NCBI GenBank assembly: GCA_030652475.1 | Contig: JAUSAO010000134.1 | Span: 1 to 64,000, forward strand | From: Gallionella sp. | Lineage (GTDB): Bacteria > Pseudomonadota > Gammaproteobacteria > Burkholderiales > Gallionellaceae | Reading direction: 5' to 3' | DNA: 64,000 nucleotides | Shown: piece by piece, positions 1 to 64,000 of the stretch | Numbering within the stretch: the first letter of the stretch is position 1 | Layout: each line of letters opens with the position of its first letter | The notes under the pieces: model-generated | What the model was told of the DNA's origin: nothing | Database searches by the model: none | What the model saw: the letters and a program-made list of their open reading frames with translations, nothing else | Translations under genes and position numbers: made by a program

Positions 1-91
1 GTACTACTATATTTTAAAGTCGTTTATCGCTCCCGAAGGACAATAAACTTCCCAAAAACCAAGCACCTACACTCGTCGATTGTTTAATTAG

Positions 92-168
92 TTTTTTAAA
101 GAGCGTTCGCTGTCTCAGCGAAGAGGTGCGCATTATAGAGATTCAAACTTTGCCGTCAACTCTTTTTT
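92..168 (-). promoter_or_regulatory. rRNA operon promoter and boxA leader (rrn operon lies off the left edge)
   Basis: Read on the minus strand there is a near-ideal sigma-70 promoter: TTGACG at 159-154 and TATAAT at 137-132, separated by 16 bases, with an A-rich UP-like stretch just upstream (168-161). About 30 bases downstream, at 104-92, lies GCTCTTTAAAAAA, which resembles the rRNA antitermination boxA. This combination is typical of ribosomal RNA operons, so 16S rRNA probably begins beyond base 1. The remaining leader (about 1-91) shows no gene. The rRNA itself is not visible, so that part is inference. Confidence 0.7.
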
Positions 169-249
169 GAAATATTCCTGTAATTATTTACAGGCAGTCC
201 GCTTGGTCACTTTTCTCTTTACAATGTTGCCTACTCTGAAAGTACAACA

Positions 250-1428
250 ATGTCTTTGATTACACTTGGAATTGAATCTTCTTGCGATGAAACAGGTATC
301 GCGCTCTATCAAATGGGGCGCGGGTTGCTGTCGCACGCACTGCATACCCAGATTGCCATGCACGGTGAATACGGCGGTGTCGTTCCCGAACTCGCCTCCC
401 GCGATCACGTACAGCGCGTCATCCCGCTGATACGCCAGGTGATGCAGGAAGCGAACGTGTCGCTGGAACAACTGGATGCGATTGCCTACACTCAGGGGCC
501 CGGACTGGGTGGCGCGCTGTTGGTAGGCGCCAGCGTCGCCAATGCGCTTGCTTATGCGCTCGACATACCCACCATCGGCATCCACCACCTGGAAGGTCAT
601 CTGCTCTCACCGCTGCTGTCCACCCCTGCGCCTGAATTCCCCTTCGTCGCACTTTTGGTGTCGGGTGGCCACACGCAACTGATGCGCGTGGATGGCGTGG
701 GCCAATATGAACTGCTGGGTGAAACACTGGATGATGCGGCGGGCGAAGCCTTCGACAAGAGCGCGAAACTGCTGGGGCTGGGTTATCCGGGTGGCCCTGC
801 ATTGGCCAGGCTCGCGGCACTGGGTCGCCCCGGACGCTACAAATTACCCCGCCCGATGCTGCACAGCGGCAATCTGGATTTCAGTTTCAGCGGCCTGAAG
901 ACGGCGGTGCTGACGCTGGTCAGACAAAGTGAACTTAACGGGCATGCCCGGGACCCTCGCTACGCTCTCCCTCACCCCAACCCTCTAGATGAAACAACTA
1001 GCCATTCGACTAGGCTGCAAACAACCGCAGCCAAGTCGCTGGTTATCCCGCAAGCGGGCGAGGGAACAAACGACTCGCTACGCGAACTTCACTCTAACGA
1101 ACAAATCCGAGCTGATATCGCGTATGCGACACAGGAAGCCATTATTGATGTGCTGGCGCACAAAGCGCGTGCGGCGTTGGCACAGACCGGACTGACACAA
1201 TTGGTAGTAGCGGGCGGCGTAGGCGCGAATCAATTATTACGCAGTCGTTTGAGCGATGACATCAGCCGACGCGGTGGCCGCGTATTTTATCCGGATCTGG
1301 AATTTTGCACTGACAACGGCGCGATGATCGCCTTCGCCGGTGCGTTACGCCTCGCGCAACGGGAGGGTTCAAAGGATTACCGCTTTAACGTCAAGCCGCG
1401 CTGGAACTTGCAAGAAATAACGTCCTGA
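250..1428 (+). CDS. tsaD: tRNA N6-adenosine threonylcarbamoyltransferase TsaD with an in-frame repeat insertion
   Basis: TsaD transfers the threonylcarbamoyl group to A37 of ANN-decoding tRNAs, working with TsaB, TsaC and TsaE. The protein opens with the family signature [11 protein letters not shown]. It has the metal-binding HHLEGH motif near residue 115, the nucleotide-binding LLVSGGHT and FSGLKT segments, and the C-terminal [10 protein letters not shown] motif. It is 392 residues long, about 50 more than the usual 335-345. The excess lies between [14 protein letters not shown] and IRADIAYAT, where other TsaD proteins have only a short linker. That segment (about 931-1100) matches a dispersed repeat also found in xerD. 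The frame stays open, so the protein is probably made with an extra surface loop. The gene diverges from the rrn promoter and has only a weak ribosome binding site. Confidence 0.93.
931..1100 (+). repeat. Dispersed repeat element inserted in frame in tsaD
   Basis: This segment encodes the extra loop of TsaD. Two blocks match the extra segment of xerD in inverse orientation: 995-1015 matches 7047-7027 with three differences, and 1033-1049 (AAGTCGCTGGTTATCCC) matches 7014-6998 exactly. It also contains CTCACCCCAACCCTC, a string found in several intergenic repeats here (6151 and, inverted, near 57025). Its right end, GCGAACTTCACTCTAAC, resembles the ends of the copies at 10861 and 14230. The exact borders are uncertain by about ten bases. 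Confidence 0.75.
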
Positions 1429-1437
1429 AACCTGAGT

Positions 1438-2592
1438 TCAGGTGCGCGCACGTCGCCGCAGTTCGGAAGCGCTGAACACCTGCCCGCGCAAGACTGCAAT
1501 TTGCTGCAAGATGGGCGTCGTTATCGGTTCAAGTTTCTGCCGCATCAGCGTGCCGCCGGCTGTAGTGCGCGACAAAACGGGTGCAGCCACTTCGCTATTC
1601 ATGCAGGACAAAGCCTGCATCGCGCGTACTTCCGAGGCATATTCCGGAAATTGCTCCAGAAATCGCCCTGCCGCTGACGCCGGATCCCGACAAAACGCAT
1701 CCACGCCTGCAAGAATTCCCTTTACCGATGCATCGCCGCAGGAGGTCGTGTGCAAGACTGAGAAAAAATAGCCAGCCAGCACATTGAGCAGCTTATTCAC
1801 GACATCCCTGTCTGCCGGGTAGCGCAGCATCGTTTCGCTGGTCTGAAGAAATGCCTGCCCCCTGGCCGACAGGCTGCGTTCAAGCTGTAGCGCATACGGA
1901 TGATTTCCCATTGCTGCCAGTTTCACACTCAGTGCATGCCAGTCCTCGCGTGGCGAGACGGCTGCCGGCAAATCATCCGGCATAGTTTCGAGAAAGCCGA
2001 CATGATAGGCATTATCAATAGCGCCCCTGTTCCACAGCTTATTGCGCACCTCCGCGCCAGCCAGTCCCGGTTGCAACACGAGTCGGACCGTATCAATGAT
2101 CGTATGCGGGTTATTTTCGAACGGCAGGTGCTCAATGAGGTAGTCAGCCAGCACTTTACCCATTTTCCCCTTAACCACGCACTCACGCTCCAGCATACGG
2201 CGCGCATTGTCTGCCACCGGCATGGCCCACCACGCACGTCGTGCCAGTTCGTCAGTCAAGCCATTTGAATAAGCCACCGACACCACCGCCTCAGTTTCCC
2301 CGAGCAGCAAAAGACAATCGAGCCCCTTATCGCGCGCCTGCCCCATACGCGTCCAACTGTGCAAATAGACAGGGTAGCCACCCGGAGAGCCCGTAGCGTT
2401 GCCAGCCAGCATCTCGCGCACTTGACGCAAATACTGCTCGGGACGCCCGGTCGGGTGCAGCCTGATCGTCGCCTCGCCACGCGAGGACAGGCCATGAACA
2501 ACCATGGCGACCTCATCGATACGTACGGCCTGAACTTCCCCGGCCATCATCACATTGAGACGCAATTCGTCTTCCGGTGCCAGCTTCGACAT
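1438..2592 (-). CDS. Conserved protein of unknown function, third gene of the moxR-VWA operon
   Basis: I do not recognise this 384-residue protein. It has no signal peptide and no evident membrane segment, and looks like a soluble, mainly helical cytoplasmic protein. It follows the VWA gene closely: that gene stops at 2601 and this ATG is at 2592. An in-frame TTG at 2604 would overlap the VWA stop and add four residues. The tight spacing behind a MoxR AAA+ ATPase and a VWA protein suggests it is a partner or substrate of that chaperone-like pair. It converges on tsaD, with both stop codons inside a small CCTGAA/TTCAGG hairpin (about 1424-1441). A specific function cannot be given from sequence alone. 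Confidence 0.8.
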   Translation of the reverse strand: MSKLAPEDELRLNVMMAGEVQAVRIDEVAMVVHGLSSRGEATIRLHPTGRPEQYLRQVREMLAGNATGSPGGYPVYLHSWTRMGQARDKGLDCLLLLGETEAVVSVAYSNGLTDELARRAWWAMPVADNARRMLERECVVKGKMGKVLADYLIEHLPFENNPHTIIDTVRLVLQPGLAGAEVRNKLWNRGAIDNAYHVGFLETMPDDLPAAVSPREDWHALSVKLAAMGNHPYALQLERSLSARGQAFLQTSETMLRYPADRDVVNKLLNVLAGYFFSVLHTTSCGDASVKGILAGVDAFCRDPASAAGRFLEQFPEYASEVRAMQALSCMNSEVAAPVLSRTTAGGTLMRQKLEPITTPILQQIAVLRGQVFSASELRRRART

Positions 2593-2600
2593 ATCCACTC

Positions 2601-3782
2601 TCAATTCAATTGTATGCGCTGTCCCCAGGGCACAGGCGCACGCCCCTTTACCAACCAGAGCACAGGAAAAACAGGCTCAAGCGGAAAATCCCCTAAGGCA
2701 TCGGTAAAATACAGCAGCAAATCAGGCTCGCGCCCCTGACGCGCAACCCATTCGAAAATCGGCCTGAAATCAGTGCCGCCCCCGCCCTGAATGGCTTTTG
2801 GCAATCTGAATTCGTCCCACGGCTCAAACAACCAAGGCCCGTTTTTATCCAGCGCCGTGTCACAACCATGGAGCACAATACGCGCGCGCAACTGCCCTTT
2901 TATAGCATTGATTTCACTCATGAATTCGTCCATCTCCTGCCCGGATATCGAGCCGCTGGTATCGAGCACCACCAAAATATCGGCCTGAGCACTCCTCAAT
3001 GAGGGCAATATCATGGAGCCTTCACGTCGTGATGGACGCATGTAGCTGTAATCATCACGCGCGTACTGCGTCATGTAACGGGCGAGCAGCAAGCGCCAGG
3101 GCAACTTGGGCTGCATCAGTTCACCGACCATGCGACCCAGAATACCCCCCAGTTTTCCCGCCTGTTGTGCCTGCTGCGCTGCGCCGGCCAGGCGCTGTTG
3201 CCATTGCGCAGACAGCGCTTCCTGCTCACCGGCACTCAGTGACTGAGGCCGGGGCACACCCTTTGCATCGCCACTTTCCGCATCATCCGGCTTTTGCCCT
3301 TGTGCCTCTTCTTGCGTATCACCGCTGCCATCACCCTCGTGGCGCGGCTGTTCTTCGGGCTCGTCGCTGTTGTTTTCTGCTATGCACGGATAAATTTCCT
3401 CCGCCGTCATGCCTTCAAAGCATTCCAGCACCAGTGTGCCGGGAGGAGGCCTGAGCCCGTCCTTGACCAGGAGCGGATTAATAGCGTGATCGCAGGCAAC
3501 ATCCCAACGGAATCGGTTGCGATGCTGCCGACGCGAAAAATGTGAGAGCGCACAATGCAGCGCCTGATTGGCCAGCACGAACTGAGCCTGTTCCATACTC
3601 AAGGCATCAATGTAAGTCGGGTTGTAATAAAAATTGCGCGCATCGGTGCTGGTGGTCTGGCACCATGCCGGATCAGCCGCGATCATCGGCAGACGCAAGG
3701 CGAGTGCCCCCAGAAACGGCTTGTCCAGAATCAATCGGGTGCGGGCCGCCGCCAGTTTGGTTTCTATGTCGTGAAGATCCAT
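2601..3782 (-). CDS. VWA-domain protein with DUF2201-type metallopeptidase-like N-terminus
   Basis: This 393-residue protein pairs with the MoxR ATPase encoded just upstream (3 bases away). The N-terminal part (to about residue 140) contains the HCALSHFSRRQHRNRFRWDVACDHAIN segment, typical of the DUF2201 putative metallopeptidase domain. A glutamate- and aspartate-rich low-complexity linker follows (about residues 140-190). The C-terminal VWA-like domain includes ILVVLDTSGSIS, a MIDAS motif DxSxS that should bind a metal ion. MoxR/VWA pairs are generally thought to remodel or activate a partner enzyme or to insert metals. Which partner is served here is unknown, though the third gene of the operon is a candidate. 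Confidence 0.85.
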   Translation of the reverse strand: MDLHDIETKLAAARTRLILDKPFLGALALRLPMIAADPAWCQTTSTDARNFYYNPTYIDALSMEQAQFVLANQALHCALSHFSRRQHRNRFRWDVACDHAINPLLVKDGLRPPPGTLVLECFEGMTAEEIYPCIAENNSDEPEEQPRHEGDGSGDTQEEAQGQKPDDAESGDAKGVPRPQSLSAGEQEALSAQWQQRLAGAAQQAQQAGKLGGILGRMVGELMQPKLPWRLLLARYMTQYARDDYSYMRPSRREGSMILPSLRSAQADILVVLDTSGSISGQEMDEFMSEINAIKGQLRARIVLHGCDTALDKNGPWLFEPWDEFRLPKAIQGGGGTDFRPIFEWVARQGREPDLLLYFTDALGDFPLEPVFPVLWLVKGRAPVPWGQRIQLN

Positions 3783-3785
3783 GCC

Positions 3786-4832
3786 CTAACGCTGATAAAG
3801 CATGACATCCGCCACCGCATTCGCCCAGTTGGAGAACTGCGGCACGGCAAATAATTGCTGTCCGATGGCGCGATGCATGTCGGACACCAGCATCACCCCC
3901 ATTTCGCGCAGCGGAAAGCGGCTGGCGTAATCCAGAATATGCCCGTGAATTTCACGCGCATCACTGCTACCCATAGCCCGCGCTGCGCGCCCGACCAGCG
4001 CCGAAGCCACGGCATATTGCAAATCTACTTCACGCGGCACCTCCACCCGCTCGCCCCGCAGGATGGCGTCCAGATCCGGCATGCGATCCAGATTTTCGAC
4101 GAACGCATTGAGCTCCAGTCCGGCCGCCGGACCGACGCATGCCTGCAGCGTGGCCAGCAGCAATTCCGGTGTATCGCCGAATTTCTGCAACGCGCGGTGG
4201 GCAAATTCCCAGGAACGCGGGCTGGGGAAGGCGACCGGGTTGTGCGCAGGATCAAAATCGAACAGACGCTCCGGACGAAAGCGCAAAAAGCCAATCAGAC
4301 GTTCATCAATACCATTGCCATAAGCCCAACTCACCCAGTCATCGAGGTTGGCCTCAATCTCGAAATGAGAAAAGCGGTTGGCCAAAGGCGCCGGCATGGT
4401 GTAGGTTACCCCCCGATCACCCTGACGATTGCCGGCAGCGAAGATCGCCCAGCCCGCCGGGACTTCATACGCACCCAGGCGGCGATCAAGTATCAATTGA
4501 TAGGCAGCAGCCGAAACGCTGGGCGGGGCGGAGGTAATTTCGTCCAGGAACAGAACGCCTTCCGGGCCATGGCGCTCGATATCCGGCAACATGGACGGCA
4601 CAGCCCATTCAACCCGGTTGTCAATTCTAAAGGGAATCCCGCGCAAATCGGATGGCTCCATTTGCGACAGGCGGATATCAATCATGGGTACAGCGTGACG
4701 GGTTGCGACCTGAGCGATGATCTGGGATTTTCCCACGCCAGGCGGCCCCCAAAGCATAACGGGTGTATGGTGCCCTTCGCGGGCGCTCATGAATTCGCGG
4801 TCAAGTACAGCTTGAAGTTGTGCCGGGCGCAT
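3786..4832 (-). CDS. MoxR-family AAA+ ATPase
   Basis: This is the first gene of a three-gene minus-strand operon with the VWA protein and an unknown protein. The 348 residues contain a Walker A motif GPPGVGKS near residue 35, a Walker B region VLFLDEITS near residue 100 and a sensor segment FAAGNRQGDRG. These are features of MoxR/RavA/CbbQ-type ATPases, which work as chaperones with VWA-domain partners. The start codon has a good ribosome binding site (GGAGAG). The upstream region holds a perfect inverted repeat (4855-4878) that may be an operator. It is longer than typical CbbQ (about 270 residues), and no RuBisCO gene is adjacent, so it is probably not CbbQ. Confidence 0.88.
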   Translation of the reverse strand: MRPAQLQAVLDREFMSAREGHHTPVMLWGPPGVGKSQIIAQVATRHAVPMIDIRLSQMEPSDLRGIPFRIDNRVEWAVPSMLPDIERHGPEGVLFLDEITSAPPSVSAAAYQLILDRRLGAYEVPAGWAIFAAGNRQGDRGVTYTMPAPLANRFSHFEIEANLDDWVSWAYGNGIDERLIGFLRFRPERLFDFDPAHNPVAFPSPRSWEFAHRALQKFGDTPELLLATLQACVGPAAGLELNAFVENLDRMPDLDAILRGERVEVPREVDLQYAVASALVGRAARAMGSSDAREIHGHILDYASRFPLREMGVMLVSDMHRAIGQQLFAVPQFSNWANAVADVMLYQR

Positions 4833-4854
4833 GATCTCTCCAACGGTTAATGTT

Positions 4855-4878
4855 GAATATTATCATACAATAATATTC
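4855..4878. promoter_or_regulatory. Perfect inverted repeat upstream of the moxR operon
   Basis: GAATATTAT and ATAATATTC form perfect 9-base arms around a 6-base spacer, 22 bases before the moxR start codon. On the minus strand the region also contains GATAAT, a possible -10 element. A repressor or activator site is plausible. No regulator gene is adjacent, so its identity is open. Confidence 0.4.
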
Positions 4879-4952
4879 AGTTTCACCCGCCCAGCAATGA
4901 GGGAATTATCAAGCCAAATCCGAAACCTGATTGAAACTTGCAAGCCGAGCTG

Positions 4953-5558
4953 CTAAACGGCTTTTTTGCCTATCCTGCTTTCCTTGCCATTCATCAAGTT
5001 TTGAATATTGCTCTTGTGCCGCCAGATCAGCAGCACGGACATGATGGCGGACGCCAGCACCCATACGCCGGGCAAACCCAGCACCATCGCGTAGATCGGT
5101 GCGCCGGCCGCCGCCATCAGCGCGGAAAGTGACGACAGACGGAATACCAGCGCAATCACCAGCCAGGTCGCCAAAGCGGCCAACCCCAGCCAGATGTTCA
5201 ACGCCAACAGCACGCCCAATGCCGTTGCCACGCCCTTGCCGCCCTTGAATTTCAGGAAAATCGGAAATATATGGCCCAAAAATACAGCCAGAAAAACCAG
5301 CGCAACCAGCAGCACACCTTGTGCATCGTGGCTGGCAAAATGCATCGCCAGCGCCACCGCCAGCCAACCCTTGGCCGCATCGCCCAGCAAAGTCAGCGCG
5401 GCGGCGGCTTTCTTGCCACTGCGCAGCACATTGGTTGCACCGGGATTGCCGGAACCGTAAGTACGCGGATCTGCAATGCCAAAGACCTTGCTAGTCACGA
5501 CCGCAAAGGAAATCGAGCCCAACAGATAGGCTGCAACAATAAATACTAGGGTCAACAT
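4953..5558 (-). CDS. plsY: Glycerol-3-phosphate acyltransferase PlsY
   Basis: PlsY transfers an acyl group from acyl-phosphate to glycerol-3-phosphate, the first step of phospholipid synthesis, in the inner membrane. The 201-residue protein begins with the conserved [11 protein letters not shown] segment. It has the three family motifs: GSGNPGATN (about residue 36), LLGDAAKG, and [18 protein letters not shown] (about residue 95). About five hydrophobic segments are visible. Length and motifs match the family. The gene is divergent from folB, the same tsaD/plsY/folB neighbourhood seen in many proteobacteria. Confidence 0.95.
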
Positions 5559-5631
5559 CAGGAATACCTTAAAATCCGGGAGAAGCGAATTCTACGCGAT
5601 TCGCCACTTAGTCACCAACTAGCAGAAACAC

Positions 5632-5988
5632 ATGGACATTATCTTCATACGCGAGCTCAAAGTCACCACCCTGATCGGTATTTACGAGCGGGAAAAGCTG
5701 GTGCCGCAAACTTTGCAACTCGACATCGACATCGCGCTGCCCAACAGCCGCGCTTGCCACAGCGATGACATCAACGACGCACTTGACTACGCGCAGGTCG
5801 CACAACATATCCAGACGGTATTAAGCGAAGGCCATTTTTCCTTGCTGGAAACACTGGCCGAACACATCGCACAGATCATCCTCAAGGACTTCAGCGCACC
5901 GTGGGTCAAGGTCAGCGTCGCCAAGTTACAGGCGATACGCAACTGCAGGATGGTGGGGGTCAGCATTGAACGGGGACAGATGAAATAG
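5632..5988 (+). CDS. folB: Dihydroneopterin aldolase FolB
   Basis: FolB cleaves 7,8-dihydroneopterin to 6-hydroxymethyl-dihydropterin and glycolaldehyde in tetrahydrofolate synthesis. The 118-residue length is normal. The signature IRELKVTTLIGIYEREK at the N-terminus contains the conserved glutamate of the pterin site. The motif LDYAQVAQHIQ and the C-terminal lysine in VSVAKLQAIR are also present. It is divergent from plsY with about 70 bases between them. A hairpin with a following T-rich stretch at 6055-6085 probably ends its transcript. Confidence 0.93.
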   Translation: MDIIFIRELKVTTLIGIYEREKLVPQTLQLDIDIALPNSRACHSDDINDALDYAQVAQHIQTVLSEGHFSLLETLAEHIAQIILKDFSAPWVKVSVAKLQAIRNCRMVGVSIERGQMK

Positions 5989-6054
5989 TTGCTGGTTTAG
6001 GCCGTTCGCCCTGAGGTATCGAAGGGCATAGTTCGCTAACTTCAAAGTCAACAC

Positions 6055-6085
6055 CGCCGGGGGTAGCCCGGCGATTTTAGCTTTT
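6055..6085 (+). terminator. Likely rho-independent terminator after folB
   Basis: CGCCGGG (6055-6061) and CCCGGCG (6067-6073) form a perfect 7-bp stem with a 5-base loop. ATTTTAGCTTTT follows on the plus strand. Confidence 0.6.
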
Positions 6086-6187
6086 GATTTTGATGTTGTC
6101 GTTCATCCTTCGACATGCTCAGGATGAACAGCCTGAACATGCACCCTCACCCCAACCCTCTCCCTGCAAGGTAGAGGGAGTGCGCCG
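6086..6187. repeat. Intergenic repeat-rich stretch between folB and xerD
   Basis: This stretch contains TCATCCTTCGACATGCTCAG (related to the string near 23556) and CCCTCACCCCAACCCTCTCC. The latter is shared with the tsaD insertion and with the repeat near 57000. No gene is seen. The strings are typical of small dispersed intergenic repeats. Confidence 0.5.
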
Positions 6188-7204
6188 CTACCCTCTCGGA
6201 TGATGCCTCGCATGCAGCTGTTTCAATCGCTCCCGCGCCACATGCGTGTAAATCTGCGTGGTGGAAATATCCGCATGCCCGAGCAACATCTGCACTACGC
6301 GCAAGTCCGCGCCATGATTCAGCAGATGTGTGGCGAAGGCATGGCGCAAGGTGTGTGGCGACAGCGGTTTGTTCAGTCCGCCGACCTTTGCGTGTTTTTT
6401 GATCAGATACCAGAACATCTGCCGCGTCATCCCCCCGCCCCTGGCGGTCACAAACAAATCGTCGCTCACCTGCCTGCCCAACAGCACCCCGCGCCCGTCC
6501 TGCAAATAGTCACGCAACCAATCCAGCGCCTCCTCGCCCAAGGGCACCAGACGCTCCTTATTGCCCTTGCCCATCACCCGCACCACACCCATATCCATGC
6601 TCAGCTGGCCGATGCGCAGGCTTACCAGTTCCGACACACGCAAGCCGGTGGCGTACAGCACTTCGAACATGGTGCGGTCGCGCAAACCCAAAGGCGTTTG
6701 CGTATCGGGAGCCGCCAGCAGCAGCTCCACATCTGCCTCGCTCAGGCTCTTGGGCAGATTGCGCGGCAATTTCGGCGTATCGATTTGCAGCGTGGGATCG
6801 GTATTGATTTTCCCTTGCCTGAGCAGATAGCGGAACAGCCGCTTGAGGCTGGAAAGATTGCGCCCCGTGGAACTGGCACGGGCTTTTTGAACGGCGTAAA
6901 GGTCGGCAAGATAGCCCTGTATATCGCCATGCGTGGTTTGCAGCAGCGAAGCATTATTCTCGCGCAGCGAAACTGAATCCCTCTCCCCGGCTTGCGGGGG
7001 ATAACCAGCGACTTGCCCGCTTGCGGGCTTAGTCGATTGGCTAATTGCTCCTTCAGAGTTAGGAGAGAGGGCAACGCGCTGATTTTCCAGCCAGGCGGCG
7101 AACTTGTTCAGATCGCGGCGATAACTTTCCAGCGTGTTGCGCGACAGGCCGTCTTCCAGCCACAGCGTGTCGCAGAATTCGTCGAGCAGCTCAGCGTTGT
7201 TCAT
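6188..7204 (-). CDS. xerD: Tyrosine recombinase XerD with an in-frame repeat insertion
   Basis: XerD acts with XerC (also in this window) at dif to resolve chromosome dimers. The N-terminal SAM-like core-binding domain begins LLDEFCDTLWLEDGLSRNTLESYRRDL. The catalytic domain has the Arg of YATGLRVSEL, the Lys of GKGNKER, the HxxR of SPHTLRHAFATHLL, the second His of LLGHADISTTQIYTHV and its nucleophilic Tyr. At 338 residues it is about 40 longer than usual. The extra residues (VALSPNSEGAISQ to SLRENNAS) lie between two helices of the N-terminal domain and are encoded by a dispersed repeat. The gene overlaps the start of ogt's C-terminal end by 14 bases. Activity is likely but unproven. Confidence 0.93.
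   Translation of the reverse strand: MNNAELLDEFCDTLWLEDGLSRNTLESYRRDLNKFAAWLENQRVALSPNSEGAISQSTKPASGQVAGYPPQAGERDSVSLRENNASLLQTTHGDIQGYLADLYAVQKARASSTGRNLSSLKRLFRYLLRQGKINTDPTLQIDTPKLPRNLPKSLSEADVELLLAAPDTQTPLGLRDRTMFEVLYATGLRVSELVSLRIGQLSMDMGVVRVMGKGNKERLVPLGEEALDWLRDYLQDGRGVLLGRQVSDDLFVTARGGGMTRQMFWYLIKKHAKVGGLNKPLSPHTLRHAFATHLLNHGADLRVVQMLLGHADISTTQIYTHVARERLKQLHARHHPRG
6968..7072 (-). repeat. Dispersed repeat element inserted in frame in xerD
   Basis: This segment encodes the extra N-terminal loop of XerD. Bases 7014-6998 (minus strand) are identical to 1033-1049 in tsaD. Bases 7047-7027 match 995-1015 with three differences. Both copies also carry CGCAAGC-GGG palindromic strings close to the shared 17-mer. 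The order of blocks is the same in both genes. Confidence 0.72.
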
Positions 7205-7652
7205 GCTTCAACAGCCAGCGCTTAATTTCTAAAGGGTCGCCGCTGGCATGGTGCATGAAGCCACCCAGTCCAGCCTTCCCCACAATACGATGACAAGGGA
7301 TGACGATGGGTATGGGATTGGCGCCGCAAGCCTGACCGACCGCCTGCGCACTGGAATGCAGCTCAGTCGCCAGTTCACCATAGCTGCGGGTCTTGCCGCG
7401 CGGGATAGATCGCATGGCCTGCCAGACCTTTTGCTGATGCGGTGTTGCCGTTAATTTAAGCTGAACCCGGAATTCGGCATCAGGGTTGGCAAAATAGCGT
7501 AATAGTTGCTCACACACACTTTCAGCCAATACGCTGGCGGCACGCTGCGGCTGTTCGCTTTCATGAAGAAAATCGATGCCGGTCAGGGCATCGTCATCGC
7601 AACGGATGCCCAGCATGCCAAAGGGCGCGGAAAGTTTTGCCTGATAATCCAT
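7191..7652 (-). CDS. ogt: Methylated-DNA--protein-cysteine S-methyltransferase
   Basis: This suicide enzyme repairs O6-alkylguanine and O4-alkylthymine by moving the alkyl group to its own cysteine. The active-site motif IPIVIPCHRIVG lies near the C-terminus, preceded by a helix-turn-helix-like DNA-binding segment (TRSYGELA...AVGQACGANP). I chose the ATG at 7652, giving 153 residues beginning MDYQAKL. The in-frame upstream start at 7682 falls inside the rplS terminator hairpin and is unlikely. The 3' end overlaps the beginning of xerD by 14 bases. It could equally be named ada-C or mgt; ogt is the usual name for this size. Confidence 0.9.
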   Translation of the reverse strand: MDYQAKLSAPFGMLGIRCDDDALTGIDFLHESEQPQRAASVLAESVCEQLLRYFANPDAEFRVQLKLTATPHQQKVWQAMRSIPRGKTRSYGELATELHSSAQAVGQACGANPIPIVIPCHRIVGKAGLGGFMHHASGDPLEIKRWLLKHEQR

Positions 7653-7666
7653 GTCGTCATGATAAT

Positions 7667-7698
7667 AAAAAACGGGAGGCATAGCCTCCCGTTTTTTT
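7667..7698 (-). terminator. Rho-independent terminator of the rpsP-rimM-trmD-rplS operon
   Basis: CGGGAGGC (7673-7680) and GCCTCCCG (7684-7691) form a perfect 8-bp stem. It is flanked by A-runs and T-runs on both sides, 16 bases beyond the rplS stop. The symmetry would allow bidirectional termination. Confidence 0.85.
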
Positions 7699-7713
7699 GA
7701 ACATACAGCGAAA

Positions 7714-8097
7714 TTATGCTGCTGCTACATTTTTTACCTTGCGTGCTGGCAATTTTTCCTTGATACGTGCCGACTTGCCTGAACGATCGCGCAAATAGTA
7801 CAGCTTGGCGCGACGTACCGCACCGCGACGCTTTACTTCAATGGCAGCGATCACTGGAGAGTAAGTCTGGAATGTACGCTCCACACCTTCACCTGCGGAA
7901 ATCTTACGCACGATAAAGCCGGAGTTCAAACCGCGATTGCGCTTGGCAATCACCACACCTTCAAATGCCTGAACGCGCTTACGCTCACCTTCAACCACAT
8001 TCACGCTGACAACAACCGTGTCGCCGGGCGCAAAATCAGGAATAACTTTACCCAGACGGGCGATTTCTTCTTGTTCCAATTGTTCGATCAAATTCAC
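7714..8097 (-). CDS. rplS: 50S ribosomal protein L19
   Basis: L19 sits at the 30S-50S interface. The 127-residue protein has the family features [35 protein letters not shown] and a C-terminal [11 protein letters not shown]. The start is GTG at 8097 with a strong AAGGAG site. It is the last gene of the rpsP-rimM-trmD-rplS operon, separated from trmD by about 150 bases. That gap holds no gene but could contain an internal promoter. A clear terminator follows. Confidence 0.97.
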
Positions 8098-8249
8098 TTT
8101 ACTGCTCCTTGGTTATCGGATCTTGTTCCTTCTGCAGTGCACCTCTATAAATCCAAACTCCGTTGTGATACTGCGTTGCTCAATAAATTTAATCGCTTAC
8201 ATATATCTCATATGCAGCGCGCTAAAATTTCTCTCGCGCCTTGTCTCAC

Positions 8250-9017
8250 TTAGGATTTTGAATTTCTATAGGCATCCTGAAATGCTGCCAGAAGACCAGA
8301 TTCCTCTTTTGTCAAATCACGCCCGGCCAGTAAATCCGGCCGGCGCAACCACGTCCTGCCCAACGACTGGGAAAGCCGCCAGCGCTGTATGTCTGCATGG
8401 TTGCCAGACAACAATACCGGGGGCACGGCTTCACCATTAAAAATTTCCGGGCGGGTGTAGTGCGGGCAATCCAGCAGGCCCTGCACAAACGAATCCTGCT
8501 CCGCTGAATCAGCATCACCCAATACACCGGGTATGTGCCGCACCAGACTATCCATCAGCACCATCGCCGCCAACTCGCCACCGGACAACACATAGTCGCC
8601 GATGGAAATTTCTTCATCCACCATCTGGCGAATCAGGCGCTCGTCTATGCCTTCATAACGCCCCGTCAACAGGATCAAACCCTCTTCCGGCTGCGCTATC
8701 ATTTCCTTGACCACCGCATGTGTCAGCAAGCGGCCTTGTGGCGACAAATACACCACACGACTCCTGGCCACGCCACTGGCCGCCTGACGCTGTTTGGCCG
8801 CGTTGATCGCAGCAGCCAGCGGCTCGCCCAGCATCACCATTCCGGGGCCACCGCCATAAGGGCGGTCATCTACCGTGCGATGATTGTCTGTCGTGAAATC
8901 ACGCGGATTCCACGTCTTGAGTACATAGCGCCCCTGTTCCGCTGCACGACGCGTGATACCGCATTGCGTCAACGCATCAAACATCTGCGGAAACAGCGTG
9001 ATAACGTCAAATATCAC
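8250..9017 (-). CDS. trmD: tRNA (guanine-N1)-methyltransferase TrmD
   Basis: TrmD methylates G37 of tRNAs that have G36, using S-adenosylmethionine, and so prevents frameshifting. The 255-residue protein starts [13 protein letters not shown]. It contains the knot-forming motifs [26 protein letters not shown] and [15 protein letters not shown] characteristic of the SPOUT family. The start overlaps the rimM stop by four bases (ATGA), indicating translational coupling. Gene order is the conserved one. Confidence 0.97.
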
Positions 9018-9514
9018 AGCAAGAAATCGGCCGACCAGTCCACCTGAATGGTTTTGGCTGCCATATCCACATGCTTGATGACGCTGGCCAGAAATGGAAT
9101 CAGCACATCAGGACCCGAGCCGCGCACGATCAACACATCATTCGCGCCCGTTTCCAGCAACTCAGCCACCGTACCCAGCATATCGCCTGCCTCGTTTACC
9201 ACGGACATACCGATCAGATCGGCCCAGTAGTATTCATCGGCGCTCTGCTTCGGCAGACTGCTGCGCGGCACAGCGATCAACAAGCCTTTCAGCTTCTCGG
9301 CCGCATTGCGATCCGGGCAGTCGGGAAATTGCGCGGCCAGTGTCTTGTCATGCGTTTCACACTGAGCAACGGTCACTTCACGCCACGGGCCATTTTCATG
9401 TCCCAGATACCAGGACTGGTAGCCCAGCAGGCTGTCGACGTACTCACTGAACGGCTGGATTTTCACCCAGCCGCGTATGCCGAAAGCAGAGGCAACACGA
9501 CCCATGATCACCAT
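9014..9514 (-). CDS. rimM: Ribosome maturation factor RimM
   Basis: RimM binds S19 and helps mature the 30S head. The protein has the N-terminal [18 protein letters not shown] signature and the C-terminal PRC-barrel domain ([36 protein letters not shown]). The ATG at 9514 gives 166 residues, which fits the family and avoids overlap with rpsP. A GTG at 9553 would add 13 residues and overlap rpsP by 26 bases. It sits between rpsP and trmD and overlaps trmD by four bases. Confidence 0.94.
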
Positions 9515-9527
9515 GGGTTCGGAGTCG

Positions 9528-9782
9528 TTAGACTGTTGCAGCTGCACCGGCACGCTTTACCAGCTTGGCAACAGCGTCGCTCAATTGCGCGCCCTTGCTT
9601 TGCCAAAAAGCCACGCGCGCCAGATCCAGACGCAACGCTTCCTGCTTCTCATTGGCGATGGAATTGTAGAAACCAACGCGCTCGATGAAGCGACCATCGC
9701 GACGATTGCGCGAATCCGCTACGACCACATTGTAAAACGGACGATTCTTGGAACCGCCACGGGAAAGACGAATGATGACCAT
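9528..9782 (-). CDS. rpsP: 30S ribosomal protein S16
   Basis: This 84-residue protein begins [34 protein letters not shown], the classical S16 signature, and is of normal length. It is the first gene of the rpsP-rimM-trmD-rplS operon. The 213-base region upstream (9783-9995) contains no convincing gene and should hold the operon promoter. I could not assign a clear -35/-10 pair there by eye. Confidence 0.97.
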
Positions 9783-9995
9783 AAAAAACCTATCTAAATT
9801 ATTAGCCTAAAAGACCTATGCACTCATGTGCAGGGTAATGTTTTGCCGGAAAAGTGATTCCCGCAACACCAGGAAGTGACATCACCTTGTATTTCGTCAG
9901 CCATGCGTCCGCCTGCGCGAACCCATCACCACGAAAGGGCGGGCATTCTACGACACAAGCCTGGTTTGTAGCAAGCGCCTTGATAATCAACAAGA

Positions 9996-10808
9996 TTAGC
10001 GATGCAGCATGAGTTCAAGCACAAACTTGCTGCCCAGGTAGGCCATCAGCAGGAATATAAAGCCGCTCACCGTCCAGCGCACGGCGATTTTCCCTCGCCA
10101 GCCATAGTAGTGATGCCCCCATAACAACACGGCGAATACACACCACGACAGCAAACCGAACAGCACTTTATGATTGAACTGCCAGACTTTGCCGAAAATT
10201 TCTTCGGAAAACAACACACCCGACACCAGTGTCAGCGTCAGCAACACGAAACCGATACCTATCATGCGGAACAGCAAACTTTCCATCGTCAGCAGCGGCG
10301 GCAGGCTGCGCAGTACACGCGGCAAATTTGCATGGTGTAAGCGTTTTTCCACCAGCGAAATCAGCACCGCATGCAGCATGGCAATGGTAAACAGACTATA
10401 AGCCAGCATCGCAACCGCGATATGCACCCTGAAAGCCAGCAAGTCCGTATGGGTTAACTGATGATCCGCAGGGAACACGCCCGGCAACAACAGCGTTACG
10501 GCCGCCAGCGGCAACACCAGCGCCTGTAATCCGCCTATCGGGTAAAAGAAGCGCGCCACCCAGTACACCAGCAGCGTCAACCAGACAATCAGCGAGAGCG
10601 CATTGAACACACCCAGATCAATTCCGCCCCCCGAAAAAATACCGTTCCACAGCAGATAGCCGTGCAGCGCAATCGGGAATAGCGAGAGGTGTCCGACCGT
10701 ACCGCGACAACGCTCATCGCATTCGCCGCGCGCATGTGCACGCCAGAAATAGACAGCCAGTAAGGAATAGGTGACAAAAGCGAAAAGTGACAGGAGAAGA
10801 TTGGACAT
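9996..10808 (-). CDS. YpjD-like inner membrane protein, cytochrome c assembly (CcsA/HemX) family
   Basis: This 270-residue integral membrane protein has about eight hydrophobic helices. It contains the VHIAVAMLAYSLFTIAMLHAVLISLVEKRLH region typical of the CcsA/HemX/CcmC-like fold, followed by a segment ending WGHHYYGWRGKIAVRWT with conserved histidines and tryptophan. Genes of this type (ypjD in E. coli) sit next to ffh, as here, divergently transcribed. The family includes haem-handling proteins, but the role of YpjD itself is not settled, so the haem function is inference. It is not part of a recognisable ccm or ccs operon. Confidence 0.85.
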   Translation of the reverse strand: MSNLLLSLFAFVTYSLLAVYFWRAHARGECDERCRGTVGHLSLFPIALHGYLLWNGIFSGGGIDLGVFNALSLIVWLTLLVYWVARFFYPIGGLQALVLPLAAVTLLLPGVFPADHQLTHTDLLAFRVHIAVAMLAYSLFTIAMLHAVLISLVEKRLHHANLPRVLRSLPPLLTMESLLFRMIGIGFVLLTLTLVSGVLFSEEIFGKVWQFNHKVLFGLLSWCVFAVLLWGHHYYGWRGKIAVRWTVSGFIFLLMAYLGSKFVLELMLHR

Positions 10809-10860
10809 TTTTTGTCAGAATGTTTTAGACTTCGCAGATTCTACATCATTTGCATAAAAT

Positions 10861-11070
10861 GAAACTCGCGCAACGATTCGTTCGCCTGGCTTCGCCCCCC
10901 TCGCTGCGCTCTCCCCGCTTGTCGCGCCAAGGTCGCTGCCAAGCAGCGGAAACCTGACGGAGACACCCCTTGCGGGCGCGGGAGAGGATTGAGGAGTACA
11001 CGCTAGGGGCAGGCCGTGGTTGTAAAGCCGACAAGTCGGCAACAACCACACTCAGGGGAACGGGCAGGGC
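10861..11070 (-). repeat. Intergenic copy of the modular repeat (inverse of the 14101-14240 copy)
   Basis: Read on the minus strand this begins with CCCCTGAG, then GTGGTTGTTGCCGAC and the rest of a nested palindrome (GTGGTTGT/ACAACCAC outside GCCGAC/GTCGGC). It continues through CCTGCCCCTAGCG and ends with TTGCGCGAGTTTCA. The first about 100 bases match 14110-14200 almost base for base. The middle part is longer here, with an extra GC-rich palindromic segment. Short open frames inside it are not real genes. Confidence 0.75.
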
Positions 11071-11130
11071 AAGTTTTAGTTACCGGGTTGGCCTTTTGCC
11101 ATGCCCGTTTGATTACCCACAAGGACGGAT

Positions 11131-12483
11131 ATGCTGGACAATTTGACGCAACGTCTCTCTGGTGTCATTAAAAACCTGCGCGGCCAGGCGCGCCTCACCG
11201 AGAACAATATTCAGGATGCGCTGCGCGAAGTACGTATGGCGCTGCTCGAAGCCGACGTGGCCTTGCCGGTCGTCAAGGAGCTGGCCGCCTCGGTCAAGCA
11301 GGCCGCATTGGGGCAGGAGGTCATCGGCAACCTGAACCCCGGCCAGGCCTTCATCGGCGTAGTACACAAGGAGCTCACCCGATTGATGGGCGAGCACAAC
11401 GATGCGCTCAATCTCACCACCACACCGCCTGCCGTGATTCTGATGGCCGGCCTGCAAGGTGCGGGCAAGACCACCACCTGCGGCAAACTCGCCAAGCTGT
11501 TGCGCGAACAGAACAAGAAAAAAGTGCTGCTGGTCAGTTGCGACATTTACCGCCCGGCAGCCATCGAGCAGTTGCGCACGCTGGCCAAGCAACTCGATAT
11601 CGATTTCTTCACCTCCGACATCAGTCAAAAGCCGCAGGACATCGCGCTGACCGCGCTGGACTTTGCACGCAAACATCATCACGACGTGCTGATCGTGGAT
11701 ACCGCCGGGCGCCTTGCCATCGATGAAGCGATGATGGCGGAAATCAAGCAGCTGCACGCTTCGCTCAAGCCTATCGAGACCCTGTTCGTAGTGGACGCGA
11801 TGACCGGGCAGGATGCAGTAAATACCGCGAAGGCCTTCGGCGAAGCACTGCCGCTCACCGGCATTATCCTCACCAAACTGGACGGCGACTCGCGCGGCGG
11901 TGCAGCGCTCTCGGTGCGTCAGATTACCGGCAAACCGATCAAATTTATCGGTGTCAGTGAAAAACCCAACGGACTGGAAGCCTTTCACCCTGAGCGCATG
12001 GCTTCACGCATACTGGGCATGGGCGATGTATTGTCGTTGCTGGAAGAGGCACAACGCGGGGTGGACCAGGGCGAAGCCGAAAAACTTGCCAAAAAAATGC
12101 AAACCGGCAAGGGCTTCGACCTCAACGACTTCAAAATGCAGTTCGTGCAGATGCGCAAGATGGGCGGCATGTCCGCACTGATGGACAAACTGCCCGCACA
12201 ACTCAGTCAGGCTGCGGCTGACTCCAAGGTGGACGACAAATCCATTAACCGACTGGAAGGCATCATTAACTCGATGACGCCGCTCGAACGCAGCAAGCCT
12301 GAACTCATCAAAGCCTCGCGCAAACGGCGCATTGCCGAAGGTGCGGGCGTGAAGGTGATGCATGTCAATCAGCTGCTCAACCAGTTTGAACAAACGCAAA
12401 AAATGATGAAGATGTTTTCCAAGGGTGGCGGCATGGCTAAAATGATGCGCAGTATGGCTGGCAAGCTACCGGGAATGAGGTAA
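11131..12483 (+). CDS. ffh: Signal recognition particle protein Ffh (SRP54)
   Basis: Ffh binds 4.5S RNA and signal sequences of nascent membrane proteins, delivering them to FtsY. The 450-residue protein has the N domain, then the GTPase domain with P-loop GLQGAGKTTTCGKLA, DTAGR, TKLDGDSRGGAA and the closing GEKPN-type VSEKPNGLEAF motif. A methionine-rich M domain starts around residue 330 and ends with FSKGGGMAKMMRSMAGKLPGM. Length is normal. It is divergent from the ypjD-like gene, with a repeat in the shared upstream region. The ribosome binding site is AAGGA about 6 bases before the ATG. Confidence 0.97.
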   Translation: MLDNLTQRLSGVIKNLRGQARLTENNIQDALREVRMALLEADVALPVVKELAASVKQAALGQEVIGNLNPGQAFIGVVHKELTRLMGEHNDALNLTTTPPAVILMAGLQGAGKTTTCGKLAKLLREQNKKKVLLVSCDIYRPAAIEQLRTLAKQLDIDFFTSDISQKPQDIALTALDFARKHHHDVLIVDTAGRLAIDEAMMAEIKQLHASLKPIETLFVVDAMTGQDAVNTAKAFGEALPLTGIILTKLDGDSRGGAALSVRQITGKPIKFIGVSEKPNGLEAFHPERMASRILGMGDVLSLLEEAQRGVDQGEAEKLAKKMQTGKGFDLNDFKMQFVQMRKMGGMSALMDKLPAQLSQAAADSKVDDKSINRLEGIINSMTPLERSKPELIKASRKRRIAEGAGVKVMHVNQLLNQFEQTQKMMKMFSKGGGMAKMMRSMAGKLPGMR

Positions 12484-12557
12484 AGAAAACCAGCCAGTGG
12501 CAAGTAGCTAGTAGCAATTTGTCACTTACCACTCACTACTTACGACTGACCTAAATT

Positions 12558-13274
12558 ATGATTAAAGCGATTATTTTTGACGTAGACGGGACGCTTGCCG
12601 ATACCGAAGACGGACACCGCATGTCCTTCAACAAAGCTTTCGCGGAAAGCGGCCTGGACTGGAACTGGGATGTGGCGTTGTATGACAAGCTGCTCAAGGT
12701 GACCGGCGGTAAAGAACGAATCAAGTATTTCATAAGTGATTTTCTGGCTGATTTTCACAAACCCGCCGATTTTGACGGCTTTGTGAAAAATTTGCATGCC
12801 ATCAAGACACAGCATTACACCACCATGATAGGCGAGGGCAACGTTCCGCTACGCCCCGGCGTTAAACAACTGATCCATGACGCACATGCGGCGGGCATTA
12901 CGCTGGCCATCGCCACCACCACCACGCCTGAGAATGTTACCGCGCTGCTGGAAGTAGGGCTGGGAAAAGACTGGGCCGACTTGTTTGCCGCCAATGGCTG
13001 TGGCGACATCGTGCCGCACAAGAAACCTGCGCCGGATATTTATTTCTGGGTGCTGGAAAAAATGGGGCTGGCCGCGACAGACTGCATCGCACTGGAAGAT
13101 TCCGAAAACGGACTGCGCTCCAGTCTGGCAGCCGGAATCAAGACTTATGTCACTACCAACCACTACACGCGCAATCATGATTTTACAGGCGCAGCAGCGG
13201 TATTTGATGACCTGAGCAACCTTGACCAGTTCTACCGGACTGCCGGATTAGCGCTCAGCAAACGGCCTGATTAG
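12558..13274 (+). CDS. cbbY: CbbY-type HAD sugar phosphatase
   Basis: CbbY dephosphorylates xylulose-1,5-bisphosphate, a misfire inhibitor of RuBisCO. This 238-residue HAD enzyme has the nucleophile motif IIFDVDGTLADTEDGH (Asp8 and Asp10), the TTTTPENV motif II, the lysine in PHKKPAPDIY and the C-terminal acidic motif ALEDSENGL. The sequence SGLDWNWDVALYDKLLKVTGGKERI resembles CbbY more than generic beta-phosphoglucomutase-like proteins. The neighbours rpe and gph belong to pentose phosphate and glycolate metabolism, which fits a Calvin-cycle role. RuBisCO genes are not in the window, so autotrophy is inferred. Confidence 0.82.
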   Translation: MIKAIIFDVDGTLADTEDGHRMSFNKAFAESGLDWNWDVALYDKLLKVTGGKERIKYFISDFLADFHKPADFDGFVKNLHAIKTQHYTTMIGEGNVPLRPGVKQLIHDAHAAGITLAIATTTTPENVTALLEVGLGKDWADLFAANGCGDIVPHKKPAPDIYFWVLEKMGLAATDCIALEDSENGLRSSLAAGIKTYVTTNHYTRNHDFTGAAAVFDDLSNLDQFYRTAGLALSKRPD

Positions 13275-13393
13275 CCTGCACCCGTCGCCGACATGCGGCA
13301 TGTGAACGCGCAGGGAATTCGACCCTCATCGTCTCCGGCAGCTGATTTCGGTTTAGAATACGCGCTGCGCCACTAACTATTTAAGGAAACATC

Positions 13394-14074
13394 ATGTATC
13401 AAATCGCCCCTAGCATCCTTTCCGCCAACTTCGCCAAGCTGGGCGAGGAAGTTGATAACGTTCTCGCCTCTGGTGCAGACATCGTGCACTTCGACGTGAT
13501 GGACAATCATTACGTCCCCAACCTGACCATAGGCCCGCTGGTCTGTGATACGCTGCGCGCTCATGGTGTGACCGCACCGATAGACGTGCATCTGATGGTC
13601 AAGCCGGTGGATCGCATCATCCCTGACTTCGCCAAGGCTGGCGCGACTTACATTACTTTCCATCCTGAAGCATCCGAGCACGTTGACCGCACCATCGGCC
13701 TGATCAAGGAAAGCGGCTGCAAGGCGGGTCTGGTATTCAATCCGGCCACTCCGCTGGATATTCTGGAATACATGCTGCCCAAACTGGATATGGTGCTGCT
13801 GATGTCGGTCAACCCTGGTTTCGGCGGTCAAAAATTCATCCCTTACACGCTGGACAAGGCGCGCAAGGTTCGCGCAATGATAGATGCGGGCGGTTACAAC
13901 TGCCGTCTGGAAATCGACGGTGGCGTAGGCCCTGCGAACATCCGTGAAGTAGCCGCTGCCGGCGTGGATACTTTTGTTGCAGGCTCGGCGATTTTCGGCG
14001 CACGCAAAGCCACCGACAAGCATCAGTTCGACACCGTACTTGCGGCGATGCGCGCTGAACTGGCCAAGGTTTAA
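13394..14074 (+). CDS. rpe: Ribulose-phosphate 3-epimerase
   Basis: Rpe interconverts ribulose-5-phosphate and xylulose-5-phosphate in the pentose phosphate and Calvin pathways. The 226-residue TIM-barrel protein starts [20 protein letters not shown]. It has the metal-binding [16 protein letters not shown] and [10 protein letters not shown] motifs, [11 protein letters not shown] and the phosphate-binding DGGVGPANI and FVAGSAIFG. It is followed by a small lipoprotein gene and gph, then the trp genes, the common rpe-gph-trpE arrangement. It has a good AAGGAA ribosome site. Confidence 0.97.
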
Positions 14075-14100
14075 CGGGCACTATCTCTGATAATGAAATT

Positions 14101-14240
14101 CACCATGCCCGTTTCCCTGAGCGTGGTTGTTGCCGACTTGTCGGCTTTACAACCACAGCCTGCCCCTAGCGGGCACTCCTCAACCCTCTCCCAAGGGGCG
14201 AGGGGGCAAATGAATCGTCACGCGAGTTTCACGTTAACCG
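14101..14240 (+). repeat. Modular repeat copy overlapping the start of the lipoprotein gene
   Basis: This begins CATGCCCGTTTCCCTGAGCG. A nested palindrome follows (GTGGTTGT 14123-14130 with ACAACCAC 14149-14156; GCCGAC 14132-14137 with GTCGGC 14140-14145), then CTCAACCCTCTCCCAAGGGG, and it ends near CACGCGAGTTTCAC. It is an inverse copy of 10861-11070. The last part includes the likely ribosome site, start codon and first about 8 codons of the following lipoprotein gene. Confidence 0.75.
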
Positions 14241-14629
14241 CGTTTCGCCACGCCGTACCCGTGCTGATCATTGCGTTCGCAACCTCGGGTTGCGATCGAC
14301 TCACTGGCGTGGCAGAGCAAAAAAACTACGACGCCGAGGCGGTAGGCTATGCCTGCCGTGTTTCGCTAAAAACGCCTGAAGATTGCATGAAGGAAAACGA
14401 GACGCACAGCCCCAGTTCGGTCCTGATGGGCTGGAAATCTGCCGACAAGGATATAACGGACAAAAAACTCGACCCCAGCATGGGCGCCAATCCCGTTAGC
14501 GTCGAACTAACTGAATCCGCGTCGGCGCCCGCTGCAACAGATAGCAAACTCAAGGACGGAGAAAGTGCAATAAAAACTGCGCCGGATCATTCCACCGCGT
14601 CCGAAAAGAAACCTGCCAAAGCGCATTAA
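14210..14629 (+). CDS. Small predicted lipoprotein of unknown function
   Basis: The 139-residue product has a hydrophobic stretch AVPVLIIAFATSGC ending in a lipobox-like cysteine (residue about 27), so it is probably anchored in the outer or inner membrane. The rest is hydrophilic, with a charged, low-complexity C-terminus. I do not recognise a domain. The ATG at 14210 has a G-rich ribosome site, but both lie within a dispersed repeat, so the first residues (MNRHASFT) appear repeat-derived. An upstream in-frame ATG at 14093 would add 39 repeat-encoded residues and is less likely. It lies 8 bases ahead of gph. Confidence 0.65.
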   Translation: MNRHASFTLTAFRHAVPVLIIAFATSGCDRLTGVAEQKNYDAEAVGYACRVSLKTPEDCMKENETHSPSSVLMGWKSADKDITDKKLDPSMGANPVSVELTESASAPAATDSKLKDGESAIKTAPDHSTASEKKPAKAH

Positions 14630-14637
14630 GGAACCCC

Positions 14638-15336
14638 ATGTCTCAAAATATCAAGCGATTCACTACACCCGTCAGCATCAAAGCCATCGTCATCGATCTT
14701 GATGGCACGATGTTACACACCGCCCCCCAACTTTCCGAAGCCGCCAACCGCATGTTGCGCGACATGGACTATGCTCCTGTTTCACAAGAGCTGCTGGCGA
14801 GCTATATCGGTAACGGCGTCAGCTGGCTGGTAAAGCGCGCGCTGACCGGCGAAATGCACGCCACACCGGATGCCGCCTTGTACGATCATGCCTTGCCTAT
14901 CTTCGAGAAACACTACAACGACCTGCTGCTGGAAAGTAAAACGTTTGAAGGCGTCATCGAAGGATTGGAAGCCATGCAAGCGGCGGGTTTCCGTCTGGGC
15001 TGCATCACCAATAAACTGGAATGCTTTACTACGCCACTGCTGGCCGGTGTCGGTCTGGCGAAATATTTTGAAATCGTGCTGGCTGGCGACACCTTGCCGG
15101 AAAAGAAACCGCATCCGCTGCCGTTGCAGCACGCCGCGAAATTCTTCGGCGTAGCCACCGAGCAAGTATTGCTGATTGGCGATTCGCTGAATGACACGCT
15201 TGCCGCACGTGCCGCTGGCTGCCCGACGTTCTGCGTACCTTACGGCTACAACCACGGCGAACCCGTGGAAACGCTGGATCTGGACGCGGTCATCGCCAAT
15301 CTCCCGGCCGCATTGCCTCTGATGAAACTGGCCTGA
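14638..15336 (+). CDS. gph: Phosphoglycolate phosphatase
   Basis: Gph hydrolyses 2-phosphoglycolate, from RuBisCO oxygenation or DNA repair, to glycolate. The 232-residue HAD protein has the nucleophile motif VIDLDGTMLHTAPQL near residue 22, the TNK motif II in GCITNKLECFTTPLL, the lysine in LPEKKPHPLPL and the GDSLNDTLAARAAG motif. The N-terminal extension of about 18 residues before the motif is typical of proteobacterial Gph. It lies between rpe and trpE as in many relatives. A possible Trp-rich leader peptide starts 2 bases after its stop. Confidence 0.94.
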   Translation: MSQNIKRFTTPVSIKAIVIDLDGTMLHTAPQLSEAANRMLRDMDYAPVSQELLASYIGNGVSWLVKRALTGEMHATPDAALYDHALPIFEKHYNDLLLESKTFEGVIEGLEAMQAAGFRLGCITNKLECFTTPLLAGVGLAKYFEIVLAGDTLPEKKPHPLPLQHAAKFFGVATEQVLLIGDSLNDTLAARAAGCPTFCVPYGYNHGEPVETLDLDAVIANLPAALPLMKLA

Positions 15337-15337
15337 T

Positions 15338-15388
15338 ATGAAAACCCTCCTGTCCCTGATGAAATCAGCCGATTGGCGATGGCGTTAA
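15338..15388 (+). CDS. Possible tryptophan leader peptide (TrpL) upstream of trpE
   Basis: An open frame of 16 codons encodes MKTLLSLMKSADWRWR and stops 93 bases before trpE. Two of its last four codons are TGG (Trp), the pattern of attenuation leader peptides. It starts 2 bases after the gph stop and could be translated by coupling. GGTGGGCA/TGCCCACC hairpins follow (about 15401-15465) and could form alternative structures, although no T-run is evident. This rests on sequence pattern alone. Confidence 0.45.
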   Translation: MKTLLSLMKSADWRWR

Positions 15389-15396
15389 TGCAATCG

Positions 15397-15466
15397 TAGG
15401 GTGGGCAACTCATGCCCACCGTTATTGCCAGGCGTCAGCGTGGGTACATCGTGCCCACCCATCAAA
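15397..15466. repeat. GTAGGGTGGGCA hairpin repeat before trpE
   Basis: GGTGGGCA and TGCCCACC form a hairpin. A second GTGGG...CCCAC pair follows with GTGGGTACATCGTGCCCACC. The string GTAGGGTGGGCA recurs inverted near 54574-54563. It could be a mobile repeat, an attenuator structure or both. Confidence 0.5.
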
Positions 15467-15481
15467 CACAGGAGGCGTTTC

Positions 15482-16969
15482 ATGTTGCACCCCATCACCG
15501 AGCAAGAATTCAATGCGCTGGCCCAACAAGGCTATAACCGCATCCCGCTGGTCGCAGAGACTTTCGCCGATCTCGACACACCGCTTTCGCTGTATCTCAA
15601 ACTGGCCAACCGCCCCTATTCCTACCTGCTGGAATCGGTACAGGGCGGCGAACGTTTCGGACGCTATTCCTTCATCGGACTACCTGCCGACACCCGCATC
15701 ACCGTGCACGGCAAGCGCATCACACTGACTCATCTCGACAGCGAAACGACACATGAAGTCAGTAACCCGCTGGATTTCATCAGCGAATATCAGTCCCGTT
15801 TCAAGGTCGCTCCCTTGTCCGGACTGCCGCGCTACACCGGCGGACTGGCGGGCTATTTTGGCTACGAAACCATACGTTACATCGAACCGCGCCTGGACAA
15901 CGTACACAAGCCGGACGCAATAGGCACGCCAGACATCCTGCTGATGCTTACCGAACAGCTGGCGGTGGTGGACAATCTCTCCGGCAAACTGACCTTTATC
16001 GTCTATGCCGATCCGTCCCGGGACGATGCCTATGCACTGGCACGCGAACGCCTGCGCGAGCTGACAGCCATGCTGCGCCTGCCGGTAGACATTCCCTATG
16101 CGCCGCCTGTAGCGCCCATTGAAGCGCAATCCGAGTTCGGCGAAACGGGATTCAAGGCAGCGGTGGAAAAAGCCAAGCAATACATCTTCGACGGCGACAT
16201 CATGCAGGTGGTACTGTCACAACGCATGTCGCAGCCCTTTCCCGCCTCACCGCTCTCGCTGTATCGCGCATTGCGCAGCATCAACCCGTCACCCTACATG
16301 TTCTATTACGACATGGGCGACCATCACGTAGTCGGTTCATCGCCGGAAATTCTGGCGCGTCTCGAAGGTGATGTGGTCACGGTGCGCCCGATCGCCGGAA
16401 CCCGCCCGCGCGGCAAGACGCCGCAACAGGACATTGAGCTGGCGCAAGAACTCCTGGCCGATCCGAAAGAACTGGCAGAACATCTGATGCTGATCGACCT
16501 CGGGCGCAACGACATCGGCCGCGTCGCACAAAACGGCACCGTAAAATTAACGGACAAGATGGTGATCGAGCGCTATTCGCATGTGATGCACATCGTTTCC
16601 AACGTCGAAGCCAAGCTCAAACAGGGACTGGATGCGATGGATGTGCTGCGCGCTACTTTTCCGGCCGGCACGGTAAGCGGCGCGGCAAAAGTGCGCGCGA
16701 TGGAAATCATCGACGAACTGGAGCCTTCCAAACGCGGCATCTACGCGGGGGCGGTCGGCTATCTCGGTTTCAACGGCGACATGGATGTCGCCATTGCGCT
16801 GCGCACTGCCGTGGTGAAAGACAACATGCTCTATGTGCAGGCCGGGGCAGGCATCGTCGCCGACTCGGTTGCCGACAGCGAATGGCTGGAAACCCAGAAC
16901 AAGGCGCGCGCCGTACTGCGTGCGGCAGAAATGGCGCTGGATGGCCTGGATGCAGACCTGCATCGCTAA
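15482..16969 (+). CDS. trpE: Anthranilate synthase component I
   Basis: TrpE converts chorismate to anthranilate, using ammonia from TrpG, in the first step of tryptophan synthesis. The ATG at 15482 follows a strong AGGAGG site and gives 495 residues. An upstream in-frame start at 15401 would add repeat-encoded residues and is rejected. The N-terminus has the feedback-inhibition motif LLES in [12 protein letters not shown]. The catalytic domain shows [43 protein letters not shown] and the closing [11 protein letters not shown]. Regulation by feedback, and perhaps by attenuation from the leader peptide, is likely. Confidence 0.97.
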
Positions 16970-16984
16970 GATAAAGAACCCTTA

Positions 16985-18598
16985 ATGTTACGGCTGACAG
17001 AAATCAAATTACCGCTGGCACATGCCGCGAACGAAATCAGGGCGTCCATCCTCAAACGACTAGGCATCGCTTACGATGAGCTGATCGGCTACGTCGTGTT
17101 CAAGCGCGGCGTGGATGCGCGTAAGCCGCGCGCTATCCTGTTCGCCTACACGCTGGATGTGACGGTGCGCGACGAAGCTGCGGTGCTGGCGCGATTCGCC
17201 AACGATCAACATATCAGGGTAGCGCCCGATACAAGTTATCACTTCGTCGCACACGCGTCGGCTGAATTACCTTCACGACCTATCGTCATCGGCATGGGGC
17301 CTGCAGGACTGTTTGCCGGATTGCTGCTGGCGCAGATGGGTTTCCGCCCGCTGATCCTCGAACGCGGCAAGGCGGTACGCGAAAGAACCAAGGACACCTT
17401 CGGACTATGGCGACAAGGCGTACTCAATCCGGAATCCAACGTGCAATTCGGCGAAGGCGGCGCGGGAACGTTCTCCGACGGCAAGCTGTACAGCCAGATC
17501 AAGGATCCGCGCTATCTGGGGCGCAAGGTACTGAATGAATTCGTCAAGGCGGGCGCGCCGGAAGAAATCCTTTACGTCAGCCATCCGCACATCGGCACCT
17601 TCCGCCTGGTCGGCATGGTGGAGAAGATGCGCGAAACCATACAGTCGCTGGGCGGCGAGATACGCTTTGAGAGCCGCGTGGATGACATCGAGGTACAGGA
17701 CGGGCAAGTAGCTGGCGTGGTACTCGTCGGCGGCGAACACATCGCCACCTCGCATTTGGTGCTGGCGGTCGGCCACAGCGCGCGCGACACCTTCGAGATG
17801 ATCCACAAGCGCGGCATCTACATCGAAGCCAAGCCATTCTCCATCGGCTTGCGCATCGAACACCCGCAATCGCTGATCGATGCCGCCCGCTATGGCAAAA
17901 ATGCGGGCAATGAATTGCTCGGCGCCGCCGACTACAAGCTGGTGCATCACGCCAGCAATGGACGCTCGGTGTACAGTTTCTGCATGTGCCCCGGCGGCAC
18001 GGTGGTCGCGGCAACTTCCGAAGTCGGGCGTGTGGTCACCAACGGTATGAGCCAGTATTCGCGCAACGAGCGCAACGCCAACGCGGGCATCGTGGTGGGC
18101 ATTACCCCCGAACAGGATTATCCCGGCGACCCGCTCGCGGGTATGGAATTTCAGCGCCGCTGGGAGTCTCGCGCCTATGAACTGGGCGGCGAAACTTATC
18201 AGGCGCCGGGTCAACTGGTCGGCGACTTTCTCGCAGGCAGAGCTTCGACGAAATTGGGTCAGGTACAGCCGTCGTACACACCCGGCGTGCACCTCACCGA
18301 CCTGGCTACCGCCCTGCCCGATTACGCCATCGCCGCGATACGCGAGGCCCTGCCCGCGTTTGCCAAGCAAATCAAAGGGTTCGACATGGCGGATGCGGTG
18401 CTGACCGGCGTGGAAACACGCACCTCCTCGCCGATACGCATCAAACGCAATGCCGATGACTTGCAGAGCATCAACACCCGTGGCCTGTATCCTGCGGGCG
18501 AAGGCGCGGGTTACGCCGGAGGGATTTTATCGGCAGCCGTGGATGGCATCGAAATTGCCGAAGCGGTAGCGTTGAGCATGATGCGCACAAAGAATTAA
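16985..18598 (+). CDS. FAD-dependent dehydrogenase (COG2509-like) of unknown substrate
   Basis: This 537-residue flavoprotein has a short N-terminal domain (about residues 1-90). The FAD-binding motif [19 protein letters not shown] and LERGKAV follow, then the family-typical [24 protein letters not shown] and the C-terminal [23 protein letters not shown] segment. It resembles the widespread uncharacterised COG2509 oxidoreductases. It lies between trpE and trpG, 15 bases after trpE and 15 before trpG, so it is co-transcribed with tryptophan genes. No role in tryptophan synthesis is known for the family, so the link is positional only. Confidence 0.85.
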
Positions 18599-18612
18599 CG
18601 ACGGGAGAAAAT

Positions 18613-19182
18613 ATGCTGTTAATGATCGATAACTACGATTCCTTCACCTACAATCTGGTGCAGTATTTCGCCGAACTGGGCGCGGAGGTGGAGGTACATC
18701 GCAATGACGAAATTACCGTCGAGCAGATTGAGAAAATGAATCCGCAACACATCGTGGTGTCGCCCGGCCCCTGCACGCCGAATGAAGCCGGGATTTCGGT
18801 CGCAACGATTCAACATTTCGCGGGGAAAATTCCCGTTCTGGGCGTCTGCCTGGGTCATCAGAGCATCGGTCAGGCCTTCGGCGGCCGCATCATCCACGCC
18901 AAACAGCTGATGCACGGCAAGACCTCGCTGATCCATCACCACAACAACAGCGTATTCACCGGTCTGCCCAATCCGTTCACCGCGACGCGCTATCACTCGC
19001 TGGTGATCGAGCGCGAGACGCTGCCGGATTGTCTGGAGATCACCGCCTGGACGGATGACGGCGAAATCATGGGCGTGCGCCACAAGACGCTGGCGATACA
19101 CGGCGTGCAGTTCCATCCCGAATCCATCCTCACCGAGCACGGCCACGACATGCTAAAGAATTTTCTGGAAGGCAAACCATGA
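18613..19182 (+). CDS. trpG: Anthranilate synthase component II (glutamine amidotransferase)
   Basis: TrpG supplies ammonia from glutamine to TrpE and may also serve PabB. The 189-residue class I amidotransferase begins [23 protein letters not shown]. It has the nucleophile in [15 protein letters not shown] (Cys about 79) and the His-Glu pair in [15 protein letters not shown]. It overlaps trpD by four bases (ATGA), giving translational coupling. Length is normal. Confidence 0.97.
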
Positions 19183-20213
19183 TCACACCCCAACAGGCGC
19201 TCACCCGGCTGATCGAACAGCGGGAAATTTTTTACGATGAGATGCTCTCGCTGATGCGCCAGATCATGAGCGGCGAAGTCACTGCGGCGCAGATCGCCGG
19301 CATTCTGGTCGGTCTGCGCGTCAAGAAAGAAACGGTCGGTGAAATCTCCGCCGCCGCTTTCGTAATGCGCGAGTTTGCCACCAAAGTGCCGGTCGCAAAT
19401 CGCCTGCATCTGGTGGACACCTGCGGCACCGGCGGCGACGGCATCAGCACCTTTAATGTCTCGACTACCGCAGCCTTCGTCGCCGCCGCTGCCGGTGCGC
19501 GCGTCGCCAAGCACGGCGGGCGTTCGGTTTCCAGTACTTGCGGCAGCGCGGATGTACTGGAAAAGCTCGGCGTGAATATCAACCTGACGCCCGAACAAGT
19601 CGCGCAGTGCGTGGACAGTATCGGCATTGGCTTTATGTTTGCGCCCAATTTTCACGGCGCGATGAAATATGCCGCCCCGGTGCGCCGCGAGCTGGGCGTG
19701 AGGACGATGTTCAACGTGCTGGGCCCGCTGACCAATCCGGCGGGCGCTGACAATCAAGTGCTGGGGGTATTCCATCCCGACCTGGTCGGCATCATGGCGC
19801 GCGTGTTGCAACGTCTCGGCAGCCGCCATGTGCTGGTGGTACACGGTGCGGACGGCATGGATGAAATTTCAATCAATTCAAATACTTACGTTGCAGAACT
19901 AAAAGACGGCGCAATCCGCGAATATACCGTCACCCCTGAACAATTCGGTTTCTCTCGCGCCTCGAATGACCTGCTGCGCGTGGCAAATGCAACGGATGCC
20001 TGCGCCATGCTGCGCGGCGTACTCGACAACCAGCCCGGCGCACCCCGCGACATCGTGCAACTGAACGCGGGCGCTGCGATTTACGTGTCGGGCTTGAGCG
20101 CTACGCTGGCCGAGGGTATCGCCCGTGCCAATGAGGTGATTGCCAGTGGCGCAGCCAAAGCGAAGCTGGAGCAACTGATTGAATTCAGCGGGAAATTCTC
20201 AAAATCCGTTTAA
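19179..20213 (+). CDS. trpD: Anthranilate phosphoribosyltransferase
   Basis: TrpD joins anthranilate and PRPP to form phosphoribosyl anthranilate. The 344-residue protein has the PRPP-binding [70 protein letters not shown] and the metal-binding GADGMDEIS motif. It is normal in length and coupled to trpG. The usual next gene, trpC, is absent. Instead a disturbed stretch with an HNH nuclease and a truncated DUF1016 gene follows, so trpC must lie elsewhere. Confidence 0.97.
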
Positions 20214-20325
20214 GCCGAAACCGCATTAACTGAAGTTTTGCAAGGTAACAGGACAGCTAATACAGAGCGCTATCCTGCACATGCTTGAATTGTTCTGTCC
20301 AATTAACGTTACTCCGCTTTGAATC

Positions 20326-20670
20326 ATGAACATTCGCATCAACTACCGAAAGCTCGCGTTTGAAACATACCCTCCGATTTGCGCTTACTGTGGGTTTGGC
20401 GTTCCAGAAGTCTTGGAAGTTGCCCACATTGATGGGAATCGAGACAACAACGCAGTGGAAAATCTGGCTATCTTGTGTCCCAATTGCCACAAGATGCTAG
20501 ACATTGATCTGATACCGACGGAAACCATCGTTCTAATGCGAGATCGAGAAAAACGTGTTATTTGGAGCAAGCGAATGAAAGATGCAGGGGCAAAGGCCGC
20601 TGCGACTCGAAAGCGCAAACAAACAGCAAGAAAAGCCGTCGAGACAAGGAAACGAAATGCAGAGAGCTAA
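20326..20670 (+). CDS. HNH endonuclease-domain protein
   Basis: The 114-residue protein contains a zinc-finger HNH module. CAYCGF provides the first cysteine pair, VAHIDGNRDNNAVENLAILCPNCH holds the active-site histidine, asparagine and final histidine, and CPNC provides the second cysteine pair. The C-terminus is rich in lysine and arginine and probably binds DNA. It stands alone downstream of trpD, without methylase or intron signs. Small solitary HNH genes are often cargo of mobile elements. The upstream 112 bases show no other gene. Its natural target is unknown. Confidence 0.75.
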   Translation: MNIRINYRKLAFETYPPICAYCGFGVPEVLEVAHIDGNRDNNAVENLAILCPNCHKMLDIDLIPTETIVLMRDREKRVIWSKRMKDAGAKAAATRKRKQTARKAVETRKRNAES

Positions 20671-20699
20671 TCGCCCCGCGCTGAGTAATCAGAGCAAGC

Positions 20700-20780
20700 G
20701 TAGCCCGGATGTAATGCCATGGAATCCGGGATTGGCTTCAACTGGCGCTCCCGGATTTCACTTCGTTCCATCCGGGCTAC
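20700..20780. repeat. REP-like palindromic repeat, GTAGCCCGGATG family, copy 1
   Basis: This begins GTAGCCCGGATGTAATG, ends CATCCGGGCTAC and contains GGAATCCGGGATTGG and CTCCCGGATTTCACTTCG. The ends form a perfect 11-12 bp inverted pair. A second, degraded copy lies at 21294-21380 and a short one at 54247-54283. Confidence 0.8.
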
Positions 20781-20880
20781 CCAACTGAAATCCTTGAGAT
20801 ACGAAAACGGGATAGGGGCAGCGAAAACAGTGGCAGTTCTAACAATCAAACATTACTGAACCGGACGTTGCGAGGGAAAT

Positions 20881-21297
20881 ATGAGCGATATAACATCGGT
20901 AACCGCCACCAACCCACCATTGCAAACACTCTTGGGCAGTTTGGGCGAACTGATACGCGAGGCACGCCAGCAGGCGCTGCGTGCGGTTGACACCATTCAG
21001 GTGCAGACCTGCTGGCAAATAGGTCGGCATATCGTTGAGTTTGAACAGGGTGGCGAGACCCGTGCCGCTTACGGAAAACGCCTGTTGCCTGAATTGGCAA
21101 AGTCGCTCACCAAGGAACTCGGCAAGGGCTTTGATGCTTCCAACTTGCGGTACATGCGCCTCTTCTATCAAGCCTTCCCAAAGTGTGACGCACTGCGTCA
21201 CGAATTGAGCTGGACGCATTACCGCTTCTTGCTGCGCATCGAAAATGATGCCGCACGGCGCTGGTATATGAACGAAACCGCTATGCGGCTCGCGTAG
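20881..21297 (+). pseudogene. Truncated DUF1016 (YhcG-like) N-terminal fragment
   Basis: The 138 residues match the N-terminal winged-helix-like domain of DUF1016/YhcG-family proteins (VQTCWQIGRHIVEFEQGGETRAAYGKRLLPELAKSLT and ASNLRYMRLFYQAFPKCDALRHELSWTHYRFLLRIENDAARRWYMNE). Full proteins run to about 340 residues with a C-terminal PD-(D/E)XK nuclease domain. Here the frame ends after WYMNETAMRLA at a TAG supplied by the repeat starting at 21294, and the nuclease domain is missing. It is most likely a gene remnant, though a stable N-terminal fragment could still be made. Related proteins are linked to defence and mobile elements. Confidence 0.8.
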
Positions 21298-21380
21298 CTC
21301 GGATGTAATGCAATGAAATCCAGGATTGGTTTCAACGAACGCTCCCGGATTTCACTTCGTTGCATCCGGGCCAACTGAAA
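21294..21380. repeat. REP-like palindromic repeat, GTAGCCCGGATG family, copy 2
   Basis: GTAGCTCGGATGTAATGCAA aligns with copy 1 at 20700 throughout, and both are followed by CCAACTGAAA. The two copies flank the DUF1016 fragment in direct orientation. This copy provides the stop codon of that fragment. Confidence 0.75.
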
Positions 21381-21476
21381 GACGCATAATTTGCGCAACA
21401 TCGTCGCTACGACACTTGAAATCCCGTATCCCCGCCCCATTTACCGTCCACGTTATTAACACATCAAAGGACAGAT

Positions 21477-23375
21477 ATGACTGCAAGCACTAATCGCGAA
21501 ACGATGGGATTTCAGACAGAAGTTAAGCAACTTCTGCAATTGATGATTCATTCGCTGTATTCCAACCGCGAGATTTTCCTGCGCGAACTGGTTTCCAATG
21601 CATCGGACGCCTGCGACAAGCTGCGCTTCGAGGCCCTGCACAATGACTCGATGTTCGAGAATGATTCCGAGCTAAAAATCAGCCTGAGCTTTGACAAGGA
21701 CGCGCGCACGCTGACCATTAGCGATAACGGCATCGGCATGAACCGCGACGAAGTCATTAACAATCTGGGCACCATCGCCAAATCCGGCACGCGCGAATTC
21801 TTCTCACGCCTGAGCGGCGACCAGCAAAAAGATGCGGGGCTGATCGGTCAGTTCGGCGTCGGTTTCTATTCCGCGTTTATCGTCGCCGACAAGGTCGTCG
21901 TGACGACCCGCCGTGCCGGTGAAAATACCGACCAGGGCGTTTCCTGGGAATCCGATGGCGGCGGCGAGTTTTCCATTGAGATGGTCGAAAAGGCGAATCG
22001 CGGTACCACCATCACGCTGCATCTGCGCGAAGACCAGGACGACCTGCTTTCCGGTCACAAGATACGCTCCATCATCCGCAAATATTCCGATCACATCGTT
22101 CAACCGATTGTGATGCGCAAGGAAGAATGGAAAGACGGCGCTCAAGTTGTCACGGAAGAAGACGAGACCATCAATCAGGCCTCCGCACTCTGGGCGCGTT
22201 CCAAGAACGAAATTACCGACGACGAATATAAGGCTTTCTACAAGCACGTCGGCCACGACTACGAAGATCCGCTGGCGTGGACACATGCCCGCGTCGAAGG
22301 CCGTCAGGAATACACCCAGCTGCTCTATGTGCCTGCCCGTGCGCCGTTCGATCTGTGGGATCACAAGGCACAGCACGGCATCAAGCTGTACGTGAAGCGC
22401 GTGTTCATCATGGACGATGCGGAACAGTTGCTGCCGTCCTATCTGCGTTTCGTGCGCGGTATCGTCGATTCCAACAACCTGCCATTGAACGTATCGCGCG
22501 AGATTCTGCAGGAATCCAAAGACATCAAGGCGATCCGCGAGGGTTGCACCAAGAAAGTGCTCGGCCTGCTGGAAGATATAGCTGCCAGCGATGAAGAAAA
22601 ATTCGCCACTTTCTGGGGTGAGTTCGGTCAGGTCATCAAGGAAGGCGTGGGTCAGGATTTCGCCAACAAGGACAGGATTGCAGGGCTGTTGCGCTTCGCC
22701 TCCACCCACTCGGACACCACGGCAGAAACCGTATCTCTGGCCGATTACATAGCCCGGATGAAAGAAGGTCAGGACAAGATTTACTACATCACCGCCGACA
22801 CCTTCAATGCGGCGAAAAACAGCCCGCATCTGGAAGTGTTCCGCAAGAAGGGCATCGAAGTGCTGCTGCTCTCCGCACGCGTGGACGAATGGGTAGTCGG
22901 TTCGCTGACCGAATTCAAGGAAAAATCGCTGGTCTCGGTCGCTAAGGGCGGCCTGGATTTGGGTGCGCTGGAAGATGAAGCCGAAAAGCAGGATCAGGAA
23001 AAACAGGCGGCCGAGCACAAGGAACTGACCGGGAAAATCGAAGCCAGCCTGTCCGGACGGGTAAAAGAAGTGCGCGTCACGCACCGTCTGACCGACTCCC
23101 CTGCCTGTCTGGTGGCGGACGAAGATGACATGAGCGGTAACATGGCGCGCATGCTCAAAGCCGCCGGCCAGAAGATTCCCGAATCGTTGCCGATTCTGGA
23201 AATCAATCCGCAACATCCGGTGGTGATTCGCCTGAAGGCGGAATCACAGCATTTCGATGACTGGACGGCGGTACTGTTCGATCAGGCTTTGCTGGCGGAA
23301 GGCGGGCAGCTCGACGACCCGGCCGGTTTTGTGAAGCGCATCAATCACCTGATGCTGGAAATGCGCGCCAGCTAA
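21477..23375 (+). CDS. htpG: Chaperone HtpG (Hsp90)
   Basis: HtpG is the bacterial Hsp90, an ATP-dependent dimeric chaperone. The 632-residue protein has the GHKL ATPase domain with [56 protein letters not shown] and [17 protein letters not shown]. The middle domain has [19 protein letters not shown], and a C-terminal dimerisation domain follows. Length is normal. It is a single gene with a MITE and a large hairpin downstream. A heat-shock promoter could not be assigned by eye. Confidence 0.97.
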
Positions 23376-23388
23376 GCAGGCTGCACCG

Positions 23389-23527
23389 TTAGGAAAACGC
23401 TGATTAAATCGTCTTTGCGAGGAGCGCAGCGACGTGGCAATCCAGAATTTATTTTATAATCAACATGCTGGATTGCCACGCTTCGCTCGCAATGACAGTT
23501 ATAGTGAATAAATCAGCGCTTCCTTAG
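23389..23527. mobile_element. 139-bp MITE-like palindromic element, copy 1
   Basis: The ends TTAGGAAAACGCTGATT and AATCAGCGCTTCCTTAG are imperfect terminal inverted repeats. The inside is also largely palindromic (GCGAGGAGCGCAGCGACG with CGCTTCGCTCGC, and GTGGCAATCCAG with CTGGATTGCCAC). A second copy at 26801-26939 has the same length and only a few differences. It carries no gene. Confidence 0.85.
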
Positions 23528-23529
23528 AT

Positions 23530-23587
23530 AACGACAAGGCCGGAGTTTATCCGGCCCTTCGACAGGCTCAGGACATGCCTTGTCGTT
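23530..23587. terminator. Large hairpin between convergent htpG and the epimerase gene
   Basis: AACGACAAGGC (23530-23540) and GCCTTGTCGTT (23577-23587) are perfect 11-base arms. They enclose CCGG...CCGG and a CCTTCGACAGGCTCAGG repeat string. The position between convergent genes suits a bidirectional terminator, but the T-runs are weak and it may simply be a repeat. Confidence 0.45.
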
Positions 23588-23588
23588 T

Positions 23589-24455
23589 CTAACGTCTCAT
23601 TTGTTCAAGAAAATCCGCGACGGTCGGATAAGCTAGCTTGACCTTCAGCTCGCACTTCATGCGCTGATTGGCCAGCCTGCGCGATTCGTTCATAAACGAC
23701 CACATCATAGGCGACACGGCGCGCTGCACTTCGCATCGCGTCATGCGCGGCGCATGCGGCAAACCATATGCATCCGCCACTAAATCGAAGTAATCACCCA
23801 TCTTCATTTCATCGTCATCAGTCGCGTGATAGACGCGGCACGGCTTTGCCCTGTACAGCGCCGCCACGCTGATGCGCGCCAGATCGTCGGCGTGGATGTG
23901 ATTACTGTAACCGTCCTCGCCCGCCACGATAGCAGGAGAGTCTGCGCGCAATCGCGCCACAGGCAGACGGTCGGCGGCGTAAATACCCGGCACGCGTAAA
24001 ATACTCGCCCGCACTTCATTGCGCCTGGCCCAGTCGCGAATCTGCTGTTCGGCATCCACCCGCCGTTGCGCACGCGGCGATTGCGCATTCAGCGGACGCG
24101 TCTCGCGCACCCACTCACCGGCGCAATCGCCATACACGCCGCTGGTGCTGATATAAATCAGACAGGACGGCAAAGCACCCTGCGATAAGACGCTGAGCAG
24201 ATTGCGCGTACGGGTGTCGGTATCACCGTTCACAGGCGGTGGCGCGAAATGCAGCACCGCATCGGCTAACCCCGAGAGGCGAGCCAGACTGGTGCGATCA
24301 TCCAGATCACCGACAATCGGAATGGCGCCAAGATTGCGCAGACCCGCGCAGCTTTCCGGGTTACGCACCAGTGCATACACGCGATAACGCTGGACAAGCC
24401 TGGGGAGAGTGCGCCGCGCTATATCCCCACAGCCAACAATGAGTATTCGTTTCAT
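23589..24455 (-). CDS. NAD-dependent epimerase/dehydratase family protein (YeeZ-like)
   Basis: This 288-residue extended SDR-like protein begins with the Rossmann motif ILIVGCGDIARRTL. It has IVGDLDD, the VLHFAPPPVNGDTD segment and YISTSGVYGDCAGEWV, where the YxxxK lysine is not evident, as in YeeZ-type atypical members. HADD (IHADDLARISVAAL) and the final LEQMRR are typical. The substrate is unknown. It is divergent from the ferredoxin-reductase gene and convergent with htpG. A nucleotide-sugar role is possible given the nearby galU, but this is only positional. Confidence 0.82.
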   Translation of the reverse strand: MKRILIVGCGDIARRTLPRLVQRYRVYALVRNPESCAGLRNLGAIPIVGDLDDRTSLARLSGLADAVLHFAPPPVNGDTDTRTRNLLSVLSQGALPSCLIYISTSGVYGDCAGEWVRETRPLNAQSPRAQRRVDAEQQIRDWARRNEVRASILRVPGIYAADRLPVARLRADSPAIVAGEDGYSNHIHADDLARISVAALYRAKPCRVYHATDDDEMKMGDYFDLVADAYGLPHAPRMTRCEVQRAVSPMMWSFMNESRRLANQRMKCELKVKLAYPTVADFLEQMRR

Positions 24456-24516
24456 AGGCTAATTATGCGTTAAAATCCACGCTTTCGCGCAACCGCTCCA
24501 TACACCAGCACAGATC

Positions 24517-25530
24517 ATGACTTTCCAGACCACAATCCAGCCCAGCGGCCACCAGTTCCCCGCCGAAGCGCACGAAACCCTGCTCGAAGCCGCACTCAGA
24601 CACGGTTACAACCTGCCCTACAGCTGCCGCGATGGTGTATGTGGCGCGTGCAAGGGCAAGGTGCTGCAAGGTCAGGTGGACTTTGGCACGCATCAGGGCA
24701 GCACGCTGACCGACGCTGACAAAGCCCAGGGCATGGCGCTGTTTTGCTGCGCGAAGCCCCTGTCAGACCTGGTGATTGAATGTCAGGAGGTCAACGCGGT
24801 CAAGGATATTCAAATCAAAACCATGCCTTGCCGGGTGCATAGCATGGAAAAACCCGCCGACGATGTGATGGTGCTAAAACTCAAACTGCCCGCCAATGAA
24901 CGCCTGCAATTCCTCGCAGGACAGTACATAGACATACTGCTCAAGGATCAGAAGCCGCGCAGTTTTTCACTGGCCAATGCGCCGCACAAAGATGAACTGC
25001 TGGAATTGCATATCCGCAACATTACCGGTGGCGCGTTTACCCAGCATGTCTTTAACGAAATGAAAGAGCGCGACATTCTGCGCTTCAAGGGGCCACTCGG
25101 AACCTTCTTCCTGCGCGAAGATTCCGACAAACCTATCATTTTCGTCGCCAGCGGCACCGGCTTTGCGCCGATTAAAGCCATCATCGAACATGCGCTGCAT
25201 ATTGGCATCAAGCGTTCCATGCACTTCTACTGGGGCGCGCGCAAACTGTCCGATCTGTACATGCTGGATATGGCCAGACAGTGGGAAGCACAAGGTATCA
25301 AATTCACCCCGGTACTGTCTGACGCTCTGCCTGAAGATGAATGGCAGGGACGCACCGGTTTCGTCCATCGGGCCGTGCTGGAAGACTACAGCGATCTGTC
25401 TGCACACGAAGCCTATGTCTGCGGCGCACCGGTTGTTGTCGAAGCAGCACACACTGACTTTACTGCGCAGCGCGGTTTGCCCAACGAAGCATTCTTTTCT
25501 GACGCCTTCACCTTCGTTCCCAAGAGCTGA
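24517..25530 (+). CDS. 2Fe-2S ferredoxin/NAD(P)H-flavin oxidoreductase (AscD-like)
   Basis: The 337-residue protein joins a plant-type [2Fe-2S] domain (PYSCRDGVCGACKGKVLQG and FCCAKP give the four cysteine ligands, residues about 35-90) to a ferredoxin-NADP reductase module. That module has the flavin motif KPRSFSLANAP and the NAD motif IIFVASGTGFAPIKAIIEHAL. This is the architecture of CDP-6-deoxy-3,4-glucoseen reductase and of phenol or methane monooxygenase reductases. No deoxysugar or monooxygenase genes are adjacent, so it is probably a general reductase. Its substrate cannot be set from sequence. Length fits the AscD group common in betaproteobacteria. Confidence 0.85.
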   Translation: MTFQTTIQPSGHQFPAEAHETLLEAALRHGYNLPYSCRDGVCGACKGKVLQGQVDFGTHQGSTLTDADKAQGMALFCCAKPLSDLVIECQEVNAVKDIQIKTMPCRVHSMEKPADDVMVLKLKLPANERLQFLAGQYIDILLKDQKPRSFSLANAPHKDELLELHIRNITGGAFTQHVFNEMKERDILRFKGPLGTFFLREDSDKPIIFVASGTGFAPIKAIIEHALHIGIKRSMHFYWGARKLSDLYMLDMARQWEAQGIKFTPVLSDALPEDEWQGRTGFVHRAVLEDYSDLSAHEAYVCGAPVVVEAAHTDFTAQRGLPNEAFFSDAFTFVPKS

Positions 25531-25565
25531 GCCTTCCCGCCTGGCGCGTTGATCCCGCAAACCTG

Positions 25566-26384
25566 TCAGGGTTTGCGATTGAAAAAGAAGTTGGTCGCAT
25601 CGACAAAGCCTTCGATACTTCCACAATCAAAACGCTGACCCCGGAAGCGGTAAGCGATCACCTTCCCATTTGCCGCCTGCGCTTGCAATGCATCGGTGAG
25701 CTGCACTTCGCCGTTCTTGCCGGGCGGCGTATTCCTCAGTATCTCGAATATATCGGGTGTCAGTATGTAACGTCCGATGACGGCAAGGTTGGACGGCGCA
25801 TCCTGCGGTGACGGTTTTTCCACCATGTATTCGACCCGGACATATTCGTCGTCCAGATGCTGACCGCTGACGATACCGTATTTATCCACATCTTCGACCG
25901 GAACCTCTTCGACCGCGACGATGCTGCAACGATATTTCTCATAGGCCTTCACCATCTGCGCCATGATGCCGTCCGACTCACCGACGCATAGATCATCTGC
26001 CAATATCACGCCAAAAGGTTGCTCACCGATCAGCGCCTCACCGATCAGAATGGCATGACCCAATCCGCGCATGTGGTTTTGTCGCGTGTAGGTAAAGGTG
26101 CACTGCTCAATCAGGCTACGGATGCAGTCCAACTGGCTTTCCTTGCTGGTGCCGCTGATCATGTCCTCCAGCTCGTAGGTAATATCGAAATGGTCTTCAA
26201 TGGCGCGCTTGTTGCGTCCGGTGACGAACGCAATGTGATCCATCCCCGCCGCCATGGCCTCCTCTACACCATACTGAACGAGTGGTTTGGTGAGAATGGG
26301 CAGCATTTCCTTGGGTTGCGCCTTGGTAGCCGGAAGGAAGCGTGTTCCATAGCCCGCTACGGGGAAAAGACATTTCTTGATCAT
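25566..26384 (-). CDS. galU: UTP--glucose-1-phosphate uridylyltransferase
   Basis: GalU makes UDP-glucose for envelope polysaccharides. The 272-residue protein starts MIKKCLFPVAGYGTRFLPATKAQPKEMLP, the nucleotidyltransferase signature with its catalytic basic residues. It has FVTGRNKRAIEDHFD, GLGHAIL, ILADDLCV and VEYMVEKPSPQDAPSNLAVIGRYIL. It is at the short end of the family range. A hairpin (CGCAAACC/GGTTTGCG, 25555-25578) surrounds its stop codon. A fragment of a glucan-active enzyme gene ends 20 bases upstream, suggesting an older sugar-metabolism operon. Confidence 0.95.
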   Translation of the reverse strand: MIKKCLFPVAGYGTRFLPATKAQPKEMLPILTKPLVQYGVEEAMAAGMDHIAFVTGRNKRAIEDHFDITYELEDMISGTSKESQLDCIRSLIEQCTFTYTRQNHMRGLGHAILIGEALIGEQPFGVILADDLCVGESDGIMAQMVKAYEKYRCSIVAVEEVPVEDVDKYGIVSGQHLDDEYVRVEYMVEKPSPQDAPSNLAVIGRYILTPDIFEILRNTPPGKNGEVQLTDALQAQAANGKVIAYRFRGQRFDCGSIEGFVDATNFFFNRKP

Positions 26385-26403
26385 GCATTTCTCTCCTTGT
26401 AGA

Positions 26404-26643
26404 TTAATCAGTCAGCCAATAACAGGATAGCGATGGCAGGATGATTTCTTCGTTTTCGACCGCAACACGCTCACCAGAGCACATGTCCAGCATGCTGTCA
26501 TGCGAAAAAAATCCGTGCGATTTTAACACCCCGACATGCAGCTTCTGCAGATTGATGTCGAAGTTAGCGATCACCAATACCCTGTTGTGCGGGGGTTTTA
26601 TATCCGTCCGCGAAAAGACCAGTAGCTTGGGGTTCCCTGTCAA
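26404..26643 (-). pseudogene. C-terminal remnant of a GH13-type glucan enzyme (amylosucrase-like)
   Basis: The 79 codons read PKLLVFSRTDI...NRVLVIANFDINLQKL...DMCSGERVAVENEEIILPSLSCYWL. This resembles the C-terminal beta-sandwich of GH13 enzymes such as amylosucrase or sucrose phosphorylase. The catalytic barrel is missing: upstream sequence changes abruptly near 26644 into an unrelated, oppositely oriented gene end. It precedes galU on the same strand. The family call is from pattern memory and the truncation is clear from length. Confidence 0.6.
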
Positions 26644-26644
26644 T

Positions 26645-26986
26645 CAGCGTCGTGTCGGATTGTGCATCACAGAGCAAGCGACCGGCATCATCAAAGGCGC
26701 GCACGGCACGGCTGATGGCGTATTGCCGGAAGCGTTGCGGGCACTTTCGGCGGAAGCCATCTATGCTCTCGATTTATCTTTGGCAAATGTGCTCAAACAA
26801 CTAGGGAGATGCTGATTAAATCGTCTTTGCGAGGAGCGTAGCGACGTGGCAATCCAGAATTTATTTTATAATCAACATACTGGATTGCCACGCTTCGCTC
26901 GCAATGACAATTATAGTGAATAAATCAGCGCTTCCCTAGAAATTACCGATGACAAACTGGCCGAAAAACCGTTGTCTGATTTGTGA
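26645..26986 (+). pseudogene. 3' remnant of an unidentified gene, split by a MITE
   Basis: A coding-like frame runs from about 26645 (RRVGLCITEQATGIIKGAHG...AIYALDLSLANVLKQL), is interrupted by the 139-bp MITE, and resumes in frame as EITDDKLAEKPLSDL and a stop at 26984-26986 once the MITE and a short duplicated CTAG or TA are removed. The 5' part is missing. I do not recognise the family. It abuts the GH13 remnant, so an old deletion or rearrangement probably joined two gene ends. Confidence 0.5.
26801..26939. mobile_element. 139-bp MITE-like palindromic element, copy 2
   Basis: CTAGGGAGATGCTGATT and AATCAGCGCTTCCCTAG are the terminal inverted repeats. The interior matches copy 1 (23389-23527) with only a few substitutions. 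The flanking frame suggests a target duplication of TA or CTAG. Confidence 0.85.
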
Positions 26987-27026
26987 GTTTTCCCGGAAGC
27001 CACGCTTCAGCAGGCTGCAATCAGGT

Positions 27027-28214
27027 TTATCGCGGGCTGCGCGGCGACTCGCTATCAATCACCACCTGATCGCGCCCATTATGCTTGGCATGGTACAAGC
27101 GCCGATCCGCGCCCTTGAGTAGCTCTTCAGCCGAACAGGGTTCTTCCGGCGTCCAGCTGGAGACGCCGATACTACAACGTACATCCCCCACCTCAAGCGG
27201 CACAATAGCTGTTTTACGCACACGATCCAGAATGCGATTGGCGATCTCCAGCGCGACTGCGGCATCGGCATGCGTCAAGAGCACAACGAATTCTTCACCC
27301 CCATAGCGCACCAGAATATCCGAGTCGCGCATCTGCTCATGGAGTATTTCGGCGAAACCGCGCAACACGGCATCACCCACATCATGTCCATAGGTATCGT
27401 TGATGCGTTTAAAAAAATCGATATCCAGCATCAGGCAACTGAGCGCCTGACTGTGGCGCACACTTTGCTTGAGTTGCGGCGTCAACCATGACCACAGGAA
27501 ATGCCGGTTATAAGCGCCCGTCAATTGATCCCGATTGCTCTGTGATTCCATCTTCATGGCCAGCCGCGCCAATGCGGAAGACTTGGCAACGCTCTCAGTC
27601 ACGTCATTGATGCTGATTGCCGCCAGCGTTTCGCCGCGACTATTGGTCAATGGCGCCACGCTCACCTGTTGCTGCATCAGCTTCAGATCATGCATTGGGG
27701 AAACCAGCGGTATGGGCAGCACATAACGATTCAGCGTCTGCGAGATCAGCTGCGGCGATTTGTGTTTTATACATAACTCAATAGCCGATAGCAGGCGCGG
27801 ACTGTTAAAGTCGACGAACAACTCCGTTAACAGCTTGCCGCATGCCTGCTGTGAAGAAATGCCGGTTTTGCGTTCCAGCCATTGATTCCATCTATGCACG
27901 CGCAAATCCGTGTCAACCAGCAACACGCCGATCATCAAGGTATCGGTCAGATTGGCAAAGAGCTGCGTAAGCTCGGCAAAATCCCTCTGCATTCGGACGA
28001 AAACCAGCAAGTACAGTACCGGGGAAACCAGCACGACCAGCGTGACCGCATCGATGATGCTCCATGTTCTGTCCGAAACTGTAAATGACGTGAGGGGCAT
28101 AATCACATCATGCAGCAATGTCATGAAGAGAAATTCAACGCTGAACACCACGACGCCCACCGCGATAACGATGCGCAGCGGCGTATTGAACCAGCCAGAT
28201 TCCCAGCGTTTCAT
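27027..28214 (-). CDS. Membrane-bound PAS-GGDEF diguanylate cyclase
   Basis: The 395-residue protein has two N-terminal membrane helices (residues about 12-35 and 50-70) and a PAS-like sensor region (about 90-215, beginning DTLMIGVLLVDTDLRVHRWN). A GGDEF domain with an intact active site GGEEF (305-309) follows. An RDSD product-inhibition I-site lies 5 residues upstream, so it should make c-di-GMP and be feedback inhibited. It is the last gene of the minus-strand chemosensory cluster, 42 bases after cheC. The upstream 40 bases from the gene remnant show no terminator. Confidence 0.92.
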   Translation of the reverse strand: MKRWESGWFNTPLRIVIAVGVVVFSVEFLFMTLLHDVIMPLTSFTVSDRTWSIIDAVTLVVLVSPVLYLLVFVRMQRDFAELTQLFANLTDTLMIGVLLVDTDLRVHRWNQWLERKTGISSQQACGKLLTELFVDFNSPRLLSAIELCIKHKSPQLISQTLNRYVLPIPLVSPMHDLKLMQQQVSVAPLTNSRGETLAAISINDVTESVAKSSALARLAMKMESQSNRDQLTGAYNRHFLWSWLTPQLKQSVRHSQALSCLMLDIDFFKRINDTYGHDVGDAVLRGFAEILHEQMRDSDILVRYGGEEFVVLLTHADAAVALEIANRILDRVRKTAIVPLEVGDVRCSIGVSSWTPEEPCSAEELLKGADRRLYHAKHNGRDQVVIDSESPRSPR

Positions 28215-28256
28215 TGCGTGTGCCCCGATGCGTTCAGCGACTCAACCATGTCAACC

Positions 28257-28883
28257 TCACAAACCTTTCAGCAATTTATGCAAGCGTTCAAACAACACCT
28301 GCACCGAATCAACCGACATCAACATCACCATGCGCCCCTCGATTTCACGCTGCGCCGCCTTCAGGTGCGTGAACATGATAATCGCCTGCATCTCACGTCC
28401 CGCATTGTCCCGGTTACGCTGCGCCAGGATGTCCGGCAAATTGCCTTCCATATAACCCGGCAATGACATCCGCACTTCATGGCCCAGCATATCGGCAATC
28501 ACCGCCATCCCTGACGTGATGATGATATTGCCGATTTCCATCATCGCCTCGTGCTCGATGCCGCGCAAATCGTCCTCCCCGGCCCCCTGCATGGAGGGCC
28601 CGACCAGTGCGTGCACCAGCTTTTTGCTGTCCTCTGAAGGAAACATCAGAATGGACGTCCCTTCACTCTGCCCTGAAAAACTCTGCCAAACTGCGGCAAC
28701 CGAAGCCAGCGGATCAAGCTGCAAGGCCTGTGTTACCTGGTCATAGGGAACCACCTGCACCAATGGCACCGTCATCTCGATATGATCGTTCAATAATTCG
28801 GACAGCTGCGTGGCGGCGCGACTCAGGCCGACGTTGGCCAATTCGCGCAATGCGTCGCGTTCCAGCTCATCGAGTTCCATCAT
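28257..28883 (-). CDS. cheC: CheC-like phosphatase of CheY-P
   Basis: CheC-family proteins dephosphorylate CheY-P. The 208-residue protein shows the family pattern (D/S)-x3-E-x2-N-x22-P exactly in its first half (Asp10, Glu14, Asn17, Pro40). The second copy reads E-x3-E-x2-N-x22-P, in EAMMEIGN followed by SLPGYMEG. Two copies is the CheC arrangement; the second site has Glu in place of the usual Asp/Ser. It overlaps the upstream cheY by four bases, so the two are translationally coupled, fitting an enzyme-substrate pair. No cheZ or cheD is present in the cluster. Confidence 0.85.
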   Translation of the reverse strand: MMELDELERDALRELANVGLSRAATQLSELLNDHIEMTVPLVQVVPYDQVTQALQLDPLASVAAVWQSFSGQSEGTSILMFPSEDSKKLVHALVGPSMQGAGEDDLRGIEHEAMMEIGNIIITSGMAVIADMLGHEVRMSLPGYMEGNLPDILAQRNRDNAGREMQAIIMFTHLKAAQREIEGRMVMLMSVDSVQVLFERLHKLLKGL

Positions 28884-29233
28884 GCCACCTGCGCCAACAG
28901 CGCGGCGATTTTTGCCGCATTGACCGGCTTCTCTACAACCTGAATAAAACCGGCTGCCAGCGCCGAATCGACCACAGTTCTTTGAGTATTTGCCGTCAGC
29001 AGCACAAATTTCGCCTTGAGTCCGGCATCCAGCATGACCCGCGCCATTTCCACCCCGTTGTATTCCGGCATGTTGTAATCCAGTATCACCAGCTCCGGTT
29101 GCACTTTCCGCATCTTCTCCAGCGCATCCGGCAACACGGCGGCCTCAAACAGTTCATGCTGCCCGTCTTTAGGCATGTAAGCCTTGAACAACATGCGCGA
29201 AGTCATACTGTCATCCACAATTAAAATTTTCAT
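28880..29233 (-). CDS. CheY-like single-domain response regulator
   Basis: This 117-residue receiver domain has the acidic pair Asp7-Asp8, the phosphoacceptor Asp52 in VILDYNMPEYNG, Thr80 in LLTAN and Lys102 in VEKPVN, so all the key residues are present. There is no output domain. It overlaps both neighbours by four bases: a degenerate HPt-like protein upstream and CheC downstream. It is a natural substrate for CheC and for the cluster CheA. Whether it acts on flagella or as a phosphate sink cannot be told; no flagellar genes are in the window. Confidence 0.93.
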   Translation of the reverse strand: MKILIVDDSMTSRMLFKAYMPKDGQHELFEAAVLPDALEKMRKVQPELVILDYNMPEYNGVEMARVMLDAGLKAKFVLLTANTQRTVVDSALAAGFIQVVEKPVNAAKIAALLAQVA

Positions 29234-29634
29234 CTTGCGTTTCCCTTATTGATTCGGTTTTCTATCACTTGCAGCAAAGTTGAGCGAGGCTTATTGCATG
29301 GCTCGAAGCACTGAGACATATCGCCCCCACAGCGCCCGGCCATCGCAATACCCGCCAATAAATCCTGCCAGGCAGACTGTTCTATCGTCTGCCCTTCCCT
29401 TAGGCAATTGCGCAAATAGCGTGCATAGATCGCCATACTGCGAAAAAAAAGTTCCATTTCCGGCAAATGCACTGCGCGCGCACCGCCGAACAGCGTATCA
29501 AACTCCTGATGTAATTGATCCAGTTGCACACAGCTCAACGGTACGCCGGCTTGCATAATGCCGGCAACCCGTTGCACGCGTTGCCGACAATCCTCACAAA
29601 ATACCTGAAACAGACTATCCTGCATTCTTTCCAT
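29230..29634 (-). CDS. Unknown protein resembling an HPt domain without its histidine
   Basis: The 134-residue protein is helical. It contains DTLFGGARAVHLPEME near residues 46-60, which lines up with the HPt phosphotransfer signature HTLKGGARAVGLPELE. Asp46 stands where the phosphorylated His would be, and Phe49 replaces the conserved Lys. If this alignment is right, it cannot accept phosphate and may act as a docking or inhibitory protein for the adjacent receiver. It lies between cheB and cheY, overlapping cheY by four bases. The HPt relationship is my own inference from motif shape; otherwise it is a protein of unknown function. Confidence 0.6.
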   Translation of the reverse strand: MERMQDSLFQVFCEDCRQRVQRVAGIMQAGVPLSCVQLDQLHQEFDTLFGGARAVHLPEMELFFRSMAIYARYLRNCLREGQTIEQSAWQDLLAGIAMAGRCGGDMSQCFEPCNKPRSTLLQVIENRINKGNAR

Positions 29635-29644
29635 TTCACCGCAC

Positions 29645-30691
29645 CTATTGACGCACGATGCTGCTCAAATACGCAGGCATATTGTCCAGCGTCACCACCT
29701 GATCCACCGCATCGAGTGCGATCGCTGCACCCGGCATGCCATACACCACGGCACTCGCCTCATCCTGTACCAGCGTATGGCCACCGACACGGCGCATCGC
29801 CAGCAAACCGTCCGCGCCATCCACCCCCATGCCCGTCAGCAACGCCCCTATCGCACGGTTCTTACAGGTCATCGCCACCGACTTGAACATCGGACTGGCC
29901 GAAGGCCGAAAACCATTGCAGCGCATCGCCTGATTCAAGTTCACTGCCAGCCCCTCATGCGTGCGGGTCACCAGCAGATGCTGATCGTCCGGCGCGAAAT
30001 AAATCGTTCCCGCCGTCAGCAGCTCGCCTTGCTCAGCCAGCTTGACGTTCAGCAAGGTATTTTCCGCCAGCCAGGCCGCGAGACCACCGACGAAACCCCT
30101 GGAAATATGCTGCGTCACCACGACAGGTACCGGAAAACCAATCGGCAACAAGGCAAATATTCGATGCAAGGCCTGTGGCCCACCGGTAGAACAAGCAATC
30201 GCCAGCAATTCATAGGCCTTGGTGCGCTGATGAATCGCCGTCTCATAGATATCAACGCCACTGGGCCGTTCAACTTTGAAACGTTTGAACAGCTTGACTT
30301 GCGACATGGCTCGCACGGTATCCACCAGATCACGGCGGATTGTTTCGAAATCGGGATGAGTAAACCCGCGCGGCTTTTCCATGACCGCCAGCGCACCTTC
30401 TTCGATGGCGCGGAAGGTGATACGCAATTCTTCATCATCCACACTGGAACTGACCACGACAATCGGCGTCGGGCTGTTCGCCATGATCATGCGCGTCGCC
30501 TCGAAACCGTCCATCACCGGCATGCGGATATCCATGGTGATCACATCCGGCTTCAGGTCACGTGCCATCTGCACCGCTTCGCGCCCGTTTTTTGCGTGAC
30601 CGACCACTTGCATGTCAGGCTGTTGTTGAAAAATCGCCTTGAGCAGCAGCGCAACGACTGATGAATCTTCCACGATCAGGATGCGTAACAT
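29645..30691 (-). CDS. cheB: Chemotaxis protein-glutamate methylesterase CheB
   Basis: CheB removes methyl groups from, and deamidates, chemoreceptors. The N-terminal receiver (MLRILIVEDSSVV, MDIRMPVMDG) is joined to the methylesterase domain. That domain has the catalytic triad regions IACSTGGPQALH (Ser), VTQHISRGFVGGLA (His) and GMGVDGADGLLAMRRVGG (Asp). I chose the ATG at 30691, giving 348 residues; an upstream frame extension of 15 residues lacks similarity. It sits between cheA and the HPt-like gene and would adapt the globin-coupled receptor next to it. Confidence 0.95.
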   Translation of the reverse strand: MLRILIVEDSSVVALLLKAIFQQQPDMQVVGHAKNGREAVQMARDLKPDVITMDIRMPVMDGFEATRMIMANSPTPIVVVSSSVDDEELRITFRAIEEGALAVMEKPRGFTHPDFETIRRDLVDTVRAMSQVKLFKRFKVERPSGVDIYETAIHQRTKAYELLAIACSTGGPQALHRIFALLPIGFPVPVVVTQHISRGFVGGLAAWLAENTLLNVKLAEQGELLTAGTIYFAPDDQHLLVTRTHEGLAVNLNQAMRCNGFRPSASPMFKSVAMTCKNRAIGALLTGMGVDGADGLLAMRRVGGHTLVQDEASAVVYGMPGAAIALDAVDQVVTLDNMPAYLSSIVRQ

Positions 30692-30762
30692 AACCACACT
30701 ACTTTCTTTGTAATCTCGGCGTTGTCTGTTTCTCAATGATCGCAGCGTAACGTTATGCCGAT

Positions 30763-33042
30763 TTAAATCAGCTGGCCCACCACATCCAGCAATACCTTGG
30801 TTTCGAACTGCCCCTTGACGATATAGGCCTCGGCACCCACTTCAATGCCGCGTTTTCTGTCTTCTTCTCTGGCCAGGGATGTCACGATGATGACGGGCAA
30901 TCGTTTCAAACGCTCGCTCTGTTTGATCAGCGCCGTCAGTTCAAAACCATCCATTTTCGGCATTTCAACATCCGTCACTACGAGATCAAAAACGTGTTCC
31001 TGCAACATATCCCACGCCTGCTTGCCATCCACCGCCACGCTGACCTTGTAGCCCGCATGTTCGAGTATGCTTTTCTCCAGGCTGCGCGTCGTGATGGAAT
31101 CGTCCACCACCAGCACCCGCAGCGCTATTGCAAGCGCTACACGGCTCTCAACATGATGCAGATGCGCAAGGCTGCCGCGCATGGCCGAATCCACCAGATC
31201 AGACGGATTGAGCACCATAATCACTTCACCGTTACCCGTCAGAGTGCCGCCGGTAATATTGCGTACGTTCTGCAATAACGAGCGAAATGGCTTGACCACG
31301 ATTTCCCGCTCACCAATCACCTCATCCACCAGAAAAGCCACGCTGTCCCAACCCTTGGCGACCACCATGACCGGCAATATCTTTTTGTTGATACGCTCTT
31401 GCGCTTCCAATTCCAGCGTTGCAGCCAGATCGCGCAGCGGAATACTGCGGCCCCGGTACAGAATGGCATGACTGGCTTCGACTTCGACAATCTGCTCAGG
31501 CCTGATTTCCATGATGCGATCCACCGCCGAGGTGGGAATGGCAAATACCACCCCGCCCGCCCGCACCAGCACACCGTGATCGGTGGCCAACGTAATCGGT
31601 AGTCTGAGAACAAAACGCGTGCCCAATCCTTCGTCGGTTTGTACCTGCACCGAGCCTTTGAGTTTGCGCAGATTCATCACGACTACATCCAGCCCGACGC
31701 CGCGTCCGGAAATACGGGTGATGATATCCTTGCTGGAAAAGCCCGGCCGAAAGATCAGATCGAGTATCTCGTCACGCCCCATCGTGGCCAGCTCGGCCTC
31801 GCTGACGAGCTTCTTCTTTCGAGCGCTGGCGGCGATCTCGTCTACCGAAATACCATTTCCATCATCCTGCACCGTCATCACGATCTGGCTGCCTTCACTG
31901 CTTACCGAAATATGCAAATGCCCTTCGGCAGGCTTGCCTTTGTTCAATCGTTGTTGCGGTGCTTCAATACCGTGATCCAGCGCATTGCGCAGCAAATGAA
32001 CCAGAGGATCGTGTATGCCATCCAGCACCATGCGATCTATTTCAATATCATCGCCACTGATTTCAAAATTGACTTTTTTCCCCAGATCACGCGCAATATC
32101 GCGCACCGAACGCGACATCGGGCGCAACAAGGTGGCCACGGGCACTAATCGCATCATGCGTACGCTATCCTGCAAGGATTCCACCAATATCCCGAGACGG
32201 CTGGTGCTCGAGCGCATCTCACGGTGCGCCCGGGCACTCGCAATATCCAGTTCCGCGACCGTATCCGCGTTGCGTTTCAACCAGCCATCCCTATCAGCTT
32301 GCGATGTTCTGGCCGTTGCACGGTTCCAGCCTGACGTCAATTCCTGCACCCTGTTGCGCAGTTGCTGCATGCTGACCAGATGGTCGTCCATTTCGATCTT
32401 GGCGACCTGCAATTCTTCCATCATGGCGGCCAGATTTTCCAGCTTGTCCACATTCACACGCACCACATCCGTAGCGTGATGCTGATTACCGGCAGCAAGT
32501 TTACTGATTTCAACCAGCCGGTCAGCTTCGATTCCTGCCCCCGTATTCACAATCGGTTGCGGGTGCGGGGGCGCATGAACAACGGCAACGGGTGATGCGG
32601 GCTGATCTTGAAGCGCCACATTAAGACATACGGCCTCAACTGCGACACTTTCCAGCCGGGCAATCAATGCGTTCTTGTCAAAGCCCAGGGATTGTTGAGA
32701 GCCAAAAGCAACCATCGCCTGTCGCATCGCATCCAGCGACTCCAGCACGATATCTGTCGCCGCACCGTCAGGGTTACGGTTTTCGCGTTTTAAAACAGCA
32801 AAAATACTCTCCAGATGATGTGCGATGTCGGCGACATCCATCACTTCCACCCCGCGTGCAGCGCCCTTGATATTGTGAGCCGCACGGAACACGCTTTCCA
32901 GCGTCTGGCGCCGTTCGCTGTCCTCTATCCCCTTCTCCAGCACCAGCAAATCATCGGTAATCGTCTGAAGCTGCTCATCCAGCTCAATGGCAAAGGTGTC
33001 CATCAGCATGCGCATCAATTCCTGATCCAGTCCTAAGGGCAT
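30763..33042 (-). CDS. cheA: Hybrid chemotaxis histidine kinase CheA with C-terminal receiver
   Basis: The 759-residue protein starts at an ATG preceded by AGGAA. The HPt domain has the phosphorylated His56 in AAHNIKGAARG. The dimerisation and ATPase domains follow, with HLLRNALDHGIEAPQQR, VQDDGNGIS and GFSSKDIITRISGRGVGLDVV. A CheW-like domain precedes a C-terminal receiver (RVLVVDDSITTRSLEKSIL, VTDVEMPKMDGFEL). Hybrid CheA is typical of alternative systems such as Wsp or Frz rather than classical flagellar systems. A longer in-frame reading upstream to 33168 overlaps the receptor gene and is rejected. It should phosphorylate CheB, the CheY-like protein and perhaps the HD-GYP regulator. Confidence 0.95.
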   Translation of the reverse strand: MPLGLDQELMRMLMDTFAIELDEQLQTITDDLLVLEKGIEDSERRQTLESVFRAAHNIKGAARGVEVMDVADIAHHLESIFAVLKRENRNPDGAATDIVLESLDAMRQAMVAFGSQQSLGFDKNALIARLESVAVEAVCLNVALQDQPASPVAVVHAPPHPQPIVNTGAGIEADRLVEISKLAAGNQHHATDVVRVNVDKLENLAAMMEELQVAKIEMDDHLVSMQQLRNRVQELTSGWNRATARTSQADRDGWLKRNADTVAELDIASARAHREMRSSTSRLGILVESLQDSVRMMRLVPVATLLRPMSRSVRDIARDLGKKVNFEISGDDIEIDRMVLDGIHDPLVHLLRNALDHGIEAPQQRLNKGKPAEGHLHISVSSEGSQIVMTVQDDGNGISVDEIAASARKKKLVSEAELATMGRDEILDLIFRPGFSSKDIITRISGRGVGLDVVVMNLRKLKGSVQVQTDEGLGTRFVLRLPITLATDHGVLVRAGGVVFAIPTSAVDRIMEIRPEQIVEVEASHAILYRGRSIPLRDLAATLELEAQERINKKILPVMVVAKGWDSVAFLVDEVIGEREIVVKPFRSLLQNVRNITGGTLTGNGEVIMVLNPSDLVDSAMRGSLAHLHHVESRVALAIALRVLVVDDSITTRSLEKSILEHAGYKVSVAVDGKQAWDMLQEHVFDLVVTDVEMPKMDGFELTALIKQSERLKRLPVIIVTSLAREEDRKRGIEVGAEAYIVKGQFETKVLLDVVGQLI

Positions 33043-33073
33043 AGTCGTTCCTGTCGAATGTTTTTGCGCACCC

Positions 33074-34615
33074 TTACAATTTGTACGTGCTGACGCTATC
33101 GCGCAGACGTTCGGCCACACGACGCAAGTCCGCCGATGAACTCTTGCTTTGCTGCGCGCTGCTGACAAATTGCGCCGTCACCTTGTTGATTTCCTTCATC
33201 GCCATGGTCACCTGCTCCAGCCCGATAAAACCCTGGCGCACCACAGCGGTAATTTGCTGGCTGGCCATGGCCGTTTCGCGCACCACTTCGCCCAACTGAT
33301 TCATCACCTCTCCGCTACGCTGCACCGACACCATCCCGGCATTCACCCCTTTACTGCCCTCCTCAGTGGCCATCACGGCGCGATCCGTGGCATGACGTAT
33401 GTCCTGCAATATTTTTTGTACCTGCGCGGTGGATTGCTGTGACTGTTCCGCCAGTTCACGCACTTCCGCCGCCACTACCGCGAAGCCTTTACCTGCCTCA
33501 CCCGCCTTGGCCGCTTCAATCGAGGCGTTCAGCGCCAGCATTTTGGATTGCTGTGCCAGATTGGTCACCACAGAGGTGATTTCACCGATTTGCTGAGTTT
33601 GTTCGCTGAGTGCCAGTATGGTTTGAGCGATGCCTTCTACACGCTCGCGGATAGCCACCATGCCTGCAATAGCCTGTTCCACCGCCACACCACCCTGTTC
33701 GCTCTCACGACGACTGCGTTCCGCTGCCTCGCCCAGCACCTGCACCTTCTCCATCGTCTGAGCCGACATCGCCTTGATTTCATCCAGCGATGTCGTGGTC
33801 TGGTTGACCGCCGCCGCCTGTTCAGATGCGCCCGCCGACTGGCCGTTGATCGAATTCTGCAACTGCTCCAGCGCGCTGTAGATGGTATTGATCGCCTCGG
33901 TGGTGCCCGATGCCACGCCCGCCAAACTTTCCGTCATGGCATTGAGATTACGCCCCAATTGCGCCAGATCGTCATTGCCCGTGACATCGAGTCGTTTGCT
34001 CAGATCACCTTGCGTCACATCCGCAATGAACGTCTGGTAAGTTGCCAGCCGGGTTTCAAGATATTCCTTAGACATGCTCACACCGCGCAAATCGGTCATC
34101 AGACCATGTATGTACGTATCCATGGCCAGTTGCGAATCAATGGAAATGATTTTATGCACGGCTTGCAAGGCCGCCTCACGCTTGCGCGCACTCCAGCGGT
34201 ATTGGCGTTGAACCAGCTTGACGATTTCGCAACTGTACACACTGTAGCTGCCCAGATACCAGCGCGGGGTCAGACCAATCCGGTTGTGAATCACGCCGAT
34301 CTTGAGACGCCGTTCAAAATAGGCATCGCCATAATCCCCGTCGAACATTTCCAGCAAATAGCGTTTCTGCGATGTTTTGAGGCGATCAATATTCGATCCC
34401 GCATCCTTGATGATATTCATCAGCTCCTTATAGCGCTCGACATTGGCATAAAACACATCGACGAAATCATCCGCATGTTGCTGAACGACGGGGCGCAACG
34501 CCTTGAGTGCGCGCGCATCTTCGTCAGTAAAATCAACAAACTTCTTGCGCGATGCCTGCTCATTCGCATCAATGCCCATAAACTGGGTCAAGGACTGTGT
34601 ATTCATGTCTATCAT
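33074..34615 (-). CDS. Soluble globin-coupled methyl-accepting chemotaxis receptor (HemAT-like)
   Basis: The N-terminal about 170 residues form a protoglobin-type sensor. His110 in LKIGVIHNRIGLTPRWYLG is in the place of the proximal haem ligand of HemAT-type globin-coupled sensors. There is no membrane segment, so the receptor is cytoplasmic. The C-terminal signalling domain has the conserved hairpin tip (LAQQSKMLALNASIEAAKAGEAGKGFAVVAAEVRELAEQS). HemAT proteins sense oxygen, so this is the likely input of the cluster. The start could be the first ATG or the ATG three codons later. It lies between cheW and cheA. Confidence 0.93.
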   Translation of the reverse strand: MIDMNTQSLTQFMGIDANEQASRKKFVDFTDEDARALKALRPVVQQHADDFVDVFYANVERYKELMNIIKDAGSNIDRLKTSQKRYLLEMFDGDYGDAYFERRLKIGVIHNRIGLTPRWYLGSYSVYSCEIVKLVQRQYRWSARKREAALQAVHKIISIDSQLAMDTYIHGLMTDLRGVSMSKEYLETRLATYQTFIADVTQGDLSKRLDVTGNDDLAQLGRNLNAMTESLAGVASGTTEAINTIYSALEQLQNSINGQSAGASEQAAAVNQTTTSLDEIKAMSAQTMEKVQVLGEAAERSRRESEQGGVAVEQAIAGMVAIRERVEGIAQTILALSEQTQQIGEITSVVTNLAQQSKMLALNASIEAAKAGEAGKGFAVVAAEVRELAEQSQQSTAQVQKILQDIRHATDRAVMATEEGSKGVNAGMVSVQRSGEVMNQLGEVVRETAMASQQITAVVRQGFIGLEQVTMAMKEINKVTAQFVSSAQQSKSSSADLRRVAERLRDSVSTYKL

Positions 34616-34681
34616 GCTGCTCTCCCGTAAATTTCAGAAACTCTAATTAGTGTTGATCACAACTTCTCATTCACACCCTGC

Positions 34682-35392
34682 TTAACGATGCACCCGCAAG
34701 GCCGGATCACCCAGCAAGGCCTTCAGATTCAACAGCGTGACACTGCCGTCATGAATGCCCAGCACATACTCCATGTTCGACACCCCTTCCGAGCTTAACG
34801 GCGGCGAGACCTCCGCATCCTGATACGCTTCATTTCCATCCACGCCATCCACCAGCAGGCCGGTGCGCATGCCCTCATGCTTGACCACGATAATGCGTGC
34901 CTCATCGCTCATCGCGACGGCGGGCATGCGAAAAAATTGTTTGAGATCGAGTATCGTCAACAACTCGCCCCTGTAATTGACCACGCCAGAAACGAACGCC
35001 GGTGTACATGGCACACGTGCCAGATTGCCGACATAAAGCAGTTCCTCCAGGTAGGCGTAAGGGATGCCATAACGCTCTACCGCACCAAGGCGAAAACGCA
35101 AATACTGATCGCGCAACTCATGCTGCTGTTGACTCAGCGGCTTGGCAATCGCCCGGGCACGCGCCTCCAGCACCTTGCGCGACTCCGCATCCTGCGGCAT
35201 CAATGCAGCCGCAGATTGCGTCACGGCAACCGGCCATTCCGCTGCTCCTAACATACAGGATTCGACCCACGGCGCACTTTCCGTCTGTGTCAGGCTCTCG
35301 GCAAAAGCCAGCGCCTGCTCAAAATCCGGCTTAGCCAGGATCGCATCGCCCAATACCGCATCCTGATTTTGCTTTACTTTTCGTTTAGCCAT
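34682..35392 (-). CDS. cheW: CheW-domain coupling protein with N-terminal extension
   Basis: This 236-residue protein has a C-terminal CheW domain (about residues 95-230: PYAYLEELLYVGNLARVPCTPAFVSGVVNYRGELLTILDLKQFFRM). An N-terminal region of about 90 residues has no recognised domain. It would link the globin-coupled receptor to CheA. The start at 35392 has an AGGCAAG site and gives MAKRKVKQNQD; the longer frame overlaps parA and is rejected. It follows the ParA-type gene by 13 bases, which hints that its N-terminal extension could contact ParA, as in other chemosensory positioning systems. That link is inference. Confidence 0.9.
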   Translation of the reverse strand: MAKRKVKQNQDAVLGDAILAKPDFEQALAFAESLTQTESAPWVESCMLGAAEWPVAVTQSAAALMPQDAESRKVLEARARAIAKPLSQQQHELRDQYLRFRLGAVERYGIPYAYLEELLYVGNLARVPCTPAFVSGVVNYRGELLTILDLKQFFRMPAVAMSDEARIIVVKHEGMRTGLLVDGVDGNEAYQDAEVSPPLSSEGVSNMEYVLGIHDGSVTLLNLKALLGDPALRVHR

Positions 35393-35405
35393 CTTGCCTG
35401 CCCTG

Positions 35406-36056
35406 TTATACGCCGAGTTGTTGTTTGATTTCCGCAACCAGCGCAGCAAATTCTTCCTGCGCATGACGATCCGGCCATTCCGCAACCGACAATCCGCGCG
35501 CCAGCGCCTCTGAATAGGCCACCCGATAACCCAGCTTGCTATGCAAAGCCGTCAGCCCCAATTGCTTCTCAGCCGCCTCACCCAATTCACGCGCCGAGCG
35601 GGTATGTTCGCGGAAACGATTCCAGACTATGCGTGCATTGATATCCAGTCGTCGTGCGCTCGCCTCTTTGATGGTTTTCACCAGATCGGCCGTTGCCCAG
35701 ATTTCTGCCGCGCTCGCCCCCAGGGGAATCAAACACAGGCGACTCATCACCATGATGGCTCGCGTCACTTCCGCCAAGCGGGGCGGGCCGTCAATGATTA
35801 CGAAATCATTAACCGCCACCAATTCGCGGGCTTTACTCACCAGCGCGCGATAGTCCGCCACGCCCGCCACGGTCAATTGCCCCAGCCGACCGGCATCTTC
35901 ACGCAATTTCCCCCATGATGCGCTGGTACCTTGCGGCACATCCGCATCAATCAACGCGGTACGGCCATGCCGGGCCAGCGCGGCAGCCAGATTGGTCGCC
36001 AGCGTGGAGCGCCCTACGCCACCTTTAACCTGGACGATGCCTATGATGCGTCCCAC
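35406..36056 (-). CDS. ParA/MinD-type ATPase associated with the chemosensory cluster
   Basis: The 216-residue protein begins with GTG at 36056 behind a strong AGGGAGG site: VGRIIGIVQVKGGVGRSTLATNLAAAL. This is a deviant Walker A motif, but the invariant lysine before Ser/Thr is Arg (KGGVGRS instead of KGGxGKT/S). The first signature lysine is kept. Walker A' and B-like segments are ALIDADVPQGT and FVIIDGPPRLAEVT. It resembles plasmid-type ParA without an N-terminal DNA-binding domain, and no ParB is adjacent. ParA homologues in Che clusters (PpfA in Rhodobacter, ParC in Vibrio) position chemoreceptor arrays; a like role is inferred. Confidence 0.88.
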   Translation of the reverse strand: MGRIIGIVQVKGGVGRSTLATNLAAALARHGRTALIDADVPQGTSASWGKLREDAGRLGQLTVAGVADYRALVSKARELVAVNDFVIIDGPPRLAEVTRAIMVMSRLCLIPLGASAAEIWATADLVKTIKEASARRLDINARIVWNRFREHTRSARELGEAAEKQLGLTALHSKLGYRVAYSEALARGLSVAEWPDRHAQEEFAALVAEIKQQLGV

Positions 36057-36140
36057 GCGAACCTCCCTGGCAGGCAACCGCTCCACGCTCGCCCGGCTCC
36101 GGGGAAACAATGGGGAAAGTGGTAACGGGCCACGCCGCAA

Positions 36141-37646
36141 CTATTTGGCATCGCGCAACATTTCGATTTCATTTTGCAACACCTGCGCGAAGCGCCGATA
36201 AGTCATACCCGCAGCGTTATGCAATTCGCGTTGCGGATCGCCCGCCTGCGCAATCTTCAAGGCATTCGCCAGACTTTTAAGCGCACCGGGCAAGTCCTTG
36301 GCACGCACGCGCAACATTGCCAGCTCATAATGCGCTTCAAGAAAGGACCGATCCAGATACAGCGTCCTGCGAAATGCCTCCTCCGCCTCCGGGCCGCGAT
36401 CCAGTTCCGCGAGTATCATGCCCTGCATCAAATAGCTATGCTTGTTGACGATGTCCAGTTGCAGGCTGCGCTCACACGCTTGCAGCGCCAACTCCGTGCG
36501 CCCCATATTGGCTAGTACTTTGGCCTTCATTTGCCAGAAATCGCTGCTTTCACTGCCGGGCTGGCAAACTGCATCCAATTGCACCAGTGCCGCCGCCCAA
36601 TCGGAGCATTTCAGCAACTTTATAATCCCTGCCATGTCCGGCTGAAGCGGATGCCCCGATACAGGCAGCTGCGCCGGTGGAACAGACAGCCGAACTGGCT
36701 CCGCAAGCGCCTGTGCAACAGGACTCGCCTGAGCGGCACGCTTGTCACCGGACAAGCCGGTGTCCTGTACGCCACCTTTACGGAAATAGCCCACCCACTT
36801 CGTTTGCACCAATTCAAGCCCGGTATGCCGGTGATACATCGGGTCGGATGCACCCAGCATCAACACTCCCTGATCCAGCAGACAATCGGCGTATTGCGAC
36901 ATGCAACGCTGAACCGTTTGGCGATCCAGATAAATAAACACATTGCGGCACAGAATCAAATCCAGAGCGTTGGTTTCACTCAAGATCGACGGGTAAACGT
37001 CTGCCGCCAGATTGAGATAGGCAAAATGCACCATTTGCCTGATTTCCGGATGAATTTCATACGCATTCCCCGCAGGCACAAACCAGCGTTCGCGCAATAC
37101 CGATGGCGTGGCGCGGAACGACCATTCGGAATAGCGCCCCGCAATGGCCCTGGACACCACTTCGCTGTTGATATCGGTGCCACGCAGGTGAATGCGCCAT
37201 TTTTCGATGTCCGGAATCAGTTCGTGCAACAGCAACGCGAGGGTGTAGATTTCCTGCCCCTCCGAACAGCCCGCGCTCCAGACACGCAATGACAGATTTC
37301 CGCTCGCCCGTTTGGCAGCGATCATCTCGGGCAACAGCGTGTTGCGCAACAAATCAATTTGCTCGCTATCCCGGAAAAAATAGCTTTCGCCTACCGTGAT
37401 CCCCGCAATCAAATATTCAAGCGGCGTAGTCAACCCCTGGGATTGTTGCAGTTCATGCAGATAGTGCGCGCAGTCGCCATAGCCAAAGCGTTCACAGCCA
37501 CGGCGCGCCGTGTCGCGCAGATTGTGCAACTGATGATCCTGCAGCACGATGCCGGTACGCTGCGCAATCAGCCTGCAAAATGCCTCTTCGCAAGCCACGT
37601 CGAGATCGACACCCTGTTTATGCGCGTAGGGAAAGGTGTTAATCAT
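36141..37646 (-). CDS. cheR: CheR-type methyltransferase with C-terminal TPR region
   Basis: The 501-residue protein has a CheR N-terminal helical domain and the methyltransferase domain with VGESYFFRDSEQ, the SAM-binding VWSAGCSEGQEIYTLALLL and LDLILCRNVFIYLD. A proline-rich linker leads to a C-terminal region with tetratricopeptide-like repeats (about residues 340-480). This WspC/FrzF-like architecture is typical of alternative chemosensory systems, where TPRs restrict activity or dock partners. It would methylate the globin-coupled receptor. The ATG at 37646 overlaps the end of the upstream cheW. A GTG five codons earlier is also possible. Confidence 0.92.
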   Translation of the reverse strand: MINTFPYAHKQGVDLDVACEEAFCRLIAQRTGIVLQDHQLHNLRDTARRGCERFGYGDCAHYLHELQQSQGLTTPLEYLIAGITVGESYFFRDSEQIDLLRNTLLPEMIAAKRASGNLSLRVWSAGCSEGQEIYTLALLLHELIPDIEKWRIHLRGTDINSEVVSRAIAGRYSEWSFRATPSVLRERWFVPAGNAYEIHPEIRQMVHFAYLNLAADVYPSILSETNALDLILCRNVFIYLDRQTVQRCMSQYADCLLDQGVLMLGASDPMYHRHTGLELVQTKWVGYFRKGGVQDTGLSGDKRAAQASPVAQALAEPVRLSVPPAQLPVSGHPLQPDMAGIIKLLKCSDWAAALVQLDAVCQPGSESSDFWQMKAKVLANMGRTELALQACERSLQLDIVNKHSYLMQGMILAELDRGPEAEEAFRRTLYLDRSFLEAHYELAMLRVRAKDLPGALKSLANALKIAQAGDPQRELHNAAGMTYRRFAQVLQNEIEMLRDAK

Positions 37647-38121
37647 CGCTATGCTGCACAAGCGGATAAAGTCCGGCCTGTGTCAGCCATGCCGCGTCCA
37701 GCAGCAATGCCAACCCCAAATCGGTATGCGCGGATGCACGAAACGCCGCGCCGTAACGAGCCAGCTCACGAGTGAGTTGGCGGTCCTGCTCATGCAGATT
37801 CTGAACGCCGACGATATCCTGCACGATCACACCGATGCGCTGTCCGTCATGCACGCATATCATGACGACGGTATCCAGCGTATAGGGCGATGAGGGCAAT
37901 CCCAGGCGAATGGCGAGATCGATGACGGCCAGGCTGTTGCCGGCATAATTCATGATGCCGGCAACATACGGCGCGCAGCCCGGCATGGCCTGCATTGCCA
38001 CCAGCGCAAGGGTGCGCTCCACGCTGCTCAGATCAATACAGGCCAGCATACCGTCCAACCTGACCATCAAAACCTGGCAGGTATCACATACGACTGGGTT
38101 TTCATCAAGTTCGACCATCAT
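37639..38121 (-). CDS. CheW-like coupling protein
   Basis: The 160-residue protein is essentially one CheW domain (QVLMVRLDGMLACIDLSSVERTLALVAMQAMPGCAPYVAGIMNYAGNSLAVIDLAIRLGL). It is the second CheW in the cluster and lacks the N-terminal extension of the other. It begins a few bases after the HD-GYP regulator stop and overlaps the start of cheR, so it is translated as part of the same operon. Two CheW proteins could serve distinct receptors or tune array composition, as is common in alternative systems. Several ATG codons at the start make the exact N-terminus uncertain. Confidence 0.9.
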   Translation of the reverse strand: MMVELDENPVVCDTCQVLMVRLDGMLACIDLSSVERTLALVAMQAMPGCAPYVAGIMNYAGNSLAVIDLAIRLGLPSSPYTLDTVVMICVHDGQRIGVIVQDIVGVQNLHEQDRQLTRELARYGAAFRASAHTDLGLALLLDAAWLTQAGLYPLVQHSDD

Positions 38122-38124
38122 CAA

Positions 38125-39201
38125 TTAGTCCTTGGCATACCACTCCATGACACCGCTGCTCTGAATGCTTGCCAACACCTCGACGCTGCGATCATTCTGG
38201 ATTTGTTCCGAACGTACCAGGTCATCGGGGCGTTCACGAACAATCTTCAAAAATGTCGCCATCAACTGCGGGTCCCAGAATCCGTCCGCCGTTTCCTGCT
38301 CCATGATGGAGATGACTTTTTCGCGCGGGAAAGCAGGCTTGTACGGACGCTCACTGGACAAGGCATCAAAGATATCGACAATCTGGAACACCCTCGCTAC
38401 CAGCGGGATTTCCTCGCCTTTCAGTCCGGCCGGATAACCCGTGCCATTCCACTTTTCATGGTGGCAACGCACGATGTCTGCGGTGCGTTTCATGGTGCGC
38501 AACGGGCCGCACAGCGCGGCGCCAATCTCTGTGTGCTGTTTCATGATCTGCCATTCTTCCGCATCCAGCTTGCCTTTCTTGAGCAGGACATTATCCGGTA
38601 TGCCGAGCTTGCCGATGTCATGCAGCACCCCGCCACGGCGCAATGCATCCAGAGAGTCCTGATCCAATCCCAGCACCTTGCCGAACAGAACGCCGGTATG
38701 CGCCAGACGGTCGCAATGATCTCCCGTATCGTGGTCACGCGCCTCGACCATGCGCCCGAGCGAGAGCAATACGGTTTCCGCGTCGTCCAGCTGGTCAATG
38801 AGACGCTTGCGCTCGATTGCGGCTTTGACCCTTGCTATCAGTTCAATACTATTAAAAGGCTTGGTGACATAATCGTCCGCACCCACATCCATGCCCCTTG
38901 CCACATCATCAGGCGCCCCCCTTGAAGTCACCATAATTACCGGCAACAGCTTCATCCCAAGCTCCTGACGAATACGGAGACAGGTCTCGAAACCATCAAT
39001 CCCCGGCATCATCACATCCAGCAACACCAGGTCGAACTTTTCATGGCGCAGGATTTCCAGTGCCTGCATGCCATCACTCGCCTCGACGATCTGATATTCA
39101 GGCGGCCTCAGCACATAACTCAGCAGCTTGAGATTCGTCGCCATATCATCCACGGCGAGTATTCTGGCCGCCGCCACGTTCTTATTTAACGCTGAAATCA
39201 T
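38125..39201 (-). CDS. Response regulator with HD-GYP c-di-GMP phosphodiesterase output
   Basis: The 358-residue protein has an N-terminal receiver (ILAVDDMATNLKLL; phosphoacceptor Asp62 in LVLLDVMMPGIDG; KPFNSIEL). The output domain has the HD motif in GGVLHDIGKLGIPDNVLLKKGKL, HTEIGA, CHHEKWNGTGYPAGLKGEEIPL and a final helix bundle. HD-GYP enzymes hydrolyse c-di-GMP. It appears to be the first gene of the 12-gene chemosensory operon, overlapping or abutting the downstream cheW. It is the most direct output for the cluster CheA, linking oxygen sensing to c-di-GMP breakdown. Confidence 0.94.
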   Translation of the reverse strand: MISALNKNVAAARILAVDDMATNLKLLSYVLRPPEYQIVEASDGMQALEILRHEKFDLVLLDVMMPGIDGFETCLRIRQELGMKLLPVIMVTSRGAPDDVARGMDVGADDYVTKPFNSIELIARVKAAIERKRLIDQLDDAETVLLSLGRMVEARDHDTGDHCDRLAHTGVLFGKVLGLDQDSLDALRRGGVLHDIGKLGIPDNVLLKKGKLDAEEWQIMKQHTEIGAALCGPLRTMKRTADIVRCHHEKWNGTGYPAGLKGEEIPLVARVFQIVDIFDALSSERPYKPAFPREKVISIMEQETADGFWDPQLMATFLKIVRERPDDLVRSEQIQNDRSVEVLASIQSSGVMEWYAKD

Positions 39202-39499
39202 TCACTGCCCCCGTTGCTGCACCGCTCACGGCTACACAATTTTAATTTTTCCCCCCGTTATCGGGCGGGTATGGCTTATAGCAACCCGGCTCTACGCGGC
39301 AACTAACGGTCAAGTAAACCCCAGCTGCAACATGGTCGTCAAGCCAGACTGAGCCAACAGCACAGGAATTGAACGAAAGAACGGTTCCCACCTTTTTCAG
39401 ATTAGGTTATCGGCAGCACGGGAGTTTACTTGAGGAGAATAGCGATTTATTTTTTGAACGGATTCATAGCCGGGCGGAAATAGCCGTGATCGGCCAGCT
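39202..39499. promoter_or_regulatory. Upstream region of the chemosensory operon, no gene seen
   Basis: About 300 bases lie between the HD-GYP regulator start and the PAP2 gene end. I see no convincing gene. The promoter of the long operon should be here, but neither a clear sigma-70 nor a sigma-28 element could be assigned by eye. A CCCCCCGTTATCGGGCGGG patch could form a small hairpin. Confidence 0.35.
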
Positions 39500-40033
39500 T
39501 CAGACCAGCCAAAACGAAACGGCGGCGATCAACGCACCGAGTAGCGCGCCAGCCAGAACGTCACTGGGATAATGCAGGCCAAGTATCGGGCGCGACAAGG
39601 CGACCAGCACGGCAAACGGCAGGACCAGCCAGGCCAGGCCAGGAAAATAAAATATAACGATGATACTGAAGGACACGGCATGCAGGGTATGGCCAGACGG
39701 GAAGCTGAACTGATCGAGCGCCTTGCCGGTACAGATTATGGCCGGATAGACGTTGAACGGGCGCGGACGCAGCGTTTTGACTTTGATGAATTTGTAGATC
39801 ACGGTGCCTGCCAGGGCTACTGCCAGCATATGCAGCACAGCAGGCAGTGCGTAGTCCTGGTAATACAACAGGAGCGCCGCCATCAGCGTGTACCAGAACA
39901 CCCCGTCGCCCAGACGGCTGATCAGACGGAACGCATCTCGTATCAATAAATGGCGGCTCTGCCGGTTACAAAACAGGCAGAGTGCCACGTCGCAATCGTT
40001 AATCCGTTGCAGCGGCGAGTTCAGGTTGTTCAT
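39500..40033 (-). CDS. PAP2-family membrane phosphatase
   Basis: The 177-residue membrane protein contains the three PAP2 phosphatase motifs: KVKTLRPRPFN, FSFPSGHTLHAVSFS and SRPILGLHYPSDVLAGALLG, with the conserved Arg, His and Asp. About five membrane helices are visible. Such enzymes dephosphorylate phosphatidic acid, undecaprenyl pyrophosphate or similar lipids. It overlaps the end of the upstream glycosyltransferase gene by 35 bases, and dgkA lies a little further upstream. Together these suggest a lipid or lipid-linked sugar pathway. The precise substrate is unknown. Confidence 0.9.
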   Translation of the reverse strand: MNNLNSPLQRINDCDVALCLFCNRQSRHLLIRDAFRLISRLGDGVFWYTLMAALLLYYQDYALPAVLHMLAVALAGTVIYKFIKVKTLRPRPFNVYPAIICTGKALDQFSFPSGHTLHAVSFSIIVIFYFPGLAWLVLPFAVLVALSRPILGLHYPSDVLAGALLGALIAAVSFWLV

Positions 40034-41213
40034 GCCTCACTCCCTGCGCGTGTACGGTATTGAACAGCACCGTTTCCATCTGGCCCATGATATGTTCCCA
40101 AGTCAGGTCTTTCACGGCGTGACGGGCGGCGTGACGCAAGTACCCGACGCGTGCCATATCAGTGACAAGCGCCTTGGCCTGCATCAAAAACGCCTGCGTG
40201 TCACCCAGCGGCACCAGTATGCCGTCGGTATTGTGGGTGATATGCTGACGCGCGGCGGCATAATCGTAGGCAATGGCTGCCAGACCGCTGGCCATCGCCT
40301 CGATGGTGACGTTACCGTAGGTCTCAGTCATACTGGAATAAAGGAAAATATCACCGGATGCGTAGTGTTCAGCCAGCGCCTCACCGGTCTGCATACCGGC
40401 GAAAATCACATTGGGATGCTGCTTTTGCAGACCTGCGCGCGCAGGGCCGTCACCCACCAACACCAGCCTCGCCAGCGGATTAACCGCCCACATTTGCTCA
40501 AAGGCGCGAATAACCACATGCAGATTCTTTTCCGCTGCAATGCGGCTCACCACCATGACCACCGGATCGGAGTCATCCACGCCCCAGGAAGTGCGCAAGG
40601 CCCTGCTGCGCCTGGCCGGATGAAATAGCTCGGTGTCCACGCCGCGCGCAACCACCCGCACGTTGCGATAACCCTCCTGCTCCAGTTGCTGCTGTAACTC
40701 GGCAGTGGGAACCAGCGTACAGGCTGCCTGGTTGTGGAAATGGCGCAAATAGGCGGCAATCGGTTTCTTCAACAGGCCGATACCGTAGTGCTGTGTGTAG
40801 CTGTGAAAATTGGTGTGAAAATCCGTACTGACCGGAATATTCAATTTACGCGCAGCGGACAATGCAGACCAGCCCAGCGGGCCTTCGGTGGCGATATGCA
40901 CGATGTCCGGGCGATGCAGCTTCCACAGCGCCAACAGCATGCCGCGCGCGGGCAAGCCGGACTTAAGCCCGGAATAACCGGGAATAGGCATGCCCGCGAC
41001 CAGCGTCTCACGGTAGCTTTGCTCTTCCGCAGCGATGTCCTGTTTGTGCTGGCGCGGACGTATCATGTGGATGACATGTCCGCGTTGCCGCAAGCCTTGC
41101 ACCATACGACCGATGGTGATGGCCACGCCATTCACCTCAGGCAGATAGGTTTCACTGACCAGCGCAATGTGCAAGGGCATCGATGTCTGGAGAATTTCAT
41201 TTAGTGTTTTCAT
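39999..41213 (-). CDS. GT4-family glycosyltransferase
   Basis: This 404-residue GT-B enzyme has the N-terminal acceptor domain (IALVSETYLPEVNGVAITIGRMVQGL; PDIVHIATEGPLGWSAL; DFHTNFHSY). The C-terminal nucleotide-sugar domain has VARGVDTELFHP, VSRIAAEKNLHVVIRAF, LVGDGPAR and FLYSSMTETYGNVTIEAMASGL. These match GT4 enzymes such as GDP-mannose-dependent alpha-mannosyltransferases (MgtA) and sulfoquinovosyltransferases. With the overlapping PAP2 gene it may make a glycolipid. The ATG at 41213 (MKTLNEIL) or one 11 codons later are possible starts. Confidence 0.88.
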   Translation of the reverse strand: MKTLNEILQTSMPLHIALVSETYLPEVNGVAITIGRMVQGLRQRGHVIHMIRPRQHKQDIAAEEQSYRETLVAGMPIPGYSGLKSGLPARGMLLALWKLHRPDIVHIATEGPLGWSALSAARKLNIPVSTDFHTNFHSYTQHYGIGLLKKPIAAYLRHFHNQAACTLVPTAELQQQLEQEGYRNVRVVARGVDTELFHPARRSRALRTSWGVDDSDPVVMVVSRIAAEKNLHVVIRAFEQMWAVNPLARLVLVGDGPARAGLQKQHPNVIFAGMQTGEALAEHYASGDIFLYSSMTETYGNVTIEAMASGLAAIAYDYAAARQHITHNTDGILVPLGDTQAFLMQAKALVTDMARVGYLRHAARHAVKDLTWEHIMGQMETVLFNTVHAQGVRHEQPELAAATD

Positions 41214-41266
41214 GCCTGCATCGTGCAAGCCAGGCATGAAAATTTAATGAACTTTTTTTGAAGAAT

Positions 41267-41641
41267 TTATGACGCCATCAGAACCAGCGTCCAGATCGCG
41301 ATTGCATTGATCAGACTGACCAGCACCGCCGCACTGCCTATGTCCTTGGCACGCTTGGCCAGATCGTGCCTGTCCAGCGAGATGCGATCCACCGCAGCCT
41401 CGATAGCCGAATTGAGCAATTCGACCATGATGACCAGCAATACGCTGCCTATCATCAGTGCCTTGCCGACAAAGCCGACTGGCAACCAAAAGGCCACAGG
41501 AATCAGTATCGCTGCGAGCAAGGCTTCCTGACGAAACGCATCCTCGTGTTTGTACGCTGCGCGGAATCCGGCGATTGAATAGCCGAATGCGTTCCATAAA
41601 CGCCGCAGCCCCGTTTTTCCCTTGTATGGACTTTCCATCAT
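41267..41641 (-). CDS. dgkA: Diacylglycerol kinase DgkA
   Basis: DgkA phosphorylates diacylglycerol, or undecaprenol in some bacteria, at the inner membrane. The protein of 124 residues shows the family pattern: an amphipathic N-terminus (YKGKTGLRRLWNAFGYSIAGFRAAYKHEDAFRQEAL), three membrane helices, and the signature VELLNSAIEAAVDRIS. It lies upstream of the GT4 and PAP2 genes on the same strand, with 53 bases between, and may be co-transcribed. A kinase and a phosphatase acting on lipids next to each other suggest lipid recycling. Length is normal. Confidence 0.95.
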   Translation of the reverse strand: MMESPYKGKTGLRRLWNAFGYSIAGFRAAYKHEDAFRQEALLAAILIPVAFWLPVGFVGKALMIGSVLLVIMVELLNSAIEAAVDRISLDRHDLAKRAKDIGSAAVLVSLINAIAIWTLVLMAS

Positions 41642-41788
41642 TAGCACGTTCCTGAAACAAACCAGTGTACGCGCCTAATATTTCTGCAATATTTCAATTG
41701 AGACGCGCGCCTGGCGTCCAACCCTCAAAAAAACCGTTCAACCATAAATCAGATTGATGAATAGGCTGAGCGCAGGCGGGTATCCTGC

Positions 41789-43408
41789 TTATATCGCCAT
41801 CACCGCCCCGTTCATATCACCGGGAACGGCTGTGTAGCGGAAGCGTGAGACGCTGCGATGCAGCAGTTCGGAGGCCTTGGCCAATCCGGCCATTTCATCG
41901 CGTGTATTCTCGATGTCGTTACGGGTGTGGGTGCTGATGTTGTGCACTTCGGCCATGTGTGTGGCGATCCGCTCCCCCGAACTGGATTGCTCCTGGGTGG
42001 CCTGGGCGATTTGCTGCATGCGTACTGCCACCAGTTGCATGGAATCGCCAATTTCGGCCAGCACCGCGTCGGTTTTTTTGCCGCGAATCACCCCGACTCT
42101 GGCCGTATCACGTGCTGACTGCATGACGCTGACTGCATTTTGCGCAGAGATTTGCACTTCATGCAGCAATTCCGAAATATCCTTGGCCGAACGAGCCGTC
42201 TGATCTGACAATCTTCTGACCTCGTCCGCCACCACCGCAAAACCACGGCCGTGCTCACCGGCTCTTGCCGCTTCTATGGCCGCATTCAGGGCCAGCAGGT
42301 TGGTCTGACCCGCGATTTCTTTAATCATCTTGCTGATATCGTTGACCCTATGCAGCGTCTGATTGAGCCCATCCATGGTCTGAACCGAATCGTTCATGGT
42401 CGCATCCAGACTTGAGATGGCCTCCAGGGTTTCGCGGCCGGATGCACTGCCTGCACTGACCTGTTCGCGCGTCCGGTTTGCGGCATCCGCAGCAAAGCTC
42501 GCATTTTCGGCAATAGCAAAAATGGTGGCGCGCATTTCCTGAATCGAGTCATTGGCATGAGAGGCCTTCGAGGATTGCGTATTCGCATTCGTGCTGACGG
42601 CATGCGTCATCTGCAGCACCCTGCTGCTTGCTCTGGATGCCTGCTCAGAGGAAAAATTGACCTCACGCAGGATATTTTCAAAACTTTCGATAAAGGAATT
42701 GACCGTGCCCGCCATGACGCCTATCTCGTCGGCATGGCTGTTCGGCAGGCGATGGGTGAGATCACCCTTGATCAGATGAGCCATCGCGCTGATAACGTCA
42801 TCTACCCGCTTTTTCAAGTGACGATTGAAACGCGCCTGGAAAGTTATGATGACCATTCCGGCAAAAAACAGCGGCAGGACGACAATCCAGATAATACGAT
42901 TGACGGCGCTGTTGATCGAGGCATTGGAATCAGCCCATGCCGACTGATTATCCTCCAGAAGCGCGTCGATGCCGGCAATCATCGGGCCGATATGCATATC
43001 GTAGAGCATATCCTGTGCCGTAACCGCATCTGCCGGGCTGGTGCTGGCAATCTGCACAGCCAGCGCCAGTCCTGCCGCATACCCTTCCCAGGCGTTTATC
43101 ACCTGCTTCAGCTTGTTCTGATCCACGTCAACCTGAGCCGCAACGAGCGATCCCTGATGCCGGGCGCGTATCTGCTTATCTGCTGATGCCAGTGCCTGCC
43201 CTGTTTCCTGAAGGATAGGGTCTGCGCGCGAAATCGCCAGTGCTTCACTCTTGATGGCTGACAAATTGGCGGCGAACATCTGCTGCTTTTGATATTGCTC
43301 GAAGGTGCTGCGCAACATGCCGAGCTGAATAACGGCGAAGAGAATGACGCCCGACAGGCTGAGCAAAGTAATGATGGCTATCAGACGCAGTTGTGCCTGT
43401 AGTGTCAT
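41789..43408 (-). CDS. Transmembrane methyl-accepting chemotaxis protein
   Basis: The 539-residue receptor has an N-terminal membrane helix (residues about 8-30) and a periplasmic helical sensor domain (about 30-190) with alanine-rich helices. A second membrane helix, a HAMP domain and a cytoplasmic signalling domain with tip sequence [37 protein letters not shown] complete it. The ligand is unknown. It overlaps the upstream EAL-CBS-GGDEF gene by four bases, so the two are co-translated, an uncommon direct pairing of a receptor with a c-di-GMP enzyme. It lies outside the main che cluster but could use its CheA and CheW. Confidence 0.92.
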
Positions 43409-45267
43409 GACTGGGCTACCTCGTAAAGATCACGTTGTTCAATGAAAAGACTGTTGCCTGAAATTTTCTTCGCCATCTTCTTGGCGTCGGACATGGCCGC
43501 CGAGACTTCGTGATGCGACGCGAACTGCCCGGGCCACACCTGGATTGCGCCGATGGAAAGACTGGTAAGCGGATGAAATTTAACCTGTCCGTCGCGCCCT
43601 TCACTGGCATATCCTCCTTCAGCCAGATGTGCCGCCTTAAACAACAAGGAAGCAGCCTGTTCAAACGAACGCAACGCCTGCTCACAACGCGCCTTCCAGT
43701 CGCGGCTTTGCATCAGCAGAATGAAATCATCGCCGCCGATATGACCGATAAAGTCCTGTTTCTGATCACACGCCCAACCTAGCAGTCGCCCGGTGAGCTG
43801 GATCATCTCGTCGCCTTTGCGGTAGCTGTAACTGTCGTTGAAGGGCTTGAAGTGATCGAGGTCGCAATAACAGGCAACAAAGGGCGTGTTCGCCTGCAGC
43901 AGGCGTTCTATATGCTCGTTGATCGGCACATTGCCCGGCAGCAAGGTCAGCGGATTGGCATAGCGTGCCGCCTCCAGTTGCATCTTGGTCAGCTCGCGCA
44001 GCAAATCCTGCCCGGATGCCACACCGATATAGCGTTTATTCTCGGTGATGATAAAACCGTCGGCAAAATGACGGCTGTCCGCCTCTGCCAGAAAATGGCT
44101 CAATTCCTCTATCGGCATGCTTTTTTCCACCAGCAGCGGTTCACTCTGCACCAATCCGCCGCACGGCTTCTTGCCCATCAATTCGCGCTGAAAGGGCTTG
44201 GCAAAGCGGTCGATGAACTGATAGCGGTTGATAAGCCCGACCGGCATGCCGCCTTTGACCACGGGGATGATATGTAGCGCGGGGTTGCTGGCAAAACGCT
44301 CAAACACCTGATCATTCGATGTTTCAGGCTGCACCGGTTCAACATAGCTCAGCAGCTTCTGGGCCGTTATCTGCGAGCGCTGACCCAAATCGGCTGTCGG
44401 GAAAATGGCGATATTCGATGAATTGATGATGCTGCCGGTTTCGCTGGCAGCCAGCAAAGGCGGCGTGGGACTCGGACGGGCAATGAAATACCCCTGACCC
44501 AGCGCGATGCCGATGTCCTTTACCACGCGCAACTCGCCTTCAGTTTCTATCCCCTCGGCAATCACGCGCGTACCGCAACTCTCGGCGATCTGCTGTATGG
44601 ACTTGAGGAATTGCAATTTGATCGGGTCGTAATCCACACCCTGCACGAAATGCATATCGATTTTGATGTATTCCGGACGCAGCTCGGACCACAGACGCAA
44701 GCTGGAAAAACCCTCGCCCAGATCATCGATGGCGATTTTGAAGCCCATCGCACGATAGTGCAGCAGCGCGCTGCGCATCGCTTCAAAATCAAAGGTCGGT
44801 TGATTCTCGGTGATTTCCATCACGACCCGTGCCGGATCGATATTGAGCGAGCGCATGAATTCCAGCGTCTGCCCGTTTTTAAAGCTGGGATGAGCCAGCG
44901 CTTCCGGACTGATGTTGAGGAACAAATTGCCCGGCAATTTTTGTCTGGAAAAGGCCTCCAGCACAATCTGGCGCGACAGCATTTCTACTTCCAGCGACAA
45001 GTCCTGTTGTTCAGCCGCACAAAATAAATTGATAGGCGAATGCAGAGGGCTATCCGCCGGACCGCGGATCAGACCTTCAAAACCGAGAAATTCTCCGCTC
45101 TTGAGATCGATGATGGGCTGAAACAAGGCGCTCAATTTGCGTTGCGCGATAATTTCCTGGAGCGGCGTCATGACCGGCTCTGGCGCCAGAACGAGATTAC
45201 CCCGAAATTGCGCACACGGCGTACGGGAGCTCAAATGATGAGGTTCAACTGGTAACGTGGCAAACAT
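43405..45267 (-). CDS. EAL-CBS-GGDEF c-di-GMP signalling protein
   Basis: The 620-residue cytoplasmic protein has an N-terminal EAL domain. It shows EGL (64-66) in place of EAL but keeps the catalytic glutamates and aspartates in [33 protein letters not shown] and LGQGYF. Two CBS motifs follow (about 300-430), then a C-terminal GGDEF domain whose motif reads GGDDF (511-515). EAL-CBS-GGDEF order is a known architecture. EAL activity is plausible, and the GGDDF site is a variant that may or may not be active. It is coupled to the downstream receptor gene. The 231-base upstream region holds no gene. Confidence 0.92.
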
Positions 45268-45498
45268 GAAGTATTCCCGTAATCTTTTTTAATACTCACA
45301 CGTTAGCGCGCCAATGTGACAAAGATGTGACGGTAATAATCAAGTGCCCAGTTTTATACCAAATTGGTGCGCCCTATAGTGCCTTCAATTTTTCAAAGTA
45401 GTGCACTTTCAAGAATGCACACCGTATGTTCATTGCCAACTACAACGCGCACCTTTGGCCTGCACACACCTAACGAGAGTATCGGCTGATTTTGTTAT
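45268..45498. other. Intergenic region between the EAL-GGDEF and Fic genes
   Basis: No gene is seen. It contains a small palindrome ACCAAATTGGT near 45358 and a GTGCA-N10-TGCAC pair near 45403, which might be regulatory. It should contain the promoter of the EAL-GGDEF/receptor pair. Confidence 0.3.
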
Positions 45499-47031
45499 CT
45501 ACGCGGCTTCCCATGCATGCATTTCTTGCACTATAAATTGAGCAAAGGGCTTGATGTCGCCATCCACACTTGCTGATTCGAGCGCACGCATATATTGGCT
45601 ACGGCTTTGCATCCGAATAATTGTCCAAGGATAGCCACCTGATGCAAGCATCGAATTCATCAAAAATCGTCCCATTCGCCCATTGCCATCAAAGTATGGA
45701 TGGATAAACACAAAAAGATGATGGGCCAATACCGCTCGCACGGCAGCCTCTGGTTCTTGAGCGATAAGGTTGAACAGCATTTCCATGGCATCAGTTAACG
45801 CCTCGCGTGGTAATGGAGTATGCATGGAATTTCGAATATAAATCGGGCCACTCCGGTAACCCGCAAGTTGATGCGTTGCAACAATCCCAGCGGTAACAGA
45901 AGGAGCAAAGAGCTCTCCATACCACTGATGATGGGCTCTCCTAGCTATCTCCCCGGCATTCTCACCAGACAGAATGGCAGACAGACTCGTTTTGACGGCT
46001 TGAAAAGCCTGAAAATATCCGCGCGCGGCCAAAACATCGCGGTTATTTTTATCACGCTCGTCTTCGTCCGGACTCCAGTCACCCTTCGCCACGCGCTCGA
46101 TCAATTCATCTGTGACCTGATAACCCTCAATGGAAAGCGAGTTATATGCATCCGCGACATACCGTTCGTCAACTTGAGTCAGGTAATTTTCCGGTGTCAT
46201 CGGCAAACCCGGCGGTGACGGGAAAATTGACAAAACATCCTCTCGCCATCCAAGCCACATTGACTCGATGCGCATGGCGTAAGGTGACCTCTCTCGGCTA
46301 TTACCTAAAGTCGGCTTTGGTATTTCAAAAGGATTGGTTTCATGAATATTTTGCTTCGCACGCCGCATCGTATCAACGATGCGATCAGCATCCAGGTCAC
46401 GCCCCATGAATCGCAACGCTCCTGCCAACCTCGCCGCTGCAGATGGCATTCCATCTCCATCCAGCAATACCTTCAGCAAATCGCCGGGATCACGTACCAA
46501 ACGCAAGGCAATTTCAGCTTCCCGAGGATGGTTCTTAAAAAAGCGCGGGCCGATGCTACATAGCGCCTCAGCTAGCGGAATAACTTGCAAGTTGTTTGTT
46601 TCGGTTCGCGTTGCTGGGAAATTTTTATTATCTGCATAGAGCAGCACCGATGTGTCATGTGGCAAATTAAGCACGGAGGTTCCGCCTTTTTTGGTCATCA
46701 CCGTGATTTGACGTGGAATAACTGTACTGTGCGTATGCAATAAGATGGATGCCTCAACGTTCAGACAATATTGTTTGCCAAATCGCTTATTCAGATAACC
46801 CGCTAGAAATGACCAAAAACATGCGTACCAAGCAGTGCTATCACCGCCCTTATCACGTGGACTGGAGCAGACATACCAGCCTTTCATTACCTGGCGTAAA
46901 AAACCCTCATCCAGCAAGATAATTCGATGTGCGTCTTTTAAGTCTCGTGACTCAACAACGCCGCTGTACTTGCCTTGTATTTTTTTGAGTGCTTTTAATG
47001 CTTCAGCCAGCTTTTCATTGGGTTTGGTCAT
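45499..47031 (-). CDS. Fic-domain protein with AbiEi-like N-terminal domain
   Basis: The C-terminal part has a Fic motif HPYFDGNGRMGR, complete with the catalytic His and the nucleotide-binding residues, so AMP transfer to a target protein is likely. About 150 residues upstream, SLSIEG matches the autoinhibitory (S/T)xxxE(G/N) helix, placing it among self-inhibited Fic proteins. The N-terminal about 150 residues (GVVESRDLKDAHRIILLDEGFLRQVMKGWYV and following) resemble the AbiEi antitoxin-type winged helix and its domain. I chose the ATG at 47031 (510 residues). It stands alone in an A+T-richer stretch near tRNA-Arg, which suggests transfer. The target is unknown. Confidence 0.88.
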   Translation of the reverse strand: MTKPNEKLAEALKALKKIQGKYSGVVESRDLKDAHRIILLDEGFLRQVMKGWYVCSSPRDKGGDSTAWYACFWSFLAGYLNKRFGKQYCLNVEASILLHTHSTVIPRQITVMTKKGGTSVLNLPHDTSVLLYADNKNFPATRTETNNLQVIPLAEALCSIGPRFFKNHPREAEIALRLVRDPGDLLKVLLDGDGMPSAAARLAGALRFMGRDLDADRIVDTMRRAKQNIHETNPFEIPKPTLGNSRERSPYAMRIESMWLGWREDVLSIFPSPPGLPMTPENYLTQVDERYVADAYNSLSIEGYQVTDELIERVAKGDWSPDEDERDKNNRDVLAARGYFQAFQAVKTSLSAILSGENAGEIARRAHHQWYGELFAPSVTAGIVATHQLAGYRSGPIYIRNSMHTPLPREALTDAMEMLFNLIAQEPEAAVRAVLAHHLFVFIHPYFDGNGRMGRFLMNSMLASGGYPWTIIRMQSRSQYMRALESASVDGDIKPFAQFIVQEMHAWEAA

Positions 47032-47040
47032 ATTTTTCAA

Positions 47041-47609
47041 CTTTGTTATTACACATTAAACTGACTATGTTATACACCCTACGAATCACTATGTTATTTA
47101 TAGCCAAGACTACCACATGGTAATGATGTTTATACAAATTTACATTAAAAAACTTAGTGCGAAATAAATTTAAAATTACGTCACTACTGTTGACATTTCC
47201 CGGAACACCTTTTAAAGTTCTTGGCAACCGATTTTGAATTACAAAATCAGCCTCTCATGAACTTGTTCATGCTTTTTAAGGTGAACATTCGCTGGTGCTA
47301 ATCCACCATCAAACAAGCCGCCGTGAAAAAATTCACGACGCAAACCCCTGGGGACAAAAACGCCTTGCATTTCTAGGGCTCCGAATTTCCCTCAAAATTC
47401 AAAGAAAATGCCTCTACACAAGTTTGCAGTCGCGCATTTATTCGTCTGAACATTCTCCAAAAGAATTCGCCCGTTAAGGGCACGCCAGCCCCGCCCTGGC
47501 AATAATTAAACTACTTTTCCATGCAAAGCCAATATACGTCTATTGGTTTCAGCATTTCCTTCTGGCGGGCAGCGGGTTGGATCTTTTCACATTAATTTTG
47601 AGGATATTC
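47041..47609. other. A+T-rich region upstream of the Fic gene, no convincing gene
   Basis: About 570 bases with lower G+C than neighbours. I see short open frames but none with a credible start or composition. No recognisable structural RNA was found, though a short hairpin CCCGTTAAGGGC lies near 47470. It is probably part of transferred DNA next to the tRNA. Confidence 0.35.
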
Positions 47610-47828
47610 ATGACCATCTTTGCCCCGCCAGCACACGGCCCAGACAGCGCTACACAACTTACGAGATTGCTTGAAAATCTAACGACATATTCGAATATGT
47701 TGCAGACAGCCAATCTGATGTTATTGATGGGCACGGAGAGCCATACTCAAAATAACTCACGCCTCGAATGGGTACCCATAGACATGGGCACAGGATGGGC
47801 ACAGCAAGCAAAGTCAATAATCTTATGA
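47610..47828 (+). CDS. Possible small protein of unknown function
   Basis: A 72-codon frame starts with ATG behind a good TTGAGGATATTC ribosome site and reads MTIFAPPAHGPDSATQLTRL. It has no recognised domain, and its middle is mildly hydrophobic (LQTANLMLLMG). The ribosome site is the main support. It could be chance or a fragment of transferred DNA. Confidence 0.3.
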   Translation: MTIFAPPAHGPDSATQLTRLLENLTTYSNMLQTANLMLLMGTESHTQNNSRLEWVPIDMGTGWAQQAKSIIL

Positions 47829-47938
47829 CTGTTGGTCACCAAAACTAATCATTCGGCAAAACTTGCTGGAAATTTCGGAAAACCTGTACCATCTGCGTGG
47901 CCAAGTTTAAACTTGAAATAGCCTGAAGGCCTTATGTT

Positions 47939-48015
47939 TGGTGCGCTCGGCGGGAGTCGAACCCACGACCCTCGGCTTCGGAAACCGATACTCTATCCAT
48001 CTGAGCTACGAGCGC
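47939..48015 (-). tRNA. tRNA-Arg (anticodon CCG)
   Basis: On the minus strand a full cloverleaf can be drawn. The acceptor stem is GCGCTCG with CGAGCGC, the D arm GCTC...GAGT, the anticodon stem TCGGT/GCCGA around the loop TTCCGAA, and the T arm GTGGG-TTCGACT-CCCGC. The discriminator base is A and CCA is encoded. The anticodon CCG reads CGG (Arg). A weak hairpin GCCT-TC-AGGC lies just downstream. Confidence 0.95.
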
Positions 48016-48080
48016 GTATGAGGAAACACTGAAAAACTACTGGGTGAAGCGACGGTCATTTTACACCAACTTGCCTGAAA

Positions 48081-48122
48081 GCTTCGGAAACCGATGCTCT
48101 ATCCAAATGAGCTATGGACGCG
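48081..48122 (-). pseudogene. Partial duplicate of tRNA-Arg (5' half)
   Basis: These 42 bases match 47975-48016 at 36 positions, covering the anticodon loop, D arm and 5' acceptor strand of tRNA-Arg(CCG), in the same orientation, 65 bases upstream of the real gene. The 3' half is absent, so it cannot be a functional tRNA. Such partial copies often mark attachment sites of integrated elements. Confidence 0.8.
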
Positions 48123-48292
48123 GCAGGAAAAGCATGATGAAGTGAAGCCGGAACTGGATACGCTGTTAAGCCGCCTTCAAAAGTGCGCGCAGCATAGCGG
48201 TTTTTGGTGTATTCGTCCATGCAAGCTTTTGATCAGGACGGCAAGTACGCACAATAGTGTTATCGTTGCGGCCCGGACGGTTTTTTTACCTC

Positions 48293-48718
48293 ATGATGTT
48301 TACCAATCCCGATACAGAAATAATTCGTCAACTGTTACAGCAGATACACACCGTTGCGGTGGTCGGGCTGTCGCCCAATGAATCACGCCCCAGTTTCCGG
48401 GTGGCGCACGGCTTGCAAAAGCGGGGTTATCGCATTATTCCGGTGCGCCCCATGGTAGATAAGGTGCTGGGCGAACAAGCCTATGCCGACCTGGAAAGCC
48501 TCCCCGAGTTGCCGGACATCGTGGATGTCTTTCGTGCCGCAGAACATGTGCCCGCCATTGTGGAAAGTTGTATCAGACTAGGCATCAAACATCTCTGGCT
48601 GCAGGAAGGCATTATTCACGAAGCGGCGGCACTGCGCGCTCAGGCGGCGGGCATCACGGTGGTCATGAATCGCTGCCTGTGGCGCGACTGCATGCAGTTT
48701 TGCGAACACAAGACATGA
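48293..48718 (+). CDS. CoA-binding domain protein (YccU-like)
   Basis: The protein of about 141 residues has a Rossmann-type CoA-binding fold: HTVAVVGLSPNESRPSFRVAHGLQKRGYRIIPVRP at the N-terminus, then VDVFRAAEHVPAIVESCIRLGIKHLWLQEGIIHEAAALRAQAAGITVVMNRCLWRD. This matches small YccU-like proteins of unknown role. Two adjacent ATG codons (48293, 48296) could serve as start, and there is no strong ribosome site. It lies 10 bases before tag. Function beyond CoA binding is unknown. Confidence 0.88.
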   Translation: MMFTNPDTEIIRQLLQQIHTVAVVGLSPNESRPSFRVAHGLQKRGYRIIPVRPMVDKVLGEQAYADLESLPELPDIVDVFRAAEHVPAIVESCIRLGIKHLWLQEGIIHEAAALRAQAAGITVVMNRCLWRDCMQFCEHKT

Positions 48719-48728
48719 GCGGCAGGCG

Positions 48729-49316
48729 ATGAATCCCGATAGCAAAGAACCGACGCGTTGTGCATGGGCGGGGGACGACACCTTGTACCGGCACTATCAC
48801 GACTGCGAATGGGGGGTGCCGCTCCATGACGATCAGCGTCTGTTCGAATTTCTGATGCTGGAAGGCGCGCAAGCCGGGTTGAGCTGGATCACCATTTTGC
48901 GCAAACGTGAGAATTATCGTGCTGCCTTCGATAATTTTGATGCCACACGCATTGCGGCATATGACGCGAATAAAATAGAATCGCTGCTGCAAAATCCGGG
49001 TATTGTGCGCAATCGCCTGAAGGTGCAATCGGCCATCGGTAATGCACAACAGCTTCTTCGGCTTCAGGAGAAATACGGCAGCTTCGCAACCTTCATCTGG
49101 CAGTTTGTGGAGGGGCAGCCCATACAAAATGCATGGCGCAACCAGGCCGAAGTGCCTGCAAACACACCCGAATCGGACGCCATGAGCCGCGAATTGCAGC
49201 GTCGCGGCTTTAAATTTGTCGGCACGACGATTTGCTATGCACTGATGCAGGCGACCGGCATGGTCAATGACCACACCACGGAATGTTTCCGGCATGAACA
49301 AGTACGCAACAAATAA
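48729..49316 (+). CDS. tag: DNA-3-methyladenine glycosylase I
   Basis: Tag excises 3-methyladenine from alkylated DNA. The 195-residue helix-hairpin-helix enzyme has RCAWAGDDTLYRHYHDCEWGVPLHDDQRLFEFLMLEGAQAGLSWITILRKRE, with the N-terminal zinc cysteine and the conserved glutamate of the base pocket. The C-terminal GFKFVGTTICYALMQATGMVNDHTTECFRH carries the remaining zinc ligands. Length fits. Together with ogt it gives the window two alkylation-repair genes, although they are far apart. It ends 18 bases before dapF. Confidence 0.94.
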   Translation: MNPDSKEPTRCAWAGDDTLYRHYHDCEWGVPLHDDQRLFEFLMLEGAQAGLSWITILRKRENYRAAFDNFDATRIAAYDANKIESLLQNPGIVRNRLKVQSAIGNAQQLLRLQEKYGSFATFIWQFVEGQPIQNAWRNQAEVPANTPESDAMSRELQRRGFKFVGTTICYALMQATGMVNDHTTECFRHEQVRNK

Positions 49317-49334
49317 AGACATGAGGGATACACC

Positions 49335-50165
49335 ATGCTATTGAAGTTCACCAAGATGCACGGGGCGGGCAATGATTTTGTTGTGCTGGACGGCATACGT
49401 CAGCGCATCGCGCTCAGCACGGAACAGTTGCGCATGCTGGCTGACCGGCATTTTGGCGTAGGCTGTGACCAGATACTGCTGGTCGAAAAAGCCCAGGATC
49501 CGAGCGCGGATTTTCGCTATCGAATTTTCAATGCCGACGGTGGCGAGGTGGAACAATGCGGCAATGGCGCGCGCTGCTTCGTGCGTTTCGTGCATGAGCA
49601 AAAGTTGACCAGCAAGCCTGAAATCGTAGTTGAGACACACAGTGGCCTGATCAGGCCGCGCCTGGAAGAAGACGGCCATGTGACCGTGGACATGGGTGCA
49701 CCCGTATTTACGCCGGATCGTATACCCTTCACAGATGGCACGGGTGAGGAGAGCGAGGCGCTGCTGGTGGCAGGACAAACGCTGCTGGTCAGTGTCGTGT
49801 CCATGGGCAATCCGCATGCCGTACAAGTTGTCGATGATGTCGAATCAACGCCGGTTGAAACACTCGGCCCGCTGATCGAACACCACCCGCGTTTCCCGAA
49901 ACGCGTCAATGCCGGTTTTATGCAGATCATGGACAGGCAGTACATACGGCTGCGCGTGTATGAGCGCGGTTCGGGAGAAACGCTGTCCTGCGGAACCGGT
50001 GCCTGTGCAGCCGTGGTATCCGGTATCCGGCGCAACTTGCTGGACAGCCCGGTCGTTGTCGCCACACACGGCGGGAAGCTGACGATCACCTGGAACAGCG
50101 AAGATGCGCCGGTGTTGATGACAGGACCTGCGATCAGCGTATTCTCAGGCGAAATAAATTTATAA
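49335..50165 (+). CDS. dapF: Diaminopimelate epimerase
   Basis: DapF converts LL- to meso-diaminopimelate for lysine and peptidoglycan. The 276-residue protein starts [20 protein letters not shown]. It has the two catalytic cysteines in [12 protein letters not shown] and [14 protein letters not shown], plus [11 protein letters not shown] and the NAGFMQIMD segment. Length is normal. It leads the dapF-DUF484-xerC-rlmI group, with DUF484 starting within a few bases of its stop. Confidence 0.97.
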
Positions 50166-50174
50166 GGAATGGTA

Positions 50175-50801
50175 ATGAGATCAGAAGACGTTGCACACTA
50201 TTTGCTGAACACCCCGGAATTCTTTGAGGAACATATCGACGTGCTGGCACAAATTAGCCTGCCGCACCCGCATGGAGGCCGAACGATATCCCTGAGCGAG
50301 CGACAGTTGCTCACCTTGCGCGAAAAAAACAAGGTGCTGGAAAAAAAGCTGCATGACCTGATGACATTTGCCAAAGAGAACGATGCACTGCAACACAAGG
50401 TGCATGAATTCACCACCTCGCTGTTTGCCGCGCGCGATCTGGCCACCTTGCAGGAAATGATTCCGCATCTGTTGCGCGACATCTTTGCCGTGCCGCATAC
50501 CGTGTTGAATCTGTGGCAGGTCAGCCCACCCAGCATGGAGGTGCTGGTGTTCACCGATGCGCAGCCGCAACCCGTTTGCCTGCATCAAGCCGCGCATGAA
50601 ACGGCAAGCTGGTTCGGTGAAAGCGCTGCACAACTACACTCGTTTGCTTATCTGCCACTGCACGCGGGCAGCATCTCTGTCGGCCTGCTGGTATTGGCGA
50701 GCGAAGATCAGCAACGTTTCTACCCGGAGATGGGCACCGTATTCCTGCAACGCATCAGCGAAGCCGTGAGCAGCGCGCTGCATCCGTATCTCGATCATTA
50801 G
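50175..50801 (+). CDS. DUF484 family protein (GAF-like)
   Basis: The 208-residue protein shows the family features: an N-terminal helical segment EDVAHYLLNTPEFFEEHIDVLAQISLPHPHGGRTISLSERQLLTLREKNKVLEKKLHDLM with a coiled coil, then a GAF-like domain ending ISVGLLVLASEDQQRFYPEMGTVFLQRI. The function is unknown, but it is almost always found between dapF and xerC, as here. I prefer the ATG at 50175, seven bases after a TAAGGA site, over the one two codons upstream. It is followed by xerC after two bases. Confidence 0.92.
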   Translation: MRSEDVAHYLLNTPEFFEEHIDVLAQISLPHPHGGRTISLSERQLLTLREKNKVLEKKLHDLMTFAKENDALQHKVHEFTTSLFAARDLATLQEMIPHLLRDIFAVPHTVLNLWQVSPPSMEVLVFTDAQPQPVCLHQAAHETASWFGESAAQLHSFAYLPLHAGSISVGLLVLASEDQQRFYPEMGTVFLQRISEAVSSALHPYLDH

Positions 50802-50803
50802 TC

Positions 50804-51724
50804 ATGCCGGATATCACCACGCCAGCCCTGGGCTCTGTTTCTAATCAGAAATATTTACAGGGCTATCTGGCGTGGCTGCGCAACGAGAAGCACTATTCCG
50901 AACTGACTGCAGAAAACTACGCGCGCGACCTGAAATATCTGTTTGAGCTAAGCACCGGCACAGCGCTCGGCGATCTGAAAATCCACCATATCCGCCGCTA
51001 TATCGCCCAACTGCACGGCTCAGGGCTAGGCGGACGTTCGCTGGCGCGGCTGTTGTCGGCCTGGCGCGGCTTCTTCAATTATCTGCTGCGCGATTACGGT
51101 TTTACCGACAATCCCTGCACCGGACTACGCGCACCCAAGTCGCCGAAATCGCTACCACACGTGCTATCACCCGACGAGGCTACACGGCTGGTTGATCTTC
51201 CTGCCGACACCACCGTCGCGTTGCGCGACAAGGCGATGTTCGAACTGTTCTATTCCTCCGGTCTGCGTCTGGCCGAACTGGTCAGCCTCGACCCGGAGCA
51301 GCTCGAACTGACCGAAGGTATCGTGCGGGTGACCGGCAAAGGCAGCAAGACACGCATCGTGCCGCTCGGCAGTTTTGCCATTCAGGCATTACACGCCTGG
51401 CTGGCGATGCGTCCGCAACTGGCAAAAACCGATGAAGCAGCCCTGTTCGTCGGCACGCGCGGTCGGCGCATCTCGCCTCGCGTAGTACAACTGTGCATGA
51501 AGCAATGGGCTATCAGGCAGGGCATCACCAGCAACGTGCATCCGCACATGTTGCGCCATTCGTTTGCCACCCATGTACTACAATCTTCCGGCGACCTGCG
51601 CGCCGTGCAGGAAATGCTCGGCCACGCCAGCATTTCCACCACACAGGTTTATACCCACCTCGATTTCCAGTATCTCAGCAAAATTTACGATGCCGCACAT
51701 CCGCGCGCTAAAAGAAAACCATGA
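50804..51724 (+). CDS. xerC: Tyrosine recombinase XerC
   Basis: XerC is the partner of XerD in chromosome dimer resolution at dif. The 306-residue protein has the core-binding domain (YLAWLRNEKHYSELTAENYARDLKYL) and the catalytic domain: YSSGLRLAELVSL (Arg), VTGKGSKTRIVPLG (Lys), VHPHMLRHSFATHVL (HxxR), MLGHASISTTQVYTHLD (His and nucleophilic Tyr). Unlike xerD in this window it has no insertion and is of normal length. The genomic position after dapF-DUF484 is what separates XerC from XerD. It overlaps rlmI by four bases. Confidence 0.96.
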   Translation: MPDITTPALGSVSNQKYLQGYLAWLRNEKHYSELTAENYARDLKYLFELSTGTALGDLKIHHIRRYIAQLHGSGLGGRSLARLLSAWRGFFNYLLRDYGFTDNPCTGLRAPKSPKSLPHVLSPDEATRLVDLPADTTVALRDKAMFELFYSSGLRLAELVSLDPEQLELTEGIVRVTGKGSKTRIVPLGSFAIQALHAWLAMRPQLAKTDEAALFVGTRGRRISPRVVQLCMKQWAIRQGITSNVHPHMLRHSFATHVLQSSGDLRAVQEMLGHASISTTQVYTHLDFQYLSKIYDAAHPRAKRKP

Positions 51725-53070
51725 CAGATAAAAAGCCAAATAACAAACGCGCACCGTCCACACCGCACCGTGCTTCACAGGGGAATCGCGATTTCCGCAA
51801 GCGCACCCGGCGCGATGCGCCACCATCCGGCATATCTGTCAGCACACCGCACGGCAAGCCCATAGACGGCAATGCGGATGCGCAACCGGCCATCCTGCTG
51901 CGCGAAGGTCGCGAGAAATCGCTGCTGCGCCGCCACCCCTGGGTGTTCTCCGGTGCGGTCGAGCGCATCGATGGCGCGCCCGACAGCGGCGACACGCTGG
52001 CAGTACGCGATGCCAACGGTAGATTTATCGCCTGGGCCGCCTACAACGCCGGCTCACAAATCACCGCGCGTATCTGGTCATGGCACGAAGAAGAGGCCAT
52101 CGACGCCGACTTTTTCCGCCGCCGCATAGCCACCGCGATAGCCGGGCGTAGCGGCCTGCAACTGAACAAGGACAGCAACGGCATGCGCCTGATCCATGCC
52201 GAATCCGATGGCCTGCCGGGACTGATCGTCGATCAGTACGGCGAGGTTCTGGTGATGCAGATCGGCAGCGCGGGAGCGGAACGCTGGCGCGAGACTATTG
52301 CCGACATCTTGCAGGAACTGTGCAAGTCGGCCTGTATTTACGAACGCTCCGATTCTGATTCTCGCACGCTGGAAGGGTTGGAGCTGCGCAACGGCATGCT
52401 GCGCGGCAGCTTGCCCAATGCAGTAGAAGTAATCGAACACGGGCTGCACTTCGGGGTGGACGTGGCGGCAGGACAAAAAACCGGCTTCTATCTCGACCAG
52501 CGCGATAACCGTGCGCTGACCGAGACGCTGGCCGCCGACAAAGATGTGCTCAACTGTTTCTGCTACACCGGCGGATTCTCGCTGTATGCGCTGCGCGGCG
52601 GTGCAAAATCCGTGCTGTCTCTGGACGCCTCGGCAGAGGCGCTGCATATCGCCGCGCAAAATCTGACCCGCAACGGCCTGGATGCATCGCGTGCCGAATG
52701 GCAGGACGCGGATGTATTTGTTGCGCTGCGCAAACTGCGCGATCAGGGGCGCAGCTTCGACATGATCATCCTCGACCCACCCAAGTTCGCCCCCACCGCC
52801 GCCTTCGCCGAAAAGGCCGCACGCGGCTACAAGGACATCAACCTGTTAGGCTTCAAACTACTGCGCCCGGGCGGATTATTGTTCACCTACTCCTGCTCCG
52901 GCGGCATCAATGAAGAACTGTTCCAGAAAATCATCGCCGGCGCCGCGCTCGATGCAGGCGTGGACGCGCAGATCGTCCATCACCTGCACGCCAGCGCCGA
53001 TCATCCGGTTTTGCTCAGCTTCCCCGAGGGCGCCTATCTTAAGGGACTGGTGTTGCGGGTGGCCGGATAA
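51721..53070 (+). CDS. rlmI: RlmI-like 23S rRNA cytosine-C5 methyltransferase
   Basis: The 449-residue protein has an N-terminal basic, disordered extension of about 55 residues. A PUA domain follows (LLREGREKSLLRRHPWVFSGAVERIDG), then a central EEHD-like domain and a Rossmann methyltransferase domain (DVLNCFCYTGGFSLYALRGGA, VLSLDASAEALHIAAQNLTRNGLD, MIILDPPKFAP, LLFTYSCSGGI). RlmI methylates C1962 of 23S rRNA; the close paralogue RlmK/L is less similar in layout. The basic extension is longer than usual and may help RNA binding. It is coupled to xerC. A palindromic terminator-like site lies about 90 bases downstream. Confidence 0.9.
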   Translation: MTDKKPNNKRAPSTPHRASQGNRDFRKRTRRDAPPSGISVSTPHGKPIDGNADAQPAILLREGREKSLLRRHPWVFSGAVERIDGAPDSGDTLAVRDANGRFIAWAAYNAGSQITARIWSWHEEEAIDADFFRRRIATAIAGRSGLQLNKDSNGMRLIHAESDGLPGLIVDQYGEVLVMQIGSAGAERWRETIADILQELCKSACIYERSDSDSRTLEGLELRNGMLRGSLPNAVEVIEHGLHFGVDVAAGQKTGFYLDQRDNRALTETLAADKDVLNCFCYTGGFSLYALRGGAKSVLSLDASAEALHIAAQNLTRNGLDASRAEWQDADVFVALRKLRDQGRSFDMIILDPPKFAPTAAFAEKAARGYKDINLLGFKLLRPGGLLFTYSCSGGINEELFQKIIAGAALDAGVDAQIVHHLHASADHPVLLSFPEGAYLKGLVLRVAG

Positions 53071-53160
53071 GAAACCTAAATGCGCCCCTCACGGGATTGT
53101 GATTTCCCGGTCCAGGCACAATTTTGTAGCTTGGGGACAGGAAACAGCGCGATGTTTGGA

Positions 53161-53190
53161 GTGCAGTGACGCGTCACTGCACATTTTTAT
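53161..53190 (+). terminator. 22-bp perfect palindrome with T-rich tail after rlmI
   Basis: GTGCAGTGACGCGTCACTGC and the final AC (53161-53182) form a perfect palindrome, followed by ATTTTTAT on the plus strand. It could end the dapF-xerC-rlmI transcript. As an exact palindrome it could also be a protein-binding site. Confidence 0.5.
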
Positions 53191-53230
53191 GGCAGGCCCC
53201 CTTATTCCGATTCCGATCCGGTTTAAAACC

Positions 53231-53345
53231 CCGGCCCTCAGGCCGGAACTCGCACCACCTCGTCCTGAAGGGCGAGGTTTTAGGGGGCGAAGTGGAGGGG
53301 ATACAAACCCCTCCACGCCTAAATCCACCGGCCTGAAGGCCGGTG
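53231..53345. repeat. Cluster of four consecutive GC-rich hairpins
   Basis: Four hairpins follow each other. CCGGCC/GGCCGG (53231-53246, loop CTCA). CCTCGTCC/GGGCGAGG (53258-53277, loop TGAA, one G-T pair). GTGGAGGGG/CCCCTCCAC (53292-53316, loop ATACAAA). CACCGGCC/GGCCGGTG (53326-53345, loop TGAA). The style recalls the subterminal hairpins of IS200/IS605-family elements, but no transposase is present. A HigA-like remnant follows directly. Confidence 0.6.
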
Positions 53346-53349
53346 ACAA

Positions 53350-53500
53350 CTTGGTGCAGCGCGACAGCCAGATTGACCTGCCAGAACCGGGCAGCCATGG
53401 CGTAGTGTCCGAATTACTGACCGGTCGCCGCAATTTCAATGCCAGCCAAAGCAATGGCGGCACGTTTTGGCAGCGCTGTTTTTGTAAAAATCGAAATCCA
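53350..53500 (+). pseudogene. Frameshifted remnant of a HigA-type antitoxin (copy 1)
   Basis: One frame reads RDSQIDLPEPGSHGVVSELLTGRRNFNASQ, the recognition-helix region of HigA/XRE antitoxins. After a one-base shift another frame continues AKAMAARFGSAVF. Compare SVVSEILSGKRDINARQAKV in the intact HigA at 56118-56564. The N-terminal half and the toxin gene are missing. Confidence 0.6.
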
Positions 53501-53619
53501 GCACGCCGCTTTTTCGCTGCACGGCATACGTGCTCAAACCGGATGCGTGATTGCAAGACTTGACCTGGCAAGGTAAGATTTGCCAGGAAAATCTAACTTC
53601 AAATCAACAAGGAACCGCC

Positions 53620-53888
53620 ATGCCAACGATCAGTATGTTTTACGGCATTATTATTCGTATGCTCTTTTTGGATACCAAACAGCATAATCTTCCTCACATC
53701 CACGTTGAATCTCAGGGACAAAAAGCCGTGTTCGTCATTCCTAGCAGGAACTACTTGAAGGTAATTTACCGCTAAAAAAGATTCGCCAAGTTCAAGTGTG
53801 GATTGACCTGCATGAAGAAGAATTGATGGCCGACTGGACTCTGTCCGTTAATGGCGAAGCAATATTTCGTATTGATCCATTGCATTAG
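53620..53888 (+). pseudogene. DUF4160-family gene with a frameshift
   Basis: The start MPTISMFYGIIIRMLFLDTKQHNLPHIHVESQGQKAVFVIP is typical of DUF4160 proteins, small partners often found with DUF2442. After about codon 46 the frame shifts: the original frame soon stops at 53773-53775, while the next frame continues ELLEGNLPLKKIRQVQVWIDLHEEELMADWTLSVNGEAIFRIDPLH to a stop at 53888. Both halves match the family, so a one-base change (or sequencing error) near 53750 splits the gene. The start has an AAGGAA site. The intact DUF2442 gene follows 3 bases later. Confidence 0.75.
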
Positions 53889-53891
53889 GGG

Positions 53892-54146
53892 ATGGACATG
53901 CTGCCTGAAGTTATCGCTGTGCAAGCACGACCAAATCACCACCTGCTACTGACATTCGACAATGGCGAACACAAGCACTTTGATATGTCGCCTTACCTGC
54001 ACTACCCTGTTTTTCAGCCTTTACAAAATCCAGGATTCTTCAGCCTCGCTAAAGTTAATTACGGCACTGTCACCTGGCCCGGCGAAATCGATATTGCACC
54101 TGAACGGTTATACCTCGAAGGGGTCGCGGAATTGGTGCAAGCCTGA
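53892..54146 (+). CDS. DUF2442 family protein
   Basis: The 84-residue protein (MLPEVIAVQARPNHHLLLTFDNGEHKHFDMSPYL...GVFSLAK-like middle, ending WPGEIDIAPERLYLEG) matches the DUF2442 family. Such proteins are commonly encoded right after DUF4160 genes and have been suggested to form toxin-antitoxin-like pairs; this is not established. A second ATG two codons in has the better AGGGG ribosome site. Its partner here is frameshifted, so the pair may be inactive. A HigA-like fragment begins just after its stop. Confidence 0.8.
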   Translation: MDMLPEVIAVQARPNHHLLLTFDNGEHKHFDMSPYLHYPVFQPLQNPGFFSLAKVNYGTVTWPGEIDIAPERLYLEGVAELVQA

Positions 54147-54154
54147 CTTATATA

Positions 54155-54245
54155 AACTGTGCAGTCTCCGAAGACTGTCCGGTCGCCGCGATTTCAATGC
54201 CCGCCAGGCCAAAGTCATGGTGGTACGGTTCGGCGTTTCAGAAGT
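54155..54245 (+). pseudogene. Frameshifted remnant of a HigA-type antitoxin (copy 2)
   Basis: The frame RLSGRRDFNARQAKVMVVRFGVSEVVA matches the C-terminal part of HigA at 56118-56564 (SGKRDINARQAKVLATRFAIS), with the preceding VSE in another frame. It ends where a REP-like repeat (54247-54283) begins. The rest of the antitoxin gene is missing. Confidence 0.6.
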
Positions 54246-54246
54246 T

Positions 54247-54283
54247 GTAGCCCGGGATTTACTGTGCTTCATCCGGGCTACGC
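54247..54283. repeat. Short REP-like repeat, GTAGCCCGG family, copy 3
   Basis: TTGTAGCCCGGGATTTACTG and CATCCGGGCTACGC form an inverted pair with the same GTAGCCCGG/CCGGGCTAC ends as the copies at 20700 and 21294. The right end supplies the stop codon of the small gene at 54278-54448. Confidence 0.65.
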
Positions 54284-54448
54284 TGGCTTGACCTGCCCCT
54301 GCCCTGATTTATTCGACCTATTTACTTTTTTCTGACACCCCTTGCAAATACCATTATGAAAATCGTTCTTGGTTCTGTTATGAAAGAACTCCGAAAATGG
54401 TTTCACTTGTTTGCACTTTTGACACTGTTTCTCAAGTTCCTTAGGCAT
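54278..54448 (-). CDS. Small zinc-ribbon-like protein (CxxC...CxxC)
   Basis: A 56-residue frame starts ATG at 54448 and has two cysteine pairs, CQKC (residues 9-12) and CKGC (35-38). They frame the motif VKPFSEFFHNRTKNDFHNGICKGC. The pattern CxxC-x3-KP-x2-F...DG/NG-x3-C-x2-C is common in small phage and HNH-associated zinc-binding proteins. The stop TAG lies in a REP-like repeat, so the C-terminal tail (SGQGQVKPA) may be foreign to the original protein. There is no clear ribosome site. It may be a genuine small gene or the zinc ribbon left from a larger HNH-type gene. Confidence 0.5.
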   Translation of the reverse strand: MPKELEKQCQKCKQVKPFSEFFHNRTKNDFHNGICKGCQKKVNRSNKSGQGQVKPA

Positions 54449-54622
54449 TCCAACCCCTTACGATCTCTACTAAAAATAAAATATTTACCATATAAAATCA
54501 TATAGTTACTTATAATAAATAACCAGTTTGGTAAACAGCCACGCAGGGTGAGCATGTCTCACTGCCCACCCTACGGGACTGTCTCTGAATCTTAGCTGAT
54601 TTGATATTTCGCTGCGTTTCTA
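54449..54622. other. A+T-rich intergenic region with a GTAGGGTGGGCA repeat
   Basis: No gene is seen. Bases about 54536-54578 read, on the minus strand, GTCCCGTAGGGTGGGCAGTG and a following TGCTCACCCTGCG, related to the hairpin repeat before trpE (15397). The rest is A+T-rich. Confidence 0.45.
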
Positions 54623-55528
54623 TTAGGATTTTGTCCCGACTTTCGCAACATCAACCTCCTCTGAATCTTCCAACCATTTCTTAAGCACTTTACCAGTGTA
54701 ATAGTCATATAGCCATATCTGTTCCAGTTTTATGTGGAGCGAATAAGTTGTGGTTGTACCTGCTGTTGGACTATCGAATCTTGGTTCGCTAGTTGAATTA
54801 CTCAATTCAAACCAAGGCTCTCTCAATTTGCAAACAATAAGAATTTTTGCATTGTTTTTCCATGAGCGAGCTTGATCTGGATGCATTAAGATATCACGTG
54901 AAAATTTCCCCTCGAATTTTCCGCCGAAATCCGTTTCCATAGTCTCACGATCATATCGTGCACGCTCTAATTGATATCTGACTTTGTTTGTTTCTTGAAC
55001 ATTGACCTCTCCCCCGAAAGCGTTACTTGCCTTATAACTGCGCGAGTTTAGTAGAGTCTCATCGTACACAGACCAAGACAACATCAAAGCCTCAGGAATA
55101 TCCACTGTCAGTTTTTGCTGGTCGGCATCATATTTAAGCTCATAACCCGCAGCCGGAAGAAATGACAAATAATAATCTTCGGGAGATACGTCCCCCAATA
55201 TCAATTTCAATGGTTTAAAACTGGCCATTCGTTTTGCATATGCATCTGATGTTTCAAACTCATCTTTTTCAGGGGCTTTCAATTCAGATTCATGTTCTTT
55301 CATCACATCAATGATGGAAACTATCTCTTCCCCTCGAAACTCTGGGCCAATATTTGTTGCATTTATATCGAATGATTTATTTAAACTTGAACTAGTCGTC
55401 TTCGCCTCAATCACATCCGACTCTTGTTGTTGTCGAGGCGAATCACACCCAACGAGGAATGCTAATAGACTGATGAACAAAACACGCCTGATCACTGAAA
55501 CTACGCAAATAATATTTATTTTTTTCAT
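54623..55528 (-). CDS. Predicted lipoprotein of unknown function
   Basis: The 301-residue protein has a positively charged N-terminus and a hydrophobic stretch VLFISLLAFLVGC whose cysteine (residue 28) fits a lipobox. The mature part is hydrophilic and probably outside the cytoplasm; I do not recognise a domain. It has a lower G+C content than nearby core genes, which suggests acquisition. It lies alone between the zinc-ribbon gene and a divergent HTH regulator. Its long polar C-terminal half, with IKLEQIWLYDYYTGKVLKKWLED near the end, gives no family clue. Confidence 0.75.
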   Translation of the reverse strand: MKKINIICVVSVIRRVLFISLLAFLVGCDSPRQQQESDVIEAKTTSSSLNKSFDINATNIGPEFRGEEIVSIIDVMKEHESELKAPEKDEFETSDAYAKRMASFKPLKLILGDVSPEDYYLSFLPAAGYELKYDADQQKLTVDIPEALMLSWSVYDETLLNSRSYKASNAFGGEVNVQETNKVRYQLERARYDRETMETDFGGKFEGKFSRDILMHPDQARSWKNNAKILIVCKLREPWFELSNSTSEPRFDSPTAGTTTTYSLHIKLEQIWLYDYYTGKVLKKWLEDSEEVDVAKVGTKS

Positions 55529-55567
55529 AAATTTTCTGCCAATGGTTATCTTCAGGCGAAATTATAT

Positions 55568-55653
55568 GCCGGACTGGGCCGGACTGGGCCAAATAGCACC
55601 AAATAGTTACTGACGCAAACCAATTGGTACTATTTAGTTACTGCCAAGCTTGG
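55568..55653. promoter_or_regulatory. Repeated operator-like sites upstream of the HTH regulator
   Basis: There is a tandem GCCGGACTGG-type repeat (55568-55590). AAATAG occurs at 55591, AAATAGTTAC at 55601-55610, and its near inverse GTACTATTT at 55627-55635 runs into TAGTTACT. A CCAAGCTTGG palindrome lies at 55644-55653, 13 bases before the regulator ATG. Such clustered sites suggest binding by the adjacent repressor-like protein. Confidence 0.45.
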
Positions 55654-55665
55654 TAATTTCCGCCC

Positions 55666-56115
55666 ATGGAAACGACCAGCGAACAGCAACGAATCGCCTT
55701 CAGCAAACGGCTCACTCAAGAGCTGAAGCGCATCGGTCAGCCTGTCGGCAGCCCGACGCAGATTGCACGCACGTTCAACCAGCACTTCTCCGGTCAACCC
55801 GTCAGCGCACAAACCGTCAGAAAATGGTTACTATCGGAGGCCATGCCTACACAACCAAAGTTACTGGCGCTGGCAGCCTGGCTGGGAGTATCAGCGCAGT
55901 GGTTGCGCTACGGTTCGGGTGAGAAGCTGGAAACGGCATTGCCGTCAGGCGTGCAGCAGACGGGTTTGGTGGTATTAGGGAAAGAATACGCCGGGTTGGC
56001 GCAATACGCGGGCATTATTCCGCTGCTGGACAAACTGGCGCGACTTTCGCCACGCGACATGCGCATCGTCGAGGGAATGGTTCAATTGATGCATGCGGAA
56101 AACGGCGGGAAGTAA
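55666..56115 (+). CDS. Helix-turn-helix transcriptional regulator, phage-repressor-like
   Basis: The 149-residue protein has an N-terminal DNA-binding domain (FSKRLTQELKRIGQPVGSPTQIARTFNQHFSGQPVSAQTVRKWLLSEAMPTQPKLLALAAWLGVSAQWLRYG). It resembles small repressors of prophages and integrative elements. The C-terminal part (LIPLLDKLARLSPRDMRIVEGMVQLMHAENGGK) is a short helical tail, without a LexA-type protease domain. Clustered operator-like repeats just upstream suggest autoregulation. It converges on higA with 2 bases between stops. Its regulated genes are unknown, but the divergent lipoprotein gene is a candidate. Confidence 0.8.
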   Translation: METTSEQQRIAFSKRLTQELKRIGQPVGSPTQIARTFNQHFSGQPVSAQTVRKWLLSEAMPTQPKLLALAAWLGVSAQWLRYGSGEKLETALPSGVQQTGLVVLGKEYAGLAQYAGIIPLLDKLARLSPRDMRIVEGMVQLMHAENGGK

Positions 56116-56117
56116 CG

Positions 56118-56564
56118 TTAGAGAAACGCTCCCGGTGAAATTGCGAATCGCGTCGCCAGCACTTTGGCCTGACGGGCGTTGATGTCGCGCTTGCCGCTTA
56201 AAATTTCACTGACCACCGACTGACTGCCCAACTGGTTGGCCAAGTCCTTTTGCTGCAAGTTGTTTTGCTCCATCAGCAGTCGCAGTACTTCGCGCGGCGG
56301 TGCATCGGCAATGGGATAGTGGCGGTCTTCGTAAGCGGCGATGAGGTCGCCCACGATTTCCAGCAAATCAGCCATAGGATGTTCCTCATTGCCGCCTATC
56401 TCATCCACCAGATTATTCATCAGGCGCACCATATGGTCATATTGCGTCTGGTTATGAATCGGAGACAAACCGAGACGTTGTTGGAGATCGCTCCAGATTT
56501 GTGCAATCGAGTCAGCTTTAACTGATTGAACGGACGAAGGTTTTTCGACTTGTGCCAAGCTCAT
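56118..56564 (-). CDS. higA: HigA-type antitoxin (XRE family)
   Basis: The 148-residue protein has an N-terminal region that would contact the toxin. The C-terminal helix-turn-helix reads NNLQQKDLANQLGSQSVVSEILSGKRDINARQAKVLATRFAISPGAFL. Antitoxins of this kind neutralise HigB and repress their own operon. The gene follows higB with a four-base overlap, the toxin-first order typical of higBA. Two truncated copies of its C-terminal region lie nearby (53350-53500, 54155-54245), so the region has held several such modules. The intact reading frame suggests the pair is functional. Confidence 0.9.
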   Translation of the reverse strand: MSLAQVEKPSSVQSVKADSIAQIWSDLQQRLGLSPIHNQTQYDHMVRLMNNLVDEIGGNEEHPMADLLEIVGDLIAAYEDRHYPIADAPPREVLRLLMEQNNLQQKDLANQLGSQSVVSEILSGKRDINARQAKVLATRFAISPGAFL

Positions 56565-56863
56565 TTGCTGCTCCTTTTTCGTTGCTGCTTGTTCCAGTCA
56601 TCATATTCCGCATGGTTAAACACGTGCCTGAGATATACCTTGCTGCGGTTAAAATGAATCACGGCAATGATTCGGAAACCCGCGCCGACATCAAACACCA
56701 AAAATTCTCCCGCCTTGTCAGCCGAGTTGAATGTGTTGCGAATATCAGCAAATGTGCCCCACGATGCCTGCTCGGCTGCTTTGTGCCAGGCTTCCATTGG
56801 ATTTTTGGCGGGGGGGTGTTTGAGCCAGAAATCAACCAGTACTTTGCGTGAAATGATGTGCAT
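56561..56863 (-). CDS. higB: HigB-type mRNA interferase toxin
   Basis: This 100-residue RelE/HigB-like protein begins MHIISRKVLVDFWLKHP and contains ASWGTFADIRNTFNSADKAGEFLVFDVGAGFRIIAVIHFNRSKVYLRHVFNHAEYDDW, matching the HigB family. It cleaves mRNA in the ribosome A site when unopposed. It is first in the operon and overlaps higA by four bases. Upstream (56864-57147) is repeat-rich, and the promoter is probably there. Confidence 0.92.
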   Translation of the reverse strand: MHIISRKVLVDFWLKHPPAKNPMEAWHKAAEQASWGTFADIRNTFNSADKAGEFLVFDVGAGFRIIAVIHFNRSKVYLRHVFNHAEYDDWNKQQRKRSSK

Positions 56864-56939
56864 GTCGCATCATATCGCAATTTGCGATTCAGTCAAGTTT
56901 GTGTTTTGAGTATTCAACCCAAATTATCCATTGGGAAAT

Positions 56940-57045
56940 TCTTCCCCCATCCCCCCCTCCACCCCCCCCTTGAAGGGGGGAGAGTGTGCCACTGTACCTG
57001 CCTTCCCCCTCCCCTTCAAGGGGAGGGTTGGGGTGGGGATGGGTT
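56940..57045. repeat. C- and G-rich tandem palindromic repeat
   Basis: The run CCCCCATCCCCCCCTCCACC is followed by CCTTGAAGGGGGGAG and then CCCCCTCCCCTTCAAGGGGAG with GGGTTGGGGTGGGGATGGG. Two C-run/G-run palindromes lie head to tail. On the minus strand the string CCCACCCCAACCCTCCCC resembles the repeat cores in tsaD (about 971) and at 6151. Confidence 0.65.
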
Positions 57046-57147
57046 AAATTAAGCTAATGAACAATCCGGGTTCAACCGTAGTTTAGCCAAGAAGCATCCG
57101 ATGTTTGCTTGCTTGGCCCCACAAGTTACAGCCCCACAACACATTGC
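57046..57147. other. Short gap between the repeat and vapC, nothing recognised
   Basis: About 100 bases with no gene or clear signal. It includes two GTTCAACCG/AATCCGGGTTC-like strings. No clear terminator for vapBC is visible. Confidence 0.3.
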
Positions 57148-57546
57148 TCAAACTGTCCAATCCTCGACTTGCAAGCAGGGGACATAGGTGAACGCGCCGT
57201 CGTTTGTCACCAATGTTGCCCCGACATGCAAGGCATGTGTGGCAATCAGCAGATCCAGTGATCCGAGTGTCTTTCCCTGACGTTCCAAATTTGCTCTCAC
57301 GGTTCCATAGCATTCTGCAACGTTGCTATCCCAGGGCAACACATCGACGCGCAGCAGAAATTCTTTGACGGCGGTGTGCAGGCGTGTTGCGTCCGGCCGC
57401 TTCGCAAGGCCAAACAGAAGCTCGCCTTCAGTGATGGATGAAATACAAAGTGATGACATCGGAACATCCACCACGCGACGGGATACGCCTGGATGCTTTT
57501 TGATCAGGTGACTTACTGTGTTAGTGTCGAGCATATATTGCATCAT
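57148..57546 (-). CDS. vapC: VapC-type PIN-domain toxin
   Basis: The 132-residue PIN-domain ribonuclease has the acidic residues of its active site in MLDTNTVSHLI (Asp), SSITEGELLFGL (Glu) and GSLDLLIATHAL (Asp), followed by LVTNDGAF (Asp). VapC toxins cut tRNA or rRNA. The ATG at 57546 overlaps the vapB stop as ATGA, so translation is coupled. An alternative ATG follows one codon later. The sequence VKEFLLRVDVLPWDSNVAECYGTVRANLERQGKTLG resembles the FitB-like subgroup. Confidence 0.92.
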   Translation of the reverse strand: MMQYMLDTNTVSHLIKKHPGVSRRVVDVPMSSLCISSITEGELLFGLAKRPDATRLHTAVKEFLLRVDVLPWDSNVAECYGTVRANLERQGKTLGSLDLLIATHALHVGATLVTNDGAFTYVPCLQVEDWTV

Positions 57547-57803
57547 TCGCTCCACGCCTCAAAGGGGTCGCGATCACGTTCTTCCTGATTACGTTCCTTC
57601 TCATCCAAAAAGTCAGCAGGCACAACGGTTTCATTAAGCGCAGCGAAAAAATCATCCCAGGTCGATGGCTTGCGAGACAAAATGACATCGCCGGTTTGCG
57701 GATCCTGGCGGATAAACACTTCCCTTGCATCGAACCGGTAAGCGGCAGGCAGGCGTACTGCCTGGCTTCGTCCGTTGGTGAACAGCTTGGCTAACTGGCT
57801 CAT
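57543..57803 (-). CDS. vapB: VapB-type antitoxin
   Basis: The 86-residue antitoxin starts MSQLAKLFTNGRSQAVRLPAAYRFDAREVFIRQDPQTGDVILSRKP, an AbrB/SpoVT-type swapped-hairpin DNA-binding domain. A C-terminal tail, acidic and rich in glutamate, would bind VapC. The ATG at 57803 has a GGAG site; a longer frame to 57875 runs through the operator palindrome and is rejected. It is coupled to vapC by a four-base overlap. The perfect palindrome 45 bases upstream is a natural target for autorepression. Confidence 0.92.
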   Translation of the reverse strand: MSQLAKLFTNGRSQAVRLPAAYRFDAREVFIRQDPQTGDVILSRKPSTWDDFFAALNETVVPADFLDEKERNQEERDRDPFEAWSE

Positions 57804-57847
57804 GGTGGCTCCTTTTAGGATGGTCGAGGCCAAAGTATAAGCTCGCA

Positions 57848-57875
57848 ATGGGTATATATCAAGATATATACCCAT
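57848..57875. promoter_or_regulatory. Perfect palindromic operator upstream of vapBC
   Basis: ATGGGTATATATC and GATATATACCCAT are 13-base perfect arms around AA. The site is 45 bases before the vapB start. AbrB-type antitoxins bind such palindromes, so autorepression by VapBC is likely. The TATATAT strings could also serve as the -10 region. Confidence 0.65.
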
Positions 57876-57946
57876 GCCGCGGCGTGCAATAAACGCGATG
57901 CATTGCAGCGAAGGATAGTCGACACATAACGATTCCGCTCTGCTGG

Positions 57947-58477
57947 TTAAATCCCGGCCAGCCAGCGTCTGATCCTGAGTCCGGTTTCAGTGGTATAACC
58001 GACCTCAATAAAGCGCACCTGTCCATCCGGGCCGATGATAAAGCTGACCGGAACCGCATGCACGCCCCAAGTTCTGGCAATGCTGCCATCCGGATCGTTC
58101 AGCACCGGGAAAGCGATTCCCTGTTCCCGCATGTAACTGGTCACCTGTTCCGGCGTCCCGCTTTGCATCGCGACAGTGATCACGCTCGGATCATCCCGCG
58201 CGATGGCGGCGATGGAGCCCTGTTCGGCGCGGCAGACCGGGCACCAGGTCGCCCAGAAATGTACCAATACGGGTTTGTCGGGAGGTTGCGGCAAGGTGTA
58301 AGGCTGGCCTGCGAGGGTGACGCCCTGCAATTGCGGTGCCGGGCCGCTAACCATATCGCGTTGTTGCCAGAACCGTATGCCTGCAACGACCAGCACCAAC
58401 AGCAGCAGGTTGATAGCATAAGCGCGCCATTTTTTCCGCCTGTCTGTCAGCAGACAGGCGCGGCTTTTATTTTCCAT
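57947..58477 (-). CDS. TlpA-like membrane-anchored thioredoxin-family protein
   Basis: The 176-residue protein has one N-terminal membrane helix (YAINLLLLVLVVAGIRFW) after a basic segment, so its thioredoxin fold faces the periplasm. The redox motif is WATWCPVCRAEQ (CxxC), and the cis-proline lies in VHAVPVSFIIGPDGQVRF. It probably reduces disulfides in periplasmic proteins, such as in cytochrome maturation, or acts as a DsbE/ScsD-like factor. The ATG at 58477 overlaps the end of hslR by 11 bases. No cytochrome biogenesis genes are adjacent. Confidence 0.9.
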   Translation of the reverse strand: MENKSRACLLTDRRKKWRAYAINLLLLVLVVAGIRFWQQRDMVSGPAPQLQGVTLAGQPYTLPQPPDKPVLVHFWATWCPVCRAEQGSIAAIARDDPSVITVAMQSGTPEQVTSYMREQGIAFPVLNDPDGSIARTWGVHAVPVSFIIGPDGQVRFIEVGYTTETGLRIRRWLAGI

Positions 58478-58850
58478 GCCTGAATTTCTCAATCTCGCGG
58501 CGGTCGCGTTTGGTCGGCCTGTAGGTAAAAACTTCGGGTTGCATCTTGCGCTGCGCTGCGATTTCCGCGTGCCGAGCCCTGCTTTCCTCAGACTCACGGT
58601 AGAGCTGCTGAGCGACGGGGGCCGGGCCGCGTTTATCTGACAGCGCCAGCACCTCAATCTCAACACGCATCTGGCCGAAATGCAGCACCAGCTGATCGCC
58701 CACCGCAATGGTCTTGGCTGGTTTGATGCGCGCTCCGTCGATCAGCACCCTGCCATTTTCGATGGCATCGACAGCCAGACGGCGCGTCTTGTAAAACCGC
58801 GCCGCCCACAACCATTTATCAATGCGCAGTTTGTCGGTAGTGTCGCTCAT
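58467..58850 (-). CDS. hslR: Heat shock protein 15 (RNA-binding S4 domain)
   Basis: Hsp15 binds stalled 50S subunits that carry nascent chains and helps recycle them. The protein (about 127 residues from the ATG at 58850) has the S4 RNA-binding domain (LRIDKWLWAARFYKTRRLAVDAIENGRVLIDGARIKPAKTIAVGDQLVLHFG). A basic C-terminal tail (RPTKRDRREIEKFRHGK) follows. Length and layout match HslR. It overlaps the downstream tlpA-like gene. The upstream start at 58874 would add 8 residues. Confidence 0.92.
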   Translation of the reverse strand: MSDTTDKLRIDKWLWAARFYKTRRLAVDAIENGRVLIDGARIKPAKTIAVGDQLVLHFGQMRVEIEVLALSDKRGPAPVAQQLYRESEESRARHAEIAAQRKMQPEVFTYRPTKRDRREIEKFRHGK

Positions 58851-58890
58851 TATTCTCGACTCTCCATTCACCACTCCCTACTTGCCGCTT

Positions 58891-59820
58891 TTAATGCAGA
58901 TTCACCATCGGCATGAAGCCCAGCTTGTCCCGTAAACCGGCTCTGCTGCTGCGCGCTTCCGCCTCGTTGGCGTACGGACCAATATGAACCCGGGTCTTGT
59001 TGTCTTGAGTGAACAGCGACAACTGCTTGCCGACTTCGCCCAGCCTGGCGCGCATTTCCGTCAGGAATTGCTCGGCAGCTTGAGTGGTGCTGAAGGCGCC
59101 CAGTTGCAAAAAGACATTGCTGCCCGATGCAACCACGGCAGGCGCATCGGGCGGAGCGGCAGGCTCCAGCGGAACATTTTGCACTTTTGCCACTTTAGCT
59201 ATCGGGCGAGCATAGGTATCGGCGGTAACGCTTTCGACTTCCACCATGGAACTGCCGTTGCCAATAATACCCAGCTTGTGCGCCGCCGTGTAGGACAGAT
59301 CGATCACGCGCTCATGCAGGAAAGGGCCTCTGTCATTGACACGCACCACTACCGACTTTTGCGTGGCGACATGGGTCACGCGCACATAGCTGGGAATGGG
59401 CAAGGTGGGATGGGCGGCCGTCATCGCGTACATGTCATATTTTTCACCGCTGGAAGTACGCTGCCCATGAAATTTCTTGCCATACCATGAAGCGATGCCG
59501 CGCTGTTTGTAATTGCCCGCCACAGTCTGCGGCGTATAAGTCTTATCCAGTGCAACATAAGGCCGGTTGGCATAACGATGCAGCGGCTCAGACACAGGCA
59601 CGGCATCGGGAATCGCGTCAAGGTTGGCGGGGATATTCTCCCCGGGGCCATCACCTGCCAGATAACCGCCGCTGCCCCCTGCCGGCTTTACGACCGGCTG
59701 CGCAATGGAACGATCTTCGATCGGCGCGGGTGTGGCGCGTGTCTCCGATTGACGTTGTGGCGTTGTGCCGCAAGCGCTGAGCGCCAGCGCCGCCAATGCC
59801 ATGACAATAATTTTTATACG
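58891..59820 (-). CDS. rlpA: Septal ring lytic transglycosylase RlpA
   Basis: RlpA is an outer-membrane lipoprotein that cleaves denuded glycan strands at the septum. The signal peptide ends ALAALALSAC (lipobox), giving 309 residues from the ATG at 59820. The double-psi beta-barrel domain has QRGIASWYGKKFHGQRTSSGEKYDMYAMTAAHPTLPIPSYVRVTH and VRVNDRGPF, with the catalytic acid region. A C-terminal SPOR domain (NVFLQLGAFSTTQAAEQFLTEM...RVHIGPYANEAEA) binds denuded peptidoglycan. It follows rodA, the usual order. A start nine codons earlier is possible. Confidence 0.95.
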   Translation of the reverse strand, partial: RIKIIVMALAALALSACGTTPQRQSETRATPAPIEDRSIAQPVVKPAGGSGGYLAGDGPGENIPANLDAIPDAVPVSEPLHRYANRPYVALDKTYTPQTVAGNYKQRGIASWYGKKFHGQRTSSGEKYDMYAMTAAHPTLPIPSYVRVTHVATQKSVVVRVNDRGPFLHERVIDLSYTAAHKLGIIGNGSSMVEVESVTADTYARPIAKVAKVQNVPLEPAAPPDAPAVVASGSNVFLQLGAFSTTQAAEQFLTEMRARLGEVGKQLSLFTQDNKTRVHIGPYANEAEARSSRAGLRDKLGFMPMVNLH

Positions 59821-59847
59821 CATGCTTGCTCCTTGCTTGTCCGCCAT

Positions 59848-60945
59848 TCAGGTCTTGACCAGCTTCTTGTGTGTTTGAATACTCATCAGCATACCAAAAC
59901 CCAGCAACAGGGTCAGCATGGATGTGCCCCCGTAACTGACCAGCGGCAGCGGCACGCCTACCACCGGCAAAATACCGCTAACCATGCCCATGTTGACGAA
60001 GGCATAAGTGGCGAATGTCAGCGTAATCGAGCCGGCCATCAAGCGGGTGAAATAAGTCGAAGCATTGGCGGTAATGACAAAACCGCGCGCTATTACAAAA
60101 AAATACATCGCCAATAAAATAAAGTTGCCTATCAGGCCGAATTCTTCCGAATACACCGCGAAGATAAAATCGGTGGTGCGCTCCGGTAAAAAGTCGAGGT
60201 GTGACTGCGTACCATTCAGATAGCCCTTGCCAAACAAGCCGCCCGAGCCGACCGCAATCATACTCTGGATAGTGTGATAACCCTTGCCCAGCGCATCCTG
60301 CGAGGGGTCAAACAACATCAGAATCCGATGGCGCTGATACTCGTGCAACAGATTCCACATCACCGGCGCACTGGCGATGCTAGCCAGTGCAAATCCGCCT
60401 ATCACGCGCCAGCTCAATCCCGCCAGAAACAGCACATAAAATCCGCTGGCTGAAATCAGCAGCGATGTTCCCAGATCCGGCTGGCGTGCAATCAGTGCCA
60501 CTGGCATGAGCAACAATAACGTCGCTACAATATAATTCTTCATGGTCAGCGAGGCTTCGTGCCTCTCGAAATACCAGGCCATCATCAATGGCACGCCGAT
60601 TTTCATCAACTCAGACGGCTGTATGGTCGCCACCCCTAGGTTCAGCCAGCGCCGCGCGCCATGGCTGATGTCACCAAACAGCGCCACGCCGATCAGCAGC
60701 ACCATGCCCAGCACATAAATCGGCACCGCCGTGCGCATCAGATAATGCAACGGCAAATTGGCGACCACCCATAAGCAACACATTGCCACTAGGATATTGG
60801 CTCCCTGTGCCAATACGCGTTCAAAATCATGATTACCCGCGCTATACAGGGTCAACAGGCTGGCTGACATCAGCAGCCCCAGTCCGAGCAGCAGCGGCAT
60901 ATCCAGGTGTTCGATAAAGCCTTGCCAAAGTTGTCGCCTAGTCAT
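59848..60945 (-). CDS. rodA: Rod shape-determining glycosyltransferase RodA
   Basis: RodA is the SEDS-family peptidoglycan polymerase of the elongasome, working with PBP2. The 365-residue membrane protein has about ten helices. It shows the SEDS signatures WLNLGVATIQPSELMKIGVPLMMAWYF, RQPDLGTSLLI, LDFLPERTTDFIFAVYSEEFGLIG and VGVPLPLVSYGGTSML. The ATG at 60945 overlaps the mrdA stop by eight bases. A longer frame upstream lies inside mrdA and is rejected. Gene order mreC-mreD-mrdA-rodA-rlpA is conserved. Confidence 0.97.
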   Translation of the reverse strand: MTRRQLWQGFIEHLDMPLLLGLGLLMSASLLTLYSAGNHDFERVLAQGANILVAMCCLWVVANLPLHYLMRTAVPIYVLGMVLLIGVALFGDISHGARRWLNLGVATIQPSELMKIGVPLMMAWYFERHEASLTMKNYIVATLLLLMPVALIARQPDLGTSLLISASGFYVLFLAGLSWRVIGGFALASIASAPVMWNLLHEYQRHRILMLFDPSQDALGKGYHTIQSMIAVGSGGLFGKGYLNGTQSHLDFLPERTTDFIFAVYSEEFGLIGNFILLAMYFFVIARGFVITANASTYFTRLMAGSITLTFATYAFVNMGMVSGILPVVGVPLPLVSYGGTSMLTLLLGFGMLMSIQTHKKLVKT

Positions 60946-62866
60946 GTTCTTCCTCAACCTCCGCCACACCCGAAGCGGCTCCCGTCGCCTTGACGATGAC
61001 AGCCGCATCTGTCTGCGGCACCTTGCCCAGCAGATAGTAATCCATCACCTTGCGCGCAATGGGCGCAGCCGTACTGCCGCCATGGCCGCCATTTTCAGCC
61101 AGCACCACCACGGCAATTCTGGGCTGTTCGGCAGGCGCGAAGGCCATGAACCAGGCGTGATCGTGATAGCGCTCGCTTATCTTGCTGGCATCGTATTTTT
61201 CGCCCTGCTTCATGCCTATCACCTGCGCTGTGCCGGTTTTACCCGCGATCGCGTAGGGCGCGCCCGTCGCAGCTTGTACCGCCGTACCACCGGGCTGCGT
61301 CACGGCGACCATGGCGCGTTTAACCAGATCGAGGTGTTCCGGCGCTATCTTCACATCAAGGCCAGGCTTGTTTTCCTGCAAAGTCGATTTGTTGCTGCCT
61401 GAATTTCTCACTTCCCTGACCAGGTGGGGTGTATGGCCGATACCGCCATTCGCCAGTGTCGCCGTCGCGTGTGCCAACTGCAAGGGCGTCACCAGACTGT
61501 AACCCTGGCCGATGCCCACCGACACGGTGTCACCCGTGTACCATTTCTGCTTGTAACGCTTCTGTTTCCACTCCTGAGAAGGCAACAGGCCCGACACTTC
61601 ACCGTGCAGATCAATGCCTGTTTTCTTGCCGAACCCGAAGTTTGACAGGTAATTAAAAATATTGTCTATCCCCAACTCCACCGCGAGGCCGTAATAGTAG
61701 GTGTCGCAGGACACAACAATGGACCTGAACAAGTTTACCGTGCCATGCCCTTCCTTTTTCCAGTCGCGATAGCGATGTCTGTTGCCAGGCAGGGTGTAAA
61801 AGCCCGGGTCGCTGATGGAGAATTCAGGCGAACGTGCATTGTAGAAAAGGCCGGCCAGCGCCATGAATGGCTTGATCGTCGAGCCCGCCGGGTATTGCCC
61901 GCGCAGCACGCGATTATTGAGCGGGTGGTCGGGCGAATCATTCAGCTCTTTCCAGCTTTCCTCATCAATCCCGTCTATAAACAGGCTAGGGTCATAACCC
62001 GGCCGGCTGACAAAAGCCAGCACTTCGCCATTGGCAGGATCAATCGCCACCAGGGCGCCACGATAATCCCCAAAAGCCTGTTCGGCGATTTCCTGCAATT
62101 TGGCATCGATGCTCAGCACCAGCGTATTACCGGATACCGGCGCGCTGCGCGACAGAATGCGCACCGCACGACCCGCCGAATCTACTTCGACCTGCTCTAT
62201 GCCTGTCGTGCCATGTAATTCATCTTCGTAGAATTGTTCCAGCCCGGTCTTGCCGATGTAATCGGTGCCGCGATAATTTGACGTGCTGTCATTTTTCTCA
62301 AGCCGGTCAACATCGGCCTGATTGATACGCCCGATATAGCCGAGCAGATGGGCTGTCTTGTCCGCATAAGGATATTCGCGGAACAAACGCGCCTTGATTT
62401 CAACGCCCGGAAAACGATATTGCTGTGCAGCAAAACGCGCCACCTCTTCGTCGCTTAAGCGGCTGCGTATCAGCAAGGTCTCGAAATCATGGCTCTCTGC
62501 CATCAATTTCTTGAAGCGCTTTCGATCTCTGGGAGCAATGTCAATCAGCGTAGCCAGTTCATTGATCGTAGCTTGCAGATTCGCCACCTTGCTAGGCGTG
62601 ATTTCCAGCGTGTAACCCGCAAAGTTATGCGCCAGCACCACACCGTTTCTGTCCAGTATCAATCCGCGATTGGGTGTAATGGGTACGACCGAAATACGAT
62701 TTTTTTCTGCCAGCGTCTGATAATAGTCGTGACGCATGGTTTGCAGATAAACGAAGCGCGCCAGCAAGATACCCAGCAACAGCAGGACGAAGACGATACT
62801 GATAACCAGCCGCAAGCGGAAATTGAATATCTCTTGCTGATGGTTTTTTAGCTCTATCCTGTTCAT
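60938..62866 (-). CDS. mrdA: Penicillin-binding protein 2
   Basis: PBP2 is the transpeptidase of the elongasome. The 642-residue protein has one N-terminal membrane helix (LRLVISIVFVLLLLGILLARFVYL), a pedestal domain and the transpeptidase domain. The catalytic PAGSTIKPF (Ser-x-x-Lys), SCDTYYY and GKTGTAQ motifs are present. It contains an N-terminal ISVVPITPNRGLILDRNGVVLA segment typical of class B PBPs. It overlaps mreD by four bases and rodA by eight, so the cluster is tightly coupled. Length is normal. Confidence 0.97.
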   Translation of the reverse strand: MNRIELKNHQQEIFNFRLRLVISIVFVLLLLGILLARFVYLQTMRHDYYQTLAEKNRISVVPITPNRGLILDRNGVVLAHNFAGYTLEITPSKVANLQATINELATLIDIAPRDRKRFKKLMAESHDFETLLIRSRLSDEEVARFAAQQYRFPGVEIKARLFREYPYADKTAHLLGYIGRINQADVDRLEKNDSTSNYRGTDYIGKTGLEQFYEDELHGTTGIEQVEVDSAGRAVRILSRSAPVSGNTLVLSIDAKLQEIAEQAFGDYRGALVAIDPANGEVLAFVSRPGYDPSLFIDGIDEESWKELNDSPDHPLNNRVLRGQYPAGSTIKPFMALAGLFYNARSPEFSISDPGFYTLPGNRHRYRDWKKEGHGTVNLFRSIVVSCDTYYYGLAVELGIDNIFNYLSNFGFGKKTGIDLHGEVSGLLPSQEWKQKRYKQKWYTGDTVSVGIGQGYSLVTPLQLAHATATLANGGIGHTPHLVREVRNSGSNKSTLQENKPGLDVKIAPEHLDLVKRAMVAVTQPGGTAVQAATGAPYAIAGKTGTAQVIGMKQGEKYDASKISERYHDHAWFMAFAPAEQPRIAVVVLAENGGHGGSTAAPIARKVMDYYLLGKVPQTDAAVIVKATGAASGVAEVEEEHD

Positions 62867-63375
62867 TCACGATCCACGCGCATCTGACGCATAGACTGAA
62901 ACAGGACGCTGATCGGAACCCATAACAAGGTTGAAGTCAGACAACCCAGCAGATAGGTCCACGCCACCTGGCCGCTCACCTGCCAATGCACCAGAGCGTA
63001 CACCGCATAAGTCAGCAGCAGGATGAAAAACACCTGCGTAGTTTGCTCGCGCAGGTCGAACATCTGTATACGACGACTCAACACCACACCACCAAACGCC
63101 AGCACGGTATAGGACAGCGCGTGTTGCCCGAACAAGCTGGCATCGGATACATCAGCCAGGATGCCGACCGCCCAGGCCATGCCGATACCGAAGCGCAACG
63201 GTTTGTGCGTACACCAGTAAAGCATGGCCACGGCCACAAAATCGGGGCGCAAAGATAACCAGAGGCCCTCCCACGGCAAACTATTGAGCAGCAGCGCACC
63301 GAGCACACTCGCCATGATGAGCATATTGCTAACGGGTCGTTGAATTTCCGGATGCGCCTGATCGAGATAAGACAT
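62863..63375 (-). CDS. mreD: Rod shape-determining protein MreD
   Basis: The 170-residue inner-membrane protein has five or six hydrophobic helices and the MreD features SLPWEGLWLSLRPDFVAVAMLYWCTHKPLRFGIGMAWAVGILADVSDASLFGQHALSYTVLAFG. It links MreC and the PBP2/RodA complex to MreB filaments. The start overlaps the mreC stop (TGATG) and the end overlaps mrdA (ATGA). MreD is poorly conserved, so the call rests on length, topology and position as well as sequence. Confidence 0.94.
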   Translation of the reverse strand: MSYLDQAHPEIQRPVSNMLIMASVLGALLLNSLPWEGLWLSLRPDFVAVAMLYWCTHKPLRFGIGMAWAVGILADVSDASLFGQHALSYTVLAFGGVVLSRRIQMFDLREQTTQVFFILLLTYAVYALVHWQVSGQVAWTYLLGCLTSTLLWVPISVLFQSMRQMRVDRE

Positions 63376-64000
63376 CAGTTTTTCCCTGCTTTCCCGGGCT
63401 TGGCCAGCACGGGCGTCGCTTGCGGACGTTCCGGCAGAGCGGGCAGCGCAGACAGCACCAGCAGATGCCGATGCTTATCCACACCGCCAACCGGCGAACA
63501 AATAATATTGGCAAAGGGATACGCCGGATCGCGTTCTATCTTTTCCACAACGGCAACGGGGATGCCCGGCGGATAGAGACCATCAATACCGGAGGTCACC
63601 AGCACATCGCCCTTTTGTATATCGGCACTGACCGGCATATAGCGCAACGATAGCTGACTGGTATTGCCCGCACCGAATGCGATGCTGCGTAAGCCGCTGC
63701 GCAACACCTGTACCGGCACGGCATGATTTTTTTCGGTAATCAGCGTCACTTCGGACAACCAGGGATAAATACGCGTGACCTGCCCGACAATACCCTTGTC
63801 ATCCATCACGACTTGACCCGCCTGTATGCTGGCGGAACCACCCTTATTGATGAGCACTTTCCGTTTGAACACGTCAATCTCGGCATAAACAATCTCGGCG
63901 AATTGCACCGAAAACTGATTGCGCTGTTGCATTGCCAGCAAATTGCGCAATTGCTGATTTTCTTGCAGCAACGCTTGCGATTGCACCAATTGCGCGGAAT
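63375..64000 (-). CDS. mreC: Rod shape-determining protein MreC, C-terminal part (cut by window end)
   Basis: The visible 208 codons cover the end of the coiled coil (QSQALLQENQQLRNLL) and the periplasmic beta-barrel domain (ADIDVFKRK-like region, IVGQVTRIYPWLSEVTLITEKNHAVPVQVLRSGLRSIAFGAG, YMPVSADIQKGDVLVTSGIDGLYPPGIPVAVVEKIE). A proline-rich tail follows. The start and the N-terminal membrane helix lie beyond base 64000, and mreB is expected further on. It is the first visible gene of the elongation operon and overlaps mreD. Confidence 0.96.
   Translation of the reverse strand, partial: SAQLVQSQALLQENQQLRNLLAMQQRNQFSVQFAEIVYAEIDVFKRKVLINKGGSASIQAGQVVMDDKGIVGQVTRIYPWLSEVTLITEKNHAVPVQVLRSGLRSIAFGAGNTSQLSLRYMPVSADIQKGDVLVTSGIDGLYPPGIPVAVVEKIERDPAYPFANIICSPVGGVDKHRHLLVLSALPALPERPQATPVLAKPGKAGKN

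Follow-up and report, generated by a model that had tools for sequence, protein, structure and literature searches.

The Wsp system of Pseudomonas, a chemosensory pathway of the ACF class with c-di-GMP as its output, is encoded in the order CheW, CheR-TPR, CheW, hybrid CheA-REC and CheB, with WspA as its membrane receptor and the REC-GGDEF protein WspR. ACF pathways are tied to CheR-TPR and to multidomain response regulators in an excerpt of PMC3447774. ParA homologues in che operons have long been known, as an excerpt of PMC2829493 has it, and so are CheW-like adaptors bearing a tail that partners ParA. In ParC/ParP of Vibrio and ParC of Halothiobacillus neapolitanus, a ParA-type ATPase is paired with an adaptor resembling CheW, and this adaptor meets the ATPase through its N-terminal part, according to excerpts of PMC5706961 and PMC10241942; the latter also lists a CheW as a partner of ParC in H. 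neapolitanus, and treats positively charged, disordered partner tails as a general trait of this family of ATPases. PpfA/TlpT of Rhodobacter sphaeroides CheOp3 likewise has a ParA homologue in the operon of a cytoplasmic chemoreceptor cluster, as far as the excerpts go (PMC2829493, PMC5706961).

Judged by its genes, the operon described here is an ACF-type chemosensory pathway with a Wsp-like gene order. It lies in a window of 64,000 nucleotides (the whole stretch of Gallionella sp. DNA that was analysed), where an ORF check and Pfam recovered, at 27027-39201 on the minus strand, all twelve genes of the closely spaced set that the initial annotation had named, with their domains. That annotation had passed over the Wsp-like order. 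The genes, in the direction of reading, are:

38125..39201, minus: REC-HD-GYP response regulator, predicted c-di-GMP phosphodiesterase and candidate direct output of CheA (Pfam Response_reg and HD_5; HD..HDIGK..HHE..GYP motifs)
37639..38121, minus: CheW, first coupling protein, WspB position (Pfam CheW; start from homologues and spacing)
36141..37646, minus: CheR methyltransferase with C-terminal TPR, WspC-like, an ACF hallmark (Pfam CheR and TPR)
35406..36056, minus: ParA-type ATPase of the VQxKGG[VA]GRS subfamily, with Arg in place of the P-loop Lys (Pfam AAA_31/CbiA; start inferred)
34682..35392, minus: second CheW, in the WspD position and the proposed partner of ParA, with a basic disordered N-terminal tail, a short KPDFEQALAFAE helix and a linker (Pfam places CheW C-terminally; alignment, motif survey, AlphaFold)
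33074..34615, minus: soluble protoglobin-HAMP-MCP receptor, HemAT-like (Pfam Protoglobin, E 9.9e-46; Pfam HAMP and MCPsignal)
30763..33042, minus: hybrid CheA-REC kinase, WspE position (Pfam Hpt, HATPase_c, CheW and Response_reg; CheA trees)
29645..30691, minus: CheB methylesterase with REC (Pfam and NCBIfam)
29230..29634, minus: stand-alone pseudo-HPt protein resembling CheA P1, with Asp in place of the phospho-His (alignment, profile, AlphaFold, Foldseek)
28880..29233, minus: CheY single-domain receiver (Pfam Response_reg)
28257..28883, minus: CheC-type phosphatase with two ExxN sites (Pfam CheC and CheX; motifs)
27027..28214, minus: PAS-GGDEF diguanylate cyclase with I-site and no receiver domain, probably membrane-anchored (Pfam GGDEF and PAS; two hydrophobic segments; RDSD-5-GGEEF)

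Mostly overlapping or close gene ends had been described. The close spacing stands, with gaps of -8 to +84 nt across the twelve genes, but some apparent overlaps arose because ORFs had been called over-long, and several genes start later. The corrected starts, inferred from homologues and spacing, put ParA at about 35406-36056 (216 aa), the extended CheW at 34682-35392 (236 aa), CheA at 30763-33042 and CheB at 29645-30691. The spacing suggests that the twelve genes are co-transcribed; promoter and terminator scans of the operon gave a number of sites not above that in shuffled sequence. No ParB was identified among the twelve genes.

Conserved co-occurrence in this order had been named as a check, and the order proved not to be unique to this strain: a genome of the same genus (G003) has all twelve genes in this order, and a Sulfuricella denitrificans MAG has the same genes in the same order plus one extra receptor (L192, from G779, and L094 hold the same proteins and were taken as one Sulfuricella contig, counted once). 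The source bacterium and the sulfur oxidiser Sulfuricella belong to one taxonomic order. The globin receptor, HD-GYP protein and diguanylate cyclase co-occur in further clusters, and the conserved order together with this co-occurrence fits a reading from O2 to c-di-GMP. From 103 CheA loci we built a 58-row tree (the 48 best loci less L099, which repeats L081, nine further selected loci, E. coli and the window), in which CheA belongs to a separate Pseudomonadota clade (25 of 58 rows, SH-aLRT 100). Two loci that we take to be Wsp-like, L174 and L175, lie outside this clade; the Wsp label comes from gene order, both records lack annotation in that stretch, and no named Pseudomonas WspE is in the tree. 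A second CheW was not detected in either, and L174 shows no GGDEF gene.

Within the clade, a soluble protoglobin receptor is encoded in 17 of 25 clusters and REC-HD-GYP in nine (full-length orthologues in eight besides the window). HD-GYP was unseen in the other 16, some of which, such as L095 and L112, are cut by contig ends, and CheC was seen in only six of the 25; outputs therefore vary among these clusters. L086 and L112 run up to the end of their contigs, and genes beyond are unseen; in the class, phylum and order searches only 2-7 candidates were scored per genome, which makes absences there soft, and the scan of named genomes used two short peptide patterns, its results standing among the matches listed. 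A fixed pathway of HD-GYP, globin and ParA was rejected, as both ParA and HD-GYP are optional.

Residues 1-190 of the receptor match HemAT (1or4) at E 6e-24 (phmmer). Its globin has the protoglobin fold with the two residues typical of HemAT-type globin-coupled sensors, for His110 and Tyr56, which we take to be the HemAT haem (proximal) His and B10 distal Tyr positions, are conserved in 18 of 18 aligned receptors. In a crude hydropathy scan the receptor lacks hydrophobic segments and the PAS-GGDEF protein has two, but the scan is only a hint, since it also marks two stretches in CheB, which is a soluble enzyme. The HD, HDIGK and GYP motifs predict phosphodiesterase activity for the HD-GYP protein, RDSD-5-GGEEF in the cyclase comprises I-site and active site, CheC has both of its ExxN sites, and CheA has an AHNIKG motif.

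The ATPase has the deviant Walker A with signature Lys and the Walker A' and B motifs of ParA/MinD ATPases, with KGG, DxDxPQG and DGPP conserved, and scores 163 bits against NCBIfam ParA_partition, under the cut-off of 180. The second P-loop Lys is Arg in all seven members of its subfamily and Lys in the other 44 of 44 ParA loci surveyed. ParA had been presented as a pathway part. Present it is, between CheR and the second CheW in the six clusters found, but it is optional rather than fixed: it was seen in only four of the 25 clade clusters, and the ParA-less G266 and G028 are nested among ParA-bearing rows of a 29-row CheA tree (L112 left out, L193, L194 and three outgroup rows added; forks 99/94 and 100/99). 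Neither genome has a close ParA elsewhere (G028, none at 1e-15; G266, best 1.5e-26 versus 1.6e-93 or better for che-linked ParAs). This patchy distribution may reflect losses or separate gains.

In the AlphaFold model of the extended CheW, residues 7-19 and 36-55 have pLDDT under 50, residues 24-34 form a helix, and the CheW fold begins at about residue 95. A basic tail with an ALxFA[EQ] helix is found on the second CheW in all six ParA-bearing clusters found (strict KPxFExALxFA in four, Asp for Glu in one, only ALxFAE in one); two of these, G975 and G992, were added after the motif had been seen, and the motif was relaxed after both had been seen. The motif occurs in none of 20 ParA-less clade clusters, the 21st, L112, being cut before CheW. 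ParA lies directly before the tailed CheW in 6/6 clusters, and in every row of the 29-row CheA tree the states of tail and ParA coincide. On supported branches the association comes down to only three pairs that are independent of each other; all three agree (sign test p 0.25), and this count is a summary of the surveys, since motif states were set equal to ParA states because the surveys show that both agree. Basic residues alone are not diagnostic, since the short basic start MAKIRKK persists in G028, where ParA is missing. The rest of the operon is not tied to ParA: in G992, ParA and the tail occur with a PAS receptor in place of the globin, and no HD-GYP, pseudo-HPt or CheC was found within the 20 kb examined in G975 and G992. 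The tail is likely to be the partner of ParA, and the two probably serve to position the array within the cell or to apportion it. The positioned array of the initial annotation would thus gain a specific candidate partner, a small peptide that comes and goes with ParA and is testable.

The 134-aa HPt-like protein has no Pfam match at E 0.001 (Hpt is sub-threshold at E 0.002). It had been called degenerate, and the phosphorylatable His is indeed missing, with Asp at that column in 14 of 14 members, so that it is HPt-like in fold only; its conservation had been missed. By alignment and predicted structure, it is a conserved stand-alone CheA P1-like protein, with R19, Q43, E44, D46 and A68 invariant across an alignment of 14 members, which counts the window protein and reaches as low as 20% identity to it. 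As the iterated profile pulled in the CheA P1 of most loci, stand-alone genes were counted only where the ORF was under 250 aa. The protein matches a CheA P1 profile at E 3.6e-7, and its AlphaFold model (pLDDT 83.9, fold intact) has CheA P1 1i5n as its best Foldseek match (TM 0.80, E 0.01); no Foldseek match fell below E 0.001, and it is the probability of 1.00 and the TM-score that speak for the CheA P1 matches. Neither Pfam nor NCBIfam has a name for this conserved protein, for which the structural hypothesis is clear.

Several other readings of the operon deserve weighing. CheC is a CheY-P phosphatase in taxis systems, and one might see an aerotaxis pathway in which CheY and CheC act on the flagellar motor, the c-di-GMP enzymes being side branches. 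The genome has the flagellar switch gene FliM, and a flagellar output of CheY is therefore possible; HemAT, moreover, is a known aerotaxis receptor in the accessible part of PMC6194562. Still, we consider this reading unlikely, given the CheR-TPR fusion (Pfam) and a multidomain response regulator, REC-HD-GYP, which are ACF traits, the two further che clusters elsewhere in the genome, and the fact that two same-genus genomes keep HD-GYP while CheC and the operon cyclase are missing from both (G022, which keeps CheY, and G028, which lacks it). A plain Wsp system with a swapped receptor is a good deal less probable: the order CheW-CheR(TPR)-CheW-...-CheA-CheB and the c-di-GMP output match, but CheA stands outside the clade of L174 and L175, the operon has no REC-GGDEF WspR, and pseudo-HPt, CheC and ParA are extra. 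We set it aside on the CheA tree, provided that L174 and L175 stand for Wsp.

ParA might instead have entered the operon as a passenger, a partition-type ATPase with no part in array positioning. Its adjacency to the tailed CheW and its row-by-row concordance with the tail speak against this, as does its identity to the window protein (95% in G003, 79% in G022, 67% in Sulfuricella), which follows the closeness of their CheA proteins. Its optional, patchy occurrence agrees with the passenger reading, as do plasmid ParF as its nearest PDB sequence (ParF/ParA plasmid proteins being the nearest PDB group) and a same-subfamily ParA in G1016 that sits away from che genes, in a genome with no close adaptor of the tailed-CheW kind (best E 6e-9). 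We judge the passenger reading quite unlikely. That the pseudo-HPt is a decaying relic without function would explain the loss of the His, the conserved Lys and the Glu of CheA P1, but is hard to credit at all beside five invariant residues in so divergent a family, an intact predicted fold and a gene place after cheB.

We lean modestly towards a cytoplasmic ACF-type array with Wsp-like order that translates O2 (or some other haem ligand) into a signal carried by c-di-GMP, with ParA handling the array as cargo and the pseudo-HPt tuning phosphate flow. The soluble globin receptor would control the CheA-REC kinase through two CheW proteins, with adaptation set by CheR-TPR and CheB. CheA would phosphorylate the receiver of the HD-GYP phosphodiesterase as direct output and also CheY, whose signal CheC would end; the membrane PAS-GGDEF cyclase would provide opposing synthesis, somehow tied to the CheY-CheC pair. 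In this branch, ParA binding and ATPase stimulation may fall to the basic disordered tail of the second CheW and its KPxFExALxFA helix. The array would then be distributed over the nucleoid, or tethered to it, and divided between daughter cells in the manner proposed for PpfA/TlpT, and the use of a CheW-like adaptor would resemble ParC/ParP. As for the pseudo-HPt, our guess is that this phosphorylation-dead copy of CheA P1 docks on receivers or on the kinase domain.

More tentatively, and short of calling it probable, we propose that the Arg-P-loop ParA and the matching tail added to the second CheW in a Wsp-like array form a positioning module for a c-di-GMP rather than a taxis pathway, gained and lost as a unit, and that the conserved phosphorylation-dead P1 mimic is a dedicated regulator. 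If true, ParA positioning would extend from taxis arrays to a c-di-GMP-setting array, and array location and sharing at division could give daughters different c-di-GMP levels. The pathway recurs in Pseudomonadota from Sulfuricella to other classes, and a link from O2 to the choice between motile and sessile life is plausible.

Set against the known systems, the operon shares with Wsp the gene order from CheW to CheB and a c-di-GMP output, whereas a soluble globin receptor before CheA stands in place of membrane WspA, REC-HD-GYP plus a separate cyclase in place of WspR, and CheY, CheC, pseudo-HPt and ParA are added to a CheA of a separate clade. Its likeness to ParC/ParP is one of layout only, and the extended CheW as a proven ParP homologue was set aside; those systems are known from chemotaxis clusters, while here the cluster is of ACF type, its receptor is cytoplasmic, the tail is short (KPxFExALxFA) and the P-loop carries Arg. 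The partner of PpfA is the receptor TlpT, and the candidate partner here is a CheW. With HemAT and other globin-coupled sensors the receptor shares protoglobin, both haem-pocket positions and a soluble MCP, now in a c-di-GMP type cluster. The pseudo-HPt shares predicted fold and profile match with the CheA P1 domain, unlike which it stands alone, its phospho-His replaced by an invariant Asp and the invariant Glu by an invariant Ala.

The twelve minus-strand genes that the initial annotation had assigned to a cytoplasmic O2-to-c-di-GMP chemosensory array were all located, with the domain content claimed for them:

window 39201 to 27027, minus strand: REC-HD-GYP, CheW, CheR-TPR, ParA, N-terminally extended CheW, protoglobin-HAMP-MCP, CheA-REC, CheB, small HPt-like protein, CheY, CheC, PAS-GGDEF cyclase

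Intergenic gaps range from -8 to 84 nt once gene starts are adjusted to homologues and spacing, and catalytic motifs were found for HD-GYP, GGDEF (with its I-site), CheC and CheA. By a crude hydropathy scan, the receptor is free of hydrophobic segments and the cyclase has two, though the scan flags two in CheB as well. The host genome (3.06 Mb) carries CheW genes and che clusters on two further contigs, together with a FliM gene. Upstream of the operon, a membrane-type MCP is immediately followed on the same strand by an EAL-CBS-GGDEF protein (window 41789-45267), a pair that possibly provides a second c-di-GMP input; a 513-aa Fic-domain protein is encoded at 45499-47040. Directly past the last operon gene, a 16-nt inverted repeat (94%; 26845-26892) resembles a terminator or a dispersed palindromic repeat.

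A search for these genes in this order, which the initial annotation had proposed, revealed conserved co-occurrence: G003, a genome of the same genus, keeps all twelve genes in order, and the identical twelve, plus one additional receptor, recur in a Sulfuricella denitrificans MAG (L094). HGW-Gammaproteobacteria-1 (L098) retains eleven genes, without ParA, and has an additional receptor farther along. In G028, again of the window's genus, both ParA and the terminal CheY-CheC-cyclase trio are missing. G620, G492 and G551, which belong to a single genus from a different class of Pseudomonadota, retain HD-GYP, CheW, CheR, CheW, globin receptor and CheA. G022 runs from HD-GYP through the extended (tailed) CheW to a histidine kinase insert, the globin receptor, more receptors, CheA, CheB, the HPt-like protein and CheY; the insert is:

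L057:7636-8736 (G022 locus): PAS-HisKA-HATPase kinase gene, between tailed CheW and globin receptor

The CheY-CheC-cyclase trio appears to be a separate module, since Coxiellaceae and Francisellaceae MAGs have it after CheB too, in clusters that contain no globin receptor (L097 13320-15844, L117 13213-14621). The additional receptors of the Sulfuricella and G456 clusters bear a NIT (nitrate/nitrite) domain (L192:7209-9425, L091:6413-8614), which fits an array reading electron acceptors and hints at a single array fed by both O2 and nitrate.

In a 58-row CheA tree, the window CheA falls in a clade of 25 rows, Pseudomonadota only (SH-aLRT 100). With the window counted, the clusters of these rows contain a protoglobin receptor in 17 cases, a stand-alone HPt-like protein in 14, a full-length REC-HD-GYP in nine, CheC in six, and ParA between CheR and CheW in four, the last count leaving out weak opposite-strand matches in L080 and L095 (E about 1e-10). 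Neither protoglobin nor a stand-alone HPt-like protein was found in the 79 loci outside the clade, one of which, L099, duplicates clade member L081; the only ParA match among the 79 is weak, on the opposite strand and distant from CheR and CheW (L130). Near one clade cluster without a globin receptor, a separate protoglobin gene lies beside a GGDEF match (L089:4576-5790), and was excluded from the 17.

His110 and Tyr56 are present in 18/18 aligned globin receptors, and the receptor's globin domain aligns with HemAT (1or4) across 144 residues, from which we infer that the receptor binds haem and O2. The profile of the HPt-like protein, described as degenerate in the initial annotation, matches CheA P1 (E 3.6e-7), and its AlphaFold model (pLDDT 83.9) finds CheA P1 domains as closest structures (1i5n, TM 0.80, E 0.01). 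Fourteen stand-alone members, window included, share invariant R19, Q43, E44, D46 and A68; as read from the printed alignment, D46 occupies the phospho-His column, F49 that of the conserved Lys and A68 that of the invariant Glu. The protein cannot take a phosphoryl group on His, and because the phosphosite face is nevertheless conserved, it probably docks onto receivers or the kinase domain.

At E 1e-12, ParA was matched in 18 of 61 genomes (own plus 60 relatives), adjoining che genes in three (own, G003, G022); at E 1e-22 or better it was matched in 25/369 genomes of the class, own included, and the flanks (up to 1.5 kb) of the 25 loci in the other 24 held no other operon-like gene. A profile of four ParAs recovered five among 399 genomes of the order: the window, Sulfuricella, new che clusters in G975 and G992, and a non-che copy in G1016 (L195:6832-7479), of the same subfamily, in whose vicinity no che genes were seen. 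All seven subfamily members read VQxKGG[VA]GRS, with the second P-loop Lys replaced by Arg, while Lys is kept in the other 44/44 ParA loci from searches of relatives and class. The remaining operon parts do not travel with ParA: a globin receptor occurs in 5/6 ParA-bearing clusters (G992 has a PAS receptor), and HD-GYP and the HPt-like protein in 4/6.

What does accompany ParA is a basic tail and helix motif on the second CheW, present in all six distinct ParA-bearing clusters and in none of the 20 ParA-less clade clusters with a second CheW in view. The window, G003, G022 and Sulfuricella have the strict form, KPxFExALxFA; G975 has KPQFDEALAFA and G992 ALGFAE only. The latter two clusters came to light once the motif was already known, and its middle and relaxed (ALxFA[EQ]) forms were drawn up with both in view. 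A survey of 8174 ORFs from 109 loci turned up neither the strict nor the middle form elsewhere; the relaxed form appears in six further ORFs, past the first 75 residues. AlphaFold renders the tail as disordered; a short helix (24-34) and a linker then lead into the CheW fold. Since the ParA-less G266 and G028 nest among ParA-bearing rows of a 29-row tree, joint loss of ParA and tail may have occurred twice; no close ParA lies elsewhere in either genome. ParA may instead have been gained separately, the tree requiring at least four ParA changes. A pair test of ParA against tail, with motif states entered equal to ParA states, offers three independent pairs only, all concordant (p 0.25).

The operon has the Wsp gene order, CheW, CheR-TPR, CheW, CheA-REC, CheB. 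Two Wsp-like reference CheAs nonetheless fall outside the window's clade, in a tree with no named Pseudomonas WspE among its rows; these references have receptor, CheW, CheR, CheA and CheB in order, the second CheW being undetected. The domain model cd00077 corresponds to the HD domain, and Wsp belongs to the ACF class. ACF pathways are described as marked by CheR-TPR and multidomain response regulators, both of which the operon encodes, and a figure legend of the same paper lists "metal-dependent phosphatase cd00077" among their outputs (PMC3447774), so HD-type outputs as such are not new. No globin/ParA/HD-GYP chemosensory set like this one was found in the titles and abstract openings of the best-ranked, largely non-subscription papers searched, nor in the excerpts of PMC6956133 and PMC13401364; closest in aim, by its excerpt, is a PAS-globin aerotaxis cluster of Corallococcus (PMC6194562), and chemotaxis and GGDEF genes are said to abound in freshwater iron oxidisers (PMC3770913). 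ParA/MinD ATPase partner proteins are said to act via a positive, disordered N-terminus, and one CheW is listed as a partner of ParC (PMC10241942); in ParP, a CheW-like domain is coupled to an N-terminus that binds ParC (PMC5706961), and ParA homologues were reported in che operons of 77/206 species (PMC2829493). Going by these excerpts, the principle of a ParA working with a che adaptor is therefore known; as far as the literature searches go, what is new here is the setting and the tail.
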